In this document: positions 1 to 41,119 of the stretch, one piece after another
Numbering within the stretch: the first letter of the stretch is position 1
Layout: the number at the start of each line of letters is the position of its first letter
Source: Geobacter sp.
GTDB lineage: Bacteria; Desulfobacterota; Desulfuromonadia; Geobacterales; Pseudopelobacteraceae
NCBI GenBank assembly: GCA_009886055.1
Contig: VFJM01000054.1
Span: 1 to 41,119, forward strand
Direction of reading: 5' to 3'
DNA length: 41,119 nt
Program-made: the position numbers and the translations under genes
Notes under the pieces: generated by a model
The model's database searches: none
The model's input: only the letters and a program-made list of their open reading frames with translations
What the model was told of the DNA's origin: nothing

Positions 1-2
1 AG

Positions 3-125
3 GCATCCTCCATCAATTTCCGGCGCAGCGTGATCTACGGCCTGGGGGTTCTTGGGACAGCGCTGCAGTTCAGACTTAACAAGTGGGGATTGGCTTTTTC
101 GCCGCACTACAGGCAAAAAACATGA
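3..125 (+). CDS. C-terminal end of an unrecognised protein (partial)
   Basis: An open frame enters from the left edge and stops at TGA 123-125. It encodes about 40 residues ending in a basic tail (HYRQKT), with a mildly hydrophobic stretch (VIYGLGVLGTAL) before it. Third codon positions are mostly G or C, as in the neighbouring genes, which supports real coding. The stop overlaps an ATG at 122 in an ATGA junction, so it is probably the upstream member of the same operon. The family cannot be named from this fragment. Confidence 0.5.
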   Translation, partial: ASSINFRRSVIYGLGVLGTALQFRLNKWGLAFSPHYRQKT

Positions 126-151
126 AAAACACCTGTTCATTGGAAAAGCAT

Positions 152-1126
152 ATGAAACTCATCATCCAGATACCATGCTTCAATGAAGCAGAGGCTCTGC
201 CTGTTACCCTGAAAGATCTTCCTCGTGATGTGCCAGGGTTTGACAGTGTGGAATGGCTGGTCATCAATGATGGCAGCACTGACGGGACTGCTGAGATTGC
301 TCTGAATAATGGCGTGGACCACGTCGTCAGCTTCACCAAAAACCAGGGTCTGGCACGGGCCTTTCTGGCCGGACTGGACAGCTGCATCAAACTGGGCGCA
401 GACGTCATTATCAACACCGATGCCGACAACCAATACATGGCTGCCGATATTCCGGCGCTGCTCGCCCCTATCCTTGCAGGAAGAGCCGATGTAGTTATCG
501 GTGCCCGCCCCATCGACGAAATCGAATCATTTTCGCTGGCAAAGAAGATGTTGCAAAAAGCCGGCAGTTCCGTAGTACGCTTTGTCAGCAAGACCAACAT
601 TCCTGACGCACCAAGCGGATTCCGGGCCATGACCCGTGAAGCGGCGATGCGTTTTAATGTCTTTAACGACTACACCTATACACTGGAAACCATAATCCAG
701 GCGGGGCAGAAGAACATTGTCACGACCTCGATCCCGGTGCGCATCAACAGGACATTGCGCCCGTCGCGTCTCGTGAAGAGCAATTCTTCCTACATCAGAA
801 AATCACTGGTCACGATCATCAGGATCTTTGTCGTTTACAAGGCGTTCAGATTCTTTATGTCGGTGGGGTTAACGGCTTTATTGCTGGGATTGATCGGAGG
901 CATTAGGTACCTGTGCTATTACGTAACCGGTGATAGCGCCGGGCATGTGCAGTCGCTGATATTATCTTCAATACTGCTGGGAGTTGGTTTCCAGACCATA
1001 CTGACCGCCTTCCTTGCCGATCTTCTTGCGGTTAACCGGCGCCTGATGGAAGATGTTCAGTATCGAGTAAAAAAACTGGAATACCCTGAAACGGCAGATC
1101 ATCATCCCGGCATCCGGAAGACCTGA
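152..1126 (+). CDS. Family 2 glycosyltransferase with C-terminal membrane anchor (DPM1-like)
   Basis: This GT-A fold transferase probably moves a sugar from a nucleotide-sugar to a lipid or glycan acceptor at the inner face of the cytoplasmic membrane. The N-terminus reads MKLIIQIPCFNEA, the usual start of this family. Further motifs are NDGSTDGT (nucleotide binding), NTDADNQY (the DxD metal site) and PDAPSGFRAM. Two hydrophobic segments in the last 90 residues suggest a membrane anchor like that of DPM1/GtrB relatives. I chose ATG 152 because the domain begins there with GGAAAAG just upstream. ATG 122, overlapping the stop of the previous frame, is the alternative. It heads the glycan gene run; the acceptor and sugar cannot be told. 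Confidence 0.85.
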   Translation: MKLIIQIPCFNEAEALPVTLKDLPRDVPGFDSVEWLVINDGSTDGTAEIALNNGVDHVVSFTKNQGLARAFLAGLDSCIKLGADVIINTDADNQYMAADIPALLAPILAGRADVVIGARPIDEIESFSLAKKMLQKAGSSVVRFVSKTNIPDAPSGFRAMTREAAMRFNVFNDYTYTLETIIQAGQKNIVTTSIPVRINRTLRPSRLVKSNSSYIRKSLVTIIRIFVVYKAFRFFMSVGLTALLLGLIGGIRYLCYYVTGDSAGHVQSLILSSILLGVGFQTILTAFLADLLAVNRRLMEDVQYRVKKLEYPETADHHPGIRKT

Positions 1127-1252
1127 TAGCATGAATCTGCTTTAAACAACTGCTACCGGCCAGGATTCCCTCAGAGGTGTGTTATCAGAACAGGTGTCAT
1201 TACCTATGATTTTTACCCGCTGATCGGAGGCATCGGCAGCCTGACGTACACC

Positions 1253-2236
1253 ATGTATCGTGAGTTGAATTGCTCCGATATTATATTTTTTTCTCCTGCT
1301 GATAATTCATTGCCTGGCCACATCCGTGTCAAGAACTGGACGATTCGTCTTTTCAAACAAGTAGGTGTATCGATCTGGCTGTTTTTAAAGGGCAATCAAA
1401 TTATCTCTGAATATCGCCTGGACAAGCTGAATATCCATGCCGGCCCAGGCGGGGTCCTTCTCATCCGGAAACTCCCCGTTCCGGTGCTTGTCACCTGTCA
1501 TCACACCTACTGGCAGCAATATACCCACATCAAATCACAATTCTGGAAGCGCATCTTCCTGCCGTTCGAACAGAGAACATACCGTCTCGCCGATAAGATC
1601 ATTTGTGAATGTGAAGATACTAAGCGGGTGTTGGTCGAGCGTTATGATGTTCCCGTGGAGAAAATCACCGTCATTCATTGCGCGGTGAATACCGGAAAAT
1701 TCCATTTCGAAAACCTGCCGAAGAAGCCCGACTCTGTTCTCTATATAGGCCGAATTGCCAAGCGGAAGGGCATCGATTTTCTTATCCGCAGCATGCCCTT
1801 TGTTGTGCAGTTGATCCCGAATGCCCAACTTCTTGTCGGGGGAAAAGGGAGCCGTCTTGAAAAGATGAAGTCTCTTGTCAGACAGCTGGATCTGGAACGA
1901 AACGTCACGTTCCTCGGCTTTGTTCCGGATAATCAGCTGAATACGTTGTACAACCAGGCTCAGTGCGTTGTTGTCCCCTCGATCTTCGAAGGATTCGGTA
2001 TCACCGTCATCGAAGCCCTCGCGGCCGGAACCCGTGTGGTCGGGACCGATGTGGACGGTATCCGGGAAATTCTGAACAGCGGGGAGTACGGCAGGCTTGT
2101 CCCCTACGGAAACCATCGAGCCCTGGCGGCTGCCATCATCGCCGAACTGAAAGAGCCGAAAAGGGCCGGAACATTACGAGCGGAATACCGGGTGGAGCAG
2201 TTCAGGAATAGATATAGAGAGGTGCTGGAAGGATGA
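1253..2236 (+). CDS. Family 4 glycosyltransferase (N-terminus probably starts upstream)
   Basis: A GT-B retaining glycosyltransferase that would act on a lipid-linked glycan in the cytoplasm. The C-terminal half has LYIGRIAKRKGIDFLI, LLVGGKGS and the EX7E-type nucleotide-sugar site in EGFGITVIEAL, with GTDVDGIRE after it. The first ATG in this frame is at 1253, but the same frame upstream (from about 1184) encodes IRTGVITYDFYPLIGGIG. That carries the N-terminal strand and Gly-rich loop expected of GT4, so the protein is about 20 residues longer than the ATG start gives. No ATG, GTG or TTG lies between the stop at 1127-1129 and 1253 in this frame. Either a rare start codon is used or there is a small indel near the GTG at 1179. 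Confidence 0.82.
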   Translation: MYRELNCSDIIFFSPADNSLPGHIRVKNWTIRLFKQVGVSIWLFLKGNQIISEYRLDKLNIHAGPGGVLLIRKLPVPVLVTCHHTYWQQYTHIKSQFWKRIFLPFEQRTYRLADKIICECEDTKRVLVERYDVPVEKITVIHCAVNTGKFHFENLPKKPDSVLYIGRIAKRKGIDFLIRSMPFVVQLIPNAQLLVGGKGSRLEKMKSLVRQLDLERNVTFLGFVPDNQLNTLYNQAQCVVVPSIFEGFGITVIEALAAGTRVVGTDVDGIREILNSGEYGRLVPYGNHRALAAAIIAELKEPKRAGTLRAEYRVEQFRNRYREVLEG

Positions 2237-2246
2237 TCCCGCTCCG

Positions 2247-3581
2247 ATGAATGCAGTCTGGACCAAATACCTGCCCGGCATCATCAGGGAATGGGTGGAA
2301 GGAAGTCCCCATCTCCAAAGGGCGATCGGCAACACCGGCTGGCTGTTGTTCGACCGAATCCTCCGGATGCTGATCGGGGTGACCGTCGGCGCCTGGGTCG
2401 CTCGCTATCTCGGCCCGGCCCGGTTCGGGGAGCTTGCCTACATCATTGCCTTCATCGCCTTTTTTCAGGTCATCGCCGGTCTCGAAACGGATGGCTTTAT
2501 CGTGCGGGACATCGCCCGAAATCATGGAGATACTGCCGTCATTCTCGGCACGTCACTCAGGCTCCGGATTGTCAGCGGCATATTTTGCTGGCTGGCCGCC
2601 ATAACCCTGATGTATCTGCTCCATCCGGATGACAGGCAGCTCTGCCTGCTGGTCGTCATTGTCGGTGCCATGCTGGTCTTCCAGGCATCAGATACAGTCG
2701 ACCTCTGGTTTGAAAGCCAGAGCCAAAGCAAACGGACGGTCCTTGCAAAACTCGTCTCCTACCTCTTCTCCAACGGCATAAGAGTTTTTCTGCTGCTCAT
2801 CAAGGCTCCGCTGATCGCCTTTGCCGGAGTTATCTGCCTGGAATCGGCCGCCCTGGCGGTCGCCCTGCTTGTGGCCTACCGGCGCTTTCCAACCGATAGC
2901 CGTTGGCAAGCCGACATGGCTCAGGCGAAAAAACTCCTGCATCTCTGCTGGCCGTTTGTCATCACCGGAGTAATGATAACCGCATACATGCGAATCGACC
3001 AGATCATGCTCAGGGAAATGCTTGGCGAAAGGGAACTCGGCATTTATGCGGCGGCCCTCACCCTGGTCCAGGCATGGAACATCATCCCGGCAACCCTGGT
3101 CGCCAGCCTGGCACCGTTCGTAGCCAGGAAAAAAAGCCGCAGCGAAGCGGAGTATCAGGATGCACTGGTGATAATATTCCGTTTTTTTGCTATAGTGGCA
3201 TTCATAGGAGCCGGAGTGACAGCAGTGGCGTCACCCTGGATCGTGGGGCTCCTGTACGGCGCTGAATACCAATCATCGGCTGTTGTGCTGAGCGCTCTCG
3301 TCCTTGTGATTGTTTTCGTTTTCCAGGGAATGGCCCAGACATTATGGGTGGTCAACAATAACGTACGGATCTCAAATCTGGTCGGCACCTTCCTGGCGGC
3401 GCTGATCAGCATAGGTGCCAACCTTTTCCTGATCAGGAAATTCGGGATCATGGGCGCTGTTTTCTCATACCTGCTCGCCCAGGGAGCATCCGTTGTGATC
3501 TTTCCCTGCCTGTTTCGACGTGACCTGTTCGACTTGTACAAAAGGGCCTTTCTGGGTCTTGCCAAGCCGGACGCCCGGTGA
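2247..3581 (+). CDS. Wzx-type oligosaccharide flippase
   Basis: A polytopic membrane protein of 444 residues with about a dozen hydrophobic helices, the size and layout of MOP-superfamily polysaccharide flippases. It would turn a lipid-linked oligosaccharide from the cytoplasmic to the periplasmic face. Family-like features are the N-terminal NTGWLLFDRILRMLIG segment, the ARYLGPARFGELAYI loop typical of Wzx/RfbX proteins, and a mid-protein MRIDQIMLREMLGERELGIYAAAL block. It starts 10 bases after the preceding glycosyltransferase, so the two are probably cotranscribed. No obvious Wzy polymerase is seen among the adjacent genes. The substrate glycan is unknown. Confidence 0.88.
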   Translation: MNAVWTKYLPGIIREWVEGSPHLQRAIGNTGWLLFDRILRMLIGVTVGAWVARYLGPARFGELAYIIAFIAFFQVIAGLETDGFIVRDIARNHGDTAVILGTSLRLRIVSGIFCWLAAITLMYLLHPDDRQLCLLVVIVGAMLVFQASDTVDLWFESQSQSKRTVLAKLVSYLFSNGIRVFLLLIKAPLIAFAGVICLESAALAVALLVAYRRFPTDSRWQADMAQAKKLLHLCWPFVITGVMITAYMRIDQIMLREMLGERELGIYAAALTLVQAWNIIPATLVASLAPFVARKKSRSEAEYQDALVIIFRFFAIVAFIGAGVTAVASPWIVGLLYGAEYQSSAVVLSALVLVIVFVFQGMAQTLWVVNNNVRISNLVGTFLAALISIGANLFLIRKFGIMGAVFSYLLAQGASVVIFPCLFRRDLFDLYKRAFLGLAKPDAR

Positions 3582-3633
3582 TACGGCAGGACAACGACAC
3601 CCGCAACACGCGAATGTATGGGCCAAGGAAGAC

Positions 3634-4614
3634 ATGAACTTTTTTAATGATTGCATAAAACGAGAACTCCTTCGCATCAACCGTCTTCTCGATACCTTGC
3701 AAAACCTTCACCTCGTGACCATCACCAAAGAGGATCTGATCAAATTTCGCGGAACAGGATACCGCCAGAAAATCCGTTTCGGTCAGGAAGGGCATGACCA
3801 CGTTGTGGATTTGATCTCAAGAAATGAGCCACTGCTGGTAGCCCGGCTCGGTTCGGTGGAGTTATCGTGCCTGCGCTTCTATTTGGAAAAAAGAACCGGT
3901 AAAAAAAGCGGATACAGCGGGAAAATCAAATCTACCATGTCCAACCCCGCAGGTTTCTTTCCGGTCGATGATGCATCCCTTGACGCCTTTGCGGAATTGT
4001 ACCTGGAGCACCTGCCGCACGTCGATGCCATGGGAGTCTGGTTCAATCCATACGAAGATGTGATGTGCAACACCTGGTGTCGGGATGCCGAACTGGTTGA
4101 CCTTGACTGCCTTGAACCGTTCCGGTTCAGCAATCCCTGGAGCAGCGGTTTGGCCGGCCGGAAAGTGCTGGTCGTTCACCCCTTTGTCGAGTCAATAAAA
4201 AAGCAGTATGAGGAAAAACGGCACCTGCTCTTTTCTTCTCCCGATGTGCTGCCTGATTTCGAATTGAAAACGCTCAAATCGGTGCAGTCCATTGCCGGCT
4301 CGCAGGTGGATTATGCAACATGGTTCGATGCGTACCGCCACATGTGCGATGAGATAGCAACGGTTGATTTCGACATCTGCATCATCGGAGCGGGTGCATA
4401 CGGCCTCCCTCTGGCATCGTTCGCCAAGCAACTGGGTAAACAGGCGATCCATCTCGGCGGCGTCACCCAGATCCTCTTCGGCATAAAGGGGAGAAGGTGG
4501 GAGCGTGAGTATGCCGACAGCACGGCAAAACTTTTCAATGAACACTGGGTTCGACCCCTGCCGACGGAAACTCCCGCAAATAAAGACAAGATAGAAAGAA
4601 GTTGTTATTGGTAA
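3634..4614 (+). CDS. GT-D-fold-like glycan cluster protein
   Basis: About 326 residues that look like the putative GT-D-fold glycosyltransferases found in polysaccharide loci. The N-terminal half has LLVARLGSVELSCLRFYL, and the C-terminal half has ICIIGAGAYGLPLASFAK followed by IHLGGVTQILFGIKGRRW. The last block is a strongly conserved signature of this group. I chose ATG 3634 because AAGGAAG sits just before it. A longer frame opens at GTG 3520 inside the flippase gene, but its extra residues look non-conserved. Catalytic activity is inferred from family membership, and the donor and acceptor are unknown. No signal peptide or membrane helix is evident, so it should be cytoplasmic. Confidence 0.68.
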   Translation: MNFFNDCIKRELLRINRLLDTLQNLHLVTITKEDLIKFRGTGYRQKIRFGQEGHDHVVDLISRNEPLLVARLGSVELSCLRFYLEKRTGKKSGYSGKIKSTMSNPAGFFPVDDASLDAFAELYLEHLPHVDAMGVWFNPYEDVMCNTWCRDAELVDLDCLEPFRFSNPWSSGLAGRKVLVVHPFVESIKKQYEEKRHLLFSSPDVLPDFELKTLKSVQSIAGSQVDYATWFDAYRHMCDEIATVDFDICIIGAGAYGLPLASFAKQLGKQAIHLGGVTQILFGIKGRRWEREYADSTAKLFNEHWVRPLPTETPANKDKIERSCYW

Positions 4615-4637
4615 ACCTTGGTAAACAGGACCACACC

Positions 4638-5804
4638 ATGCGCATCATCCTCGTGAAAGAAACTGAGGAATTCCTGAAACTCAAAGAAGCGTGGCAAGCC
4701 CTCTGCGATGAACTGGAAAACAGCATTTCCGCATTTGCCAGTTTCGAGTGGTATGAAACCTGGTGGCGGCACTACTCTGCCGGGGCGACACTCCACATGA
4801 TTACCATGTGGGATGCCGACAAGCTTGCAGGGATTGCGCCACTCGTGCTGAGGCGGGTAACCGTCCACGGATTGCCGCTGACAGCTCTCTGCTTCATTGA
4901 AAACAATCAATCTCTCAACAATGATTTCATCGTGGCGCCTGCTGTCAGAGAAATTTTTTTCCATGAGGTGCTGCGATATTTTTTTGCACAGTCGTCCCGA
5001 TGGGATATCATAATCCTCAAGAACATTCCCGACACCTCGACCGACTGTGGCGCATTGACTGAAATCCTTGATGGGACCGGCAAAAAATGGCTAAAGAGTC
5101 CGACCTGGTTCGATTCACCGTACCTCGTGCCGGCAGGAACCTGGGCGGATTTTCTGGCCAGCCGCACGACACGAACGCGCAAGAGTCTGCGCAATATCCA
5201 GAACGGGATTTTCAAATCAGGCGACGTGTCCGTCGCGAATATCCGTACATGGGAAGAATTTCTCCTTGTCAAAAACGAAGTTTTCAACGTAGCACGGCAG
5301 AGCTGGGCAGATAATCGCGGCGACTCGATGGCCTCTCCGGCAAACGAGGCGTTCTTCAGCGACCTGGGGCACGTATTTGCCCAAAAGGGATGGCTATCTC
5401 TCTGGACCTTGCGCCTGAACGGCACGATGGTTGCCATTGAATTTCACGTGAAGGCATACTCGAAAGAGCATGCCATGCGTGGCCACTATCTTCCCGGGTT
5501 TGCATCATTGTCGCCAGGGACATACCTGGAGATGCAGATCATCAAAAATGCCTTCGAGGAAACGGAAAAGGTTCACGCCTATGATTTCTGCGGCAGCTTC
5601 GAAACGTACAAAAGGAAATGGACCGACACGTTTGTTGCTCACCACGACATAGCAATCTTCAACGATAGGTTGTATTCTCGGTTGATCAGATTCCATGAAA
5701 CCGTCGCCGTACCGCTGCTGAAACGGATGTTCCCTCAGAATTTCTGGGACAGTAGGCTTTTCAAGATCTTCGGCATCAACACCGACCGGATGAAAAGCTG
5801 TTGA
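4638..5804 (+). CDS. CelD/BcsL (FemAB-like) GNAT acyltransferase
   Basis: A roughly 388-residue protein of the acetyltransferase-6 type, often found in exopolysaccharide loci and thought to acylate sugars or sugar precursors. Visible features are ASFEWYETWWRHY near the N-terminus (the usual WYETW-like opening), a basic SRTTRTRKSLRNI stretch, and a C-terminal GNAT-like half. That half has GTMVAIEFHVKA, LSPGTYLEMQII and YDFCGSFETYKRKWTD, the last resembling the conserved FxGxxxYKxxW block. I prefer ATG 4638 (MRIILVKE). A TTG at 4602, overlapping the preceding stop, would add 12 residues without family character. The acyl donor and target are not determinable here. Confidence 0.75.
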   Translation: MRIILVKETEEFLKLKEAWQALCDELENSISAFASFEWYETWWRHYSAGATLHMITMWDADKLAGIAPLVLRRVTVHGLPLTALCFIENNQSLNNDFIVAPAVREIFFHEVLRYFFAQSSRWDIIILKNIPDTSTDCGALTEILDGTGKKWLKSPTWFDSPYLVPAGTWADFLASRTTRTRKSLRNIQNGIFKSGDVSVANIRTWEEFLLVKNEVFNVARQSWADNRGDSMASPANEAFFSDLGHVFAQKGWLSLWTLRLNGTMVAIEFHVKAYSKEHAMRGHYLPGFASLSPGTYLEMQIIKNAFEETEKVHAYDFCGSFETYKRKWTDTFVAHHDIAIFNDRLYSRLIRFHETVAVPLLKRMFPQNFWDSRLFKIFGINTDRMKSC

Positions 5805-5895
5805 GGTGCAAAAAGAGCAGGCAATCATGGCAAGCAGCTCCGACGTACAAAAGTAACCGTAAGAAGCAGTACCGGTCAATGGGAGGTGCCTACCT

Positions 5896-6405
5896 ATGAG
5901 TAACACCCAGGGTAATCCATGTCTGGCATGCAGCACCGGTCAACACTGCTGCATACGCTTGAGCGGCCTGTTGCTCAGCGCGAACGAATTCATAACTCTT
6001 TTCAAGTACCACCAGGAAAAACTTTCGATAAAACAGTCCAATAAGGTTACCATTGTCTCTTCAAAAGAAGGGAACGCTTGTCCTCATTGGGGACCAAGCG
6101 GCTGTCGAATTTACCAGCAAAGGCCGATTGATTGCCGGGTTTTCCCTTACATAACGGCCCGAATCATTGAGAAACGCTCGACAGTCAAGATCGTGTTTCA
6201 TTCCAGATCCGACTGTCCGTTGAAGGATCAGCTGTTTCTGCATATGCCAGAAGCTGATATCAAGAACCTGCTTATCGAGTTTGGGAAAAACGTGTGTGGA
6301 TCAACAAAGACCATCGTCGTGAGCCACGAGCGAGGGTTCATTTCAAGGTTTCGCAACAGGGTTGAAGCGGCTATAAGCCGACGGCTGTATCGCATGTCAT
6401 CCTAA
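5896..6405 (+). CDS. YkgJ-family Cys-cluster protein
   Basis: A 169-residue cytoplasmic protein with the cysteine pattern of the YkgJ/UPF0153 family, a putative metal- or Fe-S-binding fold. The N-terminal cluster is CLACSTGQHCC followed by IRLSGLLLSANEF. The second cluster is CPHWGPSGCRIYQQRP, then DCRVFPY, which is the diagnostic RPxxCRxFP-like block. A GGGAGG ribosome site lies just before ATG 5896. It sits between an acyltransferase and a methyltransferase in the glycan run. Family members have no settled activity, so its role in this pathway is unknown. A basic C-terminal tail (RFRNRVEAAISRRLYR) extends past the domain. Confidence 0.8.
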   Translation: MSNTQGNPCLACSTGQHCCIRLSGLLLSANEFITLFKYHQEKLSIKQSNKVTIVSSKEGNACPHWGPSGCRIYQQRPIDCRVFPYITARIIEKRSTVKIVFHSRSDCPLKDQLFLHMPEADIKNLLIEFGKNVCGSTKTIVVSHERGFISRFRNRVEAAISRRLYRMSS

Positions 6406-6448
6406 CTGCCAGACCTATCAGCTGTTATGTCGAGAATCGGAGCATCAC

Positions 6449-7081
6449 ATGTCGGTTGGCGTATATGTAAAGGATGCCCTGACCCTTCTCTGCCGGGGCG
6501 AGTGGCGTGAGTTCATCTTCCGCATTCGGGTCCATATTCAAAACATAGACCTGAGGAACACGTATTTGAATGAACTGAACCTTCCGGAAGATCGGTGCCA
6601 CTACTACGCCAATTCCGGCGGCCCGCACCTCGATACGGTGCTCAAGGCCTTGAAGATAACAGCGCAGGACTGTATTGTGGATTTCGGGTCCGGCAAGGGG
6701 GGTGCGCTCATCACCCTGTCCCGCTATCCATTTGCCAGAATCGCAGGCGTGGAGATATCACCTGATCTGGCAGTCATCGCAAAACAAAATTTCCACAAGC
6801 TCAACATCAAAAATGTCACTATGAACGTCTGTGATGCAGCAGATTTCATCGAACTTGACGAGTACAATTATTTCTATTTTTTCAGTCCCTTTCCTGCCGC
6901 TGTCATGAGTGCAGTTATTAGAAACATCTGCGCTTCATTGACAAACAACCCCAGGAAGGCGTCTATTATTTATTTCAATCCGGAATGTCACGATGCTGTA
7001 GTAACGGACTCACCCTTTGTCAAAATAAATGAATTAAACCATCACGAGCTTGTGTTTTATATATATTCCAACAGGCCATGA
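6449..7081 (+). CDS. Class I SAM-dependent methyltransferase
   Basis: A 210-residue Rossmann-fold methyltransferase. Motif I is IVDFGSGKGGALITLSRY, motif II is AGVEISPDLAVIAKQNF, and an acidic-aromatic motif III/IV region follows (VCDAADFIELDEYNYFYFF). The FFSPFP stretch replaces the usual DPPY, which hints at an O-methyltransferase rather than an N6-adenine enzyme. The N-terminal 60 residues (VKDALTLLCRGEWREFIFR) may bind the substrate. Its place in the glycan cluster suggests methylation of a sugar or glycan end, an inference only. The start ATG 6449 is preceded by GGAG at suitable spacing. Confidence 0.75.
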   Translation: MSVGVYVKDALTLLCRGEWREFIFRIRVHIQNIDLRNTYLNELNLPEDRCHYYANSGGPHLDTVLKALKITAQDCIVDFGSGKGGALITLSRYPFARIAGVEISPDLAVIAKQNFHKLNIKNVTMNVCDAADFIELDEYNYFYFFSPFPAAVMSAVIRNICASLTNNPRKASIIYFNPECHDAVVTDSPFVKINELNHHELVFYIYSNRP

Positions 7082-7154
7082 CGATAGACACCAGCCCTAT
7101 AATTTTCCGGCGCACGAATTTCGGCACACGTCTGCAGACGACGGTTAATCAACT

Positions 7155-8144
7155 ATGACAGAAATTGCTGGAAACATACTTGGATCGGCCCGCAAACTGG
7201 TCTGTACGCCCGTTAACCGCCTTATCAACAGCATCGATCCGCCGGTAATCGTTCTGGTTTACCACCGCATCACGACACTTTTGTCCGACCCGGAGATGCT
7301 GGCTGTTTCACCGGACAACTTCCGTACACAGATGCAGTACCTGAAAGACATGTTTCCCATTGTCAGATTCGAAGAGGATTGGGCGAAGACGGCAAAGCCG
7401 GCAGTATGCGTTACCTTTGATGACGGGTATGCCGACAATGCGCTGGAGGCGTTGCCGATCCTTGAGGAAGCAGGAGTACCGGCCACCTTCTTCGTCAGTA
7501 CCGGGACTATCGGCACCAGGTCGGAGTTCTGGTGGCATGAACTGGAGCGCATAATCCTGAACGGTCAGAGCCTCCCTCCCCGTATCACCCTGGACGTCGG
7601 CCGTCTCAAGAGGACATGGGCAACCGGCAGCGTCAGCCTGCGGCAGGAGTATTTCCGCGAAGCAGTGCAACTGATGACGAACGCCGACACGCTGAGTCGT
7701 AACGACCTGCTCAACCAGATTCGCGCCACGGCAGGGATCAATGCGGAGAGTGCCGGCGACACCCACCGTACCATGTCGATTGAAGAGCTCCGGCGCCTGG
7801 CATCAAGCCGCTGGGCTACCATCGGCGCCCATACCGTGACCCATACCCAACTCTCCACCCTCACTACTGGCGCTCAAAGAGCGGAGCTGGAAACTTCCAA
7901 ACGGGAGCTGGAGAACTGGCTCGGCAGGGAAACGAAGGTTTTCTCCTATCCATACGGTCGGCGCTGCCATTACACGCAGGAGAGTATCGCATTATGCAGA
8001 GAGGTCGGATTCTCCAAGGCCGCCGCCAACTTTCCCGGCCAGGCGCACCGCTGGACAGATCCCTATCAAATCCCCCGTCACCTGGTCCGTAACTGGCCAT
8101 TGGAAATTTTTACCGAAAAGTTGCGGGGGTTCTGGACTCGATGA
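7155..8144 (+). CDS. Polysaccharide deacetylase (NodB homology, CE4)
   Basis: A 329-residue carbohydrate esterase family 4 protein that would remove N-acetyl groups from a polysaccharide or its intermediate. Motif 1 is TFDDGYADN with the catalytic and metal Asp pair. Motif 2 is the metal-binding GAHTVTHTQL (HxxxH), and motif 3 is FSYPYGRR. The N-terminal VLVYHRITTLLSDPEMLAVSP block is typical of deacetylases from polysaccharide loci. No clear signal peptide is present, so it may act in the cytoplasm or at the membrane. The stop overlaps the start of the next glycosyltransferase (ATGA), indicating translational coupling. Confidence 0.87.
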   Translation: MTEIAGNILGSARKLVCTPVNRLINSIDPPVIVLVYHRITTLLSDPEMLAVSPDNFRTQMQYLKDMFPIVRFEEDWAKTAKPAVCVTFDDGYADNALEALPILEEAGVPATFFVSTGTIGTRSEFWWHELERIILNGQSLPPRITLDVGRLKRTWATGSVSLRQEYFREAVQLMTNADTLSRNDLLNQIRATAGINAESAGDTHRTMSIEELRRLASSRWATIGAHTVTHTQLSTLTTGAQRAELETSKRELENWLGRETKVFSYPYGRRCHYTQESIALCREVGFSKAAANFPGQAHRWTDPYQIPRHLVRNWPLEIFTEKLRGFWTR

Positions 8145-9394
8145 AGGTTCTCTTTTTCAATGGTTCCGATATTGAGGGGGGCGCTTCACGCGCTGCAACC
8201 CGCCTACTGCATGGTGTCAAGGCGCAGGGGAGTGACGCCCGGCTCTACGTGCAGAGAAAATACGGCGATGACCCGCTGATCGACGGCCCCGCCACGCTGC
8301 CAGGCAAAGCATTCGGCCTTGCCCGCCCGACCATTGAACAGCACCTGTTCGACATCACACCCGGAAAAGTGACTGGGCCGTTCTCCGCCTCATTTCTGCC
8401 GGACGGGCTGGCGGCACAGGTGGCCGGGATGGGACCCGACATCATCCACCTCCACTGGGTAGCCCGCATGATGCGCCTGGAAACGCTGCAACGCCTTGGC
8501 GTGCCTATCGTATGGACCATGCATGATTCCTGGGCCTTTACCGGCGGCTGTTATCTGCCCGGTGATTGCACCCGCTACCGTGAGTCGTGCGGGGCATGCC
8601 CGGTCCTCGGTTCTGCGGGGGGGCTGAATGATCTATCGCACCGGATCTGGCAGAGGAAACGGAAATCCTGGCAACGTTTGAACATGACGATTGTAGCCCC
8701 AAGCCGGTGGATGGCTGCGTGCGCACGGGCAAGTTCGCTCTTTCGCAATGCTCGCATAGAAGTCATTCCCAACGGACTTGACGTAAACCGCTTCAAGCCG
8801 GTTGACCAGCGCACTGCGCGCGATATTTTATCCCTTCCTCAGGACAGAAAGTTGATTTTGTTCGGCGCAAAGTCGGCCACTAATGACCGAAACAAGGGTT
8901 TCCATCTGCTCGTGCAGTCGATGCAGGAGTTGAGCAGCGGCAGCGGGCGCAATGACTTGATTGAACTGATCGTCTTCGGCTCGTCGGAACCTGACCTGCG
9001 GCCGGACCTCGGTTTCAAGACGCGTTACCTGGGGTGGCAGCACGACGATACGGCTCTTGCGCTACTCTATGCTGCAGCAGACGTTTTCGTCCTGCCGTCC
9101 CTCCAGGAGAGCCTCGGGTATACTGCCATGGAAGCAATGGCGTGCGGTACCCCCTGCGTTGCCTTCAACCAGGGGGGGGTACCTGATTTGATCGACCACT
9201 TACAAAACGGCTACCTGGCACATCCGTATGAACCGGCCGATCTGGCACGAGGTATTGCATGGGTGCTGGAAATCGAAGGTCGCCGGAAGGTATTATCACT
9301 ACAATCAAGGCAAAAGGTGGAACAGGAATTTACCGTGAAAAAAGTTGCTGAGCAGCATATAGCGCTCTACCGGGAGATTTTAAGACATGACTAA
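8141..9394 (+). CDS. Family 4 glycosyltransferase (WcaC-like)
   Basis: A 417-residue GT-B glycosyltransferase. It opens with MKVLFFNGSDIEGGASRAA, the glycine-rich acceptor-side loop, and has IIHLHWV and TMHDSWAFTGGC. A Cys-rich insertion (GGCYLPGDC, then CGACP) is common in WcaC-like enzymes and may bind a metal. The C-terminal donor domain holds LPSLQESLGYTAMEAMACG, with the EX7E-type site, and FNQGGVPDLI. It overlaps the deacetylase upstream by 4 bases and the next glycosyltransferase by 8, so these are coupled members of one operon. The sugar transferred is not known. Confidence 0.86.
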   Translation: MKVLFFNGSDIEGGASRAATRLLHGVKAQGSDARLYVQRKYGDDPLIDGPATLPGKAFGLARPTIEQHLFDITPGKVTGPFSASFLPDGLAAQVAGMGPDIIHLHWVARMMRLETLQRLGVPIVWTMHDSWAFTGGCYLPGDCTRYRESCGACPVLGSAGGLNDLSHRIWQRKRKSWQRLNMTIVAPSRWMAACARASSLFRNARIEVIPNGLDVNRFKPVDQRTARDILSLPQDRKLILFGAKSATNDRNKGFHLLVQSMQELSSGSGRNDLIELIVFGSSEPDLRPDLGFKTRYLGWQHDDTALALLYAAADVFVLPSLQESLGYTAMEAMACGTPCVAFNQGGVPDLIDHLQNGYLAHPYEPADLARGIAWVLEIEGRRKVLSLQSRQKVEQEFTVKKVAEQHIALYREILRHD

Positions 9395-10385
9395 TTCCGT
9401 ACCGGGATTTCCTGTCATTTCTATCATAACCCCTTCCTACAACCAGGGCGCATTCCTGGCCGCAACCATCGAGAGCGTCATCGGCCAGGAGGGCGACTTT
9501 TCAATTGACTACATTATCGTAGATGGCGGATCGAGTGATAACTCCGTTGATATTATAAAAAGTTATGATGCTCGCCTGCACAATGGAGAATGGCCGGTTT
9601 CGTGCCGAGGGATTACCTATCGGTGGGTGAGTGAACGGGACAAAGGACAAACCGATGCCCTAATGAATGGCTTCCGGATGGCACGGGGTGAAATACAGGC
9701 ATGGCTTAATTCAGACGACACTTATCTGGGGGGGGCCTTGCAGTCAGCTGTCGATCTTTTCCGTCACTACCCGGAAACCGGGCTGATGTATGGTGATGCC
9801 AACTACATCGATGCCGAAGGGTCCATCATCGGCAGCTATCGCAGCGAAGAGTTTGACCTTGACAAACTGGCATCGGCCAACATCATCTGCCAGCCTGCGG
9901 CCTTTTTCCGGAGAGACCCTTTCGAGGCGGTCGGCGGTCTGGACGGAACGCTCGACTTTGTGATGGACTTCGATCTCTGGATCAGAATCGGCAGCCGTTT
10001 TCCCTGCCGCCATCTTCCCGGCCTGCTCGCCACCTACCGGCTGCACGAGACATCCAAGACCATCAGCAACGATACACTTTTCAGGAACAGCGAGGAGGCA
10101 TTGGCTGTCACAATACGTCACTTCGGCTGGGCGCCGCTAACCAGAGTCTACACGTCGTGCAGCATCCTGTGCAAGGCCCGCCTGCCGGATATGCTCGCCA
10201 GGAACAGGTTTGCGGTGGCTGTTGCGGCGATGTTCTGTTCATTCATCCGCTCCCTCTATCTGAATCACGGAATTCATCGTAACGACCTGAAGCTGCTGAC
10301 CGGAACAAACTTCCGTAAACTTTTCAAGAGCAGGCTGGAGATCATGACCGACCACAACAACGACAATCTTTCGGGAAAACCATGA
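9387..10385 (+). CDS. Family 2 glycosyltransferase
   Basis: A 332-residue inverting GT-A enzyme, probably cytoplasmic or membrane-associated. Motifs in order are ISIITPSYNQGAFLAATIES (N-terminal strand and loop), IIVDGGSSDNS (nucleotide binding), WLNSDDTYLGG (the metal-binding DxD equivalent), and FVMDFDLWIRIG (the ED-like catalytic block). The C-terminal 80 residues are basic with a hydrophobic stretch (FAVAVAAMFCSFIRSLYL) that may touch the membrane. The start overlaps the gene before and the stop overlaps the ATG of the next glycosyltransferase at 10382, so expression is coupled. Donor and acceptor are unknown. Confidence 0.87.
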   Translation: MTNSVPGFPVISIITPSYNQGAFLAATIESVIGQEGDFSIDYIIVDGGSSDNSVDIIKSYDARLHNGEWPVSCRGITYRWVSERDKGQTDALMNGFRMARGEIQAWLNSDDTYLGGALQSAVDLFRHYPETGLMYGDANYIDAEGSIIGSYRSEEFDLDKLASANIICQPAAFFRRDPFEAVGGLDGTLDFVMDFDLWIRIGSRFPCRHLPGLLATYRLHETSKTISNDTLFRNSEEALAVTIRHFGWAPLTRVYTSCSILCKARLPDMLARNRFAVAVAAMFCSFIRSLYLNHGIHRNDLKLLTGTNFRKLFKSRLEIMTDHNNDNLSGKP

Positions 10386-11482
10386 AGATCTGCCTGATAG
10401 CCCCCGTTCCCCCGTTCCGAGGGGGAATAGCCAAATATTGTTACTCCCTGGCACAGGAGCTTGAGAAGCGGCATGATCTGCTGCTCTTGAGCTACGAAAG
10501 GCAATACCCCGAGTTCCTGTACGGCAAAAAAAGCCAGATCGACCCGAATTTCAGCAGAGAAGAGTTGGCAACTGAATTCAAACGGCTGTCCTTTGACATC
10601 GATTCCGCAAGCATACTCTCCTGGCGTGCAACCTCTAAAAATATAGCCGCGTTTGATCCTGATCTGGTGATCCTGCCCTGGTGGGTAGCCTACTGGGCTC
10701 CTATGTATGCCTATCTTCTCTCTTCGTTGAAGAAGAAAGGGATCAAGGTAGTTTTTCTCTGCATTAATGTTTTTGAACACGAAGATACTGTATTGAAAAG
10801 ATTATTGACTACATTCATCCTCCGAAAAGCTGACTTCATTATCGTCCATTCTGAGCAGGAAAAGTGCGCTCTTCTGGAACTTAACCCAAAAGCTTCTGTT
10901 AAAAAACACCTGCTGCCACTTTTTGGATATGATTCCAGCGTGACATTCATGCGGGACAAAAAATTGCATCTTCTTTTCTTTGGTTTCGTTCGGCCTTACA
11001 AGGGACTTGATACTCTCCTCAATGCCATCGGCATCCTGGGTGACTACGATATTTCACTTGAAATCGTCGGTGAGTTCTGGAACGACAAAAATGAATACAT
11101 CACGCTTATCAAAGACCTCGGCATTTCGAGCAAGGTAACAATAGTCGACAAATACGTCCCGGACAATGAAATGAGTCAGTACTTCTCCCGGGCTGACCTG
11201 ATTGTCCTTCCCTACAGGAAAACCATAACCTCAGGGGTAATAGCGACCGCATACGGTTTTAAAAAGCCGGTTCTCGCAACAGACGTTGGGGGGTTCTACG
11301 AAGTAATTCAGGATGGCTGTACAGGAAAAATAGTTGCGTCTGATGATCCGCAAGCTTTTGCCGAAGGAATACTCTGGTTTTTAGCCAATAGGCAGATCAA
11401 CTTCGCTGAAAACATTTCAACATTTGCGGGGCAACATATGTCCTGGAGTTCTCTGGTAGATGCGATAGAAGAATTTAACTGA
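10382..11482 (+). CDS. Family 4 glycosyltransferase, last gene of the glycan run
   Basis: A 366-residue GT-B glycosyltransferase. The N-terminus is MKICLIAPVPPFRGGIAKYC with the Gly-rich loop, followed by LVILPWWVAYWAPMYAYL. The C-terminal donor domain has LLFFGFVRPYKGLDTLL and VLPYRKTITSGVIATAYGF, where the usual first Glu of EX7E is replaced. This is a known variant of GT4 enzymes carrying a PYRxxTxSGV block. It overlaps the previous gene by 4 bases and is followed within 12 bases by a strong hairpin, so it is probably the end of the transcript. Confidence 0.85.
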   Translation: MKICLIAPVPPFRGGIAKYCYSLAQELEKRHDLLLLSYERQYPEFLYGKKSQIDPNFSREELATEFKRLSFDIDSASILSWRATSKNIAAFDPDLVILPWWVAYWAPMYAYLLSSLKKKGIKVVFLCINVFEHEDTVLKRLLTTFILRKADFIIVHSEQEKCALLELNPKASVKKHLLPLFGYDSSVTFMRDKKLHLLFFGFVRPYKGLDTLLNAIGILGDYDISLEIVGEFWNDKNEYITLIKDLGISSKVTIVDKYVPDNEMSQYFSRADLIVLPYRKTITSGVIATAYGFKKPVLATDVGGFYEVIQDGCTGKIVASDDPQAFAEGILWFLANRQINFAENISTFAGQHMSWSSLVDAIEEFN

Positions 11483-11493
11483 CTGTAACGAAC

Positions 11494-11520
11494 AATAGCC
11501 GGGAGTCTGTCCCGGCTATT
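11494..11520. terminator. Hairpin between convergent genes
   Basis: A perfect 10-bp stem (AATAGCCGGG / CCCGGCTATT) with a 7-base loop lies 12 bases after the last glycan gene and 28 bases before the end of the convergent gene at 11548. There is no long U tract on either strand, so termination strength is uncertain. The position fits a shared transcription end. Confidence 0.6.
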
Positions 11521-11547
11521 GAATAAACGCCCATTTCAAACCCCAAC

Positions 11548-12030
11548 TCAAATATTTCCCAGTTTATATTTCGTTACAAGTTCATATTCCCTGAAATACA
11601 TAGGTGATTGATATTGGATTTCTTGCCATGACTTATCGAGCTCGGTTCCCATATCTTTATCCGTGCAGAGTAATTCATTAGCTTTGTTGTAGTTTCTCTT
11701 GGCAACAGTTCTGAATTTTCCTTTTTGAATCTCGAAATCTATCTGGTGGTGTGTAGCAACACCCTTACTTGATATGCTCTTCTCACAGGCAGGGTACTTG
11801 GAAAGATGCTTTGTATAAAATTTTGAACCAAAGTTTGTTAAAACAGTTTTCTCGGTCCAGGACAAAATATTATTTCGTACTTTAACGCTTTTAGAATCAT
11901 AAAAATTCGCCTCCAGGTTCTTATTGGGAATGTCGGCGTTATTTTTAATCCAATCTGCTGCATGACTAGCAAGTGTCCCACCCAGCAAAACCATGCCCAT
12001 GATTACTGTAATACAAATGCCTTTCTTCAT
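11548..12030 (-). CDS. Small secreted protein, possibly surface-adhesin E-like
   Basis: A 160-residue protein that starts MKKGICITVIMGMVLLGGT and is predicted to be cut after SHA by signal peptidase I, giving a periplasmic or exported protein. ATG 12030 is chosen because AAGGAG lies just upstream; the frame extends further but without character. The mature part begins ADWIKNNADIPN and has NFYDSKSVKVRNN and ILSWTEKTVL. This resembles the repeated beta-strand layout of small surface-adhesin E-like proteins (a W, then YD, then a strand with W). Two cysteines (PACEKS and LLCTD) could form a disulfide. The family call is tentative. It stands alone between two + strand blocks. Confidence 0.6.
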   Translation of the reverse strand: MKKGICITVIMGMVLLGGTLASHAADWIKNNADIPNKNLEANFYDSKSVKVRNNILSWTEKTVLTNFGSKFYTKHLSKYPACEKSISSKGVATHHQIDFEIQKGKFRTVAKRNYNKANELLCTDKDMGTELDKSWQEIQYQSPMYFREYELVTKYKLGNI

Positions 12031-12159
12031 TTCCGACTCCTTGCAATATAGTCTTGATGTAGTTTTCAGTGGTCGGAACATAGCATAAATTTACGTATAA
12101 ACAAAGCTTATACCTGCAATACCGTATGGTTGCAGTTAGTTATAGCCACGTGTACAAAA

Positions 12160-12188
12160 TTGACTATTTTGCACTAAACTGCTATTTT
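12160..12188 (+). promoter_or_regulatory. Candidate sigma-70 promoter for the membrane GT genes
   Basis: TTGACT at 12160-12165 and TATTTT at 12183-12188 are separated by 17 bases, close to the vegetative consensus. They lie about 40 bases before ATG 12229 in an AT-rich spacer. Assignment is by pattern and position only. Confidence 0.4.
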
Positions 12189-12228
12189 GCAACACAAAAT
12201 GATTGCAAAAGATTAGCAAGGGATAACC

Positions 12229-13761
12229 ATGGCGTCCCCAGAATTACTACCGGAACAGAACCAACAGGTATTCGAAGATATATCGACAGTAATACCGGAC
12301 ACAGGGGAAGAAGGTTTTATTTCAGCCACTTTCCTGAAATGCGCTTCAGTGATACTTCTGGCTTATTTCGGCGCTCGTCTTGTGTTTTTCGCCTTGAACA
12401 TTTCTTCGTTCGTGCCGCCGGACGAAGTAACCCACGCGGGACTCTGCAAAATCTTTTCGAAGGTCTTCCTGTTCCCTGAAAATTCCCCCGCAACCTACGA
12501 GTTCGGCCTGGCCACCAACACCGCCTGGCTCTACTACTGGATCATGGGCAAACTTCTCCATCTCAACATCTTCGGGTTGTCCGACCTGGTATTCCTCAGA
12601 CTCCTCAACATTCCCCTCGCCTTTGGCACTGTCTGGTACTCCATCAGGCTCCTCCGACTCCTGACGGACAACCGCCTTGCGCAACTCCTGCTTATTGTGG
12701 TCATTACCAATACCCCCATGTTCTCCCTGCTGTCGGCTTCAGTCTCATACGACAACCTGGCCAATCTCCTGGCAGCCATGGCAATCTATTACGAGTTCGC
12801 CTTCTTCAAGAACCGTTCTGGCGGCCTGCTCGGCGCCTCATTGCTCTGCCAGATGGCTGGCAGCCTTACCAAGATTACGTTCCTGCCCCTGATCCTTGTA
12901 CTAAATGTGCTGCTGGTGCTTAACGAAGTTAAAAACCTGAAAACACTTCCGGAAGAATTCAGGCGACAGTTCAGGACAATTTCTCGCAGCAGCTTGCTGA
13001 CACTATTTTTACTCATTATTGCAGTGGGGCTGAATCTCCAGTTATATGCCGGGAATTATCTTCGTTATGGCGCACCGAATCCCGGAATGTCGCAAGTGAT
13101 CTCCCCGCAAGCCGCGATGCAGTCCCGCCTCGACGCGCGAGGGACGATCTTCAGTCAGTACAAGGAAGGAAAGCTCTCCTATATGGACGCACTGATCCTG
13201 ACCGGAGAGATCAGGCACCCCGGAGACAAGGCGGATACGTTCTATCTGCTGATGAACTATGAAAAACTGAAGAGAAATCCGCAGCTCTGGTTGAGCCCGC
13301 TGAACTATGCAAACTCCTGGTTCCAGATCATGGCGGCTTCCATATTCGGGATAAGAGCCCATCTGGGAATGTTCAAGCCTCCTCTTTACCTGCTGCCTAT
13401 ATACGTGGTCATGGCTCTTGCATTCTTGGGATTTATCGTCCGCTGGCGACCCAGTGAGGCGGGGTGGAGTCCGCTGAGTCTGGCGGTTGTTGTCGTCTCT
13501 TATGCAGGATTACTCATATACGAGGTAAATTATGAGGCCTATCTCAATTACGGGGAGCCAAGCCTGACAGTATACGGGCGCTATCTTTTCATCGTGATGG
13601 CGCCCGTATATGTCCTGCTGTGTCATTACCTGCTGCGCCTCTTCAGGTCCGAACACATCCGCACTACTCTAGCTCTCGTAACGGCCGTCTTGTTCATCTC
13701 GTACGACTTCCCCTGGTTTCTCAGGCACGCCACTGCGGAATGGTACACATGGCTGCCGTAA
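12229..13761 (+). CDS. Polytopic GT-C-like membrane protein (DUF2142-like)
   Basis: A 510-residue integral membrane protein with about ten or more hydrophobic helices. After the first helix comes FVPPDEVTHAGL, an acidic loop like the PPDE motif of DUF2142 and other GT-C polyprenyl-phosphate-sugar transferases. In GT-C enzymes such a periplasmic acidic loop holds the catalytic Asp or Glu. Later features are TNTPMFSLLSASVSYDNLA, GSLTKITFLPL and a C-terminal YGRYLFIVMAPVY helix, all of this family type. It would add a lipid-linked sugar to an acceptor on the periplasmic side. AAGGG precedes ATG 12229. It is followed by an inverted repeat and a second GT-C-like gene. Confidence 0.72.
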   Translation: MASPELLPEQNQQVFEDISTVIPDTGEEGFISATFLKCASVILLAYFGARLVFFALNISSFVPPDEVTHAGLCKIFSKVFLFPENSPATYEFGLATNTAWLYYWIMGKLLHLNIFGLSDLVFLRLLNIPLAFGTVWYSIRLLRLLTDNRLAQLLLIVVITNTPMFSLLSASVSYDNLANLLAAMAIYYEFAFFKNRSGGLLGASLLCQMAGSLTKITFLPLILVLNVLLVLNEVKNLKTLPEEFRRQFRTISRSSLLTLFLLIIAVGLNLQLYAGNYLRYGAPNPGMSQVISPQAAMQSRLDARGTIFSQYKEGKLSYMDALILTGEIRHPGDKADTFYLLMNYEKLKRNPQLWLSPLNYANSWFQIMAASIFGIRAHLGMFKPPLYLLPIYVVMALAFLGFIVRWRPSEAGWSPLSLAVVVVSYAGLLIYEVNYEAYLNYGEPSLTVYGRYLFIVMAPVYVLLCHYLLRLFRSEHIRTTLALVTAVLFISYDFPWFLRHATAEWYTWLP

Positions 13762-13766
13762 CAGCA

Positions 13767-13824
13767 GTTGTGAGATGAGAACATCTGTTGATCGGTAAGA
13801 GGGAAGGGCTTCTCATCTCTCAAC
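13767..13824. repeat. Long inverted repeat after the DUF2142-like gene
   Basis: Arms at 13767-13781 (GTTGTGAGATGAGAA) and 13810-13824 (TTCTCATCTCTCAAC) pair over 15 bp with one mismatch around a 28-base loop, starting 5 bases after the stop codon. The arm sequence matches those in other spacers of this window, for example 24381-24425, so it belongs to a dispersed family. Confidence 0.75.
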
Positions 13825-13863
13825 CTTCAACTTTCAAAAGTCGGAAGATCGGAGTGTAACCTG

Positions 13864-15510
13864 ATGGCGAACATTTGGAGAACAGAAGGAGACAATCCGG
13901 CAGGGAATGCCGCGAAGAGGTTCTTGCCGCTCGCCCTTTTCCTGATTGCGGCGTTGACCGTCGCCGTCTACTGGCCGGTACTGCAGAACGGCTTCATCGA
14001 CTTCGACGACGAAGATTATGTGACCGCTAACATGATGGTTCGGCAGGGAGTGACGCTCAAGGGGTTCATCTGGTCCTTCACCACGTTTCATGCCGGCAAC
14101 TGGCATCCGCTCACCTGGCTTTCCCACATGCTCGACGTTGAACTTTTCGGCCTGAACCCGATCGGGCACCATGCCACCAGCCTTCTGCTCCATGCCGTAA
14201 ATTCGCTTCTACTCTGCGCCTTGCTGCATCGCCTGACCGGATTCCTCGGCAGAAGCGCGGTTGTGGCGATGCTGTTCGCACTCCACCCCCTGCATGTGGA
14301 GTCGGTAGCCTGGGTTGCCGAACGAAAGGACCTCCTTTCCACTATGTTCTGGCTCCTGACCATGAGGGCATATGTTGGGTACGTCGGCAAGCCCTGTCTG
14401 AAGCGATATCTTCCAGTTGCCGTTTTTTTTGCCTTGGGGCTGCTGGCAAAGCAGATGCTGGTGACCCTGCCTGTAGTCCTCCTGCTGATGGATTATTGGC
14501 CGCTCAAACGCCTTTCTCCGCGCCAGGGTGAAAACGGGAGGAACCAGGTTGGCATAAAGCTTCTAATTATTGAAAAGATTCCTCTGTTTTTCTTGTCCGC
14601 AGTTGCGTCACTCGCTATTTTCCGGGCACATGCTTCTGCTAAAGCGCTGTTCCAGGTCGACGGAGATTCCATTCTTCTGCATAGCGGGAATGCGCTCCTC
14701 TCTTATGTGAAATATATCCGGAACATGTTCTGGCCTGTGGACCTGGCCCTGTTCTACCCTTTCGAACCCTCGGCAGTTACTACTCTCAAAGTCGCAGGTT
14801 CGATTACACTACTAGCGGTGATAACCGGTTTGGCAGCGGTTCAGAGAAAGCGGCGCCCCTACCTGGTTTTCGGGTGGTTCTGGTACCTGATTACCCTGCT
14901 CCCGGTGATTGGCTTCATACGAGTGGGGGGACAGGCTTTAGCGGACCGGTATACGTATATTCCGCTGATCGGCCTTTTTTTGATGATTGTGTGGGGTGTA
15001 GCGGAGGCTGCAGGAACATGGCAAAAAGGGTTTCCGGCAATGGTGGGCGTGACAGTCATCGTGGTTACAATTCTCTCGGCTCTGACCGTCACACAGATTC
15101 GCCACTGGAAGAACAGTTACGACCTGTTTGCTCATGCCCTGGCGGTGGTCAAGCGAAACTGGCTGGCACATAACAACATGGGAATATTGTACGCCCAGCA
15201 TAACCGCAATGATGAAGCTATTTTTCACTTTCAGGAATCCGTTCGGCTCAATCCGAAGGGGGTCATGGGGTTCAGAAACCTGGGGAATGCATACCAGACC
15301 GTCGGGAGAAACAGCGAGGCGATCGAGGCCTTCCGCCAAGCGGTCTGGCTCGACCCGAACGACGCGGAAAGTCATTATCGCCTCGGACTCGCCTATCTGC
15401 TGGGTGGAAACAGCGACTTCGCCCAGCAGGAATATCGCCAGTTGCTACGTCTGAATGAATCATATGCGAGTTCGCTACTCGATTCCATCAGGATACTTGG
15501 TAAACATTGA
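13864..15510 (+). CDS. TMTC-like membrane protein with C-terminal TPRs
   Basis: A 548-residue protein whose first 420 residues are polytopic and resemble TMTC/DUF1736-type O-mannosyltransferase-like proteins. It has FIDFDDEDYVTAN (an acidic periplasmic loop after helix 1), GNWHPLTWLSHMLDVELFG, LFALHPLHVESVAWVAERKD and GGQALADRYTYIPLIG, all hallmark blocks. The last 120 residues form about three tetratricopeptide repeats (NNMGILYAQHNRNDEAIFHF, FRNLGNAYQTVGRNSEAIEA, YRLGLAYLLGG), probably periplasmic. The function may be protein or glycan mannosylation, inferred from the family. GGAG lies before ATG 13864. Confidence 0.8.
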   Translation: MANIWRTEGDNPAGNAAKRFLPLALFLIAALTVAVYWPVLQNGFIDFDDEDYVTANMMVRQGVTLKGFIWSFTTFHAGNWHPLTWLSHMLDVELFGLNPIGHHATSLLLHAVNSLLLCALLHRLTGFLGRSAVVAMLFALHPLHVESVAWVAERKDLLSTMFWLLTMRAYVGYVGKPCLKRYLPVAVFFALGLLAKQMLVTLPVVLLLMDYWPLKRLSPRQGENGRNQVGIKLLIIEKIPLFFLSAVASLAIFRAHASAKALFQVDGDSILLHSGNALLSYVKYIRNMFWPVDLALFYPFEPSAVTTLKVAGSITLLAVITGLAAVQRKRRPYLVFGWFWYLITLLPVIGFIRVGGQALADRYTYIPLIGLFLMIVWGVAEAAGTWQKGFPAMVGVTVIVVTILSALTVTQIRHWKNSYDLFAHALAVVKRNWLAHNNMGILYAQHNRNDEAIFHFQESVRLNPKGVMGFRNLGNAYQTVGRNSEAIEAFRQAVWLDPNDAESHYRLGLAYLLGGNSDFAQQEYRQLLRLNESYASSLLDSIRILGKH

Positions 15511-15616
15511 AACGCAATCCGACCGGGCGTATCCTGATCCGGCTACCCCTTAATATTCAGAAGTGATCTTCGGCGCCTGCGAAAGGTAAAACTACGCACA
15601 GACAGAAACAGTGCCA

Positions 15617-16882
15617 TCAAATGACTGGTGTCTCGACTCTCTTCGCATCAATCATATCGAGCATTTCATGAAACACCCCGGCATGTTTTCTCGCTCCGCC
15701 ATCGGCGAAAGAACAAGCAGTCGTAACACCCTGATCAAACCTGAACAGCATTTCCCGCCGGGGAAAAAGTCCCCGTATCGGCAGCCAGAGAACGCCCGCA
15801 GCACCAAAGAACAGAGCCGACCACCAGATGAAAAGCACGCCATTATCCTTGATGAAATCAGTAACCACAAGACGCCTGACATCAGGGAGAACCAGACGGA
15901 AACCATCGCGAACGAACTCGCCCCCTCCCGGAACACTCCCGGTAAAGAGTACATCTTTACCCTTCAGCAGCTTGAACCGGAAGGTAATGTCACCCGACAT
16001 GTAGGAAATGTAACGCTCACTGCCGCTTTCCGGTTCCGGTATGTTGAAAACGACCCGGTACGGCGAACCGGGGATTACCACGTTTTCCTCTTTTCCCGGA
16101 GGATAGATATTCAGGAAACTAGGTGCCTCATAGCCTGCAGGCATGTCAGGAGCAGTGAAACGAAGGTAAAGGGCGAGCCCAAGATAGCGCGGATAGATGA
16201 AAGCCCCATCGTGCCGTGACGGAGGATACAGGCCAAAGATTCTTTTCCTGGAACCGGAGTCTGTCGGGGCGACCTCCATGGTCAGGGTCCTGCTCAATAT
16301 CGGACCGGTTGAGTTCGCCAGGGTAATCCGCTCCACCGTGCCGCCACTCCCGTTCTGAGTAGGGAAGGGATCCCCTTCAACAACCATCTTCCTGAGTGAA
16401 CTCCGGGATGTGGTGGTTATAAGTATGCCTGTAAAGAGGCAAAAAGTTCCGGCGAGAAAAAACAGTCGGACGGGAAAGCTGCTGATTCCTTGCCAGGCGG
16501 CAATTACGTTTCCTGAGCGGCGCGTCTTGTATCCCACTGCGGCAAGACGGCTCTCCAGGGCTGGAGCAGTGGCTGAGACAGCTATTTCAACCACTTCGTC
16601 AAACATCTCCTCGACACCTTCTTTTGTCTTTCCGGACAGCGCACTACGCATTCTCAGAAATCTGATCGTTTCACGCACAAGGCGAAAGACGCTGTTCAAA
16701 GGAATCAATGCAAGAAGAACCGCCAGAATCAAGCTCTTGCGGGTGAAAGTCATCAGAGTGATCAAGGTCTCATCGGTAAAGAAGGCGATCCCGATATAGA
16801 GGAGAAAGAAGAAGCCGATAACTACCGGGGGGACGGCCCGGGACGATCCTGCAGCAAAGAGAGCACGGAACAGGCGTTTCAT
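15617..16882 (-). CDS. ResB-like membrane protein (third of the cluster)
   Basis: A 421-residue protein with N-terminal helices (VPPVVIGFFFLLYIGIAFF and a second pair near residues 40-60 and 135-155), a large extracytoplasmic domain, and a final helix. The C-terminus matches ResB layout: a GGEFVRDGFRLVLPDVRRL strand pair, VLFIWWSALFFGAAGVLWLP as the last helix, and a short FPRREMLFRF tail. ResB holds heme for System II cytochrome c assembly, but this member is divergent and the role is inferred. ATG 16882 has GGAGG upstream, and its ATGA overlaps the stop of the DUF2318 gene. It is the last gene of the - strand run and converges on the TPR protein gene with no obvious terminator. Confidence 0.6.
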   Translation of the reverse strand: MKRLFRALFAAGSSRAVPPVVIGFFFLLYIGIAFFTDETLITLMTFTRKSLILAVLLALIPLNSVFRLVRETIRFLRMRSALSGKTKEGVEEMFDEVVEIAVSATAPALESRLAAVGYKTRRSGNVIAAWQGISSFPVRLFFLAGTFCLFTGILITTTSRSSLRKMVVEGDPFPTQNGSGGTVERITLANSTGPILSRTLTMEVAPTDSGSRKRIFGLYPPSRHDGAFIYPRYLGLALYLRFTAPDMPAGYEAPSFLNIYPPGKEENVVIPGSPYRVVFNIPEPESGSERYISYMSGDITFRFKLLKGKDVLFTGSVPGGGEFVRDGFRLVLPDVRRLVVTDFIKDNGVLFIWWSALFFGAAGVLWLPIRGLFPRREMLFRFDQGVTTACSFADGGARKHAGVFHEMLDMIDAKRVETPVI

Positions 16883-18228
16883 TTCCCCCCCTCCTTTACC
16901 CGTGCCGTTGCCTGGACAGTCGAACCCCAACTGTTGATAAGCGCCATCCCGTCAATAACAACACCATCACTTTTTTCGGTGAAAGCGACCGGAACCGGGT
17001 TGCATCCCCCAGGTTTGCCCACCGTATCCAGGGGGATAAGCGTTTTGCAATAGTAGCAGATCACTGATCCTTCTGCCTGCCCATACCCGTCCGGCTTGCA
17101 GATTGCGCAGGCATCAAGGTCAACTGTCAGCCGCCCTTCAGGGGTCATCAGCACGAAGAACCGTGCTTCCCTCCCTCCCTGTTTGAAAAGATATTTGTGC
17201 AGTTTGCCGTCCTCCAGATCGATCTCTCCTTTTTTCGGGATGAAGATCTCTCCGGCCGGGCTTGCCGTGACCGGCAGCGGTTTCGGGTCCCAGTACTCCA
17301 CACTCGGGAAACGGCTCTGATATGCCGCAGCCGCAAAGACCGCCACGGAGAGGACCGGAATAACAAGCCGATAGCGCCGTTTCGCGATCGCGGCAGCCAG
17401 CAGTGTACGGCGCTGCGCACCCTGGCGAATATGGGCCACCGACGGCAGCCGTTCAAAACGGATGGCCAAGGCAATCAGAAATGCAGGGGTAAACCAGATG
17501 ACCATCCCCCCCCAGAAACCGACCTCCTTGCCGAACAGGAGACCGATATAATTCCAGACATAAGAACGGACGAAGAGGTGGTCAGGGATCAGAATCGATT
17601 CCATAAACTGATGCACGAAATCATGAACACCTTTCATCACCTTCATACTCAAGGGAGAAAAAAGATCGAGGCGGAGGACTGAAGAGGAGCTGCAGAGGAG
17701 GAGCGCCACCACAGCTACCAGCATGCCTGTCAATGTCACCGTGTAGGAGGGCGACAGCAACTTATCGAAGGCCAGAGCAGCATATGCCAGAGTATAAGCA
17801 AGAGCCCCGGCAGCCAGAGCAAGTAATATAAACGTCAGGGCGGTGCTGTCGGTCGCAGGGAGTCTGCAGGCACAAACCGCCCCCGCCACCATGCTTGCCA
17901 GACAGGCGACGACGCCGGCACAGAGCGATGTATTGACGAGCCGTTCACCCCGAAAAATCGACACGCCCCGGCCGGTGCTACGGTAGATGACTGCAACGGA
18001 AATGCCCCAGAGGAAGAGGAAGCTCACCCCCAGAGCCGACTTGACAATCCCGAAAGGAATAGTTCCCGGGTATGACCGGAACAGGATAAAAGTTCCGGTC
18101 ACCCCGATAACAAACCCGGATATGCTTGTCAACGTCACGACTGAACGGCGCCCGGGAAACCCTCTCAGCAGGACCAGAACGATCCCTGCCCATGAAAGGA
18201 TATGGGGAATGAGTTTCACCGCTACCAT
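16879..18228 (-). CDS. DUF2318 Fe-S-type membrane protein
   Basis: A 449-residue protein with eight or so hydrophobic helices over its first 300 residues, then a soluble C-terminal domain. That domain carries the DUF2318 cysteine signature: CAICKPDGYGQAEGSVICYYC, split here as CAIC and CYYC around GYGQ, followed by KPGGCNPVPV. The cysteines probably bind an Fe-S cluster or other metal on the outer face. In Campylobacter jejuni a DUF2318 protein is encoded beside two FtsX-type permeases and their ATPase in the P19 iron-uptake locus; the same four are adjacent here. Its start overlaps the stop of the ATPase gene, and its stop overlaps the next start. Confidence 0.82.
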   Translation of the reverse strand: MVAVKLIPHILSWAGIVLVLLRGFPGRRSVVTLTSISGFVIGVTGTFILFRSYPGTIPFGIVKSALGVSFLFLWGISVAVIYRSTGRGVSIFRGERLVNTSLCAGVVACLASMVAGAVCACRLPATDSTALTFILLALAAGALAYTLAYAALAFDKLLSPSYTVTLTGMLVAVVALLLCSSSSVLRLDLFSPLSMKVMKGVHDFVHQFMESILIPDHLFVRSYVWNYIGLLFGKEVGFWGGMVIWFTPAFLIALAIRFERLPSVAHIRQGAQRRTLLAAAIAKRRYRLVIPVLSVAVFAAAAYQSRFPSVEYWDPKPLPVTASPAGEIFIPKKGEIDLEDGKLHKYLFKQGGREARFFVLMTPEGRLTVDLDACAICKPDGYGQAEGSVICYYCKTLIPLDTVGKPGGCNPVPVAFTEKSDGVVIDGMALINSWGSTVQATARVKEGGK

Positions 18229-18902
18229 CAGGATTTCATCCGTTCTTCACGCACCAGCACGCCATCATCAAGGTAAATGGTGCGGTCTCCCCAGGCAGCC
18301 ACTTCCTGGTTATGTGTTACCATTATAACGGTAAACCGTTCCTCGGCCCGCAGTTCCTTGAGCAGTTCCATCACCATCACCGTGCTCTTGTGGTCGAGGT
18401 TTCCGGTCGGCTCATCCCCCAGCAGGAGCTTCGGGCTATTGATGATCGCCCTGGCGATACAGACCCTTTGCTGTTCGCCGCCCGAAAGCTCGCCCGGGCG
18501 GTTCTTCAGACGATGGCCCAGACCCACTCGCTCCAGGGCTGACCTGGCTTCAGCCTCATCGGGGACACTGTGAAAGTACTGAGCCAGCATGACATTCTCC
18601 ACGGCTGTCAGGTACGGGACCAGGTGGTGTTGCTGAAAGATGATCCCGACAAATTCCCGGCGGAAACGGGCCAGTCCATCCTCGCTGAGGGCCAGCAGGT
18701 CTTCGCCGCCGACCCGGAGCGAACCGTTGCTCGGTCGGTCGAGCCCTCCCACGAGGTTCATGAGGGTACTCTTGCCGGAGCCGGAATGCCCCATGACAGA
18801 AAGCCACTCTCCCTCCGGGACAATAAGATCGATCGGCTTCAGAGCGCAGATGTCACCATAATTCCTGGTTAGACCGCTTGTTTCAATAATTGCAGATACC
18901 AT
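18228..18902 (-). CDS. ABC transporter ATPase (MacB/LolD type)
   Basis: A 224-residue ATP-binding subunit. Walker A is GHSGSGKSTL, the Q-loop region follows at GIIFQQHHLV, the signature is LSGGEQQRVCIARAI, Walker B is LLLGDEPTGNLD, and the H-loop is VTHNQEVA. Size and signature place it in the LolD/MacB/FtsE group, which drives mechanotransmission permeases rather than true import channels. Its partners are the two FtsX-type permeases encoded just upstream (18995-21386). It overlaps the DUF2318 gene by 1 base. The 92 bases between it and the permease hold an inverted repeat. Confidence 0.92.
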   Translation of the reverse strand: MVSAIIETSGLTRNYGDICALKPIDLIVPEGEWLSVMGHSGSGKSTLMNLVGGLDRPSNGSLRVGGEDLLALSEDGLARFRREFVGIIFQQHHLVPYLTAVENVMLAQYFHSVPDEAEARSALERVGLGHRLKNRPGELSGGEQQRVCIARAIINSPKLLLGDEPTGNLDHKSTVMVMELLKELRAEERFTVIMVTHNQEVAAWGDRTIYLDDGVLVREERMKS

Positions 18903-18930
18903 TGTTGTTAAACCTCTTGTCAGGGGTTTA

Positions 18931-18983
18931 GGCTGAAGGTTGATGACTGAAGGATTTAACCCTCAGCCTGATCACCTTCAGCC
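18931..18983. repeat. Inverted repeat between permease and ATPase genes
   Basis: Arms GGCTGAAGGT (18931-18940) and ACCTTCAGCC (18974-18983) form a perfect 10-bp stem. The loop contains a second related pair (CTGAAGG and CCTCAG). The CTGAAGG core recurs in the repeat at 22965-23019. Confidence 0.7.
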
Positions 18984-18994
18984 CTCTGCCTGTT

Positions 18995-20155
18995 TTATTC
19001 CCCTCGCAGACTCCTGACCGGATCGAGCTTGAACACCGATATCATCGGGCCGACACTTCCCAGCAGCGCCAGAAAGAGACTTACCCCAAGGGAAATGCCG
19101 GCGAACCAGGGGATGAACTCGGCTGAGGCGGAGAAGACCGTCCTGGTAATGAACTGGGCTATGGCGCTGCCAAACAGGTACCCCGCGAGCCCACCCAGAA
19201 AGCCCAGCATTGCCGCCTCCCCGCAGAAGATCAGCATGACCTCCCAGCGGGTCCCACCCATCGCCTTCATGAGCCCGATCTCCTTACCCCTCTCCAGCAC
19301 CGTTGTGCTCATGGTGCCGGCAACGCTGCTTCCTGCAGAGACCAGCACCACCGCCGTCACCATGAACATCAGAAGTTTTACCTTGGCGAGCAGTCCCTCG
19401 GAGGTACGGGCGGTCTGGCGCACCTCATTGACCTTTGCCGACGGCAGAAGCAGCTGAAGCGCGTCAGCTCTCTTTTTGAGACTTTCATCGCCGGCGGTCA
19501 CCATAAGTCGAACCAGAGTGAGTTGTCCGTCCAGACCGAGTGCCTGCTGGAGTTCCGGCAGTGCCAGGAACAGCAGGCCGTCCTCCTCACCGCCGGAAGA
19601 AACAATGCCCGAGATGCGCAGCCTCACTGTTTGAGCCTTCCCGACAAGTTCCATCGTATCGCCCGGCTTAAGTTTCAGACGGGTTGCCAGATCACTGCCG
19701 ACCACCGTCTCCCCGGTCGCGGGCCAGTTGCCCTTTAGCTGCCACCAGGGGAAAAGGCGGCGAATGTCGGTGAAGTTTACCCCATCAACCATGAGGTCGG
19801 CATCTTTCCAGTGCAGGGCGCCACGCAGATGGAAGGAGCGTTCGGCCTTCAGGCCGCTCCGCGCTAAAGTGTCCTCCACCTCGCGCTGCTGAAGGTAGGC
19901 AGGCTCCGTAATGACTCCGAAATTGAGCCCCCCGCTCCCCACGTCAAGTCGGGCCGACTGGGGAATGATGATCAGGTTCGCCCCGTATTTACGCACCTCT
20001 CCCGCCACCTGTTTCTCCATGGAGTACGAGACGATGCCAAGGGCCGTGGCCAGGCTGGAAGCCATGGCCAGCACCGCCAGCAGCAGCACGGTGCGACCCT
20101 TCCGGTGGGCAAGGGCACGTAAAACAAGTTGGAGCAGCCAGCGACGCCTATGCAT
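18995..20155 (-). CDS. FtsX/MacB-type ABC permease, second copy
   Basis: A 386-residue permease with the type VII ABC layout. There is one N-terminal helix (TVLLLAVLAMASSLATALGI), a periplasmic domain of about 200 residues, and three C-terminal helices. The FtsX-domain blocks are MFMVTAVVLVSAGSSVAGTM, RGKEIGLMKAMGGTRWEVML and GLAGYLFGSAIAQFI. EIGLMKAMG is the conserved coupling-helix region that touches the ATPase. It follows the first permease gene by a single base, so the two likely form a heterodimer. The substrate is not shown by sequence; the DUF2318 neighbour suggests metal or thiol redox work. Confidence 0.88.
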   Translation of the reverse strand: MHRRRWLLQLVLRALAHRKGRTVLLLAVLAMASSLATALGIVSYSMEKQVAGEVRKYGANLIIIPQSARLDVGSGGLNFGVITEPAYLQQREVEDTLARSGLKAERSFHLRGALHWKDADLMVDGVNFTDIRRLFPWWQLKGNWPATGETVVGSDLATRLKLKPGDTMELVGKAQTVRLRISGIVSSGGEEDGLLFLALPELQQALGLDGQLTLVRLMVTAGDESLKKRADALQLLLPSAKVNEVRQTARTSEGLLAKVKLLMFMVTAVVLVSAGSSVAGTMSTTVLERGKEIGLMKAMGGTRWEVMLIFCGEAAMLGFLGGLAGYLFGSAIAQFITRTVFSASAEFIPWFAGISLGVSLFLALLGSVGPMISVFKLDPVRSLRGE

Positions 20156-20156
20156 G

Positions 20157-21386
20157 TTATCCTTTCAAAACCCGTACCGGCTCGATCAGTAGCGCCCGGC
20201 GAAGAGGGGCCACACTGCCGGCTATGGCGACGGCAAAGGCCGAGATGATGGCGGTCGGGAAAAGCCAGAGAGGTGATGAGATGGGGGAGTTGAAGACCGT
20301 TCGGCTGATAATCCCGGCAAGCTGGTCACCGAGCAGGTAGCCGACTATTCCGCCCGCCACTGAAATGATCAGGGTTTCCCCGACAAAAATGGCGCTGATC
20401 TGCAAACGGTCGGCCCCGACCGCCTTCATCAGGGCAATTTCAGGACTCCGCTCCGCCATGGAGGCCATCAGGCTGGTGGATACTGCTGTGGCCGAAGCCC
20501 CCAGTGCCAGCACGGTGAGGAGCAGCATCACGCTGTTCAGCTTCTTTAGAAGAGCCCCCTCGGCGCTGGCAATCTGCCAGATCGGTTTGGCACGACTGCC
20601 GGCCATAACCTCCTCCACATTCTTGGCCACGGAGGTCACGTAAGCCGTGCAATACCACTTTTCGTATTCATCCTTCGACATGGTGGCCGGATCTTTCTTG
20701 CCGAAATCATCCATTGGCACCGTAAGGGCGCTCACCAGAACACGAGAGATCTTTCCCTGCTGCTGCAGAAGCGACTGAACTGTTACCAGGGGAGCGAACA
20801 GCTGTTCTTCCTCATAGCCACCGGTAGTGACGACACCGACAATCCGTAACTGTTGGGTACGCCCTCGCACGGTCGTCGTTACATCGCCGCCAGGAACTAC
20901 ATTCAGACGTTTTGCCAGCGCAGCCCCGACAATCGACTCGTCGGCAGCCTCAGGCCATCTCCCCTCTACTTCCCACCAGGGCGCAATCCCCTTTATTCCT
21001 TGAACTGACGGGTCTTCACCAGGCACCTCAAGTTGTCTGGCGAACCAGGTACCCGATACAACGCCCCGCTCCTTCTTGCCCCCTGCAGAAAATTCGGCGA
21101 TGCCAAACAGGTAGGGGGTAAACCCGGTGATATTGTATTTCCAGAAAACCGTCTTGATTTTCGGCAGGTCTTCCTCACGTAAAAAACCGCCACCTTCGAC
21201 GGCAGACGGTTCGAGTAAAATATTGGCGCCATAGCTGCGGAGCTCCAGTGCCATCTTGTGGGAGACCTCACCGGCGATGCCGAGGAAAGCCGTTGCAACC
21301 GCGGCGCCCATGGCAATAGAAAGGAATACCAGGAAAACAGCCTTGGGGCGCTTGAGGAAAGAATTTTTGAGGATCCGGAAGAGCAC
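20157..21386 (-). CDS. FtsX/MacB-type ABC permease, first copy
   Basis: A 409-residue paralogue of the next permease. It has an N-terminal helix (FLVFLSIAMGAAVATAFLGI), a periplasmic domain with SYGANILLEPSAVEGGG, IAPWWEVEGRWP and VVTTGGYEEEQLF, and three C-terminal helices. The coupling block is RSPEIALMKAVGADRLQI and the last helices include VAGGIVGYLLGDQLAGII. The shared IAPWWEVEGRWP and FPWWQLKGNWP segments show the two permeases are related by duplication. It is preceded by the 139-residue membrane protein gene with a 48-base spacer that contains part of a dispersed repeat. Confidence 0.88.
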   Translation of the reverse strand: MLFRILKNSFLKRPKAVFLVFLSIAMGAAVATAFLGIAGEVSHKMALELRSYGANILLEPSAVEGGGFLREEDLPKIKTVFWKYNITGFTPYLFGIAEFSAGGKKERGVVSGTWFARQLEVPGEDPSVQGIKGIAPWWEVEGRWPEAADESIVGAALAKRLNVVPGGDVTTTVRGRTQQLRIVGVVTTGGYEEEQLFAPLVTVQSLLQQQGKISRVLVSALTVPMDDFGKKDPATMSKDEYEKWYCTAYVTSVAKNVEEVMAGSRAKPIWQIASAEGALLKKLNSVMLLLTVLALGASATAVSTSLMASMAERSPEIALMKAVGADRLQISAIFVGETLIISVAGGIVGYLLGDQLAGIISRTVFNSPISSPLWLFPTAIISAFAVAIAGSVAPLRRALLIEPVRVLKG

Positions 21387-21420
21387 GGTTCAAGTCCGTT
21401 GAAAGTTCAAATAGATAGAA

Positions 21421-21446
21421 TCATCTCTCATCTCTCATCCCTCAAC
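21421..21446. repeat. Degenerate member of the intergenic repeat family
   Basis: Tandem TCATCTC units ending in CCCTCAAC lie across the end of the 139-residue protein gene and the spacer before the permease gene. The sequence matches one arm of the repeats at 13767 and 24381, but only a short opposing arm (GTTGA at 21398-21402) is seen. Confidence 0.5.
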
Positions 21447-21854
21447 AGTTTTTCTTAACTCTATTGGCAGCGATTCCCTCAGCAGCGCAACCTTCTTTTG
21501 CATGCGCCGCCAGGCAACTATCCCCCAGACCACCACGGCGAACATCATGACATGCTTCACCGCCAGGGCCGGAATCTGCAGTTTGTCGGCGGCGTTGGCC
21601 CATTCGAAGCTGGTATAGAAGATGGTACGGGGGATCCCGCCCAAGATGACCCACCAAAGAGCGAACTTGAACAGCTTGACCATATGGCGGTTCGTCTTCA
21701 GGAAGAAGAGCGTCGCCTCGGGGGTGTTCATGGACGCCTGAATGCGCATGATCGCATGCAGGGCGAAACCGCTCCCCACCAACAGGCCGGTGGCCATGTC
21801 GTGGAAATAGTTGTTCATCATGATGGCTACACCGAGCCCTGGTCCTATCTGCAT
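21435..21854 (-). CDS. Small four-helix membrane protein, unrecognised
   Basis: A 139-residue protein with about four hydrophobic segments: LGVAIMMNNYFHDMATGLLV, a GFALHAIMRI region, FKFALWWVILGGIPRTIFY, and HVMMFAVVVWGIVAW. Histidines inside or beside the helices (FHDM, LHAI, KHVM) would suit heme or quinone contact, but no family motif is recognised. AAAGGA precedes ATG 21854. The gene begins 2 bases after the WG-repeat gene ends and leads into the ABC permease genes, so it is probably part of the same machinery. Its function is unknown; a cytochrome b-like electron carrier or a transporter accessory are both possible. Confidence 0.7.
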   Translation of the reverse strand: MQIGPGLGVAIMMNNYFHDMATGLLVGSGFALHAIMRIQASMNTPEATLFFLKTNRHMVKLFKFALWWVILGGIPRTIFYTSFEWANAADKLQIPALAVKHVMMFAVVVWGIVAWRRMQKKVALLRESLPIELRKTVEG

Positions 21855-21856
21855 GG

Positions 21857-22939
21857 CTATTTATCCTTTGGAGCACCCGCCCTGAAATGCGTGTTAAAAT
21901 GCGTGTACTGATCGATTGAACGCTGGTCCCATTCGAAACGTGCCTCAATCACAATTTTACCCGTCTTGTCGATAAACCCGCACTTCTCACCGACCTTGAC
22001 AGGTGCGAGTCCGCTAACAAAAATCGAGCCGGCGGCGAACTGAGGCTTGATCACCATCTTTCCCTGTTTGTCCATATAGCCGACCTTACCCTTGACCATC
22101 ATCGGCGCGAGACCTTCGGTGAAGATGGTTGGTGAAGGAAATTCCTGGTCGATAATCGGTTTTCCGGTTTTGTCTATTAATTGCCAGGTATCTTTCTTTT
22201 TTACAGCAGCAACCCCATCGTTAAAATTAGTCGCTTCACTGTATTGTGCGGGAATGACCATAGTGCCGGCATGATCGATAAATCCTACCATGCCGAATTT
22301 CCCGTTAATCTTGACCATGGCGAGCCCATCGCGAAACATGGCGGCCTGAAAGAACTGCTCCGGTATCACCACTTTGCCACTCTTGTCGATATAGCCGTAC
22401 TTGTTCCCGATTTTAACGGCGGCCAGCCCTTCTGAAAACTGGGCGGCATCATCAAACCGGGGCGTGATGGCATATTTGCCGCTGGCATCGATAAAACCCG
22501 CCTTGGCACCGTTCTCCTTGGCCACTACCACCGCTGCCAGCCCATCCGTAAAGGCGAACGTGGACAGGTAATCGAAATCGGTGACCGCCTTACCAGTCTG
22601 ATTGATGTAGCCCCACTTCCCCCCCTTCTGTACCGATGCCCTGCCATTCAGGAAAATTGATGCCCTATCGAAACCGGGGGGGATTACCATGTTCCCGTTG
22701 GCATCGATGAAGCCGTCCTTGCCGTTGACATGGACCGCTGCAAGTCCCTCGGAAAAGAGGGAGGCCGAGTCAAACTGAGGGGGAATAACGGTAGTCCCGC
22801 CCCGATCGCAGTAACCGTATTTGCCGTTAAACTTCACCAGAAGGCGCAATGAGTTATCCAGCACGACCTTTTTTTCTTCCCGCTGGCAGGCGGTGCAGAG
22901 CGTCAGTAATGCAAGTGCGAGAATCAGTATTCGGTTCAT
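21857..22939 (-). CDS. WG-repeat lipoprotein
   Basis: A 360-residue protein with an N-terminal lipoprotein signal (MNRILILALALLTLCTAC, lipobox LCTAC). The rest is about nine WG-type repeats of some 35 residues, with signatures such as KYGYCD, KDGFID, KWGYIN, KYGYID, VGFID and CGFID. Each is followed by a G(K/N).VI(P/K)..F block. Such repeats usually form a beta-rich binding surface. ATG 22939 is chosen for the GGAG before it and the clean signal peptide; a start 12 bases upstream is less likely. It would sit in the periplasm anchored to a membrane. A role as a scaffold for the neighbouring cytochrome assembly or ABC proteins is inference. Confidence 0.83.
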   Translation of the reverse strand: MNRILILALALLTLCTACQREEKKVVLDNSLRLLVKFNGKYGYCDRGGTTVIPPQFDSASLFSEGLAAVHVNGKDGFIDANGNMVIPPGFDRASIFLNGRASVQKGGKWGYINQTGKAVTDFDYLSTFAFTDGLAAVVVAKENGAKAGFIDASGKYAITPRFDDAAQFSEGLAAVKIGNKYGYIDKSGKVVIPEQFFQAAMFRDGLAMVKINGKFGMVGFIDHAGTMVIPAQYSEATNFNDGVAAVKKKDTWQLIDKTGKPIIDQEFPSPTIFTEGLAPMMVKGKVGYMDKQGKMVIKPQFAAGSIFVSGLAPVKVGEKCGFIDKTGKIVIEARFEWDQRSIDQYTHFNTHFRAGAPKDK

Positions 22940-22964
22940 GTGTGTCTCCATTATTTAAAGTCAT

Positions 22965-23019
22965 ACTGAAGGATGAGGACCAAAGGAAAACCTCGAAGAG
23001 TCACCCTTCTGCCTTCAGT
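22965..23019. repeat. Inverted repeat reaching into the end of resB
   Basis: Arms ACTGAAGG (22965-22972) and CCTTCAGT (23012-23019) pair over 8 bp. The right arm lies inside the last codons of the ResB gene (stop at 23001-23003), so the protein's final residues (LKAEG) are encoded by repeat sequence. Confidence 0.6.
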
Positions 23020-24365
23020 CCTTCTCCCGCTATTCCATTGAACAATTTAACAAACTCATCTTCCGCAAGGCTTTTGTAGTATTCCGAGCGTCCCGCCACC
23101 ACCAGACAGCGCACGCCATCTTGTTCCCTCACGGCGCCGACGATTTCTCTCCGGTAGAAGAGCAGCCGCCAGATAACACCGATTGTTGCAAGGGCAAAGC
23201 CGGCATACAAGATAGAGAGCCCGCGCTGCTTGACGACGTAAAAACGAACCCAGAATGGCATGTCACGCATTTCAAGGCGGTAGCCGGCAAACTCCAGAGC
23301 CCCGTTTTTTGGAACGAGCCCCTCTGCGATCTTCTTCCCCTCCCGTTCCACAGCAATGAAGAACACCGGATTGTTGAATTCCATGGAACGGGTGGCCCGC
23401 TTCCCGTTATCAAGGACATAATCCGGATAGAAAGTTGCCGTATACGTAAATCCGCCCAGGGCGAATCGGTCAGGTCTCCTTTGCAGGACATCCAGTTTTA
23501 CATAGGCTCTTTCTATCTCCACGCCGGAAGCCTCTTTGATGGCAAAGAGTGGCGACACACCGAGATGCTTGAAGACAAACGACGTGTGTTCGGTCGTGTA
23601 GGGTCGATTGATGTCGACCTCGTGGGTCTTGCCGCTGCTGTCGACCAGCAGCACACTGATTCCGGTCGGCGTATTCTGGACAACGCGCGGGACAATACTC
23701 TTTACCGTAAACGAGGCACTGGGTGGAGAGCCGATCTCCGGCATTTTCGGCTGCGGAGACTCATTATAGCGGCTGAGTTCTCCCTGAAACGATTCTCCCT
23801 GGGCAAGGTCCAGATAACCGATAAACTCGGTATACACGCTGATCATTCCGCCGAGAAGAATCAAAAAGAAACTGAGATGAAAGAGCATAAAGGCAATTGG
23901 CGCAAGACGGTTCTTCACGCCGTAAAACCCGGTTGCATCGCCCAGCACGGTGTAGCGATTTTTCCGGAGCAGGCCGATAATCTTCTCTCCATCCAGATCG
24001 CCCGGCAGGGGGTATGAGCTCCGGAACGGGTATCCCCCCACAGTCACGGGATCGGCAATCTTCGCATCAGCGAGCGTTATCCGGCTTTTGATAACCGGCC
24101 ATCGCTGCCACAGCACCAGAGACAGGTTGAGGAAAAACAGCAGCCATAAAGTTATAGTAATCGGTGAAGTGTAGATTGTGGTTAATCCGAGCGCATCAAG
24201 AAAAGCCACAAGAGAGGGAGAATTCCTTTGCCACTCAAGGTAAATTGTCTTCAGCAGCCTCTTCTGCGGAACCCAAAGGCCAATCGCAAAAATCAGTCCG
24301 AGCAGACTGATGAGCAGAATGGTAAAACGGAGGGAACTGAGATATTTGATTAGTTTTTTGAACAT
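23001..24365 (-). CDS. resB: ResB, System II cytochrome c biogenesis protein
   Basis: A 454-residue protein with four helices and a large periplasmic domain. It works with CcsA to move heme across the membrane and attach it to apocytochrome cysteines. Family features are the N-terminal LKYLSSLRFTILLISLLGLI (typical LxSxxxTxxLL), GLWVPQKRLLKTIYLEWQ, LAPIAFMLFHLSFFLILLGG with a helix histidine, and a C-terminal FAGYRLEMRDMPFWVRFYVV. A last helix with GFALATIGVIWRLLFYRREI completes the layout. It lies just after ccsA in transcription order, with an inverted repeat in the leader. Confidence 0.87.
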   Translation of the reverse strand: MFKKLIKYLSSLRFTILLISLLGLIFAIGLWVPQKRLLKTIYLEWQRNSPSLVAFLDALGLTTIYTSPITITLWLLFFLNLSLVLWQRWPVIKSRITLADAKIADPVTVGGYPFRSSYPLPGDLDGEKIIGLLRKNRYTVLGDATGFYGVKNRLAPIAFMLFHLSFFLILLGGMISVYTEFIGYLDLAQGESFQGELSRYNESPQPKMPEIGSPPSASFTVKSIVPRVVQNTPTGISVLLVDSSGKTHEVDINRPYTTEHTSFVFKHLGVSPLFAIKEASGVEIERAYVKLDVLQRRPDRFALGGFTYTATFYPDYVLDNGKRATRSMEFNNPVFFIAVEREGKKIAEGLVPKNGALEFAGYRLEMRDMPFWVRFYVVKQRGLSILYAGFALATIGVIWRLLFYRREIVGAVREQDGVRCLVVAGRSEYYKSLAEDEFVKLFNGIAGEGLKAEG

Positions 24366-24380
24366 ATTATTTTATTTTTT

Positions 24381-24425
24381 GTTGAGAGTTGAGAAATACT
24401 TATCCTTCAGATCTCAACCCTCAAC
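24381..24425. repeat. Long inverted repeat between ccsA and resB
   Basis: Arms GTTGAGAGTTGAGA (24381-24394) and TCTCAACCCTCAAC (24412-24425) form a 14-bp stem with one mismatch and a 17-base loop. It sits 16 bases upstream of the resB start, so it could affect resB translation or mRNA ends. It belongs to the same family as 13767-13824. Confidence 0.75.
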
Positions 24426-24454
24426 TTGCTTTTCCTCATCCCAGAACCGCCTCT

Positions 24455-25291
24455 TTATCTTACCTGAAAAACATGCAGGCTGGTATTAACAACAAGGTTA
24501 ACGCCAAAGAAACAGATAATGACGCTGCTCAGAGCGGCAATAGCCAGCCAGGCCAATCTCTTTTCTCGCCAGCCGAAGGTAACCCGCAAATGGATGGTGA
24601 TTCCGTAGGTAAGCCAGGATATTAATGACCACGTTTCGACCGGGTCCCATGCCCAATAGTTTCCCCACAGGTCTTTTGCCCAGATTCCTCCGGCGGTTAT
24701 CATGATCGTATCGGTAATAAAGCCAAAAACCACGTATCGGAAAATAAGCTCATCGAGACGCCCCAGAGAGGGGAATCGTTCATAGGCCGGATTCGGAACA
24801 CCCAGCGCTTCACTCTTCTGTTTCAGCAGAAAAACCACCCCTGACGCCATAGCCAGAGAATAGGCACCAAAAGAAAGCCAGGCAAAATAGACATGAATAT
24901 ACAGCCAGACGGTTTTAAGGCTCGCAGCCATGGGGGTCAACGCCGGGTTCTGCATATAGCCGTAGCCGAGCATTATCAGCACAAGTGGGACGGTACCAAC
25001 CGCTAACCCCTGCAGCTGCTTGTTCTGCCAACCGACAAACAGGGTTCCGGCAATAATGAACCACCCCCCCATCAGTGCATATTCATAATGACCCGACCAG
25101 GGAAGATGCCCCGTTGCGTTGAATCGGGCGCCAATTGCAATCGTCTGAGCCAGGAATCCAAAGGCGACCAGCAGCGTCACCTTCGAAACTACCTTGGGGT
25201 TCTTGAAAACAAAGGAGTAGATTAATCCCCCCCCCGACAGTGCGTAAGCCACCATTGCAATCAAGTAGAATATCATTTCCCAATAGGCCAT
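24455..25291 (-). CDS. ccsA: CcsA, System II heme handling and ligation protein
   Basis: A 278-residue integral membrane protein with about eight helices. The diagnostic tryptophan-rich heme-handling loop is WAKDLWGNYWAWDPVETW, followed by SLISWLTYGITIHLR. The histidines in helices (TGHLPWSGHYEYALMGG region, IHVYFAW, ITIHLRV) are the expected heme ligands. With ResB it forms the cytochrome c synthetase on the outer face of the inner membrane. AAGGA precedes ATG 25291, 21 bases downstream of the ResB-like gene. Its place upstream of atypical-motif cytochromes suggests a dedicated synthetase, which is an inference. Confidence 0.92.
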   Translation of the reverse strand: MAYWEMIFYLIAMVAYALSGGGLIYSFVFKNPKVVSKVTLLVAFGFLAQTIAIGARFNATGHLPWSGHYEYALMGGWFIIAGTLFVGWQNKQLQGLAVGTVPLVLIMLGYGYMQNPALTPMAASLKTVWLYIHVYFAWLSFGAYSLAMASGVVFLLKQKSEALGVPNPAYERFPSLGRLDELIFRYVVFGFITDTIMITAGGIWAKDLWGNYWAWDPVETWSLISWLTYGITIHLRVTFGWREKRLAWLAIAALSSVIICFFGVNLVVNTSLHVFQVR

Positions 25292-25312
25292 GTGAGTATC
25301 CTTTTATTATAT

Positions 25313-26488
25313 TTAGACTGAAAGCTTCAGTACTCTTATCGCTTCCTTCCCAACAACCCTCACCACACACCCTTCAGGCGCTTCTTCCAGCCAAACCCGC
25401 TGCGGCCGGATCGCAACCCTCAGCAAAAGTCCGATGACCGCAATGATACCGCCAGCCATCAGCAATCCCTTATGCCTTCTATGAACGACATGAATCTCGG
25501 ACCACTGCCCCATTTTTGAACAGGAGAGGATATAATCCCCCTGCAGCACCTGCTGGTCAACCTGAAACGTCATGTCGGCAACAACCTTTTTGTCACCCCC
25601 GGAGAAAACTACCAGCAAGGTGCTTTTTTCGGGTTGGTAATACACCCCGCCACCGAGATTTACCCCCTGAAACAGACCATAAAAACTGTACACGCCTCGT
25701 TTTTGCACAAGCGGATCAAGCATAACGAATTCGTCGAAAAGGGTCTTTGAGTCTCTGGTTTTGATCACTATCCGGGGCTGAAAAACAAGCTTCGCCATGG
25801 AAATATCGAAGGTGCCATAACTGACCGGCTCCCCTGGTATAAGCGTAAATTTCTGTGCTTTGCCATCTTCCGCAGTCAGAGCGACTTCAGTTGCCCCTTT
25901 CGGGTACGTGCTGCCCGGGAGGGATTGGCTGATGATCTGCATCCTCGGCAGAGAGACCGGATTGCCGGTCAAAGACCCTTTTTTGATGCGAAGGTAAGAC
26001 TCAACCTTGTTCAGATTGGTCGCAGGGCCCATACCGTCCAGCAGCACTCCGGAGAACTGGCGCAGGTTGTCCCAACTGCCGACAGCAAGGAGGATAAACA
26101 GTCCGCCGTACATAACCGTGGTGCCGAGGTAGCCGATGTCCCGCTGCTCACAGTAACGGCCGGAGGCGTCGAATGAGTATCCCGCCTTTCCCAGCAGCGT
26201 CTGAACTTCGGCAACCGGCAAGGGAAGAGTAACACCCTGGCGCGGTCTGCAGCAACCGGCTCCATACCTGACGGACTTTCTCATGCCGGTACAATAGCGA
26301 AACAATCGAATGGCAGCAAAAAGGGCAAAGCAGACATTGTTTATGAGAAGCGACGTGGCAGATCCAACCAGAGGAAGACGAACGTGCAGAGTGACGTTCA
26401 GAATAACCAGCAGCGGAATGACGAGAAAAATCAATAAAGGCCAGGGGGAAACCAGGACCAATCGGGAGAGTTTGGATTCAGCTTTCAT
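25313..26488 (-). CDS. ResB-like protein upstream of ccsA
   Basis: A 391-residue protein with paired N-terminal helices (LVSPWPLLIFLVIPLLVIL and INNVCFALFAAIRLFRYC), a further helix near residue 125-140 (YLGTTVMYGGLFILLAVGSW), a large extracytoplasmic beta-rich domain, and a final helix (GLLMAGGIIAVIGLLLRVAI). This is the ResB topology, and GTTVMYGGLFILLAVG matches the helix that carries a heme-ligand histidine in canonical ResB, although no histidine is seen there. It may be a regulatory or specificity partner of the CcsA/ResB pair. It is spaced 21 bases from ccsA. Confidence 0.68.
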   Translation of the reverse strand: MKAESKLSRLVLVSPWPLLIFLVIPLLVILNVTLHVRLPLVGSATSLLINNVCFALFAAIRLFRYCTGMRKSVRYGAGCCRPRQGVTLPLPVAEVQTLLGKAGYSFDASGRYCEQRDIGYLGTTVMYGGLFILLAVGSWDNLRQFSGVLLDGMGPATNLNKVESYLRIKKGSLTGNPVSLPRMQIISQSLPGSTYPKGATEVALTAEDGKAQKFTLIPGEPVSYGTFDISMAKLVFQPRIVIKTRDSKTLFDEFVMLDPLVQKRGVYSFYGLFQGVNLGGGVYYQPEKSTLLVVFSGGDKKVVADMTFQVDQQVLQGDYILSCSKMGQWSEIHVVHRRHKGLLMAGGIIAVIGLLLRVAIRPQRVWLEEAPEGCVVRVVGKEAIRVLKLSV

Positions 26489-26666
26489 AGGATAAGGCGT
26501 TTCCTTTTGGTGATAAAGTCAGGGATTGAGCCTCAATATCCAGCCATCGATTTATAACAAATGTCACAGAAAATGGAAACATCTAAATGTGAATATGTCC
26601 CACTGGTTGCGGGTTGTGATGAAGGTTGAGTACACTCATCTCTAATCTTTGAACTAGGAATGCCGG

Positions 26667-27182
26667 CTACTTTTTCGGCTCATCATGCTGATTTAATCCG
26701 GCCAGTTCCATTTTTCCGTTCTGTGCTCGTTCAAAAGTCAGCCGCATGTCACTAATAAAATGCTCATTTTCCAGTCGGTAGACAAGTATATGCGAATTGT
26801 CAGGACGGGTAACAAAGCTGCCCTCCTTTGGGTTTATAAGTATGCCGGTCTTCTGGCGTGTTTGTTGGAACTTTGTCACAAAATCGGCCTCAGTGCCAAT
26901 TTTCTTGAACCCGGGAGTGGACTCATTGTAAATAGCCGCGTATTCACCGGCTATAATCTGGGCAAGAACGCGAGCAGCTGCGGTCTGTGCGTCAGACTTG
27001 TCTTGGGGCGACGTCGCGAGATTACCGGCTGCATTCTGACCCGATATGGACTTGGTTCCTTTGGCTATCGGCAATTGAGGATCAGGCTTCGCCACCGGCG
27101 CATCTTGCTTGGATTTGCAGCCGATACACGCAATGACTGCGATTAGTAACAAGGCAGTTTTGATACAATGTACGCTGTTCAT
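26667..27182 (-). CDS. Lipoprotein with a DUF4019/3887-like fold
   Basis: A 171-residue protein that opens MNSVHCIKTALLLIAVIACI with lipobox IACIGC, so it should be a membrane-anchored periplasmic protein. After a low-complexity linker, residues 60-165 have an alpha plus beta pattern (AAARVLAQIIAGEYAAIYNE, FVTKFQQTRQKTG, LENEHFISDMRLTFE). This resembles small NTF2-like or DUF4019 domains, a weak match by eye. GGAG precedes ATG 27182. It is the first gene of the - strand run leading into the ResB-like gene after a 178-base spacer in which I see only a short CTCATCTCT fragment of the repeat family. Its function is unknown. Confidence 0.65.
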   Translation of the reverse strand: MNSVHCIKTALLLIAVIACIGCKSKQDAPVAKPDPQLPIAKGTKSISGQNAAGNLATSPQDKSDAQTAAARVLAQIIAGEYAAIYNESTPGFKKIGTEADFVTKFQQTRQKTGILINPKEGSFVTRPDNSHILVYRLENEHFISDMRLTFERAQNGKMELAGLNQHDEPKK

Positions 27183-27480
27183 TTTTTACTCCATAAATAG
27201 GATATAATTGACGATTAGTCCAAAACCGGCTGGAATGTTACAGAGCGTAAAGCTTGTTATTTTACAACTAACCCATTTGGCAGCCTGGAGGCTACAAGGA
27301 AAATACCCTTCCATCACATTAATTCGGAATACTTGAATCAGGCAATCAAGTCTTTGTTATTGTATTTCTTGAAAGCCATTATCCTAAACAAGTGATGAGT
27401 TTCGATTTTACTCTACAAATAGATTCGTACCAACGTCAGTAGTATTTAAATTCAACAGGTATTGTATAACCTGCAAGATG
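27183..27480. other. Gene-free spacer before the lipoprotein gene
   Basis: Roughly 300 AT-rich bases between the terminator of the cytochrome operon and the start of the next - strand operon. It must hold that operon's promoter, but no convincing -35/-10 pair could be picked. A short interrupted palindrome CAGGT-ATTGTATA-ACCTG near 27457-27474 is the only symmetrical site seen. No coding frame of quality is present. Confidence 0.5.
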
Positions 27481-27482
27481 CT

Positions 27483-27509
27483 AAAAAAAAGCCGGCACAA
27501 TGTGCCGGC
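27483..27509 (-). terminator. Rho-independent terminator of the cytochrome operon
   Basis: The arms GCCGGCACA and TGTGCCGGC (27491-27509) form a 9-bp stem around one central base. On the - strand the stem is followed by eight U (plus-strand A at 27483-27490). It lies about 65 bases beyond the stop of the decaheme cytochrome gene. Confidence 0.9.
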
Positions 27510-27532
27510 ATGAAATATTAGAATAAGTAAGG

Positions 27533-27559
27533 TAGAGAGGGGGGAATCCCCCCTCTCTA
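27533..27559 (-). promoter_or_regulatory. Second hairpin just after the decaheme gene
   Basis: A perfect 12-bp stem (TAGAGAGGGGGG / CCCCCCTCTCTA) with a 3-base loop sits 14 bases after the stop codon and before the terminator. It has no U tract, so a role as a 3' mRNA protecting hairpin is likelier than termination. That role is inferred. Confidence 0.7.
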
Positions 27560-27573
27560 GTGCATAACGAAGA

Positions 27574-30129
27574 TTAGTAGGTGACTGGTCGAACGATTTT
27601 CTTAACCATGCTGGTGCCTTTTCCCGGTCTCGCATTATGGTCATCGCAAGCGCCCCATGTGTCGAGAACGTCGGTTGCAGCGCCACCAGCGCCTGTGACG
27701 GATGGACCTTGTCCATTCGTTCCGTCTGCTGCAATAACACCAACAGCAAGAGCAGAATCAGTAGGTCTTCTCAGTGTGTAACAGCCTGCGCCATATGATC
27801 CGGTCTGGGCTCCTACCTTCTGCTCCCAGTTGGTATCATTGTTGACTCCGCCGGTTCTGAAGAAACCACCACTCGCGGTACTGGTATTTTTGAAGGCGGT
27901 ATCAGTCCCACCGGTGAAGCCGGCAATAGTACCCGGTACGTACATGACGTTACCGAGACCCGGCAGGAAGCGCATGGTTTTAGTGACGTTGCCCATACCA
28001 TCGATGTAGGCGCCGCCGCTTACAGTAACACCTGCGGCTGTTGCGATTGTATTGACATTTTTGCCTGTTGCGTTGGTGTTATTAGCGGAACCGTGGATAC
28101 CGCCGTAACCATTGCCAACACCGGAGTTGTGGCAGTTGTTGCACTGGATCCCGAAAATGTTGCCGAAGTCAGGATTCTGCTCGCCTGCCGGAGCGGTGCC
28201 TTTGAGCGGGAAGCCCGGAGCAAATGCCGGAGTAGCTCCGTACGTGGCAATCGGTCCTTCAATGCGGCTGAGGAACTGGGTGCCGTCGGTTGCCTTGCCG
28301 GTAGTGTAGCCGTTGAACGGCAGGGTGTTGCCGATGCCGTCGCAGCGGCCCTGCTGGTCATATTCGCCGACGTGACCGCCTGCTGCACCGGTACTAAACA
28401 AGATACTGCCATACTTGTTGTAGTTGTGGCAGTTGTAGCAGACCAGGAAGGCGCCGTTCGGGTTGGTGTAAGTAACGACACCGGCGACTTGTGTGTACGC
28501 ATTCTGGGTATGGCGCTCGTCGGTACCGATGCTGTTACGCAGCAGATACTCGTTGTTGGAGCCGTGTGCGCCGATAGCGGCCGAAGTATCGGAGCCGTTA
28601 GCGGTGGTGGAGGAACCGACTTTCCACTGGCCGACGGTGTGGCAGTCGCCGCAATGGAGGGTCGAATCGTCGCCGAGGGTTGCTGCGCCGGTACGAGGAG
28701 CAGTCTCGCCGCCTGCATTTTCAAGCGGGGTGTAGAGCTGATTGAAATTGCCGGCATCATAGATGGTTGAACGTACGCCATAGAGAGTTGCAGACGAGTT
28801 GTTGGCGAATGTTGCCGGTGAAGCAATCTGCCGTGCACCTGCTGTTCTTGTACGGCCGGAGTAGCGCGGACCTTTTACAGCGTGGTGCGAGTTGTTGGTT
28901 GTGTTGAACTGGCTGCTTGCATCAACAACTGCCGGACGCTGCATCTTGTCATAGCGGTTGGAGATGGTGTCGCCGAACGGGTTGCTTGGTGAAGCGGTTT
29001 TGCCGGTAGCAACAAGACCTGGGGTAGCATTAATGTAAGCCTGGATCTGAGCGCTCACCGGCGAAACTGCGCCGTTGGCGTCATGGCAGCTCATGCAGAA
29101 GGTATCCATGCCGGAGTGGTTCGGAGCGGCCGGATCCCATGCAAAATCGGCATCGGTATCGGCGTTACGCAGGTGGGTTGTGGCATTAGCCATATGTTTG
29201 GCAGCATCAACAACGACCTCGCCTGCGCTGATTGTGCCTTCAAGGTGGCATGCTGCGCAATGAGCATCGTTAAGAGTTACACCGGTTACGTGATGTGACC
29301 ATTTTGTGAATTCCTCGGCAATCGCACGCACACCGTTATTGTCCTGAACAAAGCCGGCGCCGGCATTCTGAGGAATTGAGTGGCAACCGATGCAGCCCTT
29401 TGTTGCTAATTTGAAGTTATGTGTTGTGTGGCATTTGCCACAGGTGTTAATTGCGCCACCGGTATAAGTGGCATGGTTCGGAGTTGGATTACCAGCGTGA
29501 CAAGTGGCGCATCTGCCACTGGCGGCAGGGTTCAAGTCGTTATGCGAAGTGCCGTGGCAACCGGCGCAGCCGGCTTTGGTTGAACCATTCCACAGGGGGA
29601 AATCGCCATTGTTAGAGTAGTGTCCGGACTGTTTGTAGTTGGCAACCAGATTTGACTCATCAGTATCACGAGTCGTCTGATGACAATTAAGACAGGGTGC
29701 GGTTTCTGCCTTGACAAGAGGGGCAGACGCAGTAATCGATACCGCCGTCGGAATGCCGGCATCTACTGTTACATTTGTGGCGACGCCTTCATACAGCATG
29801 ACGTTGCCGGCATCGAATGCCTGGGCAGTCACAGTCAGGTTTCTGCCGGGATAGACTTCGACTGTCCCGCCTGTGTTATTCGCAAAATCTTTTGTCGCGG
29901 TCGGGATGGTTGAACCGGTAACCGTCAGACGGGTTTTTACGACATCAACCGCAGCTGCGACAGTTTTACCCGCACTCTTAGGCAGTACCAGGTTGGCGGT
30001 AATCTTGCCGCTGGGGCTGTTTTTGGCATCAATGCCTGCTGTTGTGTTGTTACTTGCTCCACAGCCGGATAATGCAAAGATCAACAGACCATAAAGCGTG
30101 TACTGAATCATTCGCATACTGTTTCTCAT
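27574..30129 (-). CDS. Decaheme c-type cytochrome lipoprotein
   Basis: An 851-residue protein with a lipoprotein signal (MIQYTLYGLLIFALSGC, lipobox ALSGC). Residues 40-140 form a beta-rich Ig-like domain with no heme. Ten CXXCH motifs follow at about residues 146, 188, 207, 230, 246, 291, 345, 493, 564 and 663 (CLNCH, CAGCH, CATCH, CGKCH, CIGCH, CAACH, CMSCH, CGDCH, CYNCH, CNNCH). The last 185 residues have no heme motif but a conserved-looking tail with Cys783 and a CDDH at 828. ATG 30129 has AAGGAG upstream; the frame extends further without character. Ten hemes recall MtrC/OmcA, but the motif spacing differs and homology is not claimed. It is probably exported to the outer surface as the terminal electron donor of this operon. 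Confidence 0.9.
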   Translation of the reverse strand: MRNSMRMIQYTLYGLLIFALSGCGASNNTTAGIDAKNSPSGKITANLVLPKSAGKTVAAAVDVVKTRLTVTGSTIPTATKDFANNTGGTVEVYPGRNLTVTAQAFDAGNVMLYEGVATNVTVDAGIPTAVSITASAPLVKAETAPCLNCHQTTRDTDESNLVANYKQSGHYSNNGDFPLWNGSTKAGCAGCHGTSHNDLNPAASGRCATCHAGNPTPNHATYTGGAINTCGKCHTTHNFKLATKGCIGCHSIPQNAGAGFVQDNNGVRAIAEEFTKWSHHVTGVTLNDAHCAACHLEGTISAGEVVVDAAKHMANATTHLRNADTDADFAWDPAAPNHSGMDTFCMSCHDANGAVSPVSAQIQAYINATPGLVATGKTASPSNPFGDTISNRYDKMQRPAVVDASSQFNTTNNSHHAVKGPRYSGRTRTAGARQIASPATFANNSSATLYGVRSTIYDAGNFNQLYTPLENAGGETAPRTGAATLGDDSTLHCGDCHTVGQWKVGSSTTANGSDTSAAIGAHGSNNEYLLRNSIGTDERHTQNAYTQVAGVVTYTNPNGAFLVCYNCHNYNKYGSILFSTGAAGGHVGEYDQQGRCDGIGNTLPFNGYTTGKATDGTQFLSRIEGPIATYGATPAFAPGFPLKGTAPAGEQNPDFGNIFGIQCNNCHNSGVGNGYGGIHGSANNTNATGKNVNTIATAAGVTVSGGAYIDGMGNVTKTMRFLPGLGNVMYVPGTIAGFTGGTDTAFKNTSTASGGFFRTGGVNNDTNWEQKVGAQTGSYGAGCYTLRRPTDSALAVGVIAADGTNGQGPSVTGAGGAATDVLDTWGACDDHNARPGKGTSMVKKIVRPVTY

Positions 30130-30261
30130 TTTGGCTTCTCCTTTTCTTTTAGTTTTACTCTTGGGATCAAAAATGCCATGTAGTTTTTCTATTCGATCCT
30201 CCTTTCCTCTTAATTTTTCACCAATGTGCCCTGTTTCCATTGTTTTCTAGACGAGGTAAAC

Positions 30262-31779
30262 TCATGCTGGATAAACGAGAGAGGTGGTTACCGTCCCGTT
30301 CGGATAGGTTGTCGAGGTCGTCACCGTACCATTCGGATACGTTATCCCGATAGTTACCGTACCGTTCGGATACGTTGTCAAGGTGGTTACCGTCCCGTCC
30401 GGATAGGTTGTCGTGATTGTTACCGTACCGTCCGGGTAGGTTGTCACACCGGTTACCGTGCCCGGAGTGAGTGGCACAGCCGCAAAATCCATTCCGGTGA
30501 CACTTGCAGTGGTGACGTCGACTGGTCTGTTCACCGGGGTAAACGCAAAACCGATTAATGTAGGAGTTATGACGTAGCTGCCTGCGCGTACACCGGTGAA
30601 AGTATAATTGCCGTCTGCATCGGTGAGAACGACACCGGTGCCGGATCCGGAAACGGCCACAAATACTGAGGAGAGACCGGTACCATTGCTGGTGATTCTA
30701 CCGGATATTGTATAGGTCAGGATCGGAAGCGTAGTAACAGGTATTGTGCTGCCGGCAGAGACATTCCCGGCGGCGTCACGTGCCTTTACTTCATACGTAT
30801 ATGAGGTTGCTGCATTGACTGCCGTGTCTGTATAGGTAAGAGTCGGAGCGGCAACTGTGCTGAACAATACGTTGTTGCGATAAACGTAATACGCGGTGAC
30901 CCCGACGTTATCCGTTGCAGCGTCCCAGGAAAGCGTTATCGAGCTGGCAGTGGGAGTCGCCTTAAGATTTTGCGGTGCTGACGGTGCTGTGACATCAGTC
31001 GGATCCGGTTCCGGCACCGGGATAATTACCGGTGGTGTGAAAGTGCCTGGAATCACACCCGCGCCAATCAGATCAGCAGTGGAAGCAACTATTGCTGCAT
31101 TCAGGGCAGTGAAAAGAGCCCCCTCACCCAAATGCATTATACCCGTTGCGGGATTGACTGTGACCATATCTGCTATTGTGTTGGTAGGAGTGATAAGTGA
31201 ATTTATTGCCTGGATCATAACGACCAACTGCTGCTGCGCCGGGGTGAGGGCAGCTCCGGGCAGCGGAGGAGGAATCTGAGTAAAGTTCAGGCCCAGAAAA
31301 GGCTCCAATACCAGAGTTGCTTTCTGAATGTTCTCAGCGGTAAAGCTTCCGCCCATGTTCGCTGTGATATATTGAGAGACCATATCTGTAGCAGGACTGA
31401 TCACTACAACTTGACCTGGCGCAACAGACGGCAGAACAGAGCTAAGAGCTATTGTTCCAGTTCCCGTTGTCTCTGTTGCCACAAACTTTATCCCGCCAAC
31501 ATACCCTTCCGGAATCTTCAGGATGAAGTTTCCCTGGCCATCGCTTTGAACAGTAGCTGATAAGGGGGTAGTTGACACATTTCCGGCCGCATCAATTGCG
31601 TATGCGGTAACTGCTGCATTAGCGAATGGCTTCCCACCAGTGCTGTCAGAGACAACACCTCTGACCTCCCTTAATGCAGGAGCATCTGAGGTACCACCTC
31701 CACTGCACCCGTATAGGAATAAAGACAGAGAGGCGAGTATTATCGCTTTTAAAGTGAACCTCTTCCAATTGGTACACAT
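30262..31779 (-). CDS. Surface lipoprotein with carboxypeptidase-regulatory-like and FN3 domains and an 11-residue repeat tail
   Basis: A 505-residue lipoprotein (signal AIILASLSLFLYGC, lipobox LYGC) with a good AGGAGG before ATG 31779. Domain order is as follows. A carboxypeptidase-regulatory-like beta domain lies near residues 36-105 (VRGVVSDSTGGKPFANAAV), then an alpha-rich linker. A fibronectin type III domain covers about 268-350 (PSAPQNLKATPTASSITLSW), and a second regulatory-like domain about 355-438 (ISGRITSNGTGLSSVFVAV). Six 11-residue units of the form GTVTxxxTYP(D/N) fill residues 440-505. It carries no heme motif, so it is likely a structural or adhesive partner of the neighbouring cytochromes. 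Confidence 0.85.
   Translation of the reverse strand: MCTNWKRFTLKAIILASLSLFLYGCSGGGTSDAPALREVRGVVSDSTGGKPFANAAVTAYAIDAAGNVSTTPLSATVQSDGQGNFILKIPEGYVGGIKFVATETTGTGTIALSSVLPSVAPGQVVVISPATDMVSQYITANMGGSFTAENIQKATLVLEPFLGLNFTQIPPPLPGAALTPAQQQLVVMIQAINSLITPTNTIADMVTVNPATGIMHLGEGALFTALNAAIVASTADLIGAGVIPGTFTPPVIIPVPEPDPTDVTAPSAPQNLKATPTASSITLSWDAATDNVGVTAYYVYRNNVLFSTVAAPTLTYTDTAVNAATSYTYEVKARDAAGNVSAGSTIPVTTLPILTYTISGRITSNGTGLSSVFVAVSGSGTGVVLTDADGNYTFTGVRAGSYVITPTLIGFAFTPVNRPVDVTTASVTGMDFAAVPLTPGTVTGVTTYPDGTVTITTTYPDGTVTTLTTYPNGTVTIGITYPNGTVTTSTTYPNGTVTTSLVYPA
30265..30462 (-). repeat. Six tandem 33-bp units encoding GTVTxxxTYPD/N
   Basis: The last 66 codons before the stop are six in-frame 33-base units. 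Encoded cores are VTTYPDGTVTI, TTTYPDGTVTT, LTTYPNGTVTI, GITYPNGTVTT, STTYPNGTVTT and a final SLVYPA. The first two copies differ from the others in D versus N and in third codon positions, so the array is not freshly amplified. Confidence 0.9.
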
Positions 31780-31825
31780 ACTAACTCCTCCTTCTGATTC
31801 TTATTTCCAATTATTTATTTCAGAT

Positions 31826-32422
31826 TCATATGCCGCTGCCGCCTGGCAATGATGCTTCAAAATCTTGTCCGCCAAGCATATTGTTCGTGATAGTGAATGG
31901 TGTGCCGGTGTTATAAATTATTGTGCCATCACCTGAAAGTTTATTACCGGTCCCTTCAGGATTGTAAATATAGACCGTCCCGCTGTCTGTGATAGTGATA
32001 ACGCCGATGCTGCTTCTGGTCGGCACCTGAGACCATTTAAAAACATACATGCCTGATGTCGGCACGATCGTGTATTTACCACTGTACACACCGGCGAAGC
32101 TATATACCCCTTGCTCATTGGTTGATGACTGCACAAAGGCTGAATCAAGCTTAATGCTTTCTAAACCATTCAAATCCCTGGTGCTGTAAAACATATTATC
32201 TATCGAGTAAATCGTATAACTGGTCTTGTAGAGCTTTACCGTGCCCCCGTTAACTGGCGTGCCGTCGGAAAGGGTGATTTTTCCCGTTACGGTGAAACCG
32301 CCACCGCCATTATCGGTGCCGCCGCCATTATCGGTGCCGCTGCCGCCGCACCCGACCAGGAGCAGCGACAAAGCGGCTGATAACATAATTGCTGCGGCAT
32401 ATCTGTGAATTTCAAATAACAT
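31826..32422 (-). CDS. Lipoprotein with one Ig-like (CarboxypepD_reg) domain
   Basis: A 198-residue lipoprotein (signal AAAIMLSAALSLLLVGC, lipobox LLVGC), followed by a flexible Gly/Asn linker with a duplicated TDNGGG. A single beta-sandwich domain runs from about residue 42 (FTVTGKITLSDGTPVNGGTV) to the C-terminus, with the usual strand pairs GVYSFAGVYSGKYTIVPTSG and DSGTVYIYNPEG. This is the carboxypeptidase-regulatory-like fold found in many surface proteins of this group. AGGG lies close before ATG 32422. It is placed between cytochrome and FN3-lipoprotein genes of one operon. The role is probably structural or interaction-related; no heme or metal motif is seen. Confidence 0.8.
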   Translation of the reverse strand: MLFEIHRYAAAIMLSAALSLLLVGCGGSGTDNGGGTDNGGGGFTVTGKITLSDGTPVNGGTVKLYKTSYTIYSIDNMFYSTRDLNGLESIKLDSAFVQSSTNEQGVYSFAGVYSGKYTIVPTSGMYVFKWSQVPTRSSIGVITITDSGTVYIYNPEGTGNKLSGDGTIIYNTGTPFTITNNMLGGQDFEASLPGGSGI

Positions 32423-32479
32423 ATCACCCTAGTTCTCTTTGCAAAACCTGCTGATGACAATCAGCTGTCACTGGCATGA

Positions 32480-33427
32480 TTACTTGATCCACTGCGCATT
32501 GAATGAGTGACATACAACGTTACTGCATGTTTTTGTGCTGAGAGTGTAGGAACCGATTTTTGTCGGGGCGCCCCCGATGGTATTGCCGGGAATAGTAAAC
32601 GTTTTGGTTGTAAGCCCCCCGAAGTGCTGCTGGTAGTCGGTCAGTGTGCCGATGTTGTGGCAATCTGTACAATTGGCACCTTGGTCAACCACATGAAACG
32701 CATGCAGATTAGTTATACCGTTTGGAGAGAAGACCCCTGAGTAAAAGCTGTTGTACTGAGGCACCCCGGCAGCGGTTCCCTGCTCGTGGCACTTGAGGCA
32801 GAGGTTGTTGTCATTCGCAACGATATTGATCGAGCCGGTCCAGGCAGGTGTAACTTTCCCGCCATGACAGCTGACATTAGAACAGGTTCCGTCGGCATTA
32901 TAGCCAAAGGTGCCTGAAGCGGGGTTAACATCGAAGTCTGCAGGCAGAGCGACTGTCGCTTTTCTTATTCCCCCGGCGGCATCCGCCATGGCATGACCGG
33001 GCGTACCGTAACCGGCTTTAAAGTGACAGGTGCCACACCCGATCCCGGGCAGCGCGGTATGTTTCGTATGGGCAGCTTTCCTGTTCGGAGCTAATGTGCC
33101 AAAGGGGCCACTTGGCAAGCCACCATGACACGAAACACATCCGTTCAGGTTAGCGGCCGGGCTGGTGGCATGGCAGGTAAAGCCACTGACAGCTGACTGA
33201 CTCATGCAGCTAACCTTTGAAATACCACCATCATAATTTTTGCCGTGACACTCATCGCATGACGCAACATTTGCCTTGGCCGATGCTTTGTGTGTACTCA
33301 CCCAATCCGACGGGTGCCCACCTTCTGGGCTGAATAAAACCGCTTTGTCGTTCCTGTCGCCGCAGCCGCCAAGGGCAAGCGACAGGAGTGCGGAAAGTAG
33401 TACATGAGATGGTTTTATCGATGGCAT
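32480..33427 (-). CDS. Multiheme c-type cytochrome lipoprotein with atypical CX4CH and CX10CH motifs
   Basis: A 315-residue lipoprotein (signal HVLLSALLSLALGGC, lipobox LGGC). Heme-type motifs in order are CDECH, an odd CX10CH (CMSQSAVSGFTCH), CVSCH, CGTCH, CX4CH (CSNVSCH), CLKCH, CTDCH and a final CX4CH (CSNVVCH) near the C-terminus. That gives five classical and up to three atypical sites. The CX4CH then CXXCH order matches the family first described from Geobacter sulfurreducens. ATG 33427 is chosen because AGAGG sits upstream; GTG 33436 is possible. The start overlaps the end of the pentaheme gene by 13 bases. It is likely a periplasmic or membrane-surface electron carrier. Confidence 0.88.
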   Translation of the reverse strand: MPSIKPSHVLLSALLSLALGGCGDRNDKAVLFSPEGGHPSDWVSTHKASAKANVASCDECHGKNYDGGISKVSCMSQSAVSGFTCHATSPAANLNGCVSCHGGLPSGPFGTLAPNRKAAHTKHTALPGIGCGTCHFKAGYGTPGHAMADAAGGIRKATVALPADFDVNPASGTFGYNADGTCSNVSCHGGKVTPAWTGSINIVANDNNLCLKCHEQGTAAGVPQYNSFYSGVFSPNGITNLHAFHVVDQGANCTDCHNIGTLTDYQQHFGGLTTKTFTIPGNTIGGAPTKIGSYTLSTKTCSNVVCHSFNAQWIK

Positions 33428-33858
33428 GACGCGCACCTCTCATTGTTCTGGCGGCCGTGGCATTTGACACACGATACCGGATCTACCCGGCCGTCAATTT
33501 TGTGCTGGCTGAGATAATTGCCGCGGTGAGGAAGACTTCGTTCGGGTGAATTGGAGAACTTGTCACTCGGCTTGATCTCTTCCTTGTGGGCGTGACAGTC
33601 GGAACAGAATGATTCCTGATGGCAGGAGCTGCATGCCTGACGTGACGAAGCGGCATAGAAACGATGCTTGGCCATAAAGTCGGGGGCGCGATGGTTCATG
33701 GCACCCCAGGAGTCGCTATGGCATGCCGTGCAGTCGGGCAGCCCCTTTTTGCTGACATCTTCAGGGTGGGTACGCGGCAGACTGGCGGTGTTGGCGCATG
33801 CGTACAGCAAACTCATCATCAGCAGAAGAATTGACATGATTACAATTTTATTTTTCAC
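33415..33858 (-). CDS. Pentaheme c-type cytochrome lipoprotein
   Basis: A 147-residue lipoprotein (signal IMSILLLMMSLLYAC, lipobox LYAC) with five CXXCH motifs: CTACH, CSSCH, CSDCH, CVKCH, CASCH. Spare histidines (NHRAPDF, KHRF, LPHRG, SQHKI) would serve as distal ligands. The GTG start at 33858 is chosen because GGAGG precedes it. It overlaps the outer-membrane barrel gene by 11 bases and ends inside the next cytochrome gene, so translation is coupled. With the barrel it may form a trans-outer-membrane electron path, which is inference. Confidence 0.88.
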   Translation of the reverse strand: MKNKIVIMSILLLMMSLLYACANTASLPRTHPEDVSKKGLPDCTACHSDSWGAMNHRAPDFMAKHRFYAASSRQACSSCHQESFCSDCHAHKEEIKPSDKFSNSPERSLPHRGNYLSQHKIDGRVDPVSCVKCHGRQNNERCASCHR

Positions 33859-35164
33859 TCTTTGTCCCTCCTTCAGCAGTAAACTTTGAGTCAAACGTGT
33901 AGGTCGCCTTGACAAGAGCGCGAACCTCGTTGTCAAAATCGGGATTTCTTGAATATTCAACATCGGCCCCGACTCTTAACCTCCGATTGAACTCGTAGCC
34001 GGCCGCTCCGGTGATCGCAAAGCTGTTTTTGATGCCGTTGATTCTGTTGTCATAGTTTATGTTTATTGCGTCAATCGTCAGGTCGGCATGACCGATTTTC
34101 TTGGAGGCAAAGGCACGTAACTCGACATAGCGCAGTTTGGAGATTTCCCCCGACATGCGATGGAACCCCGCTCCGACTACCATCGCTTCCGGCAGGGAGT
34201 AGGTCGCCTTGCCGCCGAAATACGAGGAGTCGCCGGACTGGTTATAGCTGTAGAATTTGTAGTCCGCGGCTATGGTCAGATTCTTGATCGCACTGTAGGC
34301 GGCGTTGACGCCGACGGCCGTCTGTCTTTCATTGCTTTTCCAGATCGGGTTGGTGGTGCTTAACGCCGATGTAGTCATGCCGTATAAATAATCTTTGAAG
34401 TTGATGCGCGAAAAGTCTGCGCCGAACCGAAGGGTTGAGAGCGGTGAAAAGGTGGCGGCGTAGCTGTGTTCCATCCAACCGTCGGTAATGGAGTTGTAGG
34501 TTGAGCGGCCGGCCAGGTCGATCTGCTGAAGCGGCCGCAGCCAGAGATCAAACCCCTCCTCTTCTCGGTAGCGGGAGTTGTCTTCACGCTCGCTTTTGAG
34601 GGCGCTCAGGCCGACGGTATAATATTTTTTGTCGCTCTGGGAGATGCGGGTACCGTAGATAACCGTCCCTCCCTGGTAGGTCGGCTCTGTGATTACGGAG
34701 TTGCCGAAGAACGCCGATGCGTTGATGCCATAGGCAAAGTCGCTGCGCAGATACAGGCCGTCGATCCGCTCTGCGGCGACTCCTTCACTGATGAACTGAC
34801 GGCCAACCGTAGCAGCGGTGTTGTTCTTCGGAGCGTGGTAGGTGAGGTAGGCGTACTGGAGATCACCGTCGGTACTGCTGGACGTTGACTTGTCCCCCAG
34901 GTCGACACGACCCCAGGCGCCGAGGTAAAATGATACCCCCGAGCCGTCACTGCGTTTGTCGGTCATGTTGAGACGAAGGTATTCGTAGGCAGGAAAAAGG
35001 TCTTTCTTGTCGATCGTTGTCCGCATGCGTAAGATCGTGGTGGACTCACCTGAAAATGAATAGTCATACGCGATGAGAGGCGTTGACCACAGCAGTGTTG
35101 AAACCAGCACTGCCACCCCAGCCCCAAGGGCCAAACAGCTTTTTTTCGTGTGGTTACGTTTCAA
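33848..35164 (-). CDS. Outer-membrane beta-barrel (porin) of the cytochrome operon
   Basis: A 438-residue protein with an N-terminal signal peptide (VAVLVSTLLWSTPLIA, then YDYSFSGE). The remainder is rich in alternating polar and aromatic residues, the pattern of transmembrane beta-strands (STTILRMRTT, DLQYAYLTYHAP, GGKATYSLPEAM, VRALVKATYTFDSK). No heme motif is present. It starts with TTG at 35164, preceded by GGAAAGGA, because the only nearby ATG is out of frame. The first gene of the operon, it is followed by the pentaheme gene with an 11-base overlap. It may be the barrel that lets cytochromes exchange electrons across the outer membrane. No similarity to MtrB is claimed. Confidence 0.82.
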   Translation of the reverse strand: MKRNHTKKSCLALGAGVAVLVSTLLWSTPLIAYDYSFSGESTTILRMRTTIDKKDLFPAYEYLRLNMTDKRSDGSGVSFYLGAWGRVDLGDKSTSSSTDGDLQYAYLTYHAPKNNTAATVGRQFISEGVAAERIDGLYLRSDFAYGINASAFFGNSVITEPTYQGGTVIYGTRISQSDKKYYTVGLSALKSEREDNSRYREEEGFDLWLRPLQQIDLAGRSTYNSITDGWMEHSYAATFSPLSTLRFGADFSRINFKDYLYGMTTSALSTTNPIWKSNERQTAVGVNAAYSAIKNLTIAADYKFYSYNQSGDSSYFGGKATYSLPEAMVVGAGFHRMSGEISKLRYVELRAFASKKIGHADLTIDAININYDNRINGIKNSFAITGAAGYEFNRRLRVGADVEYSRNPDFDNEVRALVKATYTFDSKFTAEGGTKSEK

Positions 35165-35294
35165 AATATTCCATCCTTTCCGGAAGATGCGTTCTGCTTA
35201 GCCATGATATGTTGAGTGATATTGCGGCGTGTGAGGCAAAGGCTGTACGATATCTCCTTTCTGTTACGTCGGTTGACCAGATTACCATTGTGTA

Positions 35295-35322
35295 TACATA
35301 TCCTACTAATTGAGCTTGTCAA
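35295..35322 (-). promoter_or_regulatory. Candidate promoter for the porin-cytochrome operon
   Basis: On the - strand TTGACA (plus 35317-35322) and TATGTA (plus 35295-35300) are 16 bases apart, about 130 bases before the TTG start at 35164. Pattern only. Confidence 0.35.
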
Positions 35323-35626
35323 GTTGATCTGCTAAAAAAAATTATCATTATTAGATATTTCATATACATTAATTTACAAATAATTAGTCTGTTGTCGGTG
35401 ATATGACTTAATACAATCAAAAGCACATCACTTCGTTAAAACACAGTATATCGGAATTACAAGGCATAACATCCCGATTTCATACCTAGTAAATTACAAA
35501 AAGTTAAAACAACGGGACCAATTAATACCGGCAAACGACGTACCGATTATGACTGCTTTTATTTGATTTGCATAAATCAGACCTAATTATGCAAAAAAGC
35601 AGGCACTCCCATTGTTAGTCGTAACA

Positions 35627-35656
35627 TTGACAAACATGCCTCTACATTATTATAGT
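35627..35656 (+). promoter_or_regulatory. Sigma-70-like promoter of the zinc ribbon gene
   Basis: TTGACA at 35627-35632 and TATAGT at 35651-35656 are 18 bases apart, 40 bases before the ATG at 35697. AGAGGAG (35680-35686) is the ribosome site. Confidence 0.55.
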
Positions 35657-35696
35657 GCATATATGCTATTAACACTGTCAGAGGAGTTTACACGTC

Positions 35697-35933
35697 ATGC
35701 CGATGTACGAATACCGTTGCACAAGCTGTAATCACCAATTTGAGCTGCGTCAGAAATTTTCCGATCCGCCGGCCAGCCAGTGCCCGCAATGTGACGCTGC
35801 CGTAGAAAAAATGGTCTCGTCCACCGCTTTCAGCCTGAAAGGTGACGGCTGGTTTAATACCGGCTACTGTCCAAAAACCGAAGCCCCAAAACCGGCCGGG
35901 TGTGCCGGTGGCGGATGTTGCGCGGCAGCATAG
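35697..35933 (+). CDS. FmdB-family zinc ribbon protein
   Basis: A 78-residue protein with the FmdB-type zinc ribbon: MPMYEYRCTSCNHQFELRQK (first CxxC) and ASQCPQCDAAVEKMVSS (second CxxC), the usual start and spacing. The rest is a short tail with a Cys-rich end (CAGGGCC). FmdB-type proteins are annotated as putative regulators, but no clear activity is established. A good ribosome site (AGAGGAG) and a sigma-70-like promoter precede it. The small size and housekeeping-like context suggest a conserved chromosomal gene unrelated to the cytochrome operon next to it. Confidence 0.88.
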   Translation: MPMYEYRCTSCNHQFELRQKFSDPPASQCPQCDAAVEKMVSSTAFSLKGDGWFNTGYCPKTEAPKPAGCAGGGCCAAA

Positions 35934-35990
35934 CATTCGCAGTTGAACCCACGAGATTTTCCCGTGTTGCAGCCATTAAGGTACGCGCGA

Positions 35991-36033
35991 ATAAAAAAAC
36001 GCCTTTCTTTCCGGAATCAGCAAGAAGGGCGTT
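35991..36033 (-). terminator. Hairpin with U tract on the - strand
   Basis: Arms AACGCCTTTCTT (35998-36009) and AAGAAGGGCGTT (36022-36033) pair over 12 bp with one wobble. On the - strand the hairpin is followed by a run of U (plus A at 35993-35999); on the + strand no U tract follows. Yet the flanking genes are both on +. It may be bidirectional, or it may end an unseen - strand transcript. Confidence 0.45.
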
Positions 36034-36134
36034 AGGCGAGAATATTATTCCCCCTCATTTCGGTAACCCGGCGGGCCTCTATCAGGACCAGGGGTGGTGT
36101 CATGCGGGGGAAATATTTCCAGAGGAGTTTTGAC

Positions 36135-36998
36135 ATGAAGGTCAAAAAAGCCGTCTTTCCGGTTGCCGGCCTCGGCACCAGATTTCTTCCTGCAACGAAA
36201 TCATCTCCCAAAGAGATGCTGCCGCTGATTGACAAGCCGCTGGTACAGTACGTCGTTGAGGAGGCGGTGGCTTCCGGTATTGAGCAGATCCTTTTTGTGA
36301 CCGGTCGAGGTAAACATAATATCGAGGATCACTTCGATATTTCCTTTGAACTGGAGGCGCATCTGTACGACAAGGGGAAGGATCGGGAACTTTCGCGGGT
36401 GCATGAAATAGCCGAGATGGTTAACATTTTCTATGTACGGCAGCGTCAGGCTCTGGGACTCGGTCACGCCATCCTCTGCGCCAAGGATTTTATCGGCAAC
36501 GAACCGTTCGCTGTTCTGCTCGGAGATGACATTGTTGATAACGAACGTCCCTGTCTCAGGCAGCTGCTGGACGTTTTTGATCAACAGGGCGGCTCGGTAC
36601 TGGCGCTGGAAAAAGTTCCAATGGAAAACATCTCTTCGTACGGCTGCGTTGCAGCGGATCAGATCGGCGAGCGAACCTTCCGTGTGACCGACATGGTCGA
36701 AAAACCGGCCCGCGATGAAGCGCCCTCCGATATGGCGATTATCGGCCGCTACGTACTGACTCCGCGCATTTTTGAAATTCTTCAGAACCAGGCAGCGGGA
36801 AAAGGGGGAGAAATTCAGTTGACCGATGCCATCTTGACACTGTCAAAAGAAGAGAAGGTTTTTGGCTGTTTGTTTGAGGGATTGCGCCACGACTGCGGCG
36901 ACAAGCTCGGCTTTCTGAAAGCGACCGTTGATATGGCGCTCAAGCGGAAGGAATTCAGTGCCGAATTCGAAACATATCTGCGACAGCGGTTGGCCTGA
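36135..36998 (+). CDS. galU: UTP-glucose-1-phosphate uridylyltransferase
   Basis: A 287-residue GalU that makes UDP-glucose, a precursor of surface polysaccharides. The N-terminus holds AVFPVAGLGTRFLPATKSSP followed by KEMLPLIDKPLVQYVVEE, the pyrophosphorylase signature with the Lys-rich loop. Further conserved blocks are LGLGHAILCAKD, FAVLLGDDIVD and VEKPARDEAPSDMAIIGRYV. ATG 36135 is preceded by GAGGAG; a start 33 bases upstream is less likely. It lies away from the glycan cluster at 1-11.5 kb but would feed it. A bidirectional terminator follows. Confidence 0.97.
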   Translation: MKVKKAVFPVAGLGTRFLPATKSSPKEMLPLIDKPLVQYVVEEAVASGIEQILFVTGRGKHNIEDHFDISFELEAHLYDKGKDRELSRVHEIAEMVNIFYVRQRQALGLGHAILCAKDFIGNEPFAVLLGDDIVDNERPCLRQLLDVFDQQGGSVLALEKVPMENISSYGCVAADQIGERTFRVTDMVEKPARDEAPSDMAIIGRYVLTPRIFEILQNQAAGKGGEIQLTDAILTLSKEEKVFGCLFEGLRHDCGDKLGFLKATVDMALKRKEFSAEFETYLRQRLA

Positions 36999-37028
36999 AG
37001 CCGTACCGGCTCGCGAATAAGCAACAAA

Positions 37029-37060
37029 AAAAGGCGGGCCGCATGTCGGGCTCGCCTTTT
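37029..37060. terminator. Bidirectional terminator between galU and the TIGR04073-like gene
   Basis: Arms AAAAGGCGGGCC and GGCTCGCCTTTT pair over 12 bp with one wobble around an 8-base loop. Runs of A upstream and T downstream give U tracts on both strands, and it lies between convergent genes. Confidence 0.88.
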
Positions 37061-37104
37061 CTATTATTCTATTGCAAAGCGGCTGGGGAGTACCACTATG
37101 GTCG

Positions 37105-37494
37105 TTACTGCTCTTCATCGACCACCTTTGACGTGTCTCGTTTCGGTTCCCATCCCTGCCAGACGAATTCCGGGTCTATCATCGGATCATAATATCCGGG
37201 CTGAGGGACCATGCAGAAAAGCGTTTCCGCTACCCCGATCACGCCGCGATAAAAAGTCATCCCGACCCCTTTTATCGGGCCGATGATATAGCCTACCGGT
37301 CCCAGGTCACGTCCGGTCAGGATCGTCTGTTTTGGAAGTTCAACAACACTGGTGACTGTGTTTGTGATTCCTCTCACAAACTTGATCGCCATCTTCTCCG
37401 CAATCATTTCCGGCTGCTGATCGGCAGTCGCCAGAGCCGGCCCCATCAGAACGAAAGCAGATAAAAGCGCTGATAGCAACAGAACCTTTTTCAT
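37105..37494 (-). CDS. TIGR04073-like exosortase-associated protein
   Basis: A 129-residue exported protein with a clean signal peptide (MKKVLLLSALLSAFVLMGP, cut after ATA). The mature part has AEKMAIKFVRGITNTVTSVV, ELPKQTILTGRDLGPVGY and GVGMTFYRGVIGVAETLF, the pattern of the small family tied to exosortase and EPS systems (TIGR04073-like). AAGGAG precedes ATG 37494. No exosortase or PEP-CTERM substrate is seen in this window, so the association is from the family only. It converges on galU across a bidirectional terminator. The molecular role is unknown. Confidence 0.72.
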   Translation of the reverse strand: MKKVLLLSALLSAFVLMGPALATADQQPEMIAEKMAIKFVRGITNTVTSVVELPKQTILTGRDLGPVGYIIGPIKGVGMTFYRGVIGVAETLFCMVPQPGYYDPMIDPEFVWQGWEPKRDTSKVVDEEQ

Positions 37495-37629
37495 ACGGTC
37501 TCCTTTAAGCGGGGCGTATCGCATGCGCCCTGATGACCATGTCAACAGTGGCGGTACAGCAAGGGCGCCAACAGTGCGCCTCTACGACACATGTAACCTC
37601 TTACCACAAAGATATAGTGCTTGCAAGCA

Positions 37630-39870
37630 TCACAGGTCAAAAAGAGTCGGCTCTTGCGGCAGAAAGGGCTCAAACCGTTTTTGCACATGGCGGAGCTTTT
37701 CGATGTAGTAACGCACATTGATATCCGGATGCACCGGATCAAAGGCGGCCACCGGACGACACTGTTCATATGCCGTTGCATCCCTGGCGATGCCGCCGAC
37801 ATAGTAGCTGACATGGTCTCCGGCACGGTAGGATTTGTCCGAAGCAAGGGCGATCTCAAAAGCAGCCGAATGATTGCGTTTGCCCAACCGGAGCTTTTCA
37901 CTATAGCTCTCCGGTGACTCGTTGAGCGTCTCACTGCGGGCCACCCAGGCGACATCGAGTCCTCGCGCACGGAGCCGAACAACATACTGTTCAAAAAGGC
38001 GCTCCACGGTCTCAGCTTTCCCGGTCAACAAACGTTCGATAAGATCCCGCATGAATTCCCGCAGGTATGGCTCCAAACCACGCGAACGCAGGCCGCTCCC
38101 CTTGATGATGATTCTGCCGGCATACTCCTGAAGGGCATAATTTTTGGTCTTATAGGCGAACATGGATCGATAGCGTCCATCCAGTTCTACCTCTATCCCT
38201 TCAGGAAGCTTCTGAGAAATGCGCCCAACCAGCGCCCGTTCCGCGTCCTCGGTTGCGCATCCGTCCGGCGGCGTGAAATAGATGCCGTCTGTATCCACCT
38301 CCACCGTCCTGGCTCCTTCAGACGCAAGCAGGTCGATCATGTTTCTGATCGTGACCCTCCCGAGGCGGGTCACTTCGGCAGCGACTGCCGGGTCGGAGAA
38401 GTTGTGCCGTGACGCCCCCAGATAACCATAGAACGAATTGATCAGCACCTTGAATACCTGCTGAAGCGCATCAAAATAGTGATGCTCTGAATCTTCCACG
38501 GAATCCCGAGACAACTGTTTGGCGGTCAGCCGAAAACGCCGCAGCTCCGCAAGCATCGGGAGAAACAGCCCCAGACTGTCTTTGGCGGGGGCCAGGCGGT
38601 ATGCCAGCATCAATGATGGGTAGAGCGACGCCACGTCACAATGGACGATCGGGCCGACAACCCCCTGAACGGGCGACTCCGTATAGCCACCTTCAAAAGT
38701 GGGGGCACCTGAAGTACGGGCAGGAATGGCATGGCCGCGATGGAGGTATTCGCGCAGAAAAAGCGAATTGATGCGGGTGGCGTTGCCGCGAATGACGCCG
38801 TTTTGAAAGGAGTACGGGAAAATTCGGCTCTGCAGGAACCAGGGGTAGCCGAGCAGCCGGAACAGGGAGAGCGTCTCGCGTGTATCATCGAGGTTGTAGG
38901 AAAAGAGCCGCTCCGGATCATTCCGGAATGCCGCTGAAATGTCGGCGCCTTCCAGGTAGGTGCGCTCTTCGGCGGCAACACCGAAATGTCGCGCGACAGC
39001 TTTGAGTCCGTGACTTTCAAGGTTGCGCCCGGCGACATCATAGAGCTGTACCAGAAAATAGGTATCGATAATGTGCCGGCCATAGACATCCCAGCGCGGG
39101 TATTCAAGCGTTTTCTCAGCCAGATTCCAGCGGGCATGCGGAGTAATGTGCGGCGACGACCCGTTACGCCCCCAGTTCAGGCGGAAACCGTGCCTCTGCG
39201 CCCGTCTCCCGATGTAATCGAGGTCGAAGCGGAATATGTTGTGTCCGGTGATGACATCCGGATCGCAGCGATGAATCGCATCGTTCAGTGCCTGCAGCAG
39301 CTCCGGCTCGGTCATCCGGTCGCCGCGCAGCACGATCTCCCCACCATGGGAATCCTTGAGCGCAATCGAGATGATCCGGTCTTCCGATCGCTCCGGATTT
39401 GAAAAACCATACCCCTCGGCACACGCGGTCTCGATATCAAGCGCGAGACAGCGCAGCTCGGAGAATTCAAGGTTCTTGAAGAGCGTGGTACCGCTCGCCA
39501 GCATATACTGGTGGGAAAGATCAGGGAGAAACAGGTAAGGGGCATCGGGAGAGGAATAGCTTTTGCCGGTTTTTGCCGCCAGAAAATCGCGGGCGGCCAG
39601 GCAGTCGTTCCAGGAATCAAACAAAAGCTGGCAGCGGAAAAAATCGTCCCCGGCCAATTGCCGCACCGCACACGGAACCCGGCAACCGGAAACCATCCCG
39701 GGATCACTGACCAGGATAAACGGTTGAAACGGTTCATCATGGAAATGCACGCGACCGGCGCTTCTGAAAAAAAGCCGGATGAAATGCCCGGCCGACTCCA
39801 CCGCGATGACACCGGATCGTTCGTCACGCCCGAAAAGCAGCGGGTTATGTTCGATTGTGCTGGTTGGCAT
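37630..39870 (-). CDS. polB: Family B DNA polymerase (Pol II-type)
   Basis: A 746-residue polymerase, slightly shorter than E. coli Pol II. The 3'-5' exonuclease motifs are LALDIETACAEG (Exo I), ITGHNIFRFDLDYI (Exo II) and YNLDDTRETLSLF (Exo III). Polymerase motif A is CDVASLYPSLML, motif B is KVLINSFYGYLGA, and motif C reads VEVDTDGIYF with the catalytic Asp pair kept but Gly in place of the common Ser of DTDS. It probably acts in DNA repair or damage bypass. The start ATG 39870 has only a weak AGAGA site. It reads in the same direction as metK, separated by that gene's terminator. Confidence 0.93.
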   Translation of the reverse strand: MPTSTIEHNPLLFGRDERSGVIAVESAGHFIRLFFRSAGRVHFHDEPFQPFILVSDPGMVSGCRVPCAVRQLAGDDFFRCQLLFDSWNDCLAARDFLAAKTGKSYSSPDAPYLFLPDLSHQYMLASGTTLFKNLEFSELRCLALDIETACAEGYGFSNPERSEDRIISIALKDSHGGEIVLRGDRMTEPELLQALNDAIHRCDPDVITGHNIFRFDLDYIGRRAQRHGFRLNWGRNGSSPHITPHARWNLAEKTLEYPRWDVYGRHIIDTYFLVQLYDVAGRNLESHGLKAVARHFGVAAEERTYLEGADISAAFRNDPERLFSYNLDDTRETLSLFRLLGYPWFLQSRIFPYSFQNGVIRGNATRINSLFLREYLHRGHAIPARTSGAPTFEGGYTESPVQGVVGPIVHCDVASLYPSLMLAYRLAPAKDSLGLFLPMLAELRRFRLTAKQLSRDSVEDSEHHYFDALQQVFKVLINSFYGYLGASRHNFSDPAVAAEVTRLGRVTIRNMIDLLASEGARTVEVDTDGIYFTPPDGCATEDAERALVGRISQKLPEGIEVELDGRYRSMFAYKTKNYALQEYAGRIIIKGSGLRSRGLEPYLREFMRDLIERLLTGKAETVERLFEQYVVRLRARGLDVAWVARSETLNESPESYSEKLRLGKRNHSAAFEIALASDKSYRAGDHVSYYVGGIARDATAYEQCRPVAAFDPVHPDINVRYYIEKLRHVQKRFEPFLPQEPTLFDL

Positions 39871-39891
39871 GACGTTTCTCTGCGTTTGGGT

Positions 39892-39923
39892 AAAAAAATG
39901 GGGCGGATTTTACACCGCCCCAT
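39892..39923 (-). terminator. Rho-independent terminator after metK
   Basis: Arms ATGGGGCGG and CCGCCCCAT (39898-39906 and 39915-39923) form a 9-bp stem. On the - strand it is followed by seven U (plus A at 39892-39898). It lies 28 bases beyond the metK stop and just before polB. Confidence 0.92.
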
Positions 39924-39950
39924 TACATTCTCTATATGATCCTGACCAAC

Positions 39951-41117
<1,167 letters not shown>

Positions 41118-41119
41118 GA

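Follow-up and report, generated by a model that had tools for sequence, protein, structure and literature searches.

The locus described here raises the question of whether a six-gene operon, encoding a predicted outer-membrane barrel and three multiheme cytochromes, provides an uncultured Geobacter relative with a route for respiratory electrons across the outer membrane, and whether that route is a new one. A sequence-only reading of the window (the whole stretch analysed, 41,119 nucleotides of contig VFJM01000054.1) had proposed a candidate new conduit. Our analysis indicates that the operon is probably a porin-cytochrome (Pcc) conduit, a counterpart of ombB-omaB-omcB. The conduit interpretation stands as the best reading of the locus, and the suggestion of a wholly new system gives way to that of a variant of the Pcc conduit.

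Table 1. Features of the conduit operon and its flanks in the window (strand (-), minus).
Feature	Position	Strand	Description
Operon	27574-35164	(-)	six ORFs, all open
g1	33848..35164	(-)	predicted beta-barrel of the outer membrane, 438 aa with TTG start; remote homologue of OmbB
g2	33415..33858	(-)	pentaheme cytochrome, probable lipoprotein, homologue of OmaB N-terminal part
g3	32480..33436	(-)	lipoprotein cytochrome, 8 candidate heme sites (5 CXXCH, 2 CX4CH, 1 CX10CH)
CX10CH site of g3	33170..33208	(-)	residues 77-89
g4	31826..32422	(-)	small beta-sandwich lipoprotein
g5	30262..31779	(-)	probable lipoprotein with fn3 and CarboxypepD_reg domains
g6	27574..30240	(-)	predicted decaheme surface lipoprotein, mosaic
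Hairpins	27491..27559	(-)	pair of terminator-like hairpins; T8 run in the second
g7	26667..27182	(-)	lipoprotein-like ORF in block behind g6
Maturation block	21857..26488	(-)	cytochrome c maturation
ResB-like gene	25313-26488	(-)	maturation block
CcsB gene	24455-25291	(-)	maturation block
ResB gene	23001-24365	(-)	maturation block
WG-repeat protein	21857-22951	(-)	maturation block
Leader	35165..35623	(-)	operon leader

The six ORFs of the earlier reading were confirmed at the coordinates given there, in order from beta-barrel through the pentaheme and five-CXXCH cytochromes to the decaheme lipoprotein. The first three genes overlap as proposed: the longest g2 ORF extends to 33963 and shares 116 bp with g1, an alternative GTG start at 33858 reduces this to 11 bp, and g2 and g3 share 22 bp. 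The TTG start of g1 is conserved at 7/7 aligned loci. By eye, the g6 start probably lies within its longest ORF, at Met38 or Met42. The expected terminator is represented by a hairpin followed by eight T's (27509-27491) about 65 bp past g6, with a further hairpin at 27559-27533; the hairpin scan, which detected 17 sites in this region where 9.8 would be expected, is weak taken alone. An RNA switch was ruled out, the leader having no Rfam match; a sigma-54 promoter was rejected as well, its matches numbering four in the window against 4.66 expected, none near 35165-35640, and a sigma-70 promoter was considered and not established. A possible ORF in the leader was noticed by eye.

Five CXXCH motifs in g2, five in g3 and ten in g6 give the 20 previously claimed, and 23 candidate heme sites in all. 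Chance is excluded as their origin: 2000 residue shuffles per protein produced a mean of 0.02-0.05 motifs and a maximum of 1-2, and the remaining 34 of the 37 ORFs retained from the window contain none. When each CH was paired with the nearest preceding Cys, the "up to three" atypical sites suggested for g3 resolved into one CX10CH site and two CX4CH sites (residues 185-191 and 304-310). Conservation extends beyond the motifs: the five CXXCH and five additional His of g2 are invariant across 23 rows, and the eight CH sites and eight non-motif His of g3 across nine, as are the g3 partner Cys except C304 (7/9 as aligned). The five and eight extra His match the five and eight heme sites of these proteins in number, which supports the conduit reading. 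In addition, g3 matches TIGR01904 at 39.4 bits, above the cut-off of 27.

Remote homology places the membrane core among Pcc conduits. Using as reference an OmbB-like protein that was identified in G041 through its gene set, we aligned the g1 and OmbB families over 393 columns (hhalign, E 5e-20; about 20% identity in the profile alignment), and the g2 family over columns 2-142 of the 233 in the OmaB family (E 1.6e-22); a control comparison with GalU gave E 0.16. An OmbB-like query recovered g1 in the window's genome at E 2.1e-6, within the BLAST limit of E < 0.01 used to define Pcc porins (PMC4245776). The same definition calls for an adjacent OmaB-like multiheme cytochrome, represented here by g2 (E 3e-11 to the OmaB-like protein of L046), and, in most clusters, for an outer-membrane multiheme lipoprotein cytochrome, represented by g6, whose location is predicted from its lipobox (LSGC) and homology. 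In the reverse direction, barrel and pentaheme profiles found OmbB-/OmaB-like genes in G038, G041, G046, G048 and G050 among eight genomes of the order searched. Barrel, pentaheme and CX4CH cytochrome follow in this order at 33 of 35 places (39 places, less four with <1.5 kb downstream); of the two exceptions, G072 was missed by the text pattern although its pentaheme is present, and G027 has no CX4CH gene within 4.2 kb. Other measures of g1 are weaker, with a PF13505 score of 20.2 bits under the cut-off of 28.7 and 26 strand-like peaks against 20.4 (sd 1.9) in shuffles, a count weak by itself given a shuffle maximum of also 26. Among solved structures there was no sequence match to g1 and nothing useful for g3 or g6, and g2 drew a weak nitrite reductase match (E 0.011). 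A counterpart of the OmaB C-terminal part was sought in g3 and rejected, as the hhalign match spans only 29 columns.

The remaining genes encode predicted lipoproteins. The strict lipobox pattern is satisfied by g3 (LGGC), g4 (LVGC) and g6; g2 (LYAC) and g5 (LYGC) have, by eye, a Tyr at -2, and at least 90% of 23 rows retain the g2 lipobox Cys. In place of "Ig-like", the domains are better described as CarboxypepD_reg-like in g4 (a weak Pfam match, under cut-off) and fn3 and CarboxypepD_reg in g5 (over cut-off). The C-terminus of g5 carries TYPNGTVT-like repeats, observed by eye. The operon could be read as one for surface cytochromes and adhesion, its barrel serving export or anchoring and no electron path crossing the membrane, with g4 and g5 resembling scaffold or adhesive lipoproteins and g2, g3 and g6, all lipoprotein-like, able to share one membrane face. 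We consider this quite improbable, since g1 and g2 are homologous to OmbB and OmaB, which belong to a complex with reported electron transfer in proteoliposomes (Liu et al. 2014, cited by PMC4589669); the mutual exclusivity of g1 and OmbB in the genus, described below, also argues for the same role.

The surface cytochrome g6 is, as judged by alignment, a mosaic of a cluster-specific N-terminal part and an OmcB-type body. Up to about residue 250 it resembles cytochromes from clusters of this type, and from about 300 to 888 OmcB-type surface cytochromes. Its relatives beside OmbB are 63% identical in G048 (residues 173-888), 68% in G052 (197-888) and 59% in G003 (two pieces); whole-protein blastp against the proteins at the omcB position gave 55%, 59%, 51% and 43% for G048, G052, G003 and G033, respectively. 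Identity to an OmcB-like protein is 36.6% over 703 residues.

Comparison with described conduits clarifies what is shared and what is distinctive. The claim that the gene set could not be matched does not hold, as g1, g2 and g6 correspond by homology to OmbB, OmaB and OmcB, the locus is shared with OmbB-type conduits, and a similar cluster exists in Geobacter sp. M18. Conversely, no characterised conduit has exactly this gene set; near-identity had been named as grounds for rejecting novelty. Like OmbB-OmaB-OmcB of G. sulfurreducens, represented by OmbB-, OmaB- and OmcB-like genes recognised by gene set, the operon encodes in order a barrel, a small multiheme cytochrome and a surface multiheme lipoprotein; unlike it, a pentaheme and an eight-site cytochrome replace one octaheme, and two beta-sandwich lipoproteins are added. 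A plain ombB-omaB-omcB orthologue that has diverged fast would fit the shared place and the homology of all three key components, and cytochromes of this group do evolve fast according to the available text of PMC12977616. It is nevertheless very unlikely, given that OmbB proteins of same-genus relatives are 51-58% identical to that of G041 against about 20% for g1, that g2 has five hemes and stands with three extra genes, that the window's genome has no OmbB at E 1e-40, and that both conduit types occur together in ten genomes of the order.

The three-gene core also resembles ExtEFG and the M18 cluster. GM18_3461-3469, described in 2014, comprises two identical gene triplets on either side of a 10-heme gene (3465); each triplet encodes a periplasmic cytochrome with five hemes and one in the outer membrane with one CXXCH plus five CX3-4CH (PMC4245776). 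By this description its layout fits L025 of Geomonas azotofigens, and the window differs in its single copy, its five CXXCH in g3 and its OmcB-type g6 body. That the operon is itself an ExtEFG conduit, rather than a class of its own, is unlikely, albeit the least so of the alternatives. Barrel, pentaheme lipoprotein and multiheme cytochrome with atypical sites correspond in composition to extEFG as given in the available text of PMC6148476, and atypical motifs are present in GSU_2724 (PMC4245776). A paralogue family of that composition (barrel 30-35%, pentaheme 44-47% identical) adjoins ombB-omaB-omcX in L147, L149 and L150, as extEFG (GSU2726-2724) is near omcC (GSU2731) by gene number. However, besides this cluster the window's genome has, at C204 (L041), its own member of that family, and the two are therefore not the same gene set; composition and neighbours make the family likely ExtEFG-type. 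In the same text of PMC6148476, moreover, ExtG is a periplasmic dodecaheme protein and the ext operon continues into hydrogenase genes. ExtABCD, compared by description, likewise has a barrel followed by a pentaheme lipoprotein, but includes the 12-heme ExtA, whereas no heme gene precedes g1, upstream of which lies a divergent zinc-ribbon gene (35697-35933); extBCD clusters without nearby extA are also described there, and a missing extA alone does not exclude kinship. MtrCAB of Shewanella shares the general architecture of barrel, threaded cytochrome and surface decaheme, but no solved Mtr chain was matched by sequence, and the g6 match to MtrC/MtrF domains II/IV (Pfam, 28.2 bits) falls under the cut-off of 30.

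The operon occupies a place at which certain close relatives carry the OmcB conduit, which gives the two the look of interchangeable cassettes. In five genomes of the genus, at L072, L077, L078, L085 and L086, polB lies beside ombB-omaB-omcB, with metK in 4/5 and galU in 4/5 (two ORFs separate galU from ombB in L078 and L085); polB and galU flank this cluster type in the window and in L034, L035, L047, L050, L023, L024, L027 and L065. Nucleotide similarity between the window and L072, L077, L085 and L086 stops near 35623-35682. On the other side, g7-ResB-CcsB-ResB, found behind g6 in the window, follows the ombB-omaB-omcB-type genes of L079, L080 and L081 in the same gene order. In the sister species G022 and G011, flanks of 92.4% and 90.5% nucleotide identity surround unlike cores of 8.3 and 5.7 kb, with 88.6-93.0% farther out; a second rpoB sister pair, G027/G020, gave no flank match of >=150 bp on a 6-kb contig. 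Several loci of each type have no adjacent metK-polB (e.g. L036, L048, L061, L062 and L066 of this type; L074, L075, L083, L087 and L088 of the OmbB type), and neither type is bound to one genomic place.

Within the genus the two types do not co-occur. Among 39 genomes, in lists compiled by hand, none has both, 21 have this type, 12 the OmbB type and six neither (Fisher p 4.7e-6, not corrected for descent). This type was scored at >=45% identity over a long strong match, with G015 counted from two fragments at 79%, and the OmbB type at >=49%, including some partial matches (G033, G108, G113, G120); G012 (a 63-residue fragment of this type) and G028 (OmbB fragments) were scored as neither. Across the order, 10/141 genomes carry both, making exclusivity a genus-level pattern. 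For descent, rpoB was searched in 30 of the 33 genomes having either type (G015, G033 and G111 left out); three gave no match (G002, G014, G036) and two partial matches were excluded (G004, G112), leaving 25 rows, of which G032 is partial. Conduit type requires seven changes on this tree (bootstrap 6-8), in which 10 of the 22 internal branches are weak and left open in the drawing, and the starred branches force four changes; shuffled types gave a mean of 8.5, with 104/500 as low as observed. Distances between barrels are correlated with those for rpoB (Mantel r 0.48, 95/5000 permutations as high, n=14), pointing to partly vertical inheritance.

The position of the g3 CX10CH site is occupied in relatives by CXXCH, CX5CH or CX11CH, making it a candidate for a heme site that grew from CXXCH. 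Motifs of the form CX3-15CH are already mentioned for Pcc cytochromes (PMC4245776), and our literature search found no paper pairing CX10CH or CX11CH with heme. A heme lyase dedicated to CX10CH was considered and rejected because the ResB-CcsB block also lies behind OmbB-type cores. The range from CX2 through CX5 and CX10 to CX11CH at this position is a natural experiment on how long a heme c motif can become.

Homology, common genomic places, absence of co-occurrence in the genus and a mosaic g6 can all be read from the sequences themselves. They suggest a model whose predictions are where the proteins lie, that heme is attached, which way electrons flow and what accepts them. The g1 barrel would span the outer membrane, g2 would be placed in or under it, and g3 would lengthen the heme chain towards g6, a surface terminal that may reduce Fe(III), Mn(IV), humics or partner cells, with g4 and g5 as possible surface scaffold or adhesin lipoproteins. 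Genes g1-g5 and the first part of g6 take the place of ombB-omaB and the start of omcB, an OmcB-type body and the g7-ResB-CcsB block being retained, and recombination in the flanks could exchange conduit cores. We regard as evenly balanced a further reading, in which the conduit locus of this genus is an exchange site. Recombination in conserved flanks, at times within the gene for the surface cytochrome, would swap whole cores of two anciently diverged Pcc classes there, leaving a single OmcB-type body to work with both classes of barrel and heme wire; g3 would in addition carry a heme at a CX10CH/CX11CH site derived from CXXCH. The new elements are the genus-level exclusivity with a shared locus, the mosaic g6 and the variable-spacing g3 site.

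A published comparison emphasises conservation of the periplasmic cytochrome and replacement of the surface lipoprotein (PMC6148476); the pattern in this genus is the opposite of that trend, the body of the surface cytochrome being kept and the membrane core replaced. Such an arrangement makes it possible to ask directly whether the parts of a conduit can be exchanged and which of them sets the acceptor, and it means that a missing ombB need not imply a missing conduit.

Our analysis places the operon at 27574-35164 within a class of probable porin-cytochrome loci that in some related genomes shares its chromosomal position with ombB-omaB-omcB. ORF calling in the window revealed six genes on the minus strand, followed 3' of g6 by a hairpin and eight T's. 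CXXCH motifs (five in g2, five in g3 and ten in g6) are far more numerous than in shuffled sequences.

Genes of the operon in transcription order
Gene	Product	Order	Strand	Length and start
g1	beta-barrel	first	-	438 aa, TTG start
g2	pentaheme cytochrome	second	-	147 aa counted from GTG at 33858
g3	cytochrome with eight candidate heme sites	third	-	318 aa
g4	beta-sandwich lipoprotein	fourth	-	198 aa
g5	beta-sandwich lipoprotein	fifth	-	505 aa
g6	decaheme lipoprotein	sixth	-	888 aa as longest ORF

Judged by eye, g6 more likely starts at residue 38 or 42 than at the longest-ORF start. The TTG start of g1 and a leader of about 60 nt are conserved across seven aligned loci carrying a g1-like barrel (hereafter this type); the leader lies within 35165-35260, and the TTG is invariant in all seven. 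A short leader ORF in the window ends in a TGA that overlaps this TTG, and by eye the same ORF is disrupted in genome G036. Of the 35 places with 1.5 kb or more of downstream sequence, 33 show barrel, pentaheme and CX4CH cytochrome in this order; one exception is a failure of the pattern and the other, in G027, is real. A protein with at least eight CXXCH is present no further than 9 kb away at 26 of these 35 places, as far as contig ends allow.

In all, g2, g3 and g6 have 23 candidate heme sites (5 + 8 + 10). Besides its five CXXCH, g2 has exactly five other histidines (31, 56, 65, 111 and 119) invariant among 23 homologues, which matches the expectation for five bis-histidine hemes. In g3, eight CH sites and a further eight histidines (41, 49, 123, 126, 148, 245, 248 and 271) are invariant among nine homologues, as are the partner cysteines except C304 alone (7/9 as aligned). 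The eight-site spacing 2-x-2-2-4-2-2-y, with y from 3 to 6, occurs in 10 of 31 g3-like rows; x is 10 in six (the window, L034, L035, L036, L039 and L108), 11 in L062, 5 in L031 and 2 in L049 and L061. Seven further rows have the six-site spacing 2-2-4-2-4-2, and the remaining fourteen deviate or are partial. Because spacing varies at one place among relatives, the site at residues 77-89 seems, from sequence, to have been extended from CXXCH to CX10/11CH with its position unchanged, and heme attachment there is likewise inferred.

Relatives of g1 share 52-76% identity within the genus and about 45-55% in Geomonas and other members of the order; a family of paralogues lies at 30-35%. To that family belongs a second cluster in the window's own genome (L041, contig C204), a barrel, pentaheme and 15-heme set that is probably ExtEFG-like. 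The three-gene core recurs with a 38% identical barrel on DMKB01000317.1 (L031), a contig labelled Nitrospiraceae; if that bin assignment is correct, the core extends beyond the order. In G038, G041, G046, G048 and G050 the barrel profile matches OmbB-like proteins (E 7e-14 to 2e-11) and the pentaheme profile OmaB-like proteins (E 2e-20 to 1e-16), with one further, weak pentaheme match in G046; these labels were assigned by gene set (a ~403-aa barrel, a ~231-aa octaheme and a surface lipoprotein whose CXXCH number 9-12 in most loci), following G. sulfurreducens descriptions in PMC4245776 and PMC4589669. Profile-profile alignment of barrel and OmbB families spans 393 columns, and that of g2 with OmaB columns 2-142.

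The operon is flanked on one side by metK, polB, TIGR04073 and galU (36102-41117) and on the other by g7 (a lipoprotein-like ORF), ResB, CcsB, ResB, a WG-repeat gene and ABC permeases (18995-27182). In five genomes of the genus (L072, L077, L078, L085 and L086), ombB-omaB-omcB occupies the polB side of this same arrangement, with metK seen in every one except L078, galU in every one except L072, and two ORFs separating galU from ombB in L078 and L085. The g7-ResB-CcsB-ResB genes likewise come after ombB-omaB plus an OmcB-type gene in L079, a locus of the same genus whose ombB is truncated by the contig end, and in L080 and L081, which belong to the same order. Neither type is confined to this site: L036, L048, L061, L062 and L066 carry this type in other surroundings, and L074, L075, L083, L087 and L088 the OmbB type. 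The g6-g7-ResB-CcsB block is present without an adjoining barrel of either type in L093 and L099 (in L094 and L095 the contig ends near g6) and is therefore a module of its own. The family B DNA polymerase (37630-39870) and the exosortase-associated TIGR04073 protein (37105-37545) are conserved beside the conduit locus. Two permeases and an ABC ATPase (18228-21386) are 89-95% identical to genes adjoining ombB-omaB-omcB in G038 and G041, a conservation unusual next to such variable cytochrome genes.

In the genus (39 genomes), 21 carry this barrel, 12 OmbB, six neither and none both; across the 141 genomes of the order that were covered, both occur together in 10, eight of them from genus g9, taken for Geomonas (G069, G072-G076, G080 and G081), and the other two being G108 and G116. 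The types are scattered on a 25-genome rpoB tree that is weakly supported at 10 of 22 inner branches, requiring at least 7 changes (6-8 in bootstraps), four of them forced by well-supported branches; shuffled labels average 8.5, with 104 of 500 as low as 7. G022 and G011 are sister species whose flanks, right up to the operons, are 92.4% identical over 2.5 kb and 90.5% over 7.5 kb, and blastn of the two operons against each other found no match of at least 80 bp; this difference is a replacement in place. For a second sister pair, G027/G020, the short contig yielded no shared flank.

The g6 protein is itself a mosaic. It shares 36.6% identity over 703 residues with the OmcB-like protein of G041, and 51%, 55%, 59% and 43% by whole-protein blastp with the omcB-position proteins of L072, L080, L081 and L079. 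Residues 1-240 match the shorter lipoproteins with nine hemes that belong to this cluster type (L022, L034, L036 and L039) at 39-64% by segment; for residues 1-120, comparison with six OmcB-position proteins gave no counterpart, and three proteins whose loci lack an adjoining barrel gave only a weak one (24-32%, except for 9 columns at 44%). Residues 301-800 match the OmcB-position proteins of L072, L079, L080 and L081 at 46-84% and those of L045 and L046 at 23-63%, and residues 301 up to 600 match the short lipoproteins at only 20-31%. An assembly fault is ruled out, since the same mosaic occurs in four further genomes of this type (L035, L062, L091 and L092). Proteins from loci of this type, of the OmbB type and of neither intermingle in the g6-body tree, which contains long branches (G018, G041 and G038), with 8 changes in total; shuffles average 10.3 and 9 of 200 are as low as 8, indicating some clustering by locus type.

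The class itself is probably on record, as a duplicated cluster described in Geobacter sp. M18 agrees in layout, by the description in PMC4245776, with our Geomonas loci. Within the portions of the conduit literature surveyed, we found neither an in-place exchange between this class and ombB-omaB reported nor a mosaic like that of g6. Such cytochromes are described as generally changing fast and undergoing exchange (PMC12977616), and G. metallireducens as having three porin-cytochrome clusters with overlapping roles (PMC11389400).

A homologous complex is reported to pass electrons across a bilayer (Liu et al. 2014, cited by PMC4589669). We therefore propose a path in which periplasmic cytochromes would hand electrons to g2 at the barrel, from where they would pass to g3 and exit via g6; which of g2 and g3 comes first, and on which membrane face each lies, are guesses. 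At L147 (12116-16456) an ExtEFG-like barrel has a g6-like cytochrome and a g5-like lipoprotein with an fn3 domain upstream of it, and surface parts thus seem to be shared between conduit classes.
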